DNA of 64,000 bases from Straminergon stramineum (lineage: Eukaryota > Streptophyta > Bryopsida > Hypnales > Calliergonaceae): the NCBI GenBank assembly GCA_963920665.1, contig OY987266.1, positions 14,699,001-14,763,000 on the forward strand. The letters are read 5' to 3'. Numbering within the stretch: the stretch's first letter is position 1; each line of letters starts with the position of its first letter. The notes under the pieces were generated by a model. That model searched no databases. It worked only from the letters and a program-made list of their open reading frames with translations, and was not told the DNA's origin. A program made the position numbers and the translations under genes. Of this stretch, positions 1-64,000 are shown one piece after another.

Positions 1-2079
1 GTGACCCTTTTTTCCCTTATGGATTCAGAGTAAAACTTGGGTCTTGAGCGAGAGGTCTACAGTGCTGAAGAGCTTTCCGACAAATTATAGCTGCAGCTAA
101 CTAAAGTTCAGTGCAGGATCAAAAACCTCGCACGTTGCCAATAGAAACTTTCTGTCTCTTGTGCTGCTAACTTCCGAGGCCGGGACGCGTTCATGTGTCA
201 CGTTTTAGTCCTGGCAAAGAAAAACTGACATCACAATGTCAAGCTGGCTTGAATGTGTTAAGATGTAACCTACAGTATGCCGTGCAATGTGCAGAGTGTA
301 TTCTACTGGAAGGACTGCAGCTAAGTTATTTGCCCTTTCGTCCAAAAAGATGCAGACTTGCAGGCTTGAGTTTGGAATTTCAATAACTGCAGGGCTTTGG
401 GTCCCATCACTCCCATGTGATGACTGCGCAACGACAAAACTTGGTGAAGAGGGGGGCACAAACGGACGGGGGATCCCATCTTATTTAGGTGTACTAGCCT
501 ATAATAGGCAAACCATCCATGACATACACCTAGGGAACCAATCCATTAGCCCTTGAAGGACGCTGCGGTCATTTTTTGGTTGATGAATGATAAAGAATCT
601 TTCCATGGAGGACACAACTGCAACTATTCATCTTGGGAATTTAGTGTCAAAAGGGGAGGTCTTGTATAGTAGTTTGACTTAGAATGAGTGCTTTTGGATT
701 TTTTTTTAAACCAATGGTTCACATGGTTCGAAAAGGGATGATTTCCACAACCACTAGCCAGTACTGTAAGGGTTAGAGTCTTGCCTCAACTAATGAGAGA
801 CTTTTTTCAATAAATGAGATTTGAGCTACATTTATTAGGTTGAGTTAGTGTCCACAATCAATATCTTCAATGATGGTGATAGAGTAATTAGTACTTGATT
901 AGTGGCTACTATAGGACCTTCCACCTTTTTAGTGTAAATTCATCACATGAAGTGACTTTTTTAGGCTTTCATGTTGTGGCCATGTTAGAAATATTATATC
1001 TAATTTAGGGGAGTAAGATGACCATTATTGATACACTTTTTGTTGGTCTAGAGTTGTCTAGAGATTCTTTAGGGGCGATTGGGCAATAGACTTCAAAAAT
1101 TCATAACAAATTCACACGTTATAAAAAAAAAATCAATTGCTCTCCCCACTTTGTTTTTATGTAAAATTAAAAATAATAATTCAACAATGCCAATAGGACA
1201 AACTAGTCATTTTGGTTGTCACAAGTTAGTTTATCTTAAAAGGAAATAAAATTTCCCTTCAAGGATGAAACTTTCAACATAATGGTACTACCAATACAAA
1301 CCTACAAGGTTTTTATACCCCAAATCACCCTTTTCCAATTGTATGCATCCCCTATCTAAAAAATATTCTTAACATGTCAAGTCTAGAAGTCTTGGACAAG
1401 TGTAGATAGGGGGTGCAATTGTAAAAGGCCCAAAGAGACAATTTTTAATTGGATATGCTCAATTGCAAGTAATTAAGATTTCTTTTCAATTTTCCAAGGA
1501 ATAGAATTTTAATGATTTTGAAATTGTGGTGGAACAATTTTGAATGAATGTATGTACAACAAGATAAATGAATGAAAAATGAATAGTATGGAGTCATGGG
1601 TGAAAACCCACATTTGTTCATCCCTATTCACTTTAAAAAGAGGGATACCAACCAATTGGATGGTTTAATTTGTAACATTGTAAGGTAGTCTACTCCTAAA
1701 GTGCCCATGTGTGTTCTAAAAGCAATCATGACACATGGGAACATTTTGCTTTTTTCAATTTACTAGTAGTATACATTTTAGGAGGTGGTCGCTTCTAATT
1801 ACCCTTGCATTTCAACTTCAAAACTTCGTAACTAATTCCACAAAGGTCCAAAAAATATGAAACCACTTGAGTTTGATGCCAATTCCATTTTTCTTCCTAC
1901 TAAAATTTGCTAAAAATTATTTTAATGATTGTAGTTTAGCTTCTCCGAAAAAGGCAATTAGCTCTTAAACAATCACTTGAAGAGCAGACTACCTTAACAG
2001 TTTCTTCCTTTGAGAAAGAAGAAATCTATGATATAGTGGGATATTCCTGACCCACTGAATTATTTCCTTGCAGGTTTTT
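1..2079. other. Gene-free AT-rich stretch
   Basis: No convincing coding region on either strand. The first ~560 bases are somewhat GC-richer than the rest and have short overlapping open frames in several frames, which argues against any one being real. From ~560 onward it is low-complexity AT-rich DNA with no element ends I could pair. Confidence 0.5.
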
Positions 2080-2170
2080 TTAGTTGTTTTTTTAACACAA
2101 ATGAAACAGAATTTCATTGCACAAAGAAAAAGTACAAACCAGCCAACCACAAGTGGCCTGACTGGGGACA
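2080..2170 (-). repeat. Dispersed retro-tail-like fragment
   Basis: A T-rich run followed by an AAATGAAACAGAATTTCATT-type motif and AAAGTACAAACCAGCC. Related copies of the motif occur at about 5180-5225, several times inside the 5226-7480 inverted repeat, and its continuation (CCACAAGTGGCCTG) recurs near 7510. Read on the minus strand it would be a short 3' tail ending in a poly(A)-like run, as LINE remnants often look. That identity is inference; no reverse transcriptase is present. Confidence 0.3.
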
Positions 2171-2367
2171 CGACACATTTTCTTTCAGTTTTGAGTGACG
2201 GTCTTTTTGCTCAATAAGTTAAGCCCTGTAACTGAGCAGACTGTATCATCACCGACCCTTACCGAATATTCTCAAGGTATGTCCCCATCCATCCCCAGTA
2301 GCCCAGTCCCCCAAATGCTGGACCCATTCAGTGGCAAGTACAGGTCAGACGCTAAAGGGCCGGGAGG

Positions 2368-2490
2368 CAGCCCTTTACCGCCAACTTCTCAATGCCGCCA
2401 ACATGTACGTGCGGGGTACAGTTCCCCTCTGAAATGTATCCCTTGGGTACACATATGGGGCGTACTTGACAAGGTGGCGGTAAAGGGCTG
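2368..2490. repeat. Short inverted repeat, 16-bp perfect arms
   Basis: CAGCCCTTTACCGCCA at 2368-2383 is repeated as its exact reverse complement at 2475-2490, giving a ~123-bp foldable unit. It may be a miniature element, but no target duplication is clear. Confidence 0.5.
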
Positions 2491-2499
2491 ATTGACCGT

Positions 2500-5160
2500 C
2501 GTACCTCACTGTATAACGCATGCATTTGACGGATTGGCTTGGACGTAGTATTATTTTTCGGAATGTTCCAGACCCGAGTCTCCAGAGAAAGAAAGGACCA
2601 GCCAATGAGGGAAATTTTTTCCGGCCAGGGAGGATGGACCCCGTCATTGCCCCACGGTTTAATTTACCCGTAGGAATGGAATTTTTCATTTGCCACCCAT
2701 GATAAAATTTGGAAATTTGGAATTCATATTTAGAATCACCCCAAGGCCCCCAATTAGCTAGGAGTGATGAAGAAAAACAAAATTTCCGCGGCACAAAATA
2801 AGGGGCAATTTTTTAAATTTATCCTCGGCAAGGACAAAAGGGGGGGGGGGGGGGGGCAATCCTTCCTAGGTAGGAAAAATTGGGAGTGTGTTTTTCCTAC
2901 AAAAAGAGCCTTGTGGAGAATTACATTAATCCCTAAACGAAACCGGGTGTCTTTTCAAGGGGAAATTGCCAAAAACTGTCATTTTTTGGTGCATTGACCA
3001 AAACTGAAAATATAAACCTTTTTTTTTCAACTGTACAAAAGTTTAGAAGACCCAGATGGCAGTGCATGTGTAGAAACAATTGTAGCTCATTTCATTATGT
3101 GGATTTTAAGCCATGGCAACCATTGAAGTTAAAAGTAAAAATACTTTTTTGACCCTATCTAAGAAAAAAAATAGACTTTGAACACTTTCACGTCAATGGA
3201 ATTTTTTTTCTACACAAAAAATAATGAGTAGTTTTTCTAGTTGGGTACATACATGAATTGACATTGTTATGCGAAAATCAAATCTAGAATTTTTGCCATC
3301 TAGATCAATCGAATAGTGGCCCTTCGTACTAAGTATTTCAAACAAAAAATCAAGTCATTTGATCTTCTTGTGAAGTTTGGAGGAATAATAATAGACTTAC
3401 ATGTCTTTATTGAAGCTAGCCATTAATCAAATGTTGAACCAAATTGCCATGTATGGAAAACATATGAATTTTCAAAGTGCAAAGTTAGCCATAACCTTAA
3501 GAAAATCTTAGAAACACATTTGGACATTATAATCTCACAATCTTACAATTGTAATTACACAAAACTCTTACAACATGAGCATGGGCAAGGTAGATTGTAA
3601 AAAACACTAATTTGAATGGAATGGCACCTTCTATCTCAAATTTTTCATTTTAAAGATTAATTCCAATAATGTGGCCAAAGAACTTTAGGAGCTAAGCATC
3701 TTCTTATGTGAAATGTCAGTAATACTTGAAAGAAGAAATATCCATTACCATCTTTTCGAAATGTATCAAGAAAATTCTCAAAAAAATTGGATGAAAAAAT
3801 GATTTTTTGTCTCCCAGGGTTAGGAAAGTCATGCAATTTCCAAACGTCATACACTTCTTGCCCTCTAAGGGGAGTTCAAGATTAATGAAAAAGGAATTAT
3901 TGTATGTATTCAACATCTTAGAATGTGAATTATCAATTATCTACAATGCCTACAAATTTCTAGGTATTTAAAAACAATGATGATTCTAGTAGTACTTGAA
4001 AATTCATAGAAAGAAAGAAAAAAAACTCCAATTTTTTGAATTGGAAAACTTAGAAATTTGTTCATTTAACCCTTAAAGGCTTGATTCAAGTTGATGGAGC
4101 TAGGTTTTTGGAGAATCTTCATGATAGCATCTCAAATACTGAACTACAAGTCAACTTCTTAATATCATTTAGTTTCTTTTGGTCTTCATAAGATGCCTCT
4201 ATCATTTCAAATTATGGGGTTTGAATTACAATTTGAATGTGTGGTTTTTGCATTGAAAATTTTCATAATTTCTTTGAATAGTAGCTTTGAGGTTGCCCAC
4301 TTGCCCATTGCCTTAAAGAGGGCAAAAGCTCACTATTGATTGGTTCTTTAAACAAGCTTCATGATGCCTATACAAGAGAGATTCTAAAATCCAAATTTAG
4401 GGCAATTCTATTAGAATTTGAAATGTCCTTTAAGGGCTCTTGTCCCATAACACAAACTATTCGAGAGGGTACATGACACTCAAATTATATACCTCTATCA
4501 AAGGTTAGACTCTATAGTGACCTAAGTATCTTCTCATATGAAAATGATATATAAACCAAGTTTGGGTAGGTAATTGTTTAAAGTATTAAGAATTAAACTT
4601 AGTATGTGTTATGTATGAATATTTAGATATTTGTTGATCAAAGTTTGTCTATTTGTATTTGTATGTAGTTGAAATTCAATTACTACCGAGAGTCATATGT
4701 AAGTTCCCAAAACAAACAAGCAAATAAACAAGGACTGTAGACCAACATTTTTTTGGAGGGGGGGGGCGAATTTTGCACTCTCTAACAAGTTTAAGCTTGT
4801 CAAACTCTGCATGGATTTTTTTGAGCAAATTTTCAGTAGAAAACAATGCAAAATTTTTACAGGGAAAATTTGGTGAGGTATTCTTCCTTTCTCAATGGAT
4901 AAAACTGCAAAATGCTATCAAAACTTGGGACACTAATGCTCTATTTAGGATGAATGTACACTCTTTAGGGATGAATAAATATACTTTCATCCATATATTG
5001 TAGGTTTTATCCATTTCAGAGGATGTAAATAGCTTCATCGATCACTCTAGTGAATCTGCACTGTCTAAAATAAATGCCCCCCCCCCCAAGATTCCGTCCC
5101 TCCTTAATTGCGGCAGTGATCTGAAGGCTTGTGCTACGTAGTATACTATTTCTTTGATTT
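2500..5160. other. Gene-free stretch with degenerate element ends
   Basis: No gene seen. At 2926-2929 a TTAA is followed by TCCCTAAACG, and at 4066-4069 a TTAA is followed by CCCTTAAAGG. Both resemble degenerate left ends of the piggyBac-type miniature elements described elsewhere, but no right partner was found. An internal motif typical of those elements (ATTATAATCTCACAATCTTA) lies near 3528-3547. Confidence 0.35.
2840..2856 (+). repeat. Homopolymer of 17 G
   Basis: Uninterrupted run of G in otherwise AT-rich DNA. The length may be affected by sequencing error or replication slippage. Confidence 0.9.
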
Positions 5161-5500
5161 AGTTTCATTTTTAGTAACGAATGAATCGGAATTTCATTGC
5201 AAATGCCAAACTGGCAAAGTACAAGACGAGCCGTTCGCTGGGGTCAGCTCTAGAAATCGGGCAGCCTGAACAAAGCCGCCTGGACTGCCGCTGCTTCCCC
5301 TCCCGCAAGACTAACGCGCTGCTGCCTCCCCTCCGGCGAGACTGATGGTTTACATCCTACTTTTTCGGGCGACCTCCTAGTCGCCATACTCGTCAACTTG
5401 GTGCTCCCCACTACAGTAGTCGTCGTTGTTGCACTGGACCTGCTGGACCTGCTGTGTAAGTGAAGGAGAGCGGTCGAAGCCTTCCAAGAATCACTAGGAG

Positions 5501-5966
5501 ATGGTTGTGCTCGGCCTTGATGGCGCAGTATGTTTAAATCAGTTCACTTGTTTTTGAAACAAGTCAAACGGAATTTCATGCATTGCAAGGGCAAGTCTCA
5601 TGCATTGCTAGCCTCTAATCTGATCGATCAAAAATCCACACGGCTTGTCTTTTGCGAATAGATCAAACTTCAAAGATTTGTTTCATCAGAAGCTGGTCCT
5701 GTGTGGCCTTGATGGCGCAGGTATTCAGAGATTTGCTTTCAACAGAAGTTGCTCCTCCGTGGCATTGATGGCGCAGGTATGGTTAGATCAGATTGGTGTT
5801 TTTTTGGAACAAATGAAACGGAACTTCATGCATTGCAAGGGCAAGTGCAAGCCCACCATGCCACAAATCTGATCATGAATCTACACATTTTTTCCTTTAT
5901 GAATAGATCAAACTTTTTAGATTTGTTTTCACCAAAAGTTGGGCTTGTGCAACCTTCATGGTGCAG
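5501..5966 (+). pseudogene. Tandem small-GTPase P-loop exon fragments (left arm)
   Basis: Four exon-like pieces end at 5528, 5720, 5776 and 5966. They read MVVLGLDGA, QKLVLCGLDGAG, QKLLLRGIDGAG and QKLGLCNLHGAG. GLDGAG followed by a lost K-[ST] is the G1 P-loop of ARF/ARL-type small GTPases. At three of the units a GT dinucleotide follows exactly where an intron would split GAG from KT, and at 5528 one G of the donor is missing. None continues into the remaining G-domain, so these are captured or duplicated fragments. The ARF/ARL identity rests on a short motif and is inference. Confidence 0.45.
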
Positions 5967-6735
5967 GTATTCAGAGATCAGATTGTTTTTTTTTTAAACA
6001 AATGATACGGAATTTCATGCAAAGCTTCAAATCAGATCGATCAAGAAACCACCCGGCTTATCTTTGAGAGTACATCAAATTCAGAGATTTGTTTTCATTG
6101 TTTCCGTGTGGTATCAGCTAAAGGACCAATTTGTTGTTGCTGGCCACTACAATATTTTAATAAGAATTAAATCATGAAACTTTGTTTCTAATTTTGATAT
6201 CTTACTACTCTTGTATTCCTTGATGCCTTTGAGTGGTAACACTTTCTCATCTAATTGCAACCCATAATGTCCACAACTGGCATTGATCTTCCATTCTACA
6301 CATTTTTTTGAATGACTTCCAATTTCTTGTGATTTTACTGAATATGGTTGAATAGTTGAATATGTTTTAAGTACCTGAGATGAAGTTGCTTAGAAAAAAA
6401 TCATGAATTTTCTTCTTAGCGCACAATTAAACAGAATATGAGCATGACCAAGAACTTACAAGCACTAAGTGGGAGTCCGTGGCCTTTGATTGAAGACTCA
6501 TTTACACTTGCCTTACAACAACTCTCGTCCACAAACTAGAGGCTTTAAGAGAAACTATAATTTATTATGTGTAAAATTTTTACGAAGGAGCCATTCATTA
6601 TGTGTTAAAAGCTTACCACAAAAGAGACACTTTGAGCAATCGCAATCTCTAAAGTTTGAAACTAGCAAGCCCCATGGCATTAGAAAGTTAAACAAGCAAA
6701 AACTATAAGGTACACACTTGGTTTCAAAAAAGCAA

Positions 6736-7385
6736 TGTCCACAATGGTGTGCGCCATGAAGGCCGCACAAGCCCAGCTTCTGGTGAAAACAAATCTCTGA
6801 ATTTGATGTACTCTCAAAGATAAGCCGGGTGGTTTCTTGATCGATCTGATTTGAAGCTTTGCATGAAATTCCGTATCATTTGTTTAAAAAAAAAACAATC
6901 TGATCTCTGAATACCTGCACCATGAAGGTTGCACAAGCCCAACTTTTGGTGAAAACAAATCTAAAAAGTTTGATCTATTCATAAAGGAAAAAACGTGTAG
7001 ATTCATGATCAGATTTGTGGCATGGTGGGCTTGCACTTGCCCTTGCAATGCATGAAGTTCCGTTTCATTTGTTCCAAAAAAACACCAATCTGATCTAACC
7101 ATACCTGCGCCATCAATGCCACGGAGGAGCAACTTCTGTTGAAAGCAAATCTCTGAATACCTGCGCCATCAAGGCCACACAGGACCAGCTTCTGATGAAA
7201 CAAATCTTTGAAGTTTGATCTATTCGCAAAAGACAAGCCGTGTGGATTTTTGATCGATCAGATTAGAGGCTAGCAATGCATGAGACTTGCCCTTGCAATG
7301 CATGAAATTCCGTTTGACTTGTTTCAAAAACAAGTGATCTGATTTAAACATACCTGCGCCATCAAGGCCGAGCACGACCATCTCC
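6736..7385 (-). pseudogene. Tandem small-GTPase P-loop exon fragments (right arm)
   Basis: Mirror copies of the left-arm units, read on the minus strand. They are the fragment containing ATGGTCGTGCTCGGCCTTGA followed by an intact GT donor (near 7352-7383), the QKLVLCGLDGAG unit (about 7161-7220), the RGIDGAG unit (about 7105-7145) and QKLGLCNLHGAG (about 6915-6960). One further degenerate unit near 6736-6790 reads GLCGLHGAH. The right arm keeps donor bases lost in the left arm, so it is the better preserved copy. Confidence 0.4.
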
Positions 7386-7480
7386 TAGTGATTCTTGGAA
7401 GGCTTCGATCGCTCTCCTTCACTTGCGCAGCAGGTCCAGGCTGCCCGATTTCCAGAGCTGACCCCGCGAACGGCTCGTCA

Positions 7481-8742
7481 TACTACTATAGTCACAACCG
7501 TACAAGACCGCCAGCCACAAGTGGCCTGGCGGAAAGGACGTGCCAGGTACTGTTCTCAAAAAATTTACGCTGCTGTGCAGACCATCATATTTTTTGTGGA
7601 ACGGTGCCTGCTACACGCCTTCACAGCACTGCCGCAATTCTGAGGGGAGGGACTCTGGTACGCTCAAACCTGTCATCAGTCTGCGCGCTTGATATTCCGT
7701 CCCTCCCCAAACCCGCTGCTGCAGCGGACTGAGGGTGCCTCAAATCCAATCGCAACTGAGCATGCGAGCCAAATCCGAGAAATACCGATATCCGTAGCAG
7801 GCGTCCTGATACCGTACAAGGCTGCTGATGCAACGACGTCGTCACAGCCGGGGTCGGGATCCGTTCATGCATGTTAGTTCTGAGGGTGCTCTGGACGTGG
7901 TCAAATAAAAGATTCATCCACGCTGCCAGCGGCCCTCACTGCGACGGAGACTTGAGTATAACTAGCTCTGACTTACTTTTTTTTTCCCTTCACGCTTGCT
8001 TCGTCAGCACAATCGGTCATTCCAGTCCACTCGGTAGAAACTTCAACTCCAGTCCTGCACAGGACACATTCTTTGCGCAGCAAGCCCCCAGCACGCCCCC
8101 ACCCCGCCAGTTCTTTCAATTTGCGAAGTTTCGCAGAGAGGCTCCGCGTACTTGAAAGGACCACGTTTCCGTCAACTGATATCCCACGACTTTCAATTCC
8201 TATATATTGTTCACTAGATAGTTTTTTTTCAGAGTGAGCACACTGCAATTGGAGAGTCATTGAAGCTTTCAACAACGCAAATCGATCAGGTTTCGGTTGC
8301 ACGGTTAACTCTAGCCCTTCTATGCACATAGCAAGAAATATCTTAACTTTGATTCCATTGTGAAGCTTCAGCTTTGCACTTCAAGCTCATCCTCGACTGA
8401 GGATTAATTAGCTTGTACGTGCACACTAAAACCACTGTATAAGATCACCAGCCGAGCTCTTTCGAGAAGTGTCAGTGCTAGTTAGCTAGTACTCGGATTG
8501 GAGGGATAGTTATTGCCGCGCGTCAAATAGAAGGCTAGGAGGTTCGATCTCGTTTTTTTCTCTAGATTGTTTGCAGTCTAGTGCTGGAGTGTGGACATTG
8601 ATCGTCTCGTCACAATTGGGTTGCCATTGAAGAGGTTTAAGAACTCAAGGTTTTCCTTGATTGGGGCTAGCTAGGGTTCAGTAGAAAGAGATTCCACTGC
8701 AAATTAAGCCGGGTTCAGGTTTGGATTCCAAGCACATTGAAG
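7481..8742 (+). promoter_or_regulatory. Upstream region and leader of the MYB gene
   Basis: GC-richer than the surrounding DNA, with open frames in several frames and none convincing. TATA-like sites are TATATAT at 8201 and TATAAG at 8438-8443. The latter would place transcription start near 8470 and give a ~270-base leader before the ATG at 8743. The promoter assignment is inference from position. Confidence 0.45.
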
Positions 8743-10410
8743 ATGGGAAGGGCTCCAGTATCCAATAGGGTATCAGAAGGAGGACTCAACAAAGGGCCGT
8801 GGACTGAAGAAGAGGATGCCATTCTGACTGCCTTCGTCAAGGCGAACGGAGAAGGGAATTGGCGCACCCTCCCGAAACTTGCAGGTATGGTGATGAAGAT
8901 ATTAGTCTGAGTTCAATGCCACAAATCAATGCACAATCTTCTTACATTCGAATGTACGTTTCATTGATACGTCCATGGTGGACCAGACAGAGATTGCGTG
9001 CAGCAGTGGTATCGATAGACCTAATGGAGCTGAAATGCATTTTTGGACTGCAGGGTTGAGGAGATGCAGGAAGAGCTGCAGGCTACGGTGGATGAATTAC
9101 CTGCGTCCCGATCTAAAACGGGGCAATTTCTCGCCTGATGAGAATGAGCTGATCGTCAAGTTGCACTCTCTTCTGGGAAACAGGTACTTCATCTTGCAGA
9201 TTCGACCCCATCCCAAGCAAACTATGGCCATTTTGGAAGCTTAATTACGGTTTGTACTGAATTGACTCTAAGCTAGAATCCATTAGCAGCTTGTGTTTGG
9301 CAGTGATTGCAAGGAACACTTAGTTGTACAAATTGGCCTCACAGGTTGTATGATTCTCGAATGTAACCATCAGTTTTGGAGTATTGATCGCCTCAATTCT
9401 AATCAAATTTCATATTTTGCATGAATGATTGAAAAAAAGCTAACCTGGCTAGTGTTAAAACCGAAATTTTGTCTATATATGTCACACTTGTGACTTGCAT
9501 GATTGGGAGTACTTTTCAAGAGAACCTTAACTTATGAACTTTGAGCTGAATTTTTGAGAGCTTGCTCTATTCGAAGCTTACACCTATCCTATAAGGGGCA
9601 TCTCAAATAAATAAACTCTGTCGCAAATCTAGCAAAACGCAACTCACAGTACCTACCTGTAGGCTAGGTATTTCTTGCAACTCTCTCACCTTTGGAAATG
9701 AAGCGTGACCTAATGAATCTAACAAATCCGGTGTTTTCTTGTGCAGATGGTCATTGATTGCCGGTCGCATTCCAGGACGCACAGACAACGAGATCAAAAA
9801 CTACTGGAATTCTCGGTTACGGCGAAAGCTCAACGCCCAGTCAGGCGATCAACTCGAAGCCACACCAATTTCCTTTTCACATTTGGATTCTGCGGTAGAA
9901 CAGAGCTCCCCGTGTACCTCATCCGCCCCCTCAACAAGCTTCGCCTCTGAAGCAAATCAAGCAATTGCAGACCCAGGAGAATGTTCATTTCCAGAGTATG
10001 CTGAAGGCTTTGCAGCGTCCCCTTCCCTGGACGAACAAATCTTTCGCGATTATGCCAGGTTCCAACCCTCCGGCGAAGCCACCCCATCGGAGCCCAGCAG
10101 CAGCGACGGCACAGCTTGTCTCGACTACTGTTCAGATCACCAGGCCTACTCTACCTGGATTCCTGTTGCTTCAGACTTCAGTCCAGACTCGGTGGAGCAT
10201 GAATCGTACGCTTACTCTCCAGAGAGTGATTTGTCTCAAGGGATAGATTCAGAAGAGGATTTCTTGAGCAGCAGTGATTTCATTAGCTTCTCTAATGGCT
10301 TGGCTGATCTTGACGACGCCAGTTTCCAGATGTTGCTGCATTCTATGCCGTTGTCTCCGATGCACAATAATCTAGTTTCTGAGTCTTGGCCGGTTGATGC
10401 CTTCTGGTAA
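8743..10410 (+). CDS. R2R3-MYB transcription factor, 3 exons
   Basis: DNA-binding regulator expected in the nucleus. Exons are 8743-8884, 9054-9183 and 9747-10410, giving 311 aa with all introns GT-AG. R2 (about residues 17-69) has regularly spaced Trp in [17 protein letters not shown] and [12 protein letters not shown]3 (about 70-120) has the usual non-Trp first position (GNFSPDE), then NRWSLIAGR and [15 protein letters not shown]. The two introns fall at the classic R2R3-MYB sites (after KLAG and within GNR-W). [20 protein letters not shown] fits the bHLH-interaction signature [DE]Lx2[RK]x3Lx6Lx3R exactly, so a MYB-bHLH-WD40 partner role, as in flavonoid-type MYBs, is plausible. The usual RCGKSC is RCRKSC here. 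The C-terminal half is Ser/acidic-rich ([11 protein letters not shown]), typical of an activation region. Start choice: MGRAP is the family N-terminus. An AATAAA lies at 10423-10428. Confidence 0.93.
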
Positions 10411-10503
10411 TAGCTACAGTATAATAAATGAGTTATCAATGTTGAGTACACGGTCGGACAGCATTTTAATTGTAATTATTGCACCGTTCATTTCTGAGAC
10501 TTT

Positions 10504-10558
10504 GTAGTTACAGGCGTCGACAAGTAAATTTTTTAAATTTGTCGACGCCTGTAACTAC
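10504..10558. repeat. Perfect 20-bp hairpin downstream of the MYB stop
   Basis: Arms 10504-10523 and 10539-10558 are exact reverse complements containing GGCGTCGAC, around a 15-base A/T loop. It lies 94 bases past the stop codon and 76 past AATAAA, so it is either in the 3' UTR or just outside. It could be a tiny foldback insertion or a transcript-end structure. Confidence 0.85.
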
Positions 10559-12036
10559 TTAAGTGCATGGGATGCAATTTGCATATTGACCCATTTTACT
10601 GAAGGGCTCAATGGAACATGTATTCCACACAGATTCGTTGCGTACATTCAAAGAGGGTGGGGGTGGGAGTTTCTCAGATACTTCTCGACTGTGGTGGGGT
10701 GGCTATGGTTGAATCATTTCTGTTTGCAGCTTTGTTTTTAGCATCGTATCACTGCTAGACCCAGTCAAAGCAAGAGCAAACTAAATCAGTTTTTAATCGA
10801 CAAGGGATCTTTTCTTGGAATTTGGGCAATTGGAATCTGAGTTAAACGAAGTCGCAGTGATTTTTATATACAAATTTTAGTGGCAGCACAATCTGCTATC
10901 TTCGGTGGAGATAGAGATGAATCTATTTAACTTACATCCACGCTCTAGATCATGAAACATATATATTAGATGAAAAAAAATTCATTCAATCTTCCAACAT
11001 TCATACAATATAGTGATTCCATCCCAAGACTTGGCATTTCTACAATTTCATCTCCGAAAATGGGGAGTCCCTCGTCAAATCTTCTCTCAAAAACTGTTAC
11101 GTAGTATTACTTTTGAGCAATAATTAGCTCAAGAAAATCACTACTCATTGCCCTCAGAATTATCCATTGCTATGCTAGAATGTGCTCTAAGAATGTAATG
11201 GTTTAACGCTTTTGCACTGATATAACCTTAGTTTTATATTTGAGAGTGCTCAATTGCTCATGCTCAATTGGCATCAAATTCAGATACTCTCATTAAGGTA
11301 GTTTGTCCATGTTCTGCCCATGCTCTAAAACCTACCATTACTATTGCACTTTGAATTGTTACTATAGGAATGAAAAATAGTCTAGTGATGAATTGGTGTC
11401 AGTTGGGAATTATTGTTGCACAATTTTATGAGTGGTTGGGGACTAAGTTTGATCTGAAAGTAGACAAAATTTCAATAGAAATAATTTGGAGTTATGAGTG
11501 GTGGAATACTTTGTGCCATCCTAGAATGTTCTATGATGTTCAAGTTTAAGATTTGCATGCCTTCATTTTTAAACTCCATTTGTACCATTGATGGACAACT
11601 ATTAGACATTTAATGGTAGTACATAAGGCCTTCAATAGCACCCTACTACTAGGAGCTTTAGAAAATTATATCTAATTTAGTTTAAGTCTAAAAAACACAA
11701 ATCAAATTGTGATGGATGTGCCTCCCTCTCTTCATTCCTTGAAAATTTGTTAGAAAAGGTTTCAATCAACATAGGAGAGATCCTATGCTAATATGCTCTT
11801 AAACAGGTGATTTATGTCCCTCCTACCTTATCATGTAACTTATGCCACCATACGAACATTCATTTATTGGTTTCCTCAAAGGGTGGGGGGAAGAATTGAA
11901 GAATTAACTTACTATGTCTCTTTGTACCCTAATTATTTGTGAATTCTATTGATTAAGCTTAAATATAATTTGTGAGAGATTCTTAAATGAGTAAGTGTCA
12001 AATGGTAGACTTCTATTCTGAATCTGAAGACTAGTA
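10559..12036. other. Gene-free AT-rich stretch
   Basis: No open frame with family resemblance and no paired element ends found. Confidence 0.45.
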
Positions 12037-12256
12037 CTCCCTCCATCCAAAAATGATCTTTCGGTTCCCCTTAATTTTATTGTCCCCGGCCAAATGATCT
12101 TCTAGTTGCTCAAAAATAATAATTTTTGTTCTTGAAGATTCATTGAATGGATAACAACTTCCTTGAGATACTTATAGACGAGTTGAAATCACATCATTTT
12201 CAACCTCAATCCTCAATATTTTGTCCAACCGAAAGGTCATTTTGGGACTAAGGAAG
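12037..12256. mobile_element. Stowaway-like (Tc1/mariner) miniature element
   Basis: 220-bp unit starting CTCCCTCCATCC and ending in the matching inverted end (GGTCATTTTGGGACTAAGGAAG), flanked by TA on both sides (12035-12036, 12257-12258). The arms also share a TGATCTTTCGGTT-like stretch. CTCCCTCC termini with TA target duplication are the Stowaway signature. Confidence 0.8.
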
Positions 12257-12636
12257 TATGTTCTAAATAAAAACACCCGAAACCATCAAAATAAGCACTA
12301 TTTTAATCCAAGACACCTCTTTAGTTTGCAAATGAAGGACCATATGCTCTTTCAATATGAAGGTCTTTGCCTTCACATTCACTACAACCTCAAGCCCAAT
12401 TTGCATCTTCGAAAGAAGGGTGAGTTTCCTTTGGTGAAGAGTGGGTTGTCTTGGACGGCTAGAGGTGACTCTATTCTTTACCTTCCACTTGTCCTCCACT
12501 AGGTCCAAGGCGGTATCTTCCACTACTACTCAATTTGTTTCAATTATAATATCCTTGTGTCTTTGTCTTTCTTTAGACACTAGAAATGCTACCCTTGTGT
12601 CCTTTATGGTATGTTTCGTTAATCATCTTTAGCTTA

Positions 12637-13367
12637 GGGTGATTGTAAGAAACACTTGTCGATTTTGTTGTGTTTTCATGATTTTTTGGGGAGTACTTCA
12701 AAATTAGAAAATGATTTTTTTTTTTAAATTAAAAAACATGACTAATGTATATAACTTTAAGATGAAGGTACACATGGAAGGAATTGCATAGAAAAATTCT
12801 CTAAATAGGAGAACTAGAAAAGTGCTAAGTCTTAAGAAAATACATACCTTGATGTTGATGTTTTAATTAGGGGAAAATAGTAAAAAAAAGTAAATACACA
12901 AAATAAAAACTGGACATTTGCAAAACCCCTATAAAGATGGTCATTCACCAAAAAAACCACCAAAATAATATTTTATATATTTCAAAATGCATGCACAAAG
13001 AAGCTCACTTTGTAGACTTCCACACCACAAAAAAGTAACTATTTTTAAAATTCCTTCTCTAAATAGCTACAAGTCTACTAGAAGACCATCTCTTCCAAAT
13101 TTCAGCTCAAAATTTGTTTTTTTAATTCTAAATAGTACTAAAATCCTCCCAATTGGCAAGTGTGACATTGAATTGGGGTCTATTTTTGGATAGTAAATTA
13201 TTTTTGAAAATTATGAAAAAAATTAGGGAAGGTGTATGGTAGTCATGAGTACCTTTTTCTATAAATCTTGAATCATTTGGAGCCAAAATACAAAAGTTAT
13301 GGCCAAAAAACAAATCAGCACATAATGTGTGACACAAAATAGGACATGTGCTTCTTACAATCACCCC
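12637..13367. mobile_element. PIF/Harbinger-like miniature element
   Basis: Inverted ends GGGTGATTGTAAGAAACAC (left) and the complement of GGGGTGATTGTAAGAAGCAC (right), flanked by TTA on both sides. It is 731 bp long. Related units lie at 18167-18910 and 22911-23318. The superfamily call rests on the TTA target and G-start termini. Confidence 0.65.
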
Positions 13368-14194
13368 TTAGTGACTTCATGTTTTGTGCATTGTAGCATG
13401 TGGACCCTTGGACTTTGGAGTCACCTTCTTGTCCTACAAAGTGTCATTAACTTTCTTTTCCTACAATAGGGCAAGGTTTCTAGATTTCAAACAATACCTT
13501 CACTCATGAATTGTTGCTTGAGACGTTGTAAAGGTTGCTCTACAACCACCATGTACTTCATCCTTTTTTCTTTCTCTTCATCTACAAAAGATGACTTTTC
13601 ATATTTTGAGCTTGAATCTCAACTTTTGTCTTCCCATTTTTCATCTTGATGTGCTTCAACTCGAAATTGTTGTTCTTCACCCACATTGGATACATCTTGA
13701 AGAACTTCTTTCCTTTGTCCTTTGGATAGACATTCTTCATTTGATTCCAAGACAAGGTGTTTTTGTCCTTGAAGTCCTTGTTGCAGTGGACACACTATCT
13801 AAGAAGGTTCCGATGTGCACATTTTGACTCTTTCATCAAATAGTACCATTGGTAGTTACAATGAGACTCCATTGCCAATTCCTTGTACTCAAACTCTATG
13901 TAGATGTAGTTGCATTTGTACCTACTGTAGTGTGGCTCATGGTGCATTTGTACAAGCGCAAATTTCCCTCATCTCTTCTATAAAATTGTAGAACATGGAC
14001 CAACATCAAAATTGATATGGAATAGAAACAAAGGGCAAGAGGTTGAAGACATATAAAGTAGCATGAAAGTGACATAAACAAAGGCAAAAGCTAGTATGGT
14101 ATACCAACAAAGTGAAACATGTGAAGGACTAGAAGGATAAGCAAAATTGGTGAAGTACAATAAGTAGGAGAAGATATATATATACCCCCTTCAC
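13368..14194. other. Gene-free stretch
   Basis: Only short overlapping open frames without recognisable domains; no element ends seen. Confidence 0.4.
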
Positions 14195-14413
14195 CACTAT
14201 AAGAAACATGCATTTTAGGTGACAAATCTTAATTTTGGAACGGATTTTAAGTGATGTCCAATGCAACAAACCCATGTTTTTATGTAAAAAAACCCGCCAA
14301 CTTAACATTAATGTTGACATAAAAACATGGGTTTGTTACATTAGACATCACCTAAAATCCATTCCAAAAAATGAAGACTCATCACCTAAAATGTGGGTAC
14401 ATTTCTTATAGTG
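14195..14413. mobile_element. CACTA-type miniature element, long hairpin
   Basis: Starts CACTATAAGAAAC and ends with TTTCTTATAGTG. Nearly the whole 219 bp is an imperfect palindrome (GGTGACAAATC, ATGTTTTTATGT and their complements). A second copy is at 32471-32684. The flanking triplets (CAC and CAT) are close but not identical. Confidence 0.75.
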
Positions 14414-15596
14414 CATCCATCTAATGGGGTAAACCACAACACTTTGATGAACTTTTCCCTACCTAGCCATCAAATCATTTCCTTGTCTTCATATGCATAG
14501 AAGTTGATGCCCCCATTATCCTTCAAGTGTAGTACACAAGGGTATGTTAGCTTTTTGTATGCCAAGCACATCTCCTACACTAGACAATTGTTCATTGGTG
14601 TGGGCTTCGGCAATTGATTGTTAGGCCTACAAATTCGAATATTATGTAATTCCTTGTCTCTTCACTGCTTAAATCTTCTTCATTTGGCTCATGGTCAAAG
14701 AAATTAGAAGTTGAACCCAACATAGTGCCTCTAAAACTTGGAATAATGCAAGAATTTGGAAGCCTAAAACCTTACACTTGTACATGCAACCCTAAACAAC
14801 TAAACCAACTTTTCTAAATCATGCAACACACTAAGAAGTAAAGAACTATGCCTTAAAGGTGAGGTTGGAGAGGCAAAGGAGGTGCCGATGCCAACAATAG
14901 GTGGACGAAGCACAAAGCTTACCCTAAATGGGAAAAAAAATATAAACAAAAAAGCATAAGTCTAAAACCTGTGCAATATGAACCACGGCTACAACATAGA
15001 CAAAGCACACAAGCCAAAAAGTGAGCAACAACAACCTTAGAAGAAACACATAGGTTCAAAGAACCATGAAGGCACAAAGGCACTAGAGAAAATTTGGCGC
15101 TTCAAGAGGGCCATTTGACTTTTGGCAACAATACAAATACAAGAAAATTAAAAATGATATTTTTGAATAAAAAATATTCAAAATAAATATTTCTTTTTGA
15201 CATGTCACTTGAAGTGACATGAAATTTTATCTGCTAAATATTTTAAGTATATATTTTTCTAGAAATATTATATTTTAATTTCTACTTTTGTTGTATTTAT
15301 ACTACTGCTAAAAGTCAAATGGCCCCAAATTTTCTCAAATGCCAACAATAGGTAGAAGAAGCGCAGAGGTGAAGGGACTCTAAATCCTAAACCTACAAAA
15401 AATACAAGCAAAAAACTACAACAATCTCAACCCTGTACTATAGCATATGCAAAATACAACCACTAAAAACAAGCAATCTCAATCTCAAGCGAAACACACC
15501 CCTTCAAACAAACAATCACAACCTCGCCATAAAGAATAGGGTTTCATGACAATGAATACCTCTTTTCATTATAGGAGCAAGACATTCCCTCACTCT
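14414..15596. other. Gene-free AT-rich stretch
   Basis: No gene seen. A GGCGCTTCAAGAGGGCCATTTGACTTTTGGCA block near 15097 recurs in inverted form near 15306-15338 (AAAAGTCAAATGGCC...), bracketing ~200 bp of very AT-rich DNA, possibly another small foldback. Confidence 0.4.
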
Positions 15597-15600
15597 TTAA

Positions 15601-16470
15601 CTTCTAAATGCTTAAGGCACCAAATTTTGTTGTTGACAAAATTTTGAAGTTAAATAAAACCTAATCAATTTGCTATTTTTAGTAGTTTGTATTCTTGAGA
15701 AATTCTTTTTGAAGTCTAGTTTTAGCATCAAATATCCAATTTTGAAAAAGATTGATTATGATTTTTCTATTTAAGATTTTGTGCAAGGGTGTCCATTGCA
15801 ATCTTGACTTTCCGTGGTGTTGAAGGCTCTTGGAAATGAGCCTCAAATACACTACATCTTGGAGAAAAAATCACCATTAGAAATTCATTTAAAAAATTGT
15901 AGAGTAGATATTGCCAAGCCAAAAATTGGTTGGGGTTATACATGTTAGGTCCTCTAACCAAATTTTCAGATTTGACATGTAAAAAAAGGATTGAAAGGCT
16001 TTCAACAGTGCTAATATGTGAGCCCAAGAATGCAAGCTTCTGAGTACTAAGCCTATATTATAGGTACCTATAATATAGATACCACACACTGTAGAAGGTG
16101 CATGTATCATAAACACCTATAATATGGATATTTGTAATATACATATCCTATAATCATAGACAGTTTCTATGGTATATAAACCTATAACATAGGTGTATAG
16201 TATTATAGGCTCATGGGCTCACATTCCCATGCTCACATGATAGCAACCCTCAAAAGACTTCTAATCACTTTTGCAGTTTTAACACCCTCATGATCAAACC
16301 ATAAATGATATTGATGTGTTTTCTTTTCCTACATGATCTCTAACATGTTTAGTTTGATTTCGTACGGTTACTATTCCAAACAAATTGATACAACTTATTA
16401 AAATGTTATTTTTTTGTTCAATTTCAAACAAATTTCTAGGAGCTCAAAAGAGGCCTTGGACATTTAGGGG
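15601..16470. mobile_element. piggyBac-type miniature element, subfamily 1, copy A
   Basis: TTAA at 15597-15600 and 16471-16474 flank termini CTTCTAAATGCTTAAGGC (left) and CCCCTAAATGTCCAAGGC (right, complemented). Its interior aligns over its full length with the reverse complement of 50514-51151. Shared stretches include TTTGAAGTCTAGTTTTAG, CATTGCAATCTTGACTT and CCTACATGATCTCTAACATG. It is longer than that copy because of the nested insertion at 16016-16224. Confidence 0.82.
16016..16224. mobile_element. Nested small inverted-repeat insertion
   Basis: ATGTGAGCCCA at 16016-16026 and TGGGCTCACAT at 16214-16224 bound a stretch rich in CCTATAATAT-type repeats. The stretch is absent from the sister copy at 50514-51151, which shows it was inserted later. 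A longer outer inverted pair (GCTAATATGTGAGC / GCTCACATGATAGC) may be the true boundary at about 16010-16244. Confidence 0.55.
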
Positions 16471-16474
16471 TTAA

Positions 16475-18106
16475 CGTTTGTCGAGGGACGTGGGTCACTA
16501 TTGTCTAGTGCTACATCGAGTATTAGGGTCTTGCATGCAGATCTAGATTGAGAAGGAATGACATGTTGATGCAAGAGCTCCAAAATGGGAGTGTTGGTTA
16601 GGACATTGAGTCGGGATTGGACTCCATCGTCAAGGCTGTGGGCTACATTGGACACTGTGCACTTCAAATGACCACTTTAACATCTTGCATTTGGTGCACC
16701 CAATTCAATTGATGGATAATTTTAAAATTTTGACTTCTATAGAATATCCTACAATTCTTAATCTTTTATTGGAGTGTTTTATGTCTTGCTTAATAATATT
16801 ATAAAGCTAGAGTGTTCTTAAAGACTCCCTACTCTGAAATTTTGAACTCTTATCTTTTGAAGGCTATAGCTTGAATTCCTTATCAATACATGTTTGAGTG
16901 ATTCAATATAATTTTTAGTGATTTTTTTGTAGGAAGGTAGAATGCAACAAAGAACACACTTTAAATGAGAAAAATTGAATGTGTATACAATTATTTATGA
17001 TATATCAATAATATTCTATAAGCTTCTTAGTTCTAAATTTTACAATTGTTGTACATTTAAAAAGCCATCTCTTCAAGGATAAAAGAATCATGATTTTAAA
17101 ATGACCATTTCAACTTCCATGTATTAATAGTTCTTTCACCCTTTTATTCCCTCAAGAGAAAGTGAAAGTGAGCCTATTTGGAAACTCAACAAATGAATGT
17201 GCATATTTTTTTTTCTATTTGGAATGTTTGGAGTCCTAGGACCTACAACAAGCCTATGGGCCTAGGTTTAGGATTCTTTATTTCATTTATTTGGGGGAGT
17301 ACAAAAGGTGATCTTTAATGGAGTGATGAAGCCATTTATATCTATGTATATTGATGAAACTTGCAAAATATGGAAAAATTATGTTTGCATATTCATGCTA
17401 AATAAATGGGATACCATCCAAAGAGTTTGTGGTAGTTTATTCACTTCATCTACTAAACAAAAAAGAATATAAATCCAAATATTCTCTTAAAAAAATTTGA
17501 TAACAAATTTTCCTCAAAAACTTGTAACTTATCAAAATTTTCTTTTAAATAATTTTCAAATCAATATCTTTTCAAAATTGACAAAAATGTACAAGAACTC
17601 ATTAAGTGCACAAAGAATTGCCCTCAAAACTAGTAGACTATAACTTGCAACTACCTTGCTTTGTCCTGATGTTTCTTATTTTGCCTAAATAATGACCGAA
17701 TGCTTGCCAAATACTTTGGTGCCAAGAATGACTCCCATTTACTAAAATAGGCAATCCAAGAGCTCAATAGATAATACATCATGTCATGAGTCAATTTTAT
17801 TTAGTGTACAAAAAAACAAAATTGACAAGGACTTAAAAGTGCCACTTCATTAAGTGTGTGCATTTTCTTTATCAATAAATGCTTGGTATCAATTAAAGAG
17901 GAAAACTATAGAGTATTTGTTCTTTAATTTTTCCAAAAATATCTGAATAATATATTTTATGATGAACTAGAATCCTCATGAACAAAAAGTTACAAAAATA
18001 GAAAACCAGAAACAAGGACGTAGAAAATTGTAGATTATTCTAATTAATAATAGAAAAAAAACACAATTTTGGGTGTCACTTCCTTATTCCATAAGCCTAG
18101 AGATGG
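16475..18106. other. Gene-free AT-rich stretch
   Basis: No coding region or paired termini seen; A/T homopolymer runs throughout. Confidence 0.45.
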
Positions 18107-19015
18107 TGAATTTCATTAAAATGGTGGTATTATTCTGCCATTTCTAACATATTCCTTACCATTTTAGGGTGATTGCAAGAAAGACCGGTCCTATTTTGCG
18201 TCACATTTAGAGTGATAGAGTTGTTTTTTGCTAGAACTTTTGGCAGTAGAGCCTGATGAGCTTGAAATTTTTATTGGAGATGACTAACTTGATTTTTATC
18301 ATATCCCTTTTTTTTAGAAATTTTTAAAAATAATTTTATATTTAAAAAATAATTTGGCTAATTTGTCACACTTTGGGATTTAGGTTTTTTTAGTACTATG
18401 GAGTATCCAAAATTAATGATCTAGAGCTGAAATTTTCGTGGTCTATTTCCATAGTAGGAGTACATGTGCCCACCAAAGGAAATTTAAAAATACATTATTT
18501 TATGGCCTCCATATTTTTGCAAATAGGGCTCCCTTGCGCGCACACTTCTGAACATTGAAGATGGTTTTGACTTCATCTTTTTGGTGAAATCTAATCACCA
18601 TCAAGTCCTCACATATTGAAAATTTTTAGATTTTTTTTGTTTATGATTTTCTATTTATTATTAATTAATATCTCATTGTATTTTAATGTCTATTTTAATA
18701 TCTATTTTTTGTGACAAACTATCTTTTTTTTCAAATAGTACTACTTTAGTACTTACTAGTAGTCATAGTACTCAAAATGGTACTTTTATCCGTCGATTTA
18801 TTATATCAATGGCTGAGATTTCCTAGTACTCATACTTATAGTACTGAGCACAGAAATCGTTGTTTTGGCAAAATGCTACTTAAAACGTTTGATCTTTCTT
18901 GCAACTGCCCATTAATAGAATGTCGTGCAATTTCTAACATATTTTGCGCCATTTTAATGGAATGTTGCAAAATTTTACCATAATACCACCATTTTAATGA
19001 AATTCACTGTAGAGG
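18107..19015. mobile_element. Small hairpin element split by a later insertion
   Basis: GTGAATTTCATTAAAATGG at 18107 and its complement ending at ~19015 are the ends of a ~165-bp hairpin unit. Its halves also share TTTCTAACATATT (18141 and 18931). The middle is interrupted by the Harbinger-like unit at 18167-18910. Confidence 0.6.
18167..18910. mobile_element. PIF/Harbinger-like miniature element, nested
   Basis: Starts TTA-GGGTGATTGCAAGAAAGACC and ends GATCTTTCTTGCAACTGCCC-ATTA. Length (744 bp) and termini match the 12637-13367 unit. It sits inside the hairpin unit 18107-19015. Confidence 0.6.
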
Positions 19016-19021
19016 CATAAT

Positions 19022-19697
19022 TTAGGCCATCTACTACTTTTGGACAAGCCCTTCTTAGTGTAATATTTGTTAGATTCTTGTAAAATTTTTAACATAGGTA
19101 TATTTCACTAATAGTTTATTGCCTAGAAAATTTTACAACAATCCAAGTTGTGTTTTTAAAGTTATGACTCAAAGGGGGCATTCCTTAAAAATAGATGTAG
19201 TTTCAAACAACCATGATCAATGGGTCCAATTTGTCTGAAATTTTTTATATGCACTCTCAACAACCTTGTTAACACAATCCTAAAATTCAAAAGGTATAAA
19301 AGCACATGATTTTGACTTACAAGCCTTTGAAATTTGACTTTCTTCTTTTGGGCAATGTTCAAAACTTTAAAAGCCCAATTTCAACTTTGACTTGTCAATC
19401 AAAATCATGTACTCATATGCCTTTCAACTTTTAGGATTATTTTAAAAAGCTTGTTGAGAGTACGTAATTAAAAATATTTCAAACCAATTGAACTTCTTTA
19501 CCATGGTTGTCCAAAATTGCCCCCAAAATGTCCTTATGTGGCATAACATTTTAACTACAACCTTAATTGTTGTAAAATTTCCTAGGCATTAAGCTAGTGA
19601 TGAAGCACACCTCTTGTAAAAAATTCACAAGAATCCAGCAAATACTGCACTAGAAAGGGCCTGCCCAGAAGTGGAACACGACCCAAAATCATGCCTA
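19022..19697. mobile_element. Foldback element with ~310-bp arms
   Basis: The left half (GGACAAGCCCTTCTTAGTG, then ATATTTGTTAGATTCTTG, GCCTAGAAAATTTTACAACA) recurs as the reverse complement in the right half up to ~19670, around a short centre near 19350-19375. A single-armed relative lies at 34440-34735. No coding capacity. Confidence 0.75.
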
Positions 19698-19699
19698 AG

Positions 19700-20301
19700 A
19701 GCTTTCGGGGTTATAATTACATGATAGTGGAGCTGCTCACTTACGAGTCACCGGCCACCACATACAGTATGCATCCTCCTATCCAGCAATATTGTTGCAG
19801 GTGCATACTCTTACAAATTCCAGTTAACGAGCTCCATCGATGCCAAGCTTCCAATTTCAGCTAAACAGATGAAAGTGAACGAGGAATTTGTTGAATTCAG
19901 TTCCCGGAAGTCATGCGGTACCGACGCCCCCGTGATGCCTAGCACGAACGAGATCTGAATTGCTCCAGTGGCGTTACACTGAAACCCCAGCTAGCTGGCA
20001 AGCAATCGATCAGCTGCAAAACGTTGCCGGTGACGTTTCTTAAGATGGCCGGTTCGAAAGTCTGCGACGTTTGGAACGGGTTCGGATAATTATACAGTAT
20101 AATAAGTTGCGTTACGTTGCCACTCAGATTGAATTAAATCTGCCCGTACTCATCGGATATTTCCAGTGAACGTAGACACTTGGACGAAACGGTCGCAGTA
20201 CACCACTGTCGGCGGCAGCAGCAAGAAGCCCACGAGATGACGAGAAGAGAGGTCTTCAGCGGGAGGGAACCCATGATGGATGAACTTTTTACGCTCGAAT
20301 A
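19700..20301. other. GC-richer low-copy-looking island
   Basis: Composition shifts to gene-like. On the minus strand an ATG at 20275 opens a 46-codon frame with a signal-peptide-like start (MGSLPLKTSLLVISWASCCC), but I cannot extend it into a recognisable protein. On the plus strand the stretch precedes the TATA box at 20302. Confidence 0.3.
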
Positions 20302-20309
20302 TATATAAG
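20302..20309 (+). promoter_or_regulatory. TATA box candidate
   Basis: TATATAAG in a GC-richer context, followed ~95 bases later by a donor-like AG/GTACGT at 20402-20405. It suggests a plus-strand transcription unit. Confidence 0.4.
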
Positions 20310-20659
20310 CCCCGGATACAAGCTATCTGGGTTTTGAAGGATCAGAACAATCACCAATTCCCTTAATTGATTCCGCAAGGGATTCAACTGTCTAGAAGCT
20401 AGGTACGTGCGTGTCTGCAAGGCCGGCGACTGAGCTTTGGACGTAAATATGAGCTAGTTGATAGCAATGCTTTGGTGAATGTTTGAATCGTTTGTGCATA
20501 CAGAGGCAGACGTTTTCCTTCATTGGAGAGGCCCGCACTCAGCGGCCGGCCTAGCTAGCTAGATGATTTTTGATGATTATAATGGATATCTCTAAAGTCA
20601 GCGCACATACACAGTACGCCTCTGAGTGTTCCTAGCTCCACGTTCGACGTACATTCAGA

Positions 20660-20770
20660 ATGTCTGCAATTAACGATAGTAAGAACGTCAGGGCGAAATT
20701 AATCACACGGATGCATGGCGATGGCCAAGTTCTTCCACAGGTTGGATTGGCATTTACTCTTCCTGGAAAG
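20660..20770 (+). CDS. Possible small exon, protein not recognised
   Basis: Open frame starting MSAINDSKNVRAKL and ending TLPGK, directly before a donor-like AAG/GTAAAT at 20770-20771. An acceptor-like CCTAG precedes it at 20631-20635. A further frame at 20803-21057 (DYRTCPLDWSIKYDG near its middle) could be downstream coding sequence, but no splice path was certain. Read through without splicing, the first frame stops after 48 codons. I do not recognise the protein. It may be a lineage-specific gene or chance. Confidence 0.22.
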
Positions 20771-21295
20771 GTAAATCTGGATTCAATAGACGGAAGAAGA
20801 TTATGAGCATGAGGTCCCAGGGAATTGTCTGGAAGAAAGGAAGTGTCTGGTTTTGCCAAGTAGTCAGACACAGACTCTCCTTTGTCACATCAGATGCAAG
20901 GTTGTCAATGCCACATCGGGTGGGTGGTGATTACAGGACGTGTCCGTTGGACTGGAGCATCAAATACGACGGACAATTTGTCTTCAGTGAGCGGTTTGGG
21001 TATTTTAAGATTTATATTAGGATTTTGAGGACAAAAACTTGTACTAATTTCTTGTAGATGTCTTTCTTGTTGCTATGGGAAACACCTTTTTGAATGGTCA
21101 ACATATCAAACAACTGCATCGGAAGGGAGACTGAGGCATTTTAAAGATGGTCAATATGTTGTTGATCACAGCCGTGTTTGGGGCTCTTCAAAATGAGGCC
21201 TCAATCTAATGGGCGTGTCAAACGGACTGGTCAAACGCCTTGACAATGATGATCAAGTGGATCCGTGCACAACATTATAACCAATATTTTCTTAA

Positions 21296-22120
21296 CCCCT
21301 AAATGTCCAAGCCTTTCCAAGTGTGTTTTGACTATGAAAAAAGAGCATAGTCTTATAGTTATCTCCAACCCCCCAAAATATATTTTTTTCAAAATCTAAC
21401 CATGTGGATGTCTAAAGAGCTTGCTTACTAGTATACGTACCAATTTTGAGAGCAAAATTGCATGGAAGTTGTGAGATTATAACCAAAGAAATGTGCATTT
21501 TCTATTTTTAGTATGTTGCCCCTCCCCACAATGTTTCAGAAATTTGCATATATGATTTTATTGAGATTGGAGCTAGGTGACATGACCAACTAAAATTTTT
21601 GTTAGCACACTAAAATGGATTTCCAAAAACCTTAGATTCAAATGAAGAGCTATCAAACTCATTACACAATCCACCTTGCAATTGTTGAAATGCAATTTTT
21701 TTTATAAGTAGAAATTGCAATTAATTCCAAATCAACATTTTCATGTATAAATTTTCAATGGTGAATATCATGAAAACACTTTACTCTTTCCATTGGGACC
21801 ATTTTCAAAGAAAATGGAATAGTACAATTTTTTAGATCTTAAATTAAGTGAAATTGGCAAGCTTTGCTCAAAGGAGTCAAAAGCCAAGAAATCAAGTAAA
21901 ATTTTCAAGCTTTACTCTTCCACTAAGATACATATATGACTTTGAGGACCTCTCAAAAATTCAGTATTTACCTTTTTTGTGAAAAATAAAAAATTTCAGT
22001 AGTTAACCTTTGAAATTGCCCATAAAAAATTTTAAACCGGTCACAGGAATCTAATTGCTCGTCCCCAAATGATCCTAAAATCTCAAACGGACCATATATG
22101 GTCGGTTAGGCAGTTAGGGG
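21296..22120. mobile_element. piggyBac-type miniature element, copy B
   Basis: TTAA at 21292-21295 and 22121-22124 flank CCCCTAAATGTCCAAGCC (left) and CCCCTAACTGCCTAACC (right, complemented). 825 bp, AT-rich, no coding capacity. The interior does not clearly match the other copies. Confidence 0.75.
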
Positions 22121-22124
22121 TTAA

Positions 22125-22910
22125 AATGATGATATTCCACAAATTTTGTGCCTCTTGGTTTATATCTTGTATTCTAAAATCTTTACTAATCCTAGATTGG
22201 AGGGCTAAAGAAGGAATTGAATGGAAAAATGGTGGATTTTATATGTCATTTTAACAAAATTTCTCATTTATTCAAGAGTGGATGAACAAGAGGGTATCAT
22301 TTCTATGTATTTGTGTAAATACCAAGCAATAATGTGAAAATAGGGCCTCATTATGAGAAATAACTTGTTGAGCCACAAGAGAGGCAAAAGATATTAAATC
22401 GTCATAATGAACCTCTCATATTACTGGATATAACCTCAATGATTGAATCTTCATCAACCATGCTCAATTAAGGGTCTAATTAAAAAAAAAGGGATTCATA
22501 ATGCTAAAGTAATCCCATATTATGAAAAAAGAACTTGGTTGTCCTCATCCAAAGAAAGTTTGTCATATGTCTTGAAATGGGTTCCACTAAGGTTATGGAA
22601 TGATAATTAAAGTATTAAAGAAAAGTTAGATTGTCAAGTCTATTCCAATTTATATCTTTGCAACAATATTCCCTTTTAAAGTTCTCCTTCTCAAGCCTAT
22701 CGCATGTTTCTTTTTTTTGTTTCTTCTTAGTTATGCCAACTTATAATCAATGCCAATTTTGATCTCCTACATGATTGATCTCTCATTGAATTGTCACCAT
22801 CTAATAAAGTGACAATGGCATAATTTTCTTCCTATTAGAATTGATTGACAAGAACAATAAAAGTTGGCATTCACTAGTGAGTTGGGAAATAATGCTATGT
22901 GCGTAATTGC
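22125..22910. other. Gene-free stretch
   Basis: No gene or paired termini seen. Confidence 0.4.
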
Positions 22911-23318
22911 AAGAAACACATGTATTATTTGTTCTATTTTTTCTACAATACGAGATTCCTTCTATAATAATTAAAAAATTTTAATACATATTTTTTAAAT
23001 TAAAAAACATTGTAAGAATTTAGATTTTCTTTAGGAATCTAAATTCTTTATGTTTTTTTTTCATTTAAATTCTTTAAGAAGATTAAGTACATAATCACTT
23101 TTTAAGTAGGGAAGAACTTAGAAAATGAAAATCTCAAAAGCTAGGTATTCAAATGTTTTAATATATAAAAAATTGAATAAAATAAAATAGGATAATTATA
23201 TTTTACCACTCTATGATGCCCTAATCAAAGTACTGAATCATTGAAATAATTTTTTCCATATTTCAAAATGCATATAAAAATAAGCTCATTGTGTACGCAT
23301 ATATACTATACATAATTA
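22911..23318. mobile_element. Truncated Harbinger-like miniature element
   Basis: Begins GCGTAATTGCAAGAAACACATG and shares the interior (TTTCAAAATGCAT then AAGCTCA) with 12637-13367. No right end was found. The similarity stops where TATTCCCTCCATTTCATAAT, a Stowaway-like end, begins. Confidence 0.45.
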
Positions 23319-24841
23319 TTCCCTCCATTTCATAATACTAGTTTTTTTGTAGTTATGAAAGTATTAAGGATTTGACAACAATTTTGTAATGCATATTATG
23401 TTCAAATGATTGTATAGTGAATGTGCGATGTGTCCTTTCAAACGTAAAACAATTGAACGTAGCTATTAATTGCAATCAAGGAAAGATAAAGAAAAATAGG
23501 AGGTTGCAATAGATACAAAGTGCCACACATAAATAAGGATAGGCTATATAGAAAAAGAAGACTTCCTATGCAACTACCTTACCCTTACCATATGTTTACA
23601 CCTACCCATAAATAACTTGGAATTCCTGTTTGACTTGGTAGCTAACGTTTGTCTACATGAAATCATTGGACTTCTCTAAAGTATTTTTCACTCAATTGAT
23701 GTTCCACATGTAATGATAGGGTTTGAGTGAGCATACTGAATTTGGTAGCTGTAGTACTGAAATACCATCAACAAAATGTAGGCAAATCTAGAAGTGAACT
23801 TCAAAGATAGAAATTGGGAAGCTCAAAAAAACTGGATCTCAGAGAATGCAACAATAGCGCATTTAGGGACATTTTTCTGTCCAACTTTCATAACATTCAA
23901 TAGCATGCACTATCACTGACTTGGCTCTACAGTGCATAGTGTGAAATATTCCCCATCCAACAATGCTTCATCAGTAGCTAAGTGCATGAAGGCTACAGAA
24001 TGTTATGTTTGTTTTTGTTTGTATCAAAGACGAGCAATTCTCTGTGCTGATTCTGGTGATATAGATTGCATAATCGGGATCCTCCCTGCAGTGCACACAG
24101 CCACCTTTAGATGTCTCCCATTTCAAAATGCGGCTCCATTTGGGACATTCTGCAGCGAAGGTTCCCGATTCTTCATGTGTCCCGAATGTCGTCCATCTGA
24201 ATTACTCAAATTCACAATCAATCACCAATCCAATGGTCTATTGCCAAACTGAGAATCCTTCGTCTTTTAGGGTTTAGGGTGTTTGAAGTTGAATTTTGCA
24301 GGGTCCGGAGGTGAGGAGCTAGCGGCGACTTGCTGCAACCGATTATGCTCAAGAAGGGTGATCCGCTTCTGCTTACAAATCAAACGAGGAGTCAAGTTTG
24401 AGAATTGTGTGAGCTTAACATACATGTAGGTGTATATTTCTTCCAATATCACTTCTCCTACATGCCACAACTTCTTCTTAATAAATGTTAACAACTCCCT
24501 TCTCAGACATGTTTAAACCGCCAATTTAGCTGAACCCTAAATGAGAACTCTAGGTATGGTCGGTACATCTATTGTGGGATTGAATTGAAAAAATTTCTGG
24601 ATAACACATGTGAGGAGCGCACTGTAGCTGAGACATTTGTTAGGGCCTGGTTGTAGATTTGGAAGAGACTAAGCTAATCTATTAATTATTGACCGGAACA
24701 CCGCCTCTTGAGTAGCAGCAAGAGTGCTGCACACAATAACCACTCATCCTGGTATATTACCATGATTTGATCCAACTCCTTCAATAAACATTTGTAAGCT
24801 TCATATAAGCTTTGAATTAGGATTAGAATTATACCACTCAC
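23319..24841. other. No confident gene
   Basis: The plus-strand open frame 23932-24252 has no recognisable domain. Telo-box-like TTTAGGGTTTAGGG occurs at 24265-24280, in the kind of context seen near plant gene starts, but no gene was resolved around it. Confidence 0.35.
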
Positions 24842-25332
24842 AGACTGCAGAGTGCAAAACACATTGAGCTTGGGATCGGAGTTGTTGTACCACATAGTTC
24901 GATTTCTTCCCAATGCCACCGCAACTGTGATTGCATCCCCTAAAGCTAGCAATGGGTTGCAGTGCAGCGCATGGACTCAACACCGGATTCGTGTCCGTCA
25001 AAGCAGTAGCAGGCTCCTGTACGTCAATTAGTTCTCCAGTCCTTAGAATGCCGTCCAGGGAAGTCTGAGTACGAAAGTTTCCAAGACGATGTGAAATTCT
25101 AATTAGAGCACCATCTTCTAATTCAAATTCTGCATTTACTTGAATAAGATTTACCTGAAGGGCAACGAGAATCATCAGTATCAGGCTTGGCATTGCAACC
25201 AACATTGGAAATGAGCTTGAACATGGGAATTGAAAATTTTCCTGGCAAATCTTCTGCCAAATATAGTGGAAAATTTTTCCTTACTGAATCACAAATATTC
25301 AATCTATAATCGATTTTAGAAGGAATGTTCAA
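24842..25332 (-). pseudogene. Unrecognised exon-like frames, possibly a decayed gene
   Basis: Three minus-strand frames look protein-like. One (25332 down to ~25160) holds KIDYRLNICDSVRKNF and GCNAKPDTDDSRCPSG and runs into a donor-like GGTAAAT. The next (25158 down to ~24950) holds FELEDGALIRISHRLGNF and TSLDGILRTGE. The third (~24940 down to 24842) holds GRNRTMWYNNSDPKLNVF and ends before a donor-like GTGAGT. They lie in different frames, separated by plausible GT or AG junctions, so this could be a spliced gene or a frameshifted relic. I do not recognise the family. Confidence 0.25.
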
Positions 25333-26784
25333 TTCTTGGCTCCAATTTCAATCGGAAAATATTGGTTAGTGTTGAAGTTGATCTAACCATATGGAAAGGA
25401 ACTAACTTATGGATCATGCTTCACAACTATTGTTTGAGATCCCATCATTCAATTCTTATTCTAAGTTGCATTTTATAATACATCTTCACAATTTTGCAAA
25501 TCTGAACTACCTCCTAAGCAATCCTTAAGGGGTTAAGTGTGTAGTGTCATGCAAAGTGTCACAATCCGATGTCACGATTTCATCTATTCGCATTGAGTCA
25601 CATTTTCATTCACAAATTCGAAGCCCTCAAATTATGCAATTATGCAATGGGGGTTGTTGTTGCAAATGTTGCAGTGAGTGGGTGTACTTCCAGTAACATT
25701 TTCATTTGACAATCTTGTGTCCCTGTAAACGCCGGAATAGAAGTTGTTAAGAGCTAGGAGAATTGATTTCCCCTCTTTAACCCACAGAGGCACAGACTAC
25801 AGTATAGACCACATCACATCCTGCCATCCTTGCATTACACAGATACTGGCAAAATGCAAGGCTTTAAATCACACACTCAGAAGCTTCAAGCTACAAGTTG
25901 TTGCAAGTCTGGAAAGAACTACATTATATTCTGTGCAGACAGGCATGCTGGTATTTTGACAAGAACAAAGAAATGCATCTTAATTCAATGTCTGATTTTG
26001 CTCTCTTGCACTCACTTCCAGTCCCATGCCATAGCCATTAACTTCATGAACTTCAGGTACCGTTTGCTCCAGACCCAGTTTTCAAGGACACAGATGATGC
26101 TCTTGTTACCAAATGTTATCCACTGGTGACAGAAGTTATCCTCATGCTGATGTTGCCTGCATTCCAGATGCCAGAATTGGAAGACTCAACTTGTCAAAAA
26201 AAAAACCAGCAGTCAAGGAAAGCAAGTGGCAACTATGATCATAAGATAACATGCAGTCACATCTGAGTTTGCAGAGATAACATTATTGTGAAAGCAAGTG
26301 GCAACTCCGCCCTCCATCCCCGGGATGATCTTAATGTAAATATACATCACATCTTTTAAGTAACTGAGATAACATCGTTGTGTTGGTGCAAAGTAGCCAT
26401 TTTTGGCATTGGGTTTGGTCTAAGGTAGCTATCTGTATCAATGATCTTTCATGGAGTTTAGTTACAATATATGCTCTCTTCAAACCCACCTTTGTGGTGG
26501 GAAGGGGAGGAATTTCATGTGCGCATTATCTATCACCTGGTAACTTAATTGAATTCCTGGTTGAGGACTGTGCTTGTTGCCTTGTAAGTTGTAAGTTAAC
26601 TCATCAAATGAATGTGTGGAAGGCTTACCCTTTTCACCATTTCAATCTCTCAATGTCCTTGCATAATCACAGAGCCTGGTTGCGTAATCACATAGCCCAG
26701 TTGTCAAGTACACATTGTTAGTAGCATGGGCCAATATCACTCAGGAGGTATTGGCAAATGGCAAGCTACAAATTGTCAATTTTG
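25333..26784. other. No gene; solitary element end
   Basis: At 25529-25536 GGGG is followed by TTAA after CCTTAA, a right-end-like piggyBac-type terminus without a left partner. The remainder holds short unrelated open frames. Confidence 0.35.
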
Positions 26785-26788
26785 TTAA

Positions 26789-27757
26789 ACCGCTCATTGC
26801 CGCAGGGGACCAAAAGTGTCCTCTTAGAATTTCAAGTTCAATTGAAAGTGCTGTAACTTTTGCATCCGATTTTCAAATTCAATAAAATTTGTTGTGAAAT
26901 TTGAGCTCTCTCTTCTATTTTGTGTGGAAAAATTTTGAGATTGATCTAAGATGTACTGAGTTTTGGGGAGCCAATCGAAGTTCACAAGTTCAATTTGAGT
27001 TCACCAAAACTGCATTTGATGGTTACAACTTCGGGGGCTTGTATCTCCTTCATTCAATGGTTTTTTTCAATAAAATTTGTTGGTTTATGTTCCCCTTTAA
27101 GTCTAGTTATTGTGAAAAAAAATTTATGTCAATCTAAGTTGATTTGAATGTTTGGGAGCAATTCGAAGTTCAAAATCTGGTCATTTTTGGATTATGGTGA
27201 ACTTTGGCGACTTGTTTCTTCTTCATACATCGTTTGTTTCCAATAATTTCTTTTGTAAAAGTTTTGCATACTAGTCTAGTTTGTGTGGCTAAATTTTCAT
27301 ATCAATCCAAGAAGATATGAGTGATTGAGAAGCATTTTAGTAGAAGGAGGTTCAAGTTTTGATGTGATTTTTGCAACTTCTCTTGTTATTTTTTGACATT
27401 TCAAAGCCATTTTGTAGACACAATGAGTTAATTGAATGATATTTTTTTCAACGATGTGTTTGTATGCTAGTTTAGAATCACTTTACAGTTTAAAGTTTTT
27501 CAATTGAGTAGGTTTAGAAATTGAATTTCACCCCCAAATGTGTTTCTAAGAAAATTTCAGCATCCTTTTTCAACACTAAAACATTATAATCCTGCAATCT
27601 ATGCAGTCAAATGACTCCAAATTTGATTCACTTCATCTACAACAAGTAATTACAAGATTGTACTGTTGAGATCTCTATAACTCAATGACATTTACATCTA
27701 TAACACTTCAAAAGCAATGTTGTTTTTGAACTTGTTCAAACCTTAGGCAATGAGGGG
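26789..27757. mobile_element. piggyBac-type miniature element, copy C
   Basis: TTAA at 26785-26788 and 27758-27761. Ends are ACCGCTCATTGCCGCAGG (left) and CCCCTCATTGCCTAAGG (right, complemented). The C-T-C-A-T-T-G core is closer to the ends of the 43272-48357 transposon than to the CCCCTAAA copies. 969 bp, no coding capacity. Confidence 0.7.
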
Positions 27758-27761
27758 TTAA

Positions 27762-30700
27762 TGGGAGTAATCCAAGCATCAAAAATTGTAACGTATCTTA
27801 CATCTCCACAACGCTCAATCATCTAGAATTGGGTATAGATTTATGTTTCAAACTATACCCTTGAAATCTGCCAAAGAAGTGGAATATCATCAATTTCATT
27901 TAATGGAATTGATGTTAAAGTAACTAGTCATCAATGCTCTCTCAAGGTCACTTGGCCAATTCAATTTTCTGTATTTTCTCTTTGAACCTTTCATATGCAT
28001 ACGTTTTCATTGATTAGCAATACACTATCTTTTTGTGATGACAATGTACCCTTCAATAGCTCATAAAAAGGGGCATAACTATTGAAAGAAATTATACTAA
28101 CTCTAGACCAAAGGAGAAGAGGCTTTGCAAAAATAGAGGTTACATCAACAATAAATGCAATGAAGTTTGCATAGTCTTTTAGTTAGAAGTGATCTAGCAA
28201 TACATGAAATGCAATTCCTTGTTTGACTTTTATACAATTGAGGATTGATGGGAAAGCTATAAAAGGCTAGTGGGAGGTGCACAACACTTCTTTTACATTG
28301 AAAAGAACACCAAAAAGCTTACAAGAAGATAGGAGGCAATGTAAAGTGCCAAGTCCCATCTCTTGCAGAGCAAAAAATCGGGATCCATTCCAAAGTAAAT
28401 TGAGCAACAATACTAGCTAAAGTTTCCTTATTTTTGACAACTGAGTGAATGCGCTTCTAGATACCAATACCAGAATGGTGGAAATCATAGTGCCCCCTAG
28501 GACTCTACATAAACTAATGTCTTGGTGACCATTTCTGCAACTACACCTATCCATCCATAAATGCCAAATCAAAAAGGTTCTCATAATATCCCACGGTTGT
28601 CTATGATAAATAATGTAGTTGAGGATTGACACGTATAACCTTGAGAAAACATGATCTAAAGGCTTGTAAACCACTACAAATGAACCTCTATAGGTATATT
28701 GTACATTATTAGGGATTGCCCTCATTTCCAATCAAAGCCAATGGTTATTTTCAACTCCAAAAACTTCAATACAATTCATTTATGTAGAGGTGGCAACCAA
28801 TCACTAGACTTATGAAAAGCATGGTTATATTATATGGGCTAGATAATGTTCAAGAACCAAGAGACTCAAGAACATTATGGGACATAACACCAAGTCTAAT
28901 AGTTCATCATAGATATCCATATATGTACTTCTCACATATCTCAAAGTGTAGGAAACAGGGGTTGCATTATGAGTTATAACACTTATTTGACCATCAAATG
29001 GAATGTTGACGAATCTTCCTTGAAAACCAGACTTGGCATTATCATATTGTTCTTCAATGTGGTATTCTCTTTTTAGATCCTTGATAGGTTAAGCATGATT
29101 GAATAGGATCCAACCATTGAGGTAACATTTGATAACATGAAAATAGAAAGTCACTCTTTATTTCATTCAGTAATAACACATCCCTTGCTACTCCCATAAC
29201 TTTATTTCTCATACATTATTTCTCATAACAAAACTCTACATTTTCCTGTTTCCTAGTCCACTTCTGGTGCACACAACAGCTGCAGGTACATATAGTCGCA
29301 TGCTCTATGGAGGGAGGGAGTGTGTATCAAAGGACACTTTGTGTGTTGCCATGTGCATGTTATCAATGACTCAGAGTTTCAGTTGTGTCCTTGTTTTATT
29401 TAACCTCATCCAAAAAACAGCAGCAGAAGTGTGGCCAGGGCAGGGCCTTTCAACAAGTGAATCAAAGTGGTAACTTAACTTAATGATATAATTGAGCACG
29501 TTGGAATCAAGGAGCCAATTTGGATTGCAAGTGGACATCACAAATGAAAATAGAATTGGTAGGTCTTTATTTGATTCAGTAATAACATCCCTTGCTACTC
29601 CCATGACAAGTGCAATTGATCTGAAAATTGACTGTAGACTACCAAAGCAGTTGTGGTGTTATATCATCTCATTCTTTGAATGAATCATGCTTTCCATCGG
29701 AAAGCTTACTGTATTTGAAAACTTCCAGAATTTCATCACCTGTCCAATGAAGTCCACAAAATAAGCAATGTTGAATGAAAGTCTTGGATCTGTCATTGTT
29801 CATTTTGTTAAATTGGTGTGATTCCAATGGCCAACATTTGCAACTGACATCTTCACAAAGCACTTAAAAAACTAGAACAGGTACAAATTTACGTTTCAAT
29901 CCAGGTGTCCTGAAAAGTGGCAAAGTCTTGAAATATCACACCAACTTTAATGAAATTGACGTGTATCATGGTAATGCCCTTAATTTGTTGACCCCAGGTC
30001 AAAGTTTCAATTTTTCAAGAGTTCACATTGTAAACTAATTTTTTTTTTTCATGTTTTCAACAGATCTACTCAAGAATCAATCATTGACAAACAAGTAATC
30101 AAGCCATTGAGGTTGAGGTTAACTGCTGCAAATGGCTTCACATTGAATCCCATTCTTTTGTCTCCAAAGGACTCTCTTGTTTGACCTGTGACAAACATCT
30201 ACTGGAATCTGAATTCTTATACAACTGTCCTTGGTTGAAATCCACTGCAAGTTTCGTGGCAAACATGCGAGCAAACATGAGCAGAGAGAGGAGACGTATT
30301 TAAGTGAGCTCGTATGTCATCCATTACTTATGTATGTGGTCAGGAGGAGGAAGTTTGTGTTGGGCCAAAACAGAGAGATCCACACCATGCCAAGCCAAGC
30401 CAAGCATAAGTTGCACAAAGCTCACAACCAATAGGCAACACAATTACAAGACCGGGATTTACAACAACGTGATCTCTTTGGTTACATATTTCTGGCACAA
30501 ATTGAAGAAAATTGAGTGCAAAGTTCACAATCCAGTGCACGTGATTTCTCATACACAGATCGACTATGATAACTTGATAACTACCAAGTACAATGGGCTT
30601 CCATTGCCAATCGTAAGCTTACCTGACAGAATTTTTTTTTGAGGACATTACGAACTGGATCTGCAGAGAAACGATCTGTCACTTTGGCTCTATCCCATAT

Positions 30701-31631
30701 AACTTATCATAGTCCTTTCCTTTCTTACTGATCGATCTGCAGCTGTGATAGTCTAGCTACTCCCACGTGCCAAACCCTGCGACACCATGAGAACCTCAAA
30801 ATAATGGATTTCAATTGGAAAGAGGCACTTGGGGTTGGAGTGCTCTTTCCAGATTGTCAATTTTGCTAAACTGGTGCAGTTCCAGTGCCAGAAAATGGGA
30901 CATCATTGAGATGATGATTACATGAAGCTCTAACAATTAGGACCCATCTTATTATAGATTTGCTTTTCGGGCCAAAACGTGCCAAAGTTGCAGAATATCG
31001 GTAAATCAACAAAATGGATGTTGCAGTGATGCAAATGTCTTTGTCCCACATTGTACTTGTAGGGCAAGTTCAGCAGGAAATAATTCTAAAAATAGATGCC
31101 AATTTTGGGGGGAAATTAATACTTCAAAAAAATTATATTTCTGCATAGAGTAAAAAATACATATTGCAGCAATGTTCTATGTTAGCATATGTTGAACTTT
31201 ATTTTTGGGAAAAAAATATACCAGTATTCAACAGAGATGTGTCTACCTTGTTCACTTAATACAGTATGTATGGAATCAATAAGCCTAATCAAGGTTAGTG
31301 GATACATGTGATTTAGTTACAAAAGAAATGTATGTATGTATATTATTTATTGTGTATTTGTACATTTGTTTCTCTAGATGGATGGTGGGGGGATACTTTA
31401 CAGAAAATTTGGGACCTCAGGAGGGCTGCTAGACTCTATTCTAGTTCAGTTCCCCAAGTCCAAATATATAATTAAGATTTTTTTCAAAAGAATTATGTAC
31501 TTTCATTTGGACTATTGGTCCAACTATGGTGGCCTTGGAGAAGCTCCATTTTTTCTCTGATGACTTATTCGCTATTCACAATTAGGCTTGGCCCCAAGTA
31601 GGGTGCACCATGTACACAATGTTTGCCTTCC
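27762..31631. other. Gene-free repeat-rich stretch
   Basis: No coding region with family resemblance. Short degenerate phrases recur (for example TTTTGTTAAATTGGTG near 29804 and a relative near 30862), indicating old dispersed repeats that I could not delimit. Confidence 0.4.
29146..29608 (+). repeat. Direct repeat pair, ~60 bp, 400 bp apart
   Basis: Blocks at about 29146-29202 and 29549-29608 share AATAGAA, TCTTTATTT, ATTCAGTAATAACA and CATCCCTTGCTACTCCCAT. They may be a local duplication or the ends of an undefined element. Confidence 0.55.
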
Positions 31632-31635
31632 TTAA

Positions 31636-32759
31636 CCCCTAAAGTCCCTAAAGTCCTCTTTGACTCTTGAAGGTTCAAACACATATCTATGATCTCAAGT
31701 TTTGGCAAAAAAAAAATTAACTTCTTTCAAGGTACAAATACTAATTAGATTTGAAATATATACTCAGTAATTTTTATTTCAATTAGTGCCCATGAGCAAA
31801 AGCTACACCATAAAAAGCCCAAAATAGGCAATTGCAAGCCACAATAAAACAAAAAAAATTTGAAATTCATTTTTCATAATTTTTTCTTGAAAATTATATT
31901 TTTGTCTATGTGGAAAGATTTGATTCATTCTATTTGGATAAGTGATTTGAAAGTTATGAAGCTTCTTGTTTTGTGGGCAATCCTAACAAATTTGTGAAAA
32001 AAGAATAAATCGAATCCATTTATGAATCAATTTTAACAATTTAAAAAAAAATTGCTCAAGGCTTAGAGTTTTTTTTTAAACAATCTCACCATTGAGATTA
32101 GTATGTTTCAATTCTATCTTAGAGTTGTCAATATTTTTAATTTCCTTCTATCTCATACCTACTTCAACTTAAGAATTTTTTGAAGAAGGAAAATGGGGGG
32201 GCATTAATTTTTTTCACGAAATCTCAACTCAATTCTTCAATATAAAAAGAATTTAATTCACAATTTGTAGTACAAAAAATTTAACTTAAGAGGATTCATA
32301 GCCTTGTAATCTAGTCAGCTAGGTGCAAAAAATTTATTTTCTTCCCTTTAAATGCTTACATCTTGTGATCAATATTGTCAAAGTTTTTGATATTTCTTCT
32401 AGATATTCTCATTTTAATGTAGTGTTAGATCTCTATGGTTGGATATGCAAAAAAAACATATGTTTAAAATCACTATAAGAACCCCATGTTTTAGGTGACC
32501 ATCCCAAATTTTTTTAAATATATTTTAGATGACATCCAATACAAAACTCTTGTTTTTATGTCAACAAAAACATTCAACATAACATCAAGATGTTATGTTG
32601 GACATTATTGTTGACATAAAAATAGAAGTTTTGCATTGGATGTCACCTAAAACCTATCACCAAAAAGACATGTTTCTTCTAGTGAATTTGTGTTCTTTGC
32701 ATTAGAAATGCTTGTTTTGAATGTTTTTTGACCAAAAAATTATGTGCAAACATTAGGAA
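31636..32759. mobile_element. piggyBac-type miniature element, subfamily 2, copy D
   Basis: TTAA at 31632-31635 and 32760-32763. The left end is CCCCTAAAGTCCCTAAAGTCC; the right end is degenerate (CATTAGGAA-TTAA). The interior aligns with the reverse complement of 55883-56753, sharing ATTTTTGTCTAT, TTGATTCATT, CAACTCAATTCTTCAATA and TCAAAGTTTTTGA. It is interrupted by a CACTA-type unit at 32471-32684. Confidence 0.75.
32471..32684. mobile_element. CACTA-type miniature element nested in copy D
   Basis: Starts CACTATAAGAA and ends TTTCTTCTAGTG, with AAT on both sides. The interior hairpin (TTTTTATGTCAAC, GGATGTCACCTAAAAC) matches the 14195-14413 copy. It splits the piggyBac-type element, which resumes after it. 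Confidence 0.75.
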
Positions 32760-32763
32760 TTAA

Positions 32764-34439
32764 TTCTGATGTTCATTTTTCTTGGTATGAAAGTTTATCA
32801 TTTGGCATAGTTGCTGTGAGCCTTAGGATGATAGTGTCATCTCACACATTGTAGCCCACTCTAATTTTACAATTGTCAAGGAGAGGGGCTTGTGTTTTCT
32901 AATTCTTAGTAGAATTAATACCATAAATATTATATAGATGCATTTGTTCAATGTTCTCAAAGCTATGGAATGATGATGTTACAACATATCCTTATCCATA
33001 TTTGTAAATTGTATTCCTCTTCTTCTATGTCATATCTTTGTGTACATACTTCACATCATATTTTCCCCATATCCATACAGAAAAAGATATGGGACATTGG
33101 GGTGTATGTAATTTGGAGATGATAGTAGCACTTGCTCACATAGGATATATTCCATGTCCTATCTCATTTCTAATTACAAAAAATCCTTTTGATTTTGTTC
33201 CCATTTTGTTTAAAATATCCAAACCATTAATATCTCCTAATTTCAACTTATCAATGGCCATAGAAAAAATCACCTTGGAGATATGGATTAATGAAGCAAA
33301 AGCCATCGGATAGTGAGTCATATTGATTCATAATCATAATTGCATATGCATGTATTCATACACCATATTCCATATGGATATCCATATATGGAACTTTTGG
33401 ACATGGAACAGTGGAGGTCCATGTAATTTTAGGAAGATAGTTGTATTGAATACATTAATACAAGTGACCATACATGTAGTTTCAATCTAATAGTCTTGTT
33501 ATTAATTAGGGATAGATATGCTTCAAAATAGCATATTGTTATGAGAAGGGTATAGACTAACGTTTATAAAATGATATTGTGGATTCCATTCAAAAATGTG
33601 AAATAAATAATTGTGATATATTAGATAATATTATATCTAAGTATTTTGTGTGATAATATTGAGGTTCCAATAAAATTTTAAATAGATTTTCATAATAATT
33701 CTTGAAGGACTAATAAAACATTTTTAAAATTATTGATGGTATTTGCATAAAAGCTTATAATATTAGAGTGACATTAATACTTGTCAAAACAAAATATTTG
33801 TATAAATAAGTTAGATACGCATTTGATATAGATAGTTGGCTAATGAGTAAATTCAAGAAAATTGCTACATGCGTACAATATCTAAGTCCAATATCTAAGT
33901 GGGAATTGCATTAGAAACAATAAAAGGGATATCTCTACAAAAAAAAACCTTGGATTGTGGTTCATTTAAGGTTTTTGACTAATATCCAATAGCTCTCAAT
34001 ATGACTTTAACGTGTAGATGCTTGGGGACTCTTAGGATTACTGTTAGTGCAACTAGAACCCACTACACCAATGCCATAATGAAGGGGCAACTCCAAAAAA
34101 ATACTTCCCAAATGAAATTAGAATTGGACCCTCCTTATTTTCGGGCCTACCATTTTCCTTTCCAAACTATCAATTGGGTGAGATATTGAGAACCCACAAG
34201 TTGCCTCTTACAATAGTATAGGTCTTAATTGTCATATCTTTTCAAATATTGTTGTTATCTTTTCAAATTTTCTTATATCTTAATTTTTGCATGAAAGGTC
34301 TTTTTTAATGAAGAATCTTTTCCTCTCCTTCTTTTTGTATTGCAAAAAAAGTCTATTTGAGGTTTGAATTGCCAATGTTGCATTGGATCAATTATTATTA
34401 ACCCTTAAAGCAACAATGTATGGTTTCAAGGCATTTTTT
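32764..34439. other. Gene-free AT-rich stretch
   Basis: No gene seen. At 34398-34401 a TTAA is followed by CCCTTAAAGC, a degenerate piggyBac-type left end without a partner. Confidence 0.4.
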
Positions 34440-34735
34440 CCTTTGGGGCAAGTCCTTCCTAGTGCAATATTTGTTAGATTCTTGTGAAATTTTTACCAGA
34501 GATGTCCTTCACTACCAACTTGATGCCTAGAAAATTTTACAACAATCAAAGTTGTGATTAAAAAGTTAAACCTCAAAAGGACATTTTCTTTGAAGTAGGG
34601 ACAATTTTGGCAACCATGATAGATAGGTCCAATCACTCTGAAATCTATACACATTCTCAACAAGTTTGTTAACATAATCCCAAAGGTTGAAAGGTGTGTG
34701 AGCACATGATTTTGACTTACAAGCCTTTAAAAGTC
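34440..34735. repeat. Single arm of the 19-kb foldback family
   Basis: GGGCAAGTCCTTCCTAGTGC, TATTTGTTAGATTCTTGTG, GATGCCTAGAAAATTTTACA and CACATGATTTTGACTTACAA align in order with the left half of 19022-19697. The opposite arm is missing. Confidence 0.7.
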
Positions 34736-34739
34736 ATTG

Positions 34740-36087
34740 GAATGGAATGAGGTGCACGCCCCTCTACTTGAAAATTCCAATACCATCCTTGTTTCCAGTC
34801 ATGGATTGAGGATGTCGTAAATAGACTCATACACCCCCATGGTGAATGTATTATCATTGCTCCAATGCTACAAAACTATGATATTGAGTACTAATGTAGA
34901 ATCACCACTGAGGATGTTGAAAACAAATCCATACTACCCCCACAAGGAACCTATTATCATTGCATCAAAGCTACAAAAATATGATACTAAGTACTAATGT
35001 CTAAACACCCCAAAGTGCCCTTGTTCCCATTCATGTATAGAAGAATTCCCTTGAAGTGTCCCTAGGTTTCCATTAAAGAGTCCCCTTACTTACAATTGAT
35101 TAATTGACTATTGATTTTGTTAGATTTTGATTTCAAGTCCACCTATGTGATGGTTCTAGTGGTCTACAAGGCAACCACTTTGAAAACTCATAGAAATTAT
35201 ATGCCATATCTGAAAATTATAATTTTTTTTTGAAAATTCAGGATTTTCAATTGTTAGAATTACAAAAAAAAAAAATTTTCTAGAAAAAGGTGCCTCCAAC
35301 CATGCAAAATTGCTTATATTGACGATTGTGGATGCTTCCAACGTAAGTTATGGATGATGATAGGGACAACCATGGAAATTGGTTCTAAGATTTCTGGTGA
35401 CCTTATCATGGTTTCACCATGGATATTTGCCAGGCTCCATTGTAGATAAGTTCAGCCCTGCACCATCTTCCCCAAAGTCTGTGGGCAGTGCAGATAGTCC
35501 TGGCACTAAGAGATCATCAAATGATAGCTTAGATTATCTGATATGCTCCATCCTGCAAAAAACAGGACACTGCTGATAAGCTTTGCAGTCCCCATTCCCC
35601 AACCCATGAAACTGACCAATTGCAGCAAAGACATGCCCTAATTTTAACATTGAAATATGTACTAATATGATACTCAATTTGATGACACGGTAATTCTGCT
35701 GGTTGAGCCTATCCTGATGCAATTTTTAGTCAGTTCTGTACTGTACTTTACTGTACAGTACAGTACAGCGCAAACAGAGTGAACCAGAGTTGGGGAAGTT
35801 TTATGAGTTTTAGGTTACTGGCTATTTTCCTTCAATTCCCAAATTGAATCTGTTTTTCAGGTACAGAGTCCGCCAGTCTGGTTATTTTCTCTATTTTCCA
35901 TTCAAAATTGATTATTTTTGGTTTTTTCCACCAGTTCTAATTGCAACCATTTTTTTTACCAATTCCACCGACTAATTTCGAACTAGCCGCCGGTTCTTCC
36001 CGGACATTGGAGTGAACAAGTGGAACTAAAATTATTGTGAATTTCTATAAATTATTGTAGTTATTAGAGAGCAATCACTTAGGGGAA
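34740..36087. other. No gene
   Basis: Short open frames only; apart from the GTAC cluster at 35738-35768 nothing structured was found. Confidence 0.4.
35738..35768. repeat. Palindromic GTAC cluster
   Basis: Five GTAC tetramers in ~31 bases, arranged as CTGTACTGTAC, TTTACTGTACAGTA, then CAGTACAG. GTAC is the binding core of SBP-box (SPL/CRR1) factors. No gene was found beside it, so a regulatory role is speculative. Confidence 0.6.
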
Positions 36088-36261
36088 CTAAGATAAACTA
36101 CCCCATTCCATTCCAAAATAAATGGGAGCAAAGCCCATTGTAGGCTAAATTATGTTAACTTAGTGGTGTACATTTCAAAACTTGAGTTGTACACCACTAA
36201 ATTAATTTAGCCCACAATGGGCTTGCTCCCAATTGGGTGGAATGGAATAATTTACCTTAGT
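36088..36261. mobile_element. Hairpin miniature element
   Basis: Ends ACTAAGATAAACTA and the complement of ACTAAGGTAAATTA. The arms continue through GGGAGCAAAGCCCATTG and its complement to a centre near 36175. The superfamily is uncertain. Confidence 0.7.
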
Positions 36262-36628
36262 CATTTGTATCCATGTGACACCAATTAGAATAGCTATAGA
36301 AATTCTCCTTTATATTTCAAAGCTAATATATTTCTGAAGAGTCAGGTGGGGCTATCTTTCACATTTGAAAATAATTCCAATGTTTGGACCCAAATTTCAA
36401 AGTGAACTAAGCTTACCATGTGTCAACTTTTTCTAAATTAAGACTTGCCAAAAATCATATGCCACTACACATAATTAATGCTTCCAGCAAGATTATGATG
36501 AAAAACAGCATCCTTACTAAATTATGCAATGGCTGACAACTGCAGACTGTTGTCTATGCATTTCATGTTGTAAGTTAATGAAGCTCACAAGCAAGAAGGA
36601 AGCTGTTTGTGGGTAAGGTAAGCTTAGA

Positions 36629-36745
36629 CGGTAATAAAACAGACAGGGTTCTAAAATGGTACACTTCAGTGTGAGCAGTTTAGGACATGAACGATCACCA
36701 TATATCCACACATGTGAACCATTTTTAAATCCTGTCCATTTTACC
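36629..36745. mobile_element. Small hairpin element, copy 1
   Basis: Ends GGTAATAAAACAGACAGG and CCTGTCCATTTTACC, with inner arms containing CTAAAATGG and ACACATGTGAACCATTTT. Related to 38798-38915. Confidence 0.65.
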
Positions 36746-37614
36746 ACCCTCCACCAAATTGCATTGCACAGCTCATTTATTTTGTGTATGATACCAAGAT
36801 ACCAAGAGTCAATGATACACGCAGACAGTTTGTAATTAAAAATTGAAGTTGCATGCAATAGAGGTTTTTGAAATCAACTAGCCCAGGATCAAAGTGAGCA
36901 TGTAATTCTGGTTTTCTTGTTAGTGGCAGGACCTACACCTTGAACTGCAGGTATCATAGTGAGGTTAGAACAATCTTTGATCCATTTCTGGGACTTCCAC
37001 TCACCATGTAAAGACTTTCCTCCATAATAGTATCTGGTATTTGTAATTAAAATTCATGCAAAATGTGATGAATTTTGTATGTCTTAAAGAAGTTTTTGAT
37101 AAATTTCATCCACATTTTCTCCATCTTTTTCCTAGTTTGATTTACTGGTACTGTAGTCACCACCAAAGAGAGGTGTAAATTCCGTTTAATTTGATTTTTT
37201 TTAAAAGAAAAAAAGTGAGGTATGATTTGGGCAAAAATTTGTCAGAGATACGGTATCAAAGCAGGCAAGAAGAAACCAATCTGGGCGACAGGGCCTCTAA
37301 TTAAGTTACTGCACTGGCGAAATGAGCTTACCTTGCCTTGAGCTTTCAGCAATGTTCAGTTATTGAATTGCCAGCAGTTGTTGGATTCGGCACTGATGAT
37401 TTCAGTGTAGGCCTATCTTAACTTAACTGACAAGAAGACAGTCAAGGCTTTTCCTATCTCTGTCCAGGATCTTAAGGAGCAATCATTTGGCTAAGGAACA
37501 GGGGATATTCATTCTCCAAGCACAAGAGGGAGTCAGAATCTACAAAGCTCGTACATTTTGGTTCACTCAAAGGCAGTTTTTTAATTTATGTTTAAGTTTT
37601 TCATTTTCATTTAG

Positions 37615-38541
37615 CCCCTAAAGTTTGATGGGTAGGTTTTCACTGAAAATGCTCCAAAACTGCCATTTTTAGTATGAGTACCAAATTTTTGAAAAAAAAC
37701 TCTTTTTGACACATGTAACCAAAGGATGTTGTAGTATGCTGCCTTGAGAACATGTGGTAAAAGTTTCTGAAATTTACACTATGAAGATTGCAAGATATAA
37801 GCATTCAAATTCACTGAAATCATTTTTTGGGCCCAACAAAAAAAACAAGGCAACTGCACTTCACAAGCTCACTTTTCTATGAAAAAATGTCCAAAATGGT
37901 GGTGCTTCTTTGGATTATTTTTCCTAGATAAGTTGGCCACATGTTTGAAAATTTTTAAATCATTTGGAATTTTACAACATATAGGAAAAAAATAGTAAGT
38001 AGATAGTACTAGAAAACGATTCAAAATACTAAATTGTTAAGAATTTAATTATGAAATTAAAAAATGCCAATCCCAATGGTTGCAATGTTTCCAATAAAAA
38101 AATCTACATCCTATGGTTTTATTTTTTTCCAAAAGCATTAAAAATTGAGTAAGATAAAGGACTTTCAAGTTTATTTTAGAGTAGAGAATCTATAACTGTT
38201 GGCAAACAAAAAATCCTCTTAATTTTTTACTCATTGATCAAAATGGAATGATTCCAAGTTTTCCAAGTCTATGTAACCCTAGAAAACCAATTTCTAATTT
38301 TTGTCCCTGAAAAAAGTGATTTTTTCTTATCTACACAGATTGTCCATTTATGAAAAAAGTAGCATATTAGGCCATAATTTTTTACTCATATTTCCAAATG
38401 TCATGAAATTTAGTGCAAATGAAAGGTATTCCTTGACCCCACCTTCTTTTTAAATTTGGGCCAAAAATATGGAAATCTCCAGTCACACATATTTGCCCAA
38501 AATTGCTATGTAGCCAAAAAATGCATGCTAGTCTTTAGGGG
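37615..38541. mobile_element. piggyBac-type miniature element, subfamily 3, copy E
   Basis: Flanked by TTAG (37611-37614) and TTAA (38542-38545). Ends are CCCCTAAAGTTTGATGGG and CCCCTAAAGACTAGC (complemented). The interior aligns with the reverse complement of 52523-53447, sharing CAAAACTGCCATTTTTAG, GACACATGTAACC, CAACTGCACTTCACAAGC and TCCAAAATGGTGGT. Confidence 0.78.
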
Positions 38542-38797
38542 TTAAATGCTTAAAAGCACCAACAATAATTAGGGAGCACCAAGCCTTAAGGAAAAAATTG
38601 AAGAAATATTAGATGATGACACCAAGTTGTTCCGATTTTTGAAAAGAATTTGGATGAAATTCATCCAAATATGTGGATGAAAAGATAGTTTTGTCCAAAA
38701 CATAGATGAATACTAAAATATTTGGCTACATCGTTTTCTTCTATGTTTCCACTTCAGCACTTCTCCTAAAAACAAAAGCATGCTCGAAGGTGGAAGG

Positions 38798-38915
38798 TGG
38801 TAAAATGGATAGGGTACTAAAATGGTTCATATGTGTGAATGGTGATCATTCATGTCCTAAAATGATCATTGTCCACACATGTGAACCATTTTAGAATCCT
38901 ATTCGATTCATCATT
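38798..38915. mobile_element. Small hairpin element, copy 2
   Basis: TGGTAAAATGGATAGGGTACT leads into arms with AAAATGGTTCATATGTGTG and CACACATGTGAACCATTTT. Same family as 36629-36745, ~2.1 kb away. Confidence 0.65.
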
Positions 38916-38919
38916 GTCT

Positions 38920-40267
38920 ATTCCTATATCTATTCCTTTTGAGTCCTACAACTCTTTTTGTCAGAGCAAGAATATAGAAAAAAAATTTAGTAGATGACTG
39001 AGGGATTGTTGAAGACAGAAATTGATGTGAAAGAAGTAACCATACCAAATTGGTGAATGAGTGATAGACTATAGGTATGCGAAAAATTTAAGATGATCCA
39101 CTGTTGGGATTGCGTGATTGTAGAGTTTCTTGATAGTATATACAACATTGTTGACATCAACCAAGGAAATATGTACAAATATATATTTGCAACACTAGCT
39201 AGTGATCTCATAAAAGATTCACTTCATGGACCCTTGGATTTGGTAGACATTGCTTTCATAATTCATACAAAGCAATCAACACTAAAAAAATATACCTTCA
39301 CAATAAGAAAATGCATGCTTAATACAAGAAACATTGGACATGGATGTATAGAGAATCTTCTACTCCAAATTGAAACAAGTTCAATTGTGCTTTGTTCACT
39401 TGATGATTGATTGACACTTATATAGAGGTAGTTGAAGCCAACATCTACAACAAAAGAGGAAAAAAAGACTTTGAAAAAGCACATTGCTAACCATTGTATT
39501 TGAAAATATTGAAAACATTGCTATACACAATATCATAACTCATATTTCTTTACACCGCCATCTTTCTAAAAAGTGCATATCTAATTAAGCTTTCATCTCC
39601 AATACTAACACCACCAATGTTGTTCAAGATGCAAAAGGGATGTTCCTATAGCAATTCTTCCTACATATTTCCACATACTACACTAATATTGGTAGAAATA
39701 CTTGTGTATAAACCCATATAACTATTGCATGCAATTGTATTTTTCACATGTGATTGCTCCAATTCAATCTCTATTAAATAAATGAGTGACCTTCTTTTCC
39801 TAGCTCACATCCAATTCCTCACATTTTATAAATTATTTTTGTTTTTCTTACTTTGGAAACTAGTTTGTGGTTCCCTATGACTTAAAGGGTTAAAGGTAGT
39901 GATGTTCTCTAGCCTATTTTACATGACCATGATGTTATAGAATTGCAACTCAATGGCCAACTTATTATTTCAATTTTACCCTTTCATATGCATGGTCCTA
40001 TGTGTAAGAGAACTCTTAAAGATTCTAGCTAGTGTCCAACATGGGTCAAGCTAGTTTGGTTAGTTTGAAATAATTTTGGCAAGAAATAAGGTAGGAGGTT
40101 CATAAAGTGCTTATTTAAGAGTTGAAAATTAATTTGTAGAGGTGAAACTTCTTGAAATATTTTTTAGTAAATTTTCCTTGACATCTGACCCAAATAATTT
40201 CATTTTGGGGGGAGCTTTGTGGAATTAACTATGAATTTTTGAAGTTGAAATGTAGTGGTCACTACAT
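38920..40267. other. Gene-free AT-rich stretch
   Basis: No gene seen. AAAGGGTTAA at 39884-39893 resembles a degenerate piggyBac-type right end. Confidence 0.4.
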
Positions 40268-40360
40268 GCGTCCACTTCTTTAAATGTACACTATTTGTAC
40301 ATTGTTGGTGCAACAAAGAAACTAAATATACAAATAGGGTACATTTCAAGAGGTGGACAC
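40268..40360. repeat. Short hairpin repeat
   Basis: GCGTCCACTTCTTTAAATGT plus ACTATTTGTACATT pairs with AATATACAAATAGGGTACAT and TTCAAGAGGTGGACAC. Probably a small non-autonomous element. Confidence 0.6.
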
Positions 40361-42589
40361 CTCTGGAGCCCAAGCACTTTATGGACCTTGGTCCTACTGT
40401 GAACCAAAATTCTCTTACTATCTTTCAAAAGCAAAAGAATGTGGCCCTTACAACAAACTAAAAAAAAGAGCTTGGTGAGGACTCCCCTGAAGACTTGGGT
40501 TTCAGGATTTCTTTGTGCAAATTGTCATCTTGTAAAATCTGCCAATCTTTTATTTTTTTATATAAAATTTTCAACTGTATAAGAAGTATAGGTCTAAATA
40601 AATGCCCTTCCCAAAATTGTGAACTCAAATATTCAGCTCTTATCAATGTATGGATTTGGAGACCTTGGTTTCAGTTCTACTGACCAGAATTATCAATTGG
40701 GAATGTAAGTTAACTTATCATGGTTGTTTGAAACTTTGTCCCAGATGCACACAATTACTGTTCTTGCAGTGCATGCCAGATGAACTATGGTATCAGCAGT
40801 TTACAATCATCTCTAGTGGAGCTTCATGGCAATCTTGTGAAGTCACCAAGTCTTCCATGGAAACATGGTTTACATACACTAGGGAAATGACCAACAAGAA
40901 GATCCACATGACCAATTATATTAATACTTAAAGCATTAGTAGAAACATGAGTTGGATAGACCAACCAAATGACAAGAGAAATGACCTAGAGGTGGTCTTA
41001 AGATCTAAGTTGTGATCCTAGTCAAGTTTGTCACATATCGTAATTATTTATAATGAATAAATTTAAAAAAATTTACATCACCAAATTTCACCATTACATT
41101 GAAACAATAAATTGTACCTCCACTACACAAGTAATAACTCCATAACCCTATTCCACTCAACCAATTATATACAACCATGGTTGATGGCATTGGCAGGTTA
41201 TAGACTCCCGCCTCTCATGAGCTATGAGGTGGACAATATTGGCTAAGAGGCAATTATTCACACCTCATGTGTGAACTCAATGACTACAAGTATTTGTTTG
41301 CATCTTATCTACCTACCTTTTAACACCCATCATGCAAGTTGCAATCCAAGTTTACTATATGCCTTAAAAAGTTTGGATTGAAAATCCACTCACAAATGGT
41401 ACGTAACATTACTTACCTTTGTTTTCTCTACCCTAGATCCTAAAATCAATTTTCTACAAGATATCTTGAGAGTATCTTTGAATATTCGACATGTAAAGTT
41501 GTCATGCATAGCTACAATAACCTTCTCAACTATAATAGATGGCAAGGATAGCTTTGAATAGCTATCATATAATTGGGATTGGAATAGAAAATGATACTTG
41601 ATATAGAACACTACAAATTGTAGATTTAAGTTAGTGACACTAATCATAAAGACAAAGTATAAAGGTGAGACAATGAAAATGACAACATGTCAAAATTGTT
41701 TCTTTGATTTGTGAATCAATTGTCACAAAATTTGTAGGCTTAGGCTTCAATGTACACAAACCACCATTCTACTAATGAAGGGACTTAAATACATGTGTAG
41801 AAGGTGTGATTTTGGATACAAAACAATATTTGAATGATGAAAAATGTTAAAAATGGATTGAAATTTTTTGTGAACCCCCCAAATATGGACATTTCTATTA
41901 TATAGAATTCAAGATTTTTTGCAACAAAAGGAGGCATTATCCAAGATGAATATTGTATGGTTAGAACAAGTGGGAATGATGTAATTTTTTTGTATATATT
42001 GGTAGTGACTTCAATAAGGTATCAACAATGGAAGGAAGCTTTAGATCCAGCAAGTGAACAATGAATTCATTTCCTTTAAAGTGTCATCTATTCTCCCATT
42101 TTGTATAGAGACCAAATTTTGAACAAGGGGATAATGAATAGATTGAGCAATTATATTGGCTTGTACTAAAGTTTTCCAAAATATCAATTGTATTGGTTTT
42201 ATATTATAAAATACCATCATTTTCTCTAGATACTAACATACAACTATATAATAGGCTACAAAATGTACACAAATTCTCATATATATATATTTCAAAAATT
42301 AGAAAATTTCTAGAATTATCTTATGCAAATATTTGTAGTTTGTATATAATCCCAATCACCCAATTCAATCATTTCACTTGTAATTTTGACGTTTCTAAGC
42401 TTCATGAAGACTCCATTGGTTTTTTGAGCCCTTCAAAGTTAATGAAAACATGTATATCATAGAAATGATTACAAGGAAATTTGAAACTAGTCTAATTGAT
42501 GATGTTATTCTTATCAAAAGTCATTTCTTTGATTTGTATAGACCATGTGTCTATTAGTGTTTAACCATTTGTGAGAGTGAGAGCCACTT
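40361..42589. other. Gene-free AT-rich stretch
   Basis: Short open frames without domains; an (AT)-type microsatellite is near 42280-42292. Confidence 0.4.
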
Positions 42590-43128
42590 CATACTACGTC
42601 CCAAGTCCCTCTAAATTCTCATAATCTGATTGGTAGATTGAAAGTTGAAAATTGGGACTTGGGGCTTTACATTACATCTAAAGTCTAAAATCCCACAGAA
42701 CTGTAGCACTTTTAGGGAGTTTGGGTGCCAAGGAAATGAGATCTAGGGGCTAAATTGGTTTTAGCCAAAATGGAAACCCAACTTGGTCTCCAAGTCCCAA
42801 CCATTTTTTTGAATATTAAATGGGGATAAAAATATCATATAAGACAATCCCATAGGCTGAAATTTTCTTCTAACCTATCTAATGCAAATTTGGTGCTAAA
42901 AGTGCCCCCAACAGGATTTTTGACTTTTTGACCCATTTTAGGGGTACTTAATTGTTATCTATTATTATACAAGGGACAAGTTGGGACTTAGAATTGGGGC
43001 TTTGGCCTTCACACTATGCATCCCAAGTCTTACAATTTTTATTTTTTATTCACCTTCTTTAACCCAATAAAGTTGGGATTTGGCCTTGAATGGGGACTTT
43101 AAAACTTGAGACTAGGGACATAATGTAT
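42590..43128. repeat. Probable element with subterminal repeats
   Basis: CATACTACGTCCCAAGTCC at the left and GACTAGGGACATAATGTATG at the right are inverted relatives. Several internal CCCAAGTC/GGGACTTGGGG motifs in both orientations (about 42648, 42800, 43011) look like subterminal repeats. The class is unknown. Confidence 0.4.
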
Positions 43129-44410
43129 GTTTCCATAAGTATTTTTGTTGTCTTCTTTTCAAAATGCTAGCTTCACTATTGAACCAAGCTAGCAATCATT
43201 CTCTGCCCCTCAGTCAAAAAAATGTACAAAGTTATCCAACCCAAGCAACATGCGCGCCAAAATTATGTTAACCCCTCAATGCCCCTACATATTTATTCAC
43301 GGAACTTGTTTTCCTTACCCCTGTTTGGTCTAAAGAGTATAGTATGCAATGTAGCACATATCTCAAGGATGCACCATTGAATTGCAAACTACACTTTGTG
43401 AGGAATCTAGCGATCAAATACTTTTTGAAATCCACCGCATGGATTGAAAGCCTATAAACTTTGATCTTTGGCAAGTATAGTCCCATGAATGCCTGTTTTG
43501 AAGTACCTCCAAATTGTAGTCGATGAAAGTTGTAGCTGTGTAGATTGGATTGACCCCAAAATTGGATGCATACTAGATGACAAAATTATGAGTACTTTGG
43601 AAAATTTTCAGGGTGGTTGGACATGATTCGTAAAAAAGAAAGCCCCATGAGTGTGGATCACTTGGTGAAATCAGAAGAGAGGGCCGGGGGAGGAGACTTG
43701 CACGGCTTTTGTTGTATAGGTCGCTTGACCAGCTGTGCAGTGTCTAGCCAAGTACCACTTGTTGAAGTTGTAGGACCCTCCCATGCTTCCCATATGGTTT
43801 GTAGGCGATTTGACAGGATAATTGAGTAGATACAGTAGATTCCATTGTGCACAATTCTTAGAAGTATCAATTTCAAGTACAAGTTGTTTTGCAATAGAAT
43901 ACTATCACGACATGAAGCAAGAAGACTAGGTAGCTAGTTGCAAAGTGAATTTCGAATCGGTTGAAGTAGTATCAACAAAAAAGATTGGGTGTCTAAAACA
44001 AAATAAAGTTTCAAGAAAATGAAGTGTAATACCGAAATTGCCATTAGTTACAGGTGTAAGAAAACGTGGCCTCAATTTTCCAAAAAAACCCAACATAGGC
44101 AATCTAAAACTATATTGGAATCTCAAAAGAAACCATAACATAGCAATTGAACTACTTACTACCAACAAAACTGACTGCAGTAACGACCTAGGACAAAAGT
44201 ACTATAGCCATGGAGCATTTGATAAAAGCACAAATTTGTTGCAACCAAGTCGGTGTTGCACATTCCTGGGCCAATTGCAACATTGCTTGACCAACTCAAG
44301 CCCGCTCCAAATTCAACCACCTGTCCAACATCCAAGCTACTGCGAACAAATATAGTGAAGTATTAGAGTCAATGAGCTTGTCGCATTGCCCATTTCTTTG
44401 AGGAGTGAAC

Positions 44411-46818
44411 CTAGGAGAAACAAGGTTCATCGCATAACCAAACTGGTTCACTGGGTGGGCTACAAGCTTGACAATCTTGTTGTTTCTTTTTTTTGCAACG
44501 CTTACAACGATGAGGCCACTGATTCCCACTATGAATACTATGGTGTAGCTCAGTATTCCAAGCATTGTGTCAAGAACAGGTTGGAGGCAACGGGAAGAAA
44601 GGTTCGATAAGCTCCATTGCTATAGTAAAGTGGAACACCTTCTGTCCACACAATCGCTCATTACGTGCCTCATGGTCATGGAGATAAAGACGCCATGCAT
44701 TCTAGAGTGAGCTATCAAATACAAAGAACCACACCTTGTGCCACCATTTATGTGACCAAAACTGACATGTGTAGTCCCTCGCATTTGGTCAACCAGATCT
44801 ACACCTCTTATATTCGCCTCATACTCAACTTGTTGCAGACTTGTAGCTTGGGCAAACCACACCCCATTCCCCCAAGGGTGAGCAAAAGCGATATCATCAT
44901 GGCATGGGTTCTTTGATGTACTTAGGAAGGTGACAAACTTCGAATCATACCAAGTACATGCTGACATTCTACGACTTTCATGCATTGCCCAGAACAAGGT
45001 ATTCTTAGGATGCTCACCTCGACGAAATCCACTCAAAGAAGATGGCATGCCCACCTGGTTTCCTTTCATTGTCCTTGTGGTGAATATACCTCTATGCAAT
45101 AATGATTCAAAAAAGGATGGGGATGTAAAGAAGTTGTCTACAACAACTATGTGTCTTTTGTGGGATAGCCCATGAACTAATTGAGAGACAACCTACTGTC
45201 ATTGGCCAACCTCTGTCACATCGTTCTTTCCCAAGTATGGTATCAAGTTGTAAATATACCGGGATGGATTGCTAATGAGAGCCCAAACCTTTATGCAATA
45301 ATGTGTAGGCTTCGCAGGCATGGATTGGTGAATGGGACTAAAGTGGCCTCCATATGCAATCATTATTTCATCACATGTAACGACATGCTCCAGATTCCAT
45401 AAGTGTTGGCTTCATTCAACAAATCCCTCTAGTATCCGTTGTACCTTACCGATCTTGTTACAACCAGGTTCCTTATTCTTTGGAAGCGTTTCGTTGTTCA
45501 CGCAGTGGAAGCAACAAAGTATAGACTCGAAACGATCTCTAGTCATGACTTTTGCAATTACAAGACAACGCCAAAATGACCCTTCTTTCCAATAATCTTG
45601 AATGGTTGGTGTTTGCTTCAAGGCCATGAGAATCCCTACGCCTATCCAAGCTCTAAATTCAACCTCGGTGAGCGGTACCCATCTTAGTCCTCCATTCATG
45701 TACTAAGATTGGTACTACGTTATTGCTTGCCTAGGGTAGAAGTTTGTTTGTAGCACCATGTCACATATGACATCATTGTCACAAAAGAGACAGAAGAAGT
45801 AATTGGCCTTCCTCTTATTTCGTGAAAACCGTTGGGTAGGCCCTGCATGCGATCTTCGAAACTGGTTCCATTCTCCCAACATGTTAGTGTACTGCTGGCT
45901 CTAATTCGCTTTGGAGTAGCACTCCCGAATTCCCTCTATAGTAGCAGGGTTCTCGGCATCCAATTCAATAAAGTGCCGATATTCTTCAAGGTCAAATGAT
46001 CCACTTGACTCACTTAGTCTATCAGATCTATCATTAAATAAGTCCCAATTTGAGTTTTTGTCATTAGAGTCATTACCTGCAAAGTCTTCGAAGTCTCCTA
46101 GCCAAGATTGATCATTTGAATCCGATGACGAATCCTCGTCTCCAAGTTGTGCAATGTCATTCACCAATTCAGGGTCCATAGTGACGGCATGAACAGTGAC
46201 ATAATCCTCTAAAATGGATCCATCACATCCTTGCATTTCGGTATCCGATCTCTTAAGGGCTTCTTGGTTTTGCAATGAATCCACACTCCCATTTGGTGAT
46301 CCTTGATGGGGAGGAGATAATGCTTGCCTCCATTAGCCTTGCATCACTCTAGAAGGGTGCCGCTAGTCTTGAGTAGAACAATCGAGACAATTCACTATGT
46401 TCCACCCTATACCTCCCTCGAACTCAACACCAAAGAAGTGACGATCTTCTTCCCAATAAGCGTGTTGCACTTCTCCTACAAAGTGTTCTAGGCCTCCATA
46501 CTTTGTTGGATCATATCCCAACACTTCCAACCGTACCCATACTTTCTCTGGGTAGCTCCTACCATCAGCTTTGTTTGGGCCTCCAAGAATGCAACAGATC
46601 AGTGTTGCAGTTGTCATATTTGTCCGATGTGTTGTAGCGTGGCCGGTATGATCCTTGGAACTCACGCGCTTGAATTGGGAACCTTCTTCTACGTTGGTAT
46701 TTGAGGTAAGCCACATCTCTGTTTGCTCTAATCTTGCTAATTGTGAATCGAGATTGACAATAGTCCTTCCTTGACTAGAGGATGTGGATCCTTGCCTTGT
46801 TGTAGAGCATGGATCCAT
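44411..46818 (-). pseudogene. piggyBac transposase relic (DDE_Tnp_1_7 type)
   Basis: Cut-and-paste transposase, decayed. From 46818 down to ~44776 one frame is readable, broken only by stop codons (at 46363-46365, ~46333-46335, 45901-45903, two near 45710-45725, 45412-45414, and two near 45195-45205). Visible in order: a region with HFVGEVQHAYWEEDRHFFGV (~46440); an acidic Ser/Asp-rich stretch as in piggyBac N-termini (~46000-46160); LGEWNQF; then EFRAWIGVGILMALKQTP and IQDYW (~45620). The catalytic Asp contexts follow: TCDEIMIAYGGHF (codon 45370-45372), VVVDNFFTSPS (45136-45138) and RGVDLVDQM (44797-44799). TMKGNQVGMP is present between the second and third. Near 44776 the frame shifts by one, after which WSHKWWHKVWFFVFD and a C-terminal Cys-rich zinc-binding-like domain (RCKRC, DCQAC, LCDEPCF) are read to a stop at 44411-44413. 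No sign of splicing. The family call is firm; the original start is not. Confidence 0.88.
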
Positions 46819-46961
46819 ACTACTCTTCCTCCACTCATGGGTGTATACTTGGACACTTTCTGGACTTCATATTAGTAGTGAATGTTGGCCAAATCTGGCT
46901 CTTTGACTTCGTAGCCAAGGTGGTGTAACGTCATTCGGGACGATTGGTTCTAGCACCCATC

Positions 46962-47994
46962 TCATTGGAGCAACATCTCGCCTCTGATCCCTCCCTCGGC
47001 TTCAGCCTTGTCCCTTAGTTGTGGCAACATTGACAGTAATCCTAGCATCTCCTTCGCTTGCAATTTCAGAAACCCCTCTACCCTTTCTATGACCCCTATG
47101 TTTGCCGCCCCTTGATCTCCCTCCCCCCTCCCTTCATCTTGCACGGGCACATTGTCATGGACCTGCTCCAATAGTGGATTCTCCAAATCCCTCCTCTGGA
47201 GATTCACCAATTTAGAAGGTTGGAAATTATTGGGCAATGGACTGAATTCTAACCCCTCTCTTTGGTGCAAACCTTGGTTTCTTAGTGATTCTTCTGTGCG
47301 CAACTCCAAGATTCCTTTGAAGGCAATCAGTGCTTGTTGGAGCTCGTAGCTTACTCGGACCTTCAACCATGCTCTTGCCTCTCGCCTCGCTAGTCCCTTC
47401 ATTACAATCAAATCTTTTTGGCCACTGGTGCTTATGCAAGAATTCGTTCACTTCCTCAGGAATGCCGTTAGGGTGCCCTTCAGGAAGTTGTTGTGTCTAG
47501 CCAAGCAAGACTCCAACTTGCCTTCGAAATAAATATCACTAGTTCCGAATACTAGGATCCTTCGACCAAGTGTGATTCCTCTGTGGTGGTAGAAAATTCA
47601 AGAGAAATTGTTCATTAAGGCAATTCACAACTTTCTAGGCTACTTCTACTCCTTTCCCTTTGCCCAATGCTCAATGATACAAGAAATCCATCACCTTGAA
47701 CACCTTTTCTTGAATAATCCGCCCCTTGTTCAATGCAGTAGTCATTGTCGCAGCAGTGGTGGAGACAACGGATGACCCAAATTCAACACAAACCACGAAA
47801 TGCATTTGGCAAGAGGAGTGGAGGGGCACACCTCTTTCTATGAGACCATTGTGGTGCAATGAAGCCGGACCTCTCCACTTCAAGCATTCATGAACCCTTC
47901 TAAACCTCATGGTGTACTGTGTAGTAGCCATGTCTAGGAAATGGACCAAAACATGATCCAAACTAGTGCGCATCCACATCCAAGCCACTTTCAA
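46962..47994 (-). pseudogene. Upstream open frames of the piggyBac element
   Basis: Two minus-strand frames, 47994-47671 (107 aa) and 47411-46962 (149 aa), lie between the right terminus and the transposase. The first shares the transposase reading frame; the second does not. The 149-aa frame is charged and Gln/Leu-rich (LEQVHDNVPVQDEGRGEGDQ). They may be an N-terminal extension, a second element-encoded protein or chance. No domain is recognised. Confidence 0.3.
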
Positions 47995-48361
47995 TCCACT
48001 CCTCCTCTTACATGGTGCTTACCGCATCACTGTGAATGAGTGCAAATACAATACTCACAATGTTAGCGCAAAGAGGTCGCGTTCGAAGCAATGGATCCGA
48101 GGTCCCTTCCACACTCAACTGCGAGTCACCAACTCATTCCAGTTACTTTTCGGACAAGACCCACCAACTGCTTGTCCTCGTTTTTGACCCTCGACACCTC
48201 AAAATTCCCATGGTACTGAAAAATGCATGATTACTTAAAACGCCTCTAATTCTAGAGCCTTCTTGATTTACATCTAACGAGTTGCGAAGATCTGGACACA
48301 TGGGTTTACTTTTTAAACTCGAAGGGGCGTTGTTTGAGCTCCTTGGGTGTTGAGGGGTTAA

Positions 48362-50509
48362 GGGACGAGAATGACTCCATTTTGAAACACAAACCTAAGG
48401 ACAAGGATTCAAGCTAAATAACATGTGGCACTTCAAAATTTTGTGGGCAAATTGTACACTCTCACTAATCCAGTACAAAAAAATTTCATCTTGAAATGTA
48501 TGTTTTATTCCCTTAAGTAGTAACATATTCTTCTTTAATCCCTTAAGATCCGAAAATATCACAAAGAATAACAATTTAGAACTCAAAACATTCATAACAT
48601 TCTTCTTATCATAGCCATACAACACTTTAACCACAACATTTGCTCCAAATAATTAATATTTTCTAGACAATTGAATTCACTTCTAGTTGAATATCCAATC
48701 TTTCATCTTTTAAAATCCTTTTTGTTGTTCATTATTTAACCACTAAAGGACCAAGTGTCCGTTCAATGTATACAAGAAATCTCAAGTAAGTTCTTATGAA
48801 GTTGTTTATGGTTGGATGTTCCTTAAATTTAGACCCAATGTGTAAACATATAACCTCCTTTGTGAAAAACTAATTTTTTTTCAAATCATGTGCCCAAATC
48901 AAAAGTTATTCTGCCTTGAAATTTTTGGGCACCTTGAGTAATTTAGGATATTTTGGGAATCTTTTGGAAAATAAACTTATCAACTTTTGAAATTTGGCAT
49001 ATATGTAACAAGTAAAATATGGCATACATTTGTCCAAAAAAAAACAAATTTTAGTCCTCAAGTCAAATTCTAAGAGGAATCAAACTTTGTTAGCTATGTT
49101 GGGGTAGTTTCAGGAAAGAACATTTTCTTCTAACTTCAAGTCCTATTATCTTGCAATTTGTGAAGTCCAAATTCTTGAATTTTTATCCATATATTCCGAA
49201 TGTTTGTTTCTAACTTTTCAATGTTCGTATTCCTAATAAAAAAAATTCTTCATCAGAGAAGAAATCATCAAAAAATGACTAGTGTATTGTCAATTCATCT
49301 AATGTCCTTGCAATGTAGGATGATGTAGAGTAAGCTAGGCTCCATATTTTCTTCTAAATTTTTTCATGAGTGAACTTAACATCATATACTTACTATTGGT
49401 CAAAATTCTCATTTTCTTGTATAGCAAAAATTTTACCCCTAAAGGGCCCGAAGTTTGCTAACCATGTTTTGCAAGAATGAAAAAAAAGGTTTTTTTTCTC
49501 ACTCTTCAAACATTATAATCTTTCAATCCACATGGTTAAATGGGATGAAATGTTTTCTACACTTTAGTAAAATACTTTACTTCAATTTTGTATAGTTCAA
49601 ATTTTTTTTTTAAGTTTCAATTTTCATTATTGAACAAAATTCCCCAAAACCGCAGTTTTTGACAATGTCCCCCCGGAAAAAAAACACCTTGGTCCTTCAG
49701 GCATTAAAGAACTTTTTCTTTCAAAAACCAATTTTCCCAATAAAATTTCTTGAAGTTTATCATTCTAGAAATATTTTTTTGTTGAACATGATGTTGAGCT
49801 ACAACAAAAAAATTGGGGTGGGGTGCGGTGTATATGCAAGGTCAAGTCCATCGTAATGCATGAATGTTAAAAAAAAAAGACCCCTATTCTGAGCTTGATT
49901 AATCTATTTCTCTACACCACTCCTAGCAAATTCAGGGCCTCTGCTTGCAAATATGAACTCAAAATTAGCAAATTTTTTCATGCCTTGCAAATGAAACGTT
50001 CCTGCATTTTCCCTTGCCTTGAGTCGTTGCACTACTATACAATTGACCACCATGGGTGGAAGAATCATGGCCAAGGCTTGATAATTGAATGATTTCCAGA
50101 GGAAAAGGTGACACTGACTGAATTCATGGGGAGCCAGCTAGTGGGAGGCTCCATAGCCCTAAAGTAAGTTGAAAGTAAGTTGAAGAATGTTAAGTTATGT
50201 AAAATAGGTTATTATAACTTATCAGTTTAGTTGCCATGAGTGGCTAAAGAGAGTGAGTGACTGAGATTCATTGTGACCACACCCACTGAGGGTCCTCCCA
50301 ACAAATGTGAGGTGGGTTGGCACCAAGGACAACTTTCCGAGCTTGAGCATCCGACAGAGTGCTCAGGAAGGTCCGCCTCGCATCATACCTAAGTTAATAA
50401 GTTATCATGGATGATGGGCAAGGGCAGGGCGGGGCGGGGCAATCACGCAGGAGGAGGAAGACATGGACAGCTGTCACCAGCACCAGCCTTGAGCTCCCAA
50501 GGGAGGAAC
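48362..50509. other. No gene; degenerate element ends
   Basis: TTAA-CCACTAAAGGACC at 48736 and TTTA-CCCCTAAAGGGCCC at 49432 look like left ends of further piggyBac-type elements. An internal CATTATAATCTTTCAATCCA (49511-49530) matches the motif shared by the other copies, but right ends were not found. 50100-50470 is GC-richer without a recognisable frame. Confidence 0.35.
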
Positions 50510-50513
50510 TTAA

Positions 50514-51151
50514 CCCCTAAATGCCCAAGGCCTGTTTGGAGCTCCTTGAAATTTGCTCTAAATTGAACAAAAAGTCAACATTTTCATACGTTGTACCAAT
50601 TTCTTTTGAATTTCAACTGTACAAAGTCAAACTAGACATGTTAGAGATCACATAGGAAAAGAAAATATAACAATATCACTTATAGATCGAAAGATTATAA
50701 TGTTTGATCATGAAGGTGTAAAAACTGTGAAAATTTTTCAATTCACTTTTTGCATGTTAACTCTAAAAAGTTGGTCACTAAAAAAATATGAGGTTATAGG
50801 GCCTAGCATGCACAACCCCATTCAATTTACAGTTTTTCAAAATCTATTCTATCATTTTTTTTAAATGAATTTCTAATGCGATTTTGCTTCCAAGATCTAG
50901 TGTATTTGAGGCTCATTTTCAAGAGCCCTCAACACTACAGGAAGTCAAGATTGCAATGGGCATCCTTACACTAAATCTTCAATAGAAAAATCATAATCCT
51001 TTATTTTTTAGATCAACTTTTTGATCCTAAAACTAGACTTCAAAAAGAATTCTCCAAAAATATAAACTACTAATGATAGCAATTTGGTTGGATTTTACTT
51101 AACTTCAAAGTTTTCCAAACACCAGAATCTGGTGCCTTGGGCATTTAGGGG
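50514..51151. mobile_element. piggyBac-type miniature element, subfamily 1, copy G
   Basis: The cleanest copy: TTAA at 50510-50513 and 51152-51155, and both termini begin CCCCTAAATGCCCAAGGC. 638 bp. Reverse-complement sister of 15601-16470 without that copy's nested insertion, so it approximates the unmodified subfamily. Confidence 0.88.
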
Positions 51152-51155
51152 TTAA

Positions 51156-52518
51156 TTGGTAAGTTAGATGTTAAGGTAGTAGGCTTATAAACCGCTCATC
51201 TAATAGTTGGTCTGCCTTTTTCATGTATTTCTTTTCATGGGAATATATTTAGATGATTTTTCAAACAAAGAGAAATAGATGTAGAATGTAACACACATGG
51301 TTTCATATTATTCGAAGGATTATTGAATTAGTTATGAATTTTCAAATAAGGTGTATCATAGGTTCCCTATTTATGACCCTAGGTCTTCTATAAAATTGTT
51401 CACTAGAAGTTATAAAGGGAAATGGGGAAAGTAAGGACAATGATTGACTTTTGTAATAAATTATACTTTTTTTCTCGATCCATTCAAATGACTATAGAGG
51501 TTGATTTAAGGACCATCTCATGTCCATTTTAGAGTTAAAGTAGGGGGCAATTCAATATGCCTGAGTGGGATTTGAGCCTCCTACCTTATCACTTAAGGCA
51601 AGTGATCCATTTCCAAACACTTAAACAATTAGGCATATATAGAGCGTGGATTTCTTGAGTAGGGAGATTTCCCCATGTACAGAAATAGAGTTTGGAAGGA
51701 TTCCATAAGTTTTTTCAAAATCTTACTTCTCAAAACATTATCACTGTGAATTTTTTAGCTCAAGATTATGTTTGACTTGTATTAGTCATGTATAGGTCTT
51801 CCTATTTTTGACTAAAAGATAGTTGCAATATCAAGAGTCTTATAGCCAATCATAATGTACCTCAATTACATCAGGAATTGCACTATACCTAATCACTACT
51901 CATCTCTATCTACGCAGAAAGAAAGCAGCTTGCACAATAGAAAGGAGGGGGGAATGAAAAATGGGTCACCTTCCTCACCAATAACTAAGTTGAAGGAGGG
52001 TGCACCCAAAATCGTACCTTGCCTAAAACCACCATCAACACTTTGTATACATCTCCAGAATGAATATGTACATATATTGAAAGATCGATTTTGTAACATC
52101 TACCCAAATTAACTTTGGGCCTTGTTTACGACTGCCATCATCACTCGATATACATCTCCAAAATTATCAATATGTACATATGGGAAAGAAACAATTTTAG
52201 AACATCTACCCAAAATAACTTCACACCCTCTCTAAATCACCATCATTACTTAGTGTACATCTCCAAAATTAATATGTATGCATGTGGAAGAAACAATTTT
52301 AGAACAACTACCTAAAAATAACATTGACCCTTCATAACTTTTGTATACGGTATCCAATTATAGCATTTTTTGGTGCATTAGAACCTCCTTTTGCTTGCCA
52401 ATTTAAAAAATACAAAAATTGGACCAATTTCATTATAATAATTTGGTACAACAGTTGTGGTTTGGGGAGTATACACCTTAAGTTTGGCTTGAGACCAAAC
52501 CATGACTCACCTCTTCCT
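51156..52518. other. No gene; contains a tandem repeat
   Basis: Apart from the tandem repeat at 52029-52330 no structure was recognised. Confidence 0.4.
52029..52330 (+). repeat. Tandem repeat, 3 units of ~104 bp
   Basis: Units begin near 52029, 52132 and 52236. Each carries CCATCA, ACATCTCCA, AATATGTA, an AGAAACAATTTTAGAACA-like stretch and TACCCAAA in the same order. Divergence among units shows it is not recent. Confidence 0.7.
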
Positions 52519-52522
52519 TTAT

Positions 52523-53447
52523 CCCCTAAACGCCCAAACTGCGTTTTTTGGCAACATGGCGATTTTGGGCAGCTCACTACGAATGGAGTTTTTCTTATTT
52601 TTCTTTGAAATTTTCACACAGCATGTGCCCGAAGAGTATCTTTAAGACCCAACAATTTTCATAACTTTTGACTTCATGGTTAAAAAGTTATTGCATGATA
52701 TGTAATTTTCAGTGCTCCTCGGGCAGCCCAAAAATTTCTTAAAAAAACACTTTTTTAAGAAATAAAAATTTGAAATTGATTTTCTAGATTTATATGTACA
52801 TGGAAAGCTTTGAATCATTCCATTTTGATTTATGAGATGAAAGTTATGAGGCGTTTTAGTTTGCGGGCAGTTTCGGATCCCCTACTCTAAAATAAACTTT
52901 GAAGTCCTTTATTTCACTCAATTTTCAATATTTTTTGAAAAAAATAAAATGATAGGGTGTGTATTGTTTATTAAAGCATTACAACCATTGGGATTAAAAA
53001 TTTTCAATTCCATAACGAAATTCTTCACAATTTAGTATTTTGAATCATTCTCTACTTCTTTGTACTTACTTCTTTTTTCCTATATGTTGTACAATTTCAA
53101 ATGATTTGAATTTTTTCAAGCACATAGACAACTTGCCTTGAAGAGTGAATCCAAAGAGTAACCACCATTTTGGAATTTTTTTCATACAAATGTGGCCTTG
53201 TGAAGTGCAGCTGCCCGTTTTTTCACAGGGCCCAAAAAAGGATTTTTGCTAATTCAAACACTAATATCTTACAATCTACACGGTGGAAAATTCTGAAATT
53301 TTTTCCACATCTTCTCAAATAAGTTTAGTACAAGATCTTACGGTTACATGTGTCCAAAAATGTTTTTTTCCTAAAATTTGGTACTTGTTCTAGAAATGAC
53401 AGTTTGAGAGCATTTTTGGTGAAAACATAGTTGAAAACATTTAGGGG
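52523..53447. mobile_element. piggyBac-type miniature element, subfamily 3, copy H
   Basis: TTAT on both sides (52519-52522, 53448-53451) rather than TTAA. Ends are CCCCTAAACGCCCAAACTG and CCCCTAAATGTTTTCAAC (complemented). 925 bp, almost the same length as its inverted sister 37615-38541. Confidence 0.78.
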
Positions 53448-53451
53448 TTAT

Positions 53452-55878
53452 ACTGTAAATTCTAAATAATTTTAACTCCATTTCAACAAAAAGTGTTGGA
53501 AATTTTCTCTAATTGGTATATTTTGACTTCACTATATGAAAAATGATAAATACGTGGATCATTGTTTAGTGAATTTGGGCATTTTTTAAAAATCTGAATT
53601 TTAGCTATAATAAAAATGAGAACTTGTTAATTTGTAGCCCAACTACCCAACTAATGAAACAAAGCTTATCAAGGTTAATTTGTATGTCAATTTGAAATTT
53701 TGAAAAATCCCTTGGGGTATATAGACATGTAGTGCTAATTTTCTAATCTTATAATGATATAGGAAATAATTTTGTATGATGAAGTTCTACACTATAATAT
53801 ACATATAGTGTAATTTTTAGATTTTTTAAACATATTTGGTCATGATATGAATTTTTTAAATTTTCTTCAAAAAATTCACAGTAATTTCAAGTTTTCACAG
53901 AAAAATATGAATTTTTTAGGGCTCGTAGAAGACACATAATTACATAATTAAAAAATAAATACAACAAATTTTCAATCATATATACTTGCAAAATGGGAGC
54001 ATACATAGAGTTGAACTTTGATGTTTGAAAAGGTACAAAGGCCTTTCCTTTCAGGGTTAATCTTGACAAGACAAGATTATGACCACAACATCAACTACTT
54101 CAAATTAAAGTCCTTCATTTTGTGTCCTCCCATATATAAATGATCAATCAAAATTTAGAAATTGTGATCATCACATCCGTACAATTGGACATAACATCTA
54201 CCATTATACCAATCAATATTTATCAATAAAGATTAATATTTGGTATTTGATTGAATATTAGAGATATTTGCAAGAATTATCTTCTTAAGTTTAGAATGTG
54301 TGATTCTAATTGTAGTGGCTTTTTCAAATCTTCATTGATTGTACTCTTTGAGTTATTGAACATTTATAAAAAAAATATTGAAAATCTATATTTTACAAAT
54401 GTTAAAGAAGTAAATATAAGAATCTACAAACATTTGAACGAATGAAAAGAATGAAGTTTATGTATGTATTGGACATAGTTGCATTCATTCTTTTTTCCAA
54501 TTTTGGAAGCCTAGTAGAGACCAATAAGCTATAGACTTTGCTACACATTGCACCAACTAATACAACCCAAATTGATGGAATAGTATAGGAGTTGTGTTTT
54601 AGATTTGATGCAATTTTAAACACATGGAGAAAATGGAATTGAAGTCATCATTTAACAATTTGACTTGAGACAATGACAACTAGTAGAAAAAACAAAGACC
54701 ACAAATTTCAACATGATTGTTGAGGTGCACAAATCCCTTGATCCTTTGAATATTAGGTTCAAGGTTGCAAAGATGAAACACATGTTCTAATTTTGGGAAG
54801 GAATCAATTTATTTGTATGCAAGTAATGCACTATGTAATATTGGATCATTAAATTTTTTTGAATAAGAATTCAAATGCAATTAAAAAAAATTGTTATGTG
54901 ATTAATTTAGGCCACTGAAGGAATTATAATGGATTATTGTGAAACCATTCGCAAACCCATTCCTTCAATTGGTAAGCACATCATTCTAAAATGGCAATCT
55001 TAGATCATTCAATATTTCTTATTTTGTAGCACCACCAATAATATATCTTGAACAATTTTAGATTTGCATTCTACATGCATACAATAAGTAAATTTTCAAA
55101 TACAATTAGGTTCCAATTGGTTTTAGAAGAACCTACCACATAAAGAGATTATAACCCAAAACACGTTGTGCAATTTCAAATCCCCCTAATAAAGGTATGA
55201 AGTCACTAATATTCTTAATTTAAAAATAAATAAATTTACAATTATTTGCACATAGAAGAGGGCCAAGATGAGGCCTCATTTGATCTTTTGTAATTTTTCT
55301 CTAGTATTTCTTTTACCTTTGAAATTTGGAAGTTTTGAATTCATATTTGAGATCAAGGATGTCAAAATTTGTTAGAAGAAGTCTCAAAGTACAAAATTCA
55401 CTCCTCCACAATAAGGTCCAAATTTTTACATTCATTTGCCTATTGAAAAATTAGAATTTTTGCACTGTAAGTATAAAAAGACTAGTTGTAGTCTTGCTCG
55501 AAACATATTGCACTTCTCTATCTCCACACCAAAAATGAGACCAAAACACAAAATTCAACCTCCCATCTACACTAAATAGGGTTTTTAAGGGGACCCATAC
55601 TAATTAATCAAAATTTCACACTATTTAAATATCTACCTTTATTGTACATTAGTAGTTATTGAAGTGTCCAAGGGATGTACATCATGTTTCAAACATCTAC
55701 AATTTTCCACAATAAGTCCCTTTAATTTTTTGGTCCCCTTAATACCCTTTTTTAGTAATCTACCCCTCCCACATCCACACCCTTCAACTCTTTCTCTTGA
55801 AACCAATTGTTTATTAGATACCCCTTTTATTGAAGATATGTAGCTCAAGGGTCACTTGTTCTTTCTCATAGCATTATT
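53452..55878. other. Gene-free AT-rich stretch
   Basis: Very AT-rich with short open frames only; no paired termini found. Confidence 0.45.
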
Positions 55879-55882
55879 AACT

Positions 55883-56753
55883 CCTAAAGTCCCAAAGCCT
55901 ATTTTCATCAAAAATTGCTCAAAAAGTATCATTTCTATTACAATTTTTTTCTTATGATTTTTTTATAAATCTATCCATAGAATCCTATACTAGACTAACA
56001 TAATTACAATGTGTGGAAGAAATCTCAAAAACTTTGAATACATAGATTGCAAGATATAAGCATTTAAAACGAAGAAAATAATTTTTCTTACACCTTGCAT
56101 TACTTTATTATAAAACTTTGAATCTTCTTAGCTTTCTATTGAAGAATTGAGTTGACAGTCTAGGAAAAAATCTGAAAACTACACTTAATTTTCATTCTTT
56201 AAAAATTTGTTAAATAGGAGTAGGTATAAGATAGAAGGAAAACTAAATTGTTAATAACTCTAAGCTAGAATTGGAATACACTACCCACAATGATGAGATT
56301 GTTCTAGCAAAAATAGTAAACCTTGTGGAAGTTTTCATTTTTGAAATTTTGAAAATTGAGTTAAAAAATTATGCCAATAAATTATTTTTACAAGAAGTTT
56401 TTACATTTGCTTGCAAAAATGAAGCTCCACAACTTTCACATCACTAATCCAAATGTAATGAATCAAAGTTTTCTATATAGACAAAAATACAAACTATGAG
56501 GAAAATGGTTAAAAAAATTAATGTAAAGTTTTTGTGGTTTTCTTTTGCTACCCAAAGACCTCTATTTTGTATCTTAAAATGGCATAACTTTTGCTTTTGG
56601 ACACCAATTGAAATAAAAATTATATTCCCAAAAAATAAATGTATTTTTCTATCTTAATAAAAAAAATTCCAAAACATGGCCTCTAAAATTGAGATCATAG
56701 TAACATGCCCAAACTTTCATTTGTCTCACAAGGGGACAATGCGAACCTAGGGG
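55883..56753. mobile_element. piggyBac-type miniature element, subfamily 2, copy I
   Basis: TTAA at 55879-55882 and 56754-56757. Ends are CTCCTAAAGTCCCAAAGCC and CCCCTAGGTTCGCATTG (complemented). 871 bp, the uninterrupted inverted sister of 31636-32759. It ends ~0.9 kb upstream of the invertase TATA box. Confidence 0.78.
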
Positions 56754-56983
56754 TTAAACAATGTTGGGCAGGTTCTTTTTTCTTTCTTTGAATCTAGGGA
56801 TTGTCCTAATGTTTTCATTAAAAGATTGTATGACAACCTTGGTGGTATCACTGTAGAATGAAATTTTTTATCCATTTAGCCATTATAGATTGAATTAAAG
56901 TCACTCAAAGGTATCTTGGTAGAAGGGTATACCTTCCATCCAACACATGAGATTAATCCCCTTAGAAGTCAAGTCCTTTCTTG

Positions 56984-57270
56984 CATTAGGGGGAATTTGA
57001 GGCCTCAACATACCTGCGAGTTCCCAGGCTGCGGGAAATGCAGGAACTATGGCATTGCTGCAATCTAATGTGGCTGACATTGTGCCATGTCCAAAAAAAA
57101 AATTTTAATTAAAATTTTTTTTCAACTTATTTTTGCATATTAGAATGATTTTTTTTTTCTTTTTGGTATTTATTTGACTAATAGCAGCCAACCGTTCTTG
57201 GACAGCATAGGGAACAAGCGGGGGAACAACCCTGAAATGGGCATGTAGAGGCCTCAAATTTCTCCTAATG
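56984..57270. mobile_element. Miniature inverted-repeat element upstream of the invertase
   Basis: CATTAGGGGGAATTTGAGGC at the left pairs with GCCTCAAATTTCTCCTAATG at the right. GC-rich subterminal blocks (GTTCCCAGGCTGCGGG, GCGGGGGAACAACCC) flank an AT-rich core. 287 bp; class uncertain. Near 57462-57469 AGGGTTAA may be another solitary piggyBac-type end. Confidence 0.7.
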
Positions 57271-57640
57271 AATTTTTGCATATTTTTGCATATATATGTA
57301 TAATTATATATAGTTTACCTCAATTTTTACAAAATTCATCATACAAAAAGTTCAGTTTTCAAAAAATTAAACATTGATTTGTATAATTAAGAAGTTTTGC
57401 AATCAAAAAGGCCCTTGAAACCTCTTTCATCATCGTCCAATTTTGGATGTCGGAGTGCTAGAGGGTTAACAATGTTATGCTCTTTGAAATCAATCCTGGA
57501 ACCTTTGGTGAAGACTCTTTATTTCCGGCAACAATTTCCCGGTCGGAGTTTCTCTCCGTCTCTCTGGTCTCGCCTTGGCCGTATCGGACATGGACGGTGG
57601 GTACTGGGCAGGAGAAGTGTGTATCCGTGAGTCAGGCGGG

Positions 57641-57647
57641 TATAAAT
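57641..57647 (+). promoter_or_regulatory. TATA box of the invertase gene (candidate)
   Basis: TATAAAT in GC-richer context (GGCGGG before, CAGGGTGAGGCGG after), at the point where composition turns gene-like. Transcription start would be near 57670. Confidence 0.5.
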
Positions 57648-57669
57648 CAGGGTGAGGCGGATACACGGT

Positions 57670-59582
57670 AAGGATATCATCCTACAAGGGTATCGTCCAT
57701 GGAGGAGGGCCGCTCGTCTCCTCCCAACAAAGGCCCATTCATTTCGCATCAGCAGCTTTTTTTCTTCTGGAAGCGCGCTGCTCTGCCTCCCGCTCCCGTC
57801 TCTCTTCCACAGGCCTCAACTTGCCCGCCTTGCCCCCTGCCATCGCCACTGATCGTCCCGTAAGTCATATATCATCTTCTTCTCCTTGCCGTGGTTTTAG
57901 TTCTGCTGCTGTTTTCAGTCTCACATACTGCATCGTCTCACCTCCTCACTACGACATTCAAAAGATACGAATAGTCCTTCTCTCGTTCATTCCCCGCATC
58001 TTCCCCGCCTTTGTTGAAGCTTTCCACATCATGGATTCGACCGATTTCAGTTGTCCGCTCGTTCCGATCTCATTGTGGCATTTTTAAACCTGAAAGGTCT
58101 TAATCGAGGGATGCTTCTTTGTTTGCTTCCGGTTTTTTTAATGAAGTTGAGACCTCTATCTTTAGAAATCTGTAGAAATAAATTCAGGCGGTTGTTTTGC
58201 TGCTGGTTTAGGTGGAGATCAGGACGATTCGTTTCGTATGTCGTTGTCGTTGTCGTTGTCGTTGATGGCTTAGGTTTCCGATAGTATGTGGACTTCGATG
58301 TCGGAAGTATCCGTAGTGTTTTGCTTCTGCATTATAGTTGTCTGTTACAGAATCGAAGAAGCGCCGTGTTGATGAAATTTGGTCTCTTGGAGATGACTGA
58401 ATTGAGTACGTGGACTGTTGGAATGTGATAAGCTTTTAAGTGAATGGAGTGGTGATTATGAACGGAAGTTAGAGGGTGAAAATTCTGTAGTGCGCAAGTA
58501 GTTGTAGTTCTTTCGAATTGTTGTCGGGGTCTGGAAACAGAGAGGTAATTGAATATAGCGGGGGACCGGATGACAGCTCCTTTACACTCGATGAGCGGGG
58601 ATAATAAATCGCCTTTGGTGAGATGTTGGAGATGCTAATTTGAAGTATTACAATACAAAAGTATCTGTGGGTCGGGAGTCGAAGAGAGAGCGTTTGTATT
58701 GGACTAGGTAATGGGAAATGGACGAAAAATGTCAATCAAAGAACTCCCAGTATCCTGTTTTAGGGTTTTAGGGTTTGTTGTTTTGACAAGCACATTGTTT
58801 GTGTTCTGCAGAATGACGAAAATGGCAATGCGAGAATTTCATTGGCAGTGAGACAAGTGCTCGCTGTACCTGCCGTGGTTTCATCTTCCCCGCTTGGTTT
58901 CATATCTGCTAGCCAGAAGGTACCTCTTGGTCACAGTATTCTCGTAGGTGTCTTTGGTGTTAGCATTGTGTAGTTTTGCTATTCCCTATTCTGTTTCAAC
59001 CATTATATTTTGAAGTTCATGTTTCTCAAAGCATTCAAATTCGTAAATCTTAAATTATGCAAAGTTGCACTTATTCCATGCAAATTTTGTTATATTGTAT
59101 TATAAGCATATAATACATCATTTTACCTTCAAAATAAGCTTCAATGCTTAAACTGATGACCCGTGCATATTCTACAGGAGCTGCCTCCCAGTACTCCGGA
59201 ATTTGAGTTTGGCGTTATTGCAGCGGGAAACACAGAATTGGCGACTCCTTCTGGAGCCTGAAGCGGTATCAACAAGGACATGCTAGACAGGGAATTGGAA
59301 CGTCGTTGAGAGAGAAAAGCTTGTATGTATTGTGTGGAGTAGAATGCAAGTCTGGAAGCGGCTTGGAATTAGCTAGCACAAGAAGGTCTAGCAACTGGGG
59401 ATTAAAGACTCTTAGCAAGGTTACCTGAAAGTGACATTAACCTATTGTGGTAAGACTTTCCTTCAAAAATACCTCATTCCACATTAAGGCACTTAAGGTA
59501 ACCGGTTCAGGATCTACTATATTTCTACCTCTACATTACTACGGGATCTTCCATTTCCTAACAAATTCTAAGGAGGCAATCA
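57670..59582 (+). other. Spliced 5' leader of the invertase gene (inferred)
   Basis: Plausible leader exons are ~57670-59, ending 57859 before GTAAGT; 58812-58919, between CTGCAG and GGTACC-type signals; and one starting 59178 after TCTACAG. An ATG at 57699 opens a short frame (MEEGRSSPPNKGPF) that would end at a TGA inside the second exon, i.e. an upstream ORF. A different frame stays open for 63 codons across the second and third exons without an ATG. Exon boundaries are judged by eye. A (GTCGTT)4 microsatellite at 58241-58264 and a telo-box-like TTTTAGGGTTTTAGGG near 58759 lie in the first leader intron. Confidence 0.45.
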
Positions 59583-62500
59583 ATGCCATTCGATATGTAT
59601 AGCTTTCCAAGATCTCTTACCCTGGAGACTTCTTCGGAGGCACTTAGAAAGACCAACGATACCTACGGATCTGGTGACAACGGTAGCATTGATTACGAGA
59701 GTCCGATGGAAGTCAGGCCGCGTCAAATTGAGACTCATCACTCCCTTGATGAGAGGTCTCTCAACGATATCATTTCTTCGGGTCTCTCGTCACCACGTCC
59801 TCCTCGGCAGTTGGAGACCGTCAAAAGCTCCGAGTGCTTGGAGGCGCTGCTGTCTCCCAGCATTCGATCCTCAGCCGGAACTCCTCGTGAACATCATGCT
59901 TTTGAGCCTCATCCAATGATCGGGGACGCATGGGAAGCGCTAAGAAAGTCGGTGGTGTTCTTTCGGAACAAGCCGGTAGGGACCATTGCGGCTTTGGATC
60001 CCACGGAAGATTCACTCAATTACAATCAGGTTTGCTATTCATTAAATATCCTCTTTCGTTTTTTCTCTAAACGTGTTGATTGGGTTTGTTAAATGTACAC
60101 GGAGACATAGTGTCTCGGTGATCTCATGAATAATACGCTCGGGTTGTGAACCTATTAATTATGCATAACTATCTCTCTCCGTGTGCTACACGTGTTGCAT
60201 TGGTGAAGAATTTTTTCGTGTCTTGTCAAAATTTCTCTTATGGAAAGAATTTAATATGATGGGGTCCATGCGTCCTTTGGTTATTTATAATCAAATGGAT
60301 GTGGAACTTGAGCTATCCTATAAATTATCTCTCCTTCCGAATCGAATGAAAATGTTCAGCCGTGCACGTCGAAATTTGCTCAAACTCGAGGGGCTTGTGT
60401 TGGTCCGGTCGATGCTGTGAATGGTAGAAGTTTTGGCGGCCATGCTCTCAACTGTTATTGTCTTTTTCTGCGATGTGTCAGATTCTAGTAAAGCAGCTCG
60501 ACTTGCTTTAGACCTGTTTCTGTATAATCCATATACCCACCCAACAACTTTTTAGGAAATAGTGTGTCGGTGATTCAACAAACTTCAGGATACTCGCAGG
60601 CGAAAAGTCTGCTTGGAAAATGTTATTGCATCTTTGTGTTGCGTTTGTTTCATATTTCAGAATCTGACACAATCTGTTTTCAGGTGTTTGTGAGGGACTT
60701 TGTACCTAGTGCCTTGGCATTTCTTATGAATGGCGAACCGGAAATCGTGAAGAACTTCTTGCTGAAAACTTTGCGTCTTCAGTCCATAGAGAAGCGTATC
60801 GACTGTTTCACTTTGGGTGAAGGTGTTATGCCTGCAAGTTTCAAGGTAATTATTGTTTCTGGCAACGGTTCATTTTGCTTCCATCACCATGAATCTGAAG
60901 CTGTGTATCACTTTAGGAGAGCTGTTTCTGCTGAAATGTTCTTCGAACCAGTTGTGGTCTGTTGCCTACTGATGAAGTTGTTCGTGCAGGTTCTCCACGA
61001 TCCTCTTCGTAAAACAGATACGATGATCGCCGATTTCGGGGAGAGTGCAATTGGAAGAGTCGCCCCAGTAGATTCTGGATTTTGGTGGATCATTCTTCTT
61101 CGTGCTTACACAAAGTCTACTGGGGATCACACGCTAGCAGACATGGCGGACTGTCAAAGAGGAATGAGGCTAATTTTGACCCTGTGTCTCGCTGATGGAT
61201 TCGATACTTTCCCAACCCTGCTGTGCGCAGATGGCTGTTGTATGGTGGATCGTCGGATGGTAAGTGTATCCGACGCTCTTGTGATGCCATTATTGGGAAT
61301 TCCAGCTAAATCTGAGATAAATATTCTACACTCGTTTGTGACCATTGTATTGATGGGAAATCTATGAATAATCTGGGCATTTATCGTCTTTTTCCTCTAC
61401 AAATCGTGTGTACTTACAGAGCCTTTACTTTTCTAGATCGCATGTGCACTGTGGATGTTCCAACCAGGTTTCTTAATGATCACTTTTTTACAGGGCATTT
61501 ACGGTTATCCGATTGAAATTCAGAGTTTGTTTTTTATGGCTCTGCGGTCTGCTAAGAGTCTTATCAAGGCCGAAGGTGAGGGTAAAGAGTTTTTAGAGAG
61601 GATTGACAAGCGACTTCACGCCCTAAGCTTTCACATGCGCGAGTACTTTTGGTTGGATCATCAACAGCTCAACAATATTTACCGGTTCAAAACTGAGGAA
61701 TACTCGCATACAGCAGTTAATAAGTTCAATGTTATTCCGGATTCTATTCCAGATTGGATTTTCGAGTTCCTGCCATTGAAGGGCGGTTTCTTTATTGGGA
61801 ATGTTAGTCCTGCTCGGATGGACTTCCGTTGGTTTGCCATCGGCAATTTTATGGCTATCCTGTCTTCTCTTGCCACTTCCGACCAGGCGTCCGCTGTCAT
61901 GGATCTACTTGAAGCTAGATGGGAAGAGCTTGTAGGTGACATGCCTCTTAAGGTTTCCTACCCCGCTATGGAGGGTCACGAGTGGCGAATTGTCACGGGA
62001 TGTGACCCGAAGAACACTAGATGGAGTTATCATAACGCTGGATCTTGGCCAGGTATAGTTTACTTCATTTTTTGCGATAATTGGTTTTCTTTTTCTTTTT
62101 CTGGTGCACTTGATTTCGCCCTGTTTCGGTGTGTCCAAATTCTTCGCACTACGCTTTGAGTAAACTGCTACGTGCTTAGATAGTCAAAAGTGATCGCTTT
62201 CATATCTATAAGAGTTGGAAATGTATCATTTAGGAAGCTTAAAAGGAAGATCAAGTAATTTATAAATCGAAAGAACTCTTATCCTCCATTTTTCAACAAT
62301 GGAAATATGTTTTGAAAGCTACTTAACTAGCTTCCAAAGTGGAATTTCTATTTTAGTTCATGCACCTTGGGTTCGGAAAGCGAGTGTTGTACTCATTTTG
62401 GGTGGGGTAGTTCCTACTGTTGCAGTACTTATGAGTGGGTGTCGTCGATACTGGCGATTGGAACCTTGATATTCCTCACTGCGACTAGGATAACATAGTT

Positions 62501-62879
62501 TCCCTGGAATTCTGGAGCCAAACTGCACATTTGGGGTTCTGATTTGCTTCATGCCATGTGTTTATTAATCGTGTTGTGTGCAGTTATTCTTTGGATGCTG
62601 ACAGCAGCGTGTATTAAGGCGGGCCGGCCTCAAATTGCAAGACGGGCTATTGAGCAGGTGGAGACCAGACTATCTAGGGATGGCTGGCCGGAGTATTACG
62701 ATGGAAAGTTGGGCCGATACATTGGAAAGCAAGCTCGCAAATTCCAAACCTGGAGTATTGCTGGTTATCTTGTTGCTAAGATGATGTTGGAGGATCCTTC
62801 ACACTTGGGGATGATAGGACTCGAAGAGGACAAAAAGATGAAACCTTCTCTCACTAGGTCCGCATCATGGACAGCTTAA
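59583..62879 (+). CDS. Alkaline/neutral invertase (GH100), 5 coding exons
   Basis: Hydrolyses sucrose to glucose and fructose at neutral or slightly alkaline pH. Coding exons 59583-60029, 60684-60845, 60990-61259, 61494-62052 and 62584-62879 give 577 aa with GT-AG introns, close to the usual ~550-570 aa of cytosolic-type members. After a ~120-residue variable Ser-rich N-terminus come family blocks in order: [71 protein letters not shown] (its Asp is the expected general acid), [58 protein letters not shown] (holding the expected Glu), [11 protein letters not shown], and [18 protein letters not shown]. The C-terminus [10 protein letters not shown] has a Ser-phosphorylation-like motif. The N-terminus lacks a clear transit peptide, so cytosol is likely. 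All blocks are intact, so the gene looks functional. Confidence 0.95.
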
Positions 62880-63630
62880 CAAATGAGAACTTTTATAGGT
62901 GTGTTAGTATCCTATCATAAAACCGTTCAAGTTCAAGGCTTTCAAATGCGGGTGGAAGCTGGTGCAATCAGAAGAAGCTGAGCCAGGGAGGTGATGTTCC
63001 TCTAAATTATTGTCTTCTTGAACGTAGAGAAGTGAGAACTCGCTGACGGACGTTCTCGAATTTCTCGATGATTTCTGAACTTGCGACGGAGGCCTTGTTC
63101 ATGAGATAAAAGGGAAGGACAATGCAAATGCTTGTACAACAATCCATTCATGAACCTAGTCGTGAAAGACAAGGAGAAGAATAACCATTGAAGATTTTCT
63201 TCATTTGGGAAAGTACAAGAAGGGTATCAAGGAATGGAACATAATGAGCAAGAAGCGGGAAGTGGCCAAAGGATTAGAGAAGTGTGGAAGCCTTGGGTCA
63301 TTCTGATCCCCCCGATAGCCATGGAAATTGACCCTTCCTGAAGAGGTAAATTGCTGGCTGAACCCCTGTGGCTCCATCCTTGACGAGGGAAGCCGGCTAG
63401 AATACGAAAAGAGGGTTGTACAATGCCGAATGACTTATTATGGGACGGCTATAGCGGATATAGTTAGACAGCAGGAGTAGGGTCTCTTGATAAACTGGGC
63501 CATAATAGGGTCTCATAGACTCTGGTTACATGCTGCTTGCCCTGTGAGGGGCATATTCAATTTTTTCACCTGTCATGGGAAGCTTTCTTTCTACATTGTT
63601 CCTGCATCTATTTATTGCTATTTGTACTCA
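62880..63630 (+). other. 3' flank of the invertase gene
   Basis: Probable 3' UTR in the first few hundred bases (moderate GC, no open frame of note), then anonymous DNA up to the next element end. No clean AATAAA signal was singled out. Confidence 0.4.
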
Positions 63631-63634
63631 TTAA

Positions 63635-64000
63635 CCCCTAAACGTCCAGATTCATCTCCAGAATTGATGATTTGAGAAAACCCATTATAAAGTGCTATTT
63701 AGAAGCATATTTTGAAATTGATATACAAATAACAGTTGTAGAATGAGAGTTGTAGATTCCATCCTGAGGTTAGATTCACCAATGCTATCACCAATAGTTT
63801 TTATTAAATTTTGAAAGGGAATTTCAAAATTCCATTAAGATTCGATTACAAGCCAAACATTATCATTTTTTGAGTAAAATTCATTGAAATGGATTTGAAA
63901 TGAGGTGATTTTTTGAAATTTTTGTGGACTTAAAATCAATGTCCTCATTTTGGCAAATCTAGTTTTGAACTAGAGTCAATGCAACTTTGGCTTGGTCAAC
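63635..64000 (+). mobile_element. piggyBac-type miniature element, left end only
   Basis: TTAA at 63631-63634 followed by CCCCTAAACGTCCAG, the family left terminus. The right end lies beyond the window. It starts 752 bases past the invertase stop. Confidence 0.6.

Follow-up and report, generated by a model that had tools for sequence, protein, structure and literature searches.

Introduction

The closest described systems are the piggyBac of Trichoplusia ni (PDB 6x67/6x68) and piggyBat (9c0f). The relic described here shares their transposase family, TTAA target, and Cys-rich domain, and its ends are asymmetric, as are theirs in the passages compared of PMC7351741. However, according to the same passages, a dimer of the Cys-rich domain of known piggyBac binds a palindromic 19-bp repeat (bp 17–33 of one left end), whereas the conserved site of the relic, found ~175 nt in from one end, shows no clear palindrome. 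The relic is also 5.1 kb long, and similarity to its relatives begins ~2.0 kb from its right TTAA.

In corals, the CMITEs, described together with AmiPB1, are TTAA-flanked piggyBac-type MITE families with a common conserved inner region (PMC2872659, in the part compared). The short elements of the present study resemble CMITEs in their TTAA flanks and conserved inner region, and the tips of coral family III, CCCCTCAGTGTCCG (Table 1 of that study), are close to those found here. However, CMITEs are ~100 bp long with a 75-bp inner region, the origin of which was not found in the autonomous element in the passages compared, whereas the inner box reported here also occurs in an element that bears a transposase, in a plant host.

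The initial annotation of this locus regarded piggyBac as rarely or poorly described in land plants. This view needs correction, since the superfamily is already in published plant tables. In the parts compared, it is listed for land plants (PMC4438587, Table 2), the fern Ceratopteris (PMC6890710; 1230 copies, yet 0.00% of the assembly), Rosa rugosa (PMC8213826), and angiosperm MITEs (PMC10004981), and is named for plants in PMC10794571. The presence of piggyBac in plants is therefore not in itself a novelty. These entries concern the same superfamily in land plants; however, the passages compared give counts or names only and describe no ends, transposase, or inner box.

A decayed piggyBac element with complete ends

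The window, namely, the whole 64-kb stretch of DNA analyzed, contains the following element.

43268 to 48361, minus strand (that of the transposase): piggyBac relic, 5,094 bp with the target duplication (TTAA) counted in
43268 to 43284, plus strand: left, box-bearing end of the relic, TTAA and tip CCCCTCAATGCCC
43442 to 43466, plus strand: inner box of the relic, GATTGAAAGCCTATAAACTTTGATC, beginning 175 nt from the left TTAA
44369 to 46326, minus strand: transposase relic; tblastn similarity to the related protein P0001 begins near 46326
44381 to 44779, minus strand: C-terminal part and Cys-rich tail in a shifted frame; 62/136 aa identical to P0026
48345 to 48361, minus strand: right end of the relic, TTAA and tip CCCCTCAACACCC; box match no better than 13/25

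TTAA flanks the relic at 43268–43271 and 48358–48361. Its tips (CCCCTCAA) are identical in inverted orientation, and 15/17 nt agree when TTAA is counted in. By length alone, this tip pair is unremarkable among 63 inverted pairs; however, TTAA with an 8-nt identical inverted pair arose in the 2-kb transposase flanks in only 13 of 3000 dinucleotide shuffles. G+C (250-nt halves) changes in a clear step at the right border (0.44 to 0.31), with no clear step at the left border (0.36 to 0.38). The tips are inverted and begin with C, as in the CC[C/T]T of piggyBac, but their fourth base is C; with four C, the tips of the relic and short elements do not fit this motif exactly.

Pfam DDE_Tnp_1_7 (PF13843), a search suggested by the initial annotation, matched three separate stop-free pieces (E 1.3e-16, 4.1e-6, and 5.2e-14; 61.2, 26.8, and 52.7 bits), all above the cut-off of 22.4 bits. 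All three catalytic Asp codons are kept, at 45372–45370 (TCDEIMI), 45138–45136 (VVDNFF), and 44799–44797 (RGVDLVDQ), and align with Asp in most relatives covering those positions. A profile of the relic and two relatives matched the solved transposases of piggyBat (E 8.2e-43) and piggyBac (E 1e-34), which were not found with the single relic piece 44620–45192 alone. The predicted model of the relative P0005 also matches both.

The Cys-rich tail is one frame off the rest of the protein and aligns with P0026, Cys positions included, across a frameshift near 44780. Pfam zf-Tnp_2 was not significant by itself at this tail (E 0.37). Similarity to relatives spans approximately 46326–44381. The probable end of the gene is the TGA at 44371, since P0026 continues beyond the TAG at 44413. 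In the region alignable with relatives, we counted nine in-frame stops (45903, 45717, 45705, 45414, 45201, 45195, 44704, 44572, and 44413) and the one frameshift. This copy is therefore dead.

We concluded that 43268–48361 is a complete-ended, decayed piggyBac in a land-plant contig. The initial annotation, which had proposed a complete-ended piggyBac in a plant, was correct on the ends, family, and plant contig, and needs correction in that the copy is dead. Its TTAA on both sides, matching termini, minus-strand transposase with three Asp contexts, and Cys-rich C-terminus were all recovered here, and its transposase span of 44411–46818 was about right.

Upstream of the transposase, open stretches at 46962–48018 were considered as a possible second gene; the only Pfam match was to LPD5, below the cut-off (E 0.19), and codon scores gave no clear coding signal there. 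We rejected an SH3-like domain at the N-terminal 46363–46866, perhaps common to P0005 and P0012: it had no Pfam match at E 1, the profile comparison was not significant, and the models were below pLDDT 50 in 149/167 residues of the window piece and in all of P0005 residues 1–187.

Position among piggyBac transposases

The transposase tree, a phylogeny also suggested by the initial annotation, contained 44 of the 50 proteins P0001–P0050. The partial proteins P0009, P0011, P0013, P0047, P0049, and P0050 were excluded by hand, and a few proteins of comparable length were retained. The relic fell in a supported clade (100/97) of unnamed proteins, apart from all five named animal rows of the tree, which places a land-plant member in a piggyBac clade without the named animal rows compared. 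The suggestion of an under-described plant piggyBac lineage is partly supported; piggyBac is already listed for land plants. We tentatively propose, at slightly less than even odds, that early land plants have retained a piggyBac lineage of their own with two-part ends, namely, a TTAA-CCCCTMAA tip and a box ~175 nt inside one end, and that a moss genome was filled with MITEs retaining just those two parts.

Short elements around the relic

The initial annotation did not mention that the relic is surrounded by a swarm of similar short elements with a common one-ended inner box. Seven further elements of 0.65–0.97 kb have TTAA-type flanks and similar tips, and three more are weaker. Strands are given with the box end first.

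2926 to 3695, minus strand: probable MITE H, 770 bp, TTAA/CTAA, tips 6/8, box 18/25 at 3542, offset 154
15597 to 16474, minus strand: MITE A, 878 bp, TTAA/TTAA, family of B, box mostly lost (16/25)
21292 to 22124, no strand assigned: MITE C, 833 bp, TTAA/TTAA, tips 7/8, no box
27599 to 27761, minus strand: end F, TTAACCCCTCATTGCC, box 20/25 at offset 163; partner unsure, 26596 being one candidate
31632 to 32536, minus strand: partial MITE G2, related to G, clear end at 31632, box-like site at 32370
37611 to 38545, plus strand: MITE E1, 935 bp, TTAG/TTAA, box position (offset 176) taken from homology to E2
48736 to 49707, minus strand: MITE D, 972 bp, TTAA/TTAA, decayed tips (4/8 mutual match), box 23/25 at offset 180
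50510 to 51155, plus strand: MITE B, 646 bp, TTAA/TTAA, the two ends agree at 22 of their first 24 nt, box offset 176
52519 to 53451, minus strand: MITE E2, 933 bp, TTAT/TTAT, family of E1, box 19/25 at offset 176
55877 to 56757, plus strand: MITE G, 881 bp, TTAA/TTAA, tips 5/8, box 15/25 at offset 169

Copies of one family lie in opposite orientations. A and B are 80.5% identical over 365 nt and 83.9% over 174 nt and are coterminal at both TTAA. E1 and E2 are 74% identical over 917 nt, and their alignment is complete to the terminus on one side and stops no more than 22 nt short of it on the other. Outside the A/B and E1/E2 copies, the adjoining 40 nt match at 9–12/40, which is chance. G2 is 69% identical to G over 710 nt; the alignment ends ~136 nt before 31632, no box-side end was found near 32536, and the box-like site lies at most 2 nt from the position predicted by G. 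With 69–84% identity between them, the copies are old. The tips of D, G, and H are decayed. The stop-to-stop list contained no ORF of at least 110 aa overlapping A, B, C, D, E1, E2, G, G2, or H.

The 12-mer of the relic ends, TTAACCCCTCAA, occurred at 28 window sites when up to 2 mismatches were allowed (8.6 expected), and 0/100 shuffles reached 28. Tip pairs with identical 4-bp flanks 150–1200 nt apart numbered 3, against a mean of 0.12 and maximum of 2 in 100 simulated windows. The tips, ends, and box were all refined within this single window.

Points against our preferred explanation include that C has no box, that of A is largely lost, and the flanks of E1, E2, and H are not TTAA/TTAA. 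Departures listed for animal piggyBac flanks include TTAG and CTAA; TTAT is not in that list (PMC10813416, in the part compared). F and G2 each have one clear end.

The tip of the relic differs by one base from that of most MITEs (CCCCTAAA), and the window comparison revealed no clear similarity beyond tip and box. Therefore, the relic need not be the direct parent of the MITEs. Some Sola-type elements also use TTAA, and the short elements may belong to such an unrelated superfamily, with the tip common to them and the relic by convergence or chance. The one-base difference, lack of clear internal similarity outside the box, absence of the box in C, and inexact four-C tips fit this idea. However, seven other ends, which belong to six families, have the box in the orientation found in the relic and at nearly its distance from the end (175 nt), and TTAA with CC[C/T]T tips is a piggyBac hallmark; one coral piggyBac-type MITE family begins with CCCCTCAG (PMC2872659, in the part compared). 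We consider an unrelated superfamily quite improbable.

Our main reading, to which we assign a probability of roughly 80%, is that the relic is a decayed piggyBac in a land-plant chromosome, likely that of a moss, and that the surrounding short elements likely owe their movement to a transposase of the same kind. The same kind of enzyme is likely because the DNA ends are similar and the inner box mostly so. We infer that the relic, itself dead, is likely related to the autonomous partner of the swarm; the MITEs were likely cross-mobilized, with a working relative of the relic as the likely source. A line in plant repeat tables thereby becomes an element with defined ends, a transposase, and likely cognate MITEs.

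A one-ended inner box

Eight ends, including that of the relic, have a ~25-nt box 154–180 nt inside, on one side only, and it is common to families otherwise unrelated in sequence. In the relic, the box is ~0.9 kb past the 3' end of the transposase and is therefore not its promoter. When each family was left out of the box model, the omitted site ranked 7th to 11th of 127,912 positions, behind 6 or 7 training sites, 0–3 others, and, for E1, also its sister copy. With the relic omitted, three other sites, one being the expected G2 site, outscored its box, and a better site occurred somewhere in 2/30 simulated windows. The relic box is convincing only through its position 175 nt from the TTAA end. 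E1 and G are weak by the 25-nt consensus alone (the best score in the end of E1 is 14/25, at a different place, and that of G is 15/25) and were accepted by position. A palindromic box was rejected: dyad scores of 5–7/9 at the eight sites are within the random range, with 240/4000 random 38-mers scoring at least 7.

With the ends aligned at the tip, between-family identity (21 pairs from 7 families) was 0.79 in the first 12 nt, 0.42 in the next 12, and then ~0.25–0.37 up to the box. Aligned at the box, it was 0.74 in the box and 0.22–0.33 from 30 nt past the box start. The box may be a non-functional leftover of common descent, with all elements being old derivatives of one ancestor; this alternative concerns only the role of the box. 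The age of the copies (69–84% identity) and the raised identity (0.42–0.61) in the ~40 nt that adjoin the box toward the tip are consistent with it. However, 150 to 50 nt before the box, identity is at about background (0.24–0.34) while the box retains 0.74, which is not what neutral descent predicts. We regard such a leftover as rather unlikely and lean modestly toward the box being a candidate transposase-recognition site.

In the mechanism that we propose, a piggyBac transposase would bind both element ends and cut beside TTAA using its three Asp, and the excised element would reinsert at another TTAA. The one-ended box ~175 nt inside would act as a second recognition site that marks which end is which, probably recognized by the Cys-rich tail. 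The relic and MITEs predict a distal recognition site, which is testable. If the Cys-rich tail does bind the box, this would show the inward reach of piggyBac-type end recognition. Moss genomes can be surveyed with the two-part signature of tip and box to look for plant piggyBacs that are intact and possibly active.

Host contig

Rfam and tRNA scans of the window found nothing. In a search for related loci, 125 viral-contig and 34 bacterial/archaeal-contig stretches fit a pattern, none of which was confirmed. Host genes are present on both sides of the relic.

8906 to 10410, plus strand: MYB host gene, two Myb_DNA-binding pieces, R2R3 type by eye
59562 to 62879, plus strand: alkaline/neutral invertase host gene

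A chimeric contig, or a piggyBac from a contaminating animal, fungus, or protist, would fit the closest transposase relatives being proteins without a named host and the G+C of the relic (0.43 against 0.34 and 0.33 in the 10-kb flanks). However, elements with similar tips and boxes lie on both sides of the relic, from 2.9 kb to 56.8 kb, interleaved with the plant MYB (8.9–10.4 kb) and invertase (59.6–62.9 kb) genes. One junction error cannot explain this layout, and we consider a chimera or contamination extremely unlikely. Judged by the invertase, for which the tree included 35 proteins chosen out of the 120 listed, the host is a land plant and likely a moss near Sphagnum.

Structure of the relic

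The initial annotation described a piggyBac transposon with TTAA flanks, matching termini, and a minus-strand transposase that keeps three Asp residues and a Cys-rich C-terminus. The features that we located are as follows.

43268-48361: piggyBac copy with TTAA at both borders and inverted tips TTAACCCCTCAATGCCC and TTAACCCCTCAACACCC
46866 to about 44780, minus strand: transposase frame, interrupted by stops
46326-44381, minus strand: part of the transposase aligned with its relatives
46962-48018: stretch within the element, upstream of the transposase, that is fairly open and rich in G+C

A pair consisting of TTAA plus 8 identical nt arose in 13 of 3000 shuffles of the 2-kb flanks of the transposase. 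Between the two ends, three stop-free pieces of the minus strand matched the Pfam family DDE_Tnp_1_7, all in one frame. All three Asp residues are retained. The Cys-rich tail is also present, but the frame moves by one near 44780 and the remainder, including this tail, is read in the new frame. The relative-aligned part contains nine in-frame stops and this one frameshift; therefore, the copy is a relic. Two additional stops (46365 and 46335) lie upstream of that part. The stretch at 46962-48018 gave no family match above the cut-off, and it is possibly a second gene of the element.

Relatives of the transposase

Of 1832 candidates in the initial protein search, two matched with an E value of 1e-3 or lower; the better match was P0001 (48% identity, 86% of the query covered). 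Searching again with an alignment of three rows gave 49 matches among the 7994 candidates that were scored. Our tree had 47 rows: 44 of the 50 proteins were joined by the relic and by two transposases of solved structure. The placement in a piggyBac phylogeny called for by the initial annotation put the relic in a 13-row set (100/95) of otherwise unnamed proteins, nested in a 20-row set (100/97), with the five named animal rows (piggyBac, piggyBat, Nilaparvata, Dufourea, and Schistocerca) on the opposite side of the tree. A profile of the relic, P0001, and P0002 matched the solved piggyBat and piggyBac; a single relic piece used as the query matched neither. The structure model of the relative P0005 matched both (Foldseek E 5.4e-27 and 5.6e-30).

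P0005 and P0012 carry similar-looking N-terminal extensions of about 240-290 aa, and the first 187 residues of the P0005 model are of low certainty.

Host genes on the contig

MYB and alkaline/neutral invertase genes are encoded on the same contig as the relic. The invertase coding sequence was spliced by eye. Among the best 120 of 3308 matches, it was 89% identical to P0051 and 83% identical to two Sphagnum sequences, followed by score by Riccia (79%) and Diphasiastrum (78%); some Selaginella matches reached 80-81% at lower coverage. We selected 35 of these 120 for a 36-row tree, where the gene clustered with P0051 and both Sphagnum sequences (99/98). We are confident that the contig is from a land plant, and it is likely from a moss near Sphagnum.

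Short elements with similar tips

When at most two mismatches were allowed, the window contained 28 matches to the 12-nt end of the relic itself, against 8.6 expected, and none of 100 shuffles reached 28. A longer tip consensus found 17 sites in the window against 0-3 in 20 simulations, a count that is partly circular because the consensus was refined on those same matches. Many of the tip ends form pairs that delimit MITE-like elements of 0.65-0.97 kb. Elements A and B constitute one family in opposite orientation, both terminating exactly at TTAA (80.5% identical across 365 nt and 83.9% across 174 nt). E1 and E2 form a second family (74% over 917 nt), aligned to one end and to 22 nt short of the other, while G and G2 form a third, less complete family (69% over 710 nt, with 76 nt left unaligned at one end and 136 nt at the other). 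Outside the shared ends, 9-12 of 40 flanking nt match. C and D each have one copy in the window, the weaker H is flanked by TTAA and CTAA, and F has only one clear end. The relic and nine short elements (A, B, C, D, E1, E2, G, G2, and H) occupy 12,847 of the 64,000 bases, with the inner border of G2 estimated. No open frame of at least 110 aa overlaps these nine elements.

An inner box on one end

Comparison of the element ends revealed a 25-nt stretch that they share, hereafter the box. Its consensus was derived from B, D, and the relic; tip ends and box were discovered and refined on the same sequence, a single locus. The five top sites in the window lie 176 (B), 180 (D), 175 (relic), 163 (F), and 176 nt (E2) from the end in the same orientation. 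A site at 55441 (19/25) ties with the fifth-best and has no element end nearby. The boxes of E1, G, and H were included by position or homology; A keeps the box only partly and C lacks it. Identity between seven families starts at 0.79 (first 12 nt), drops to about background, reaches 0.74 at the box, and then falls again.

When each family in turn was withheld from the model, its box ranked 7th to 11th among 127,912 positions. The relic box scored 16.1 with the relic left out. Three sites outside the model's list (32370, 49158, and 23141) scored higher, as did the maximum of 2 of 30 simulated windows; therefore, distance from the end forms part of the argument for the relic box. By arithmetic from the two simulated maxima alone, such a score at the right distance from either relic end is expected about 3e-5 times. 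The site at 32370 is within 2 nt of the position expected in G2.

The site at 49158 (minus strand) is a second box-like site inside D, 550 nt from its end, and is perhaps the trace of a nested element.

Proposed mechanism and precedents

piggyBac transposases bind the element ends, cleave at TTAA, and reinsert at TTAA, and a transposase of the relic's type would follow the same chemistry. Cross-mobilization of the short elements by such a transposase is the most likely reading. The relic box lies about 0.9 kb beyond the 3' end of the transposase, and thus is not the promoter of this gene. A box confined to one end, and retained both by the transposase-bearing relic and by MITEs of otherwise unrelated sequence, is consistent with a putative recognition site that has moved inward. 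The box may correspond to the type of site bound by the Cys-rich domain of T. ni piggyBac, shifted inward. According to excerpts of PMC7351741, a dimer of that domain sits on a 19-bp repeat, at one end only in the solved complexes, and the native enzyme needs asymmetric ends in cells.

The initial annotation regarded piggyBac as rarely or poorly described in land plants. Published works list piggyBac for plants (excerpts of PMC6890710, PMC8213826, PMC4438587, PMC10794571, and PMC10004981). Among the papers listed by a literature search mostly outside subscription journals, based on partial texts, none described the ends of a piggyBac from a moss, or the MITEs of such an element. The nearest precedent found was coral piggyBac-type MITEs, which also have a conserved inner region (PMC2872659, in excerpt). 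T. ni piggyBac has been applied in rice and, as of 2017, was untried in the moss P. patens (PMC5505980, in excerpt).

Other repeats in the window

The two members of an inverted pair at 5443-6097 and 6784-7439 (about 656 bp, 98.9% identity, internal repeats of about 220 bp) resemble each other far more closely than copies of the piggyBac-type elements do. A fold-back element at 19013-19696 is about 71% self-complementary over 701 columns and has a related partial copy at 34441-34732; ends near these copies, at 19714 and 34398, weakly resemble the TTAACCC type.
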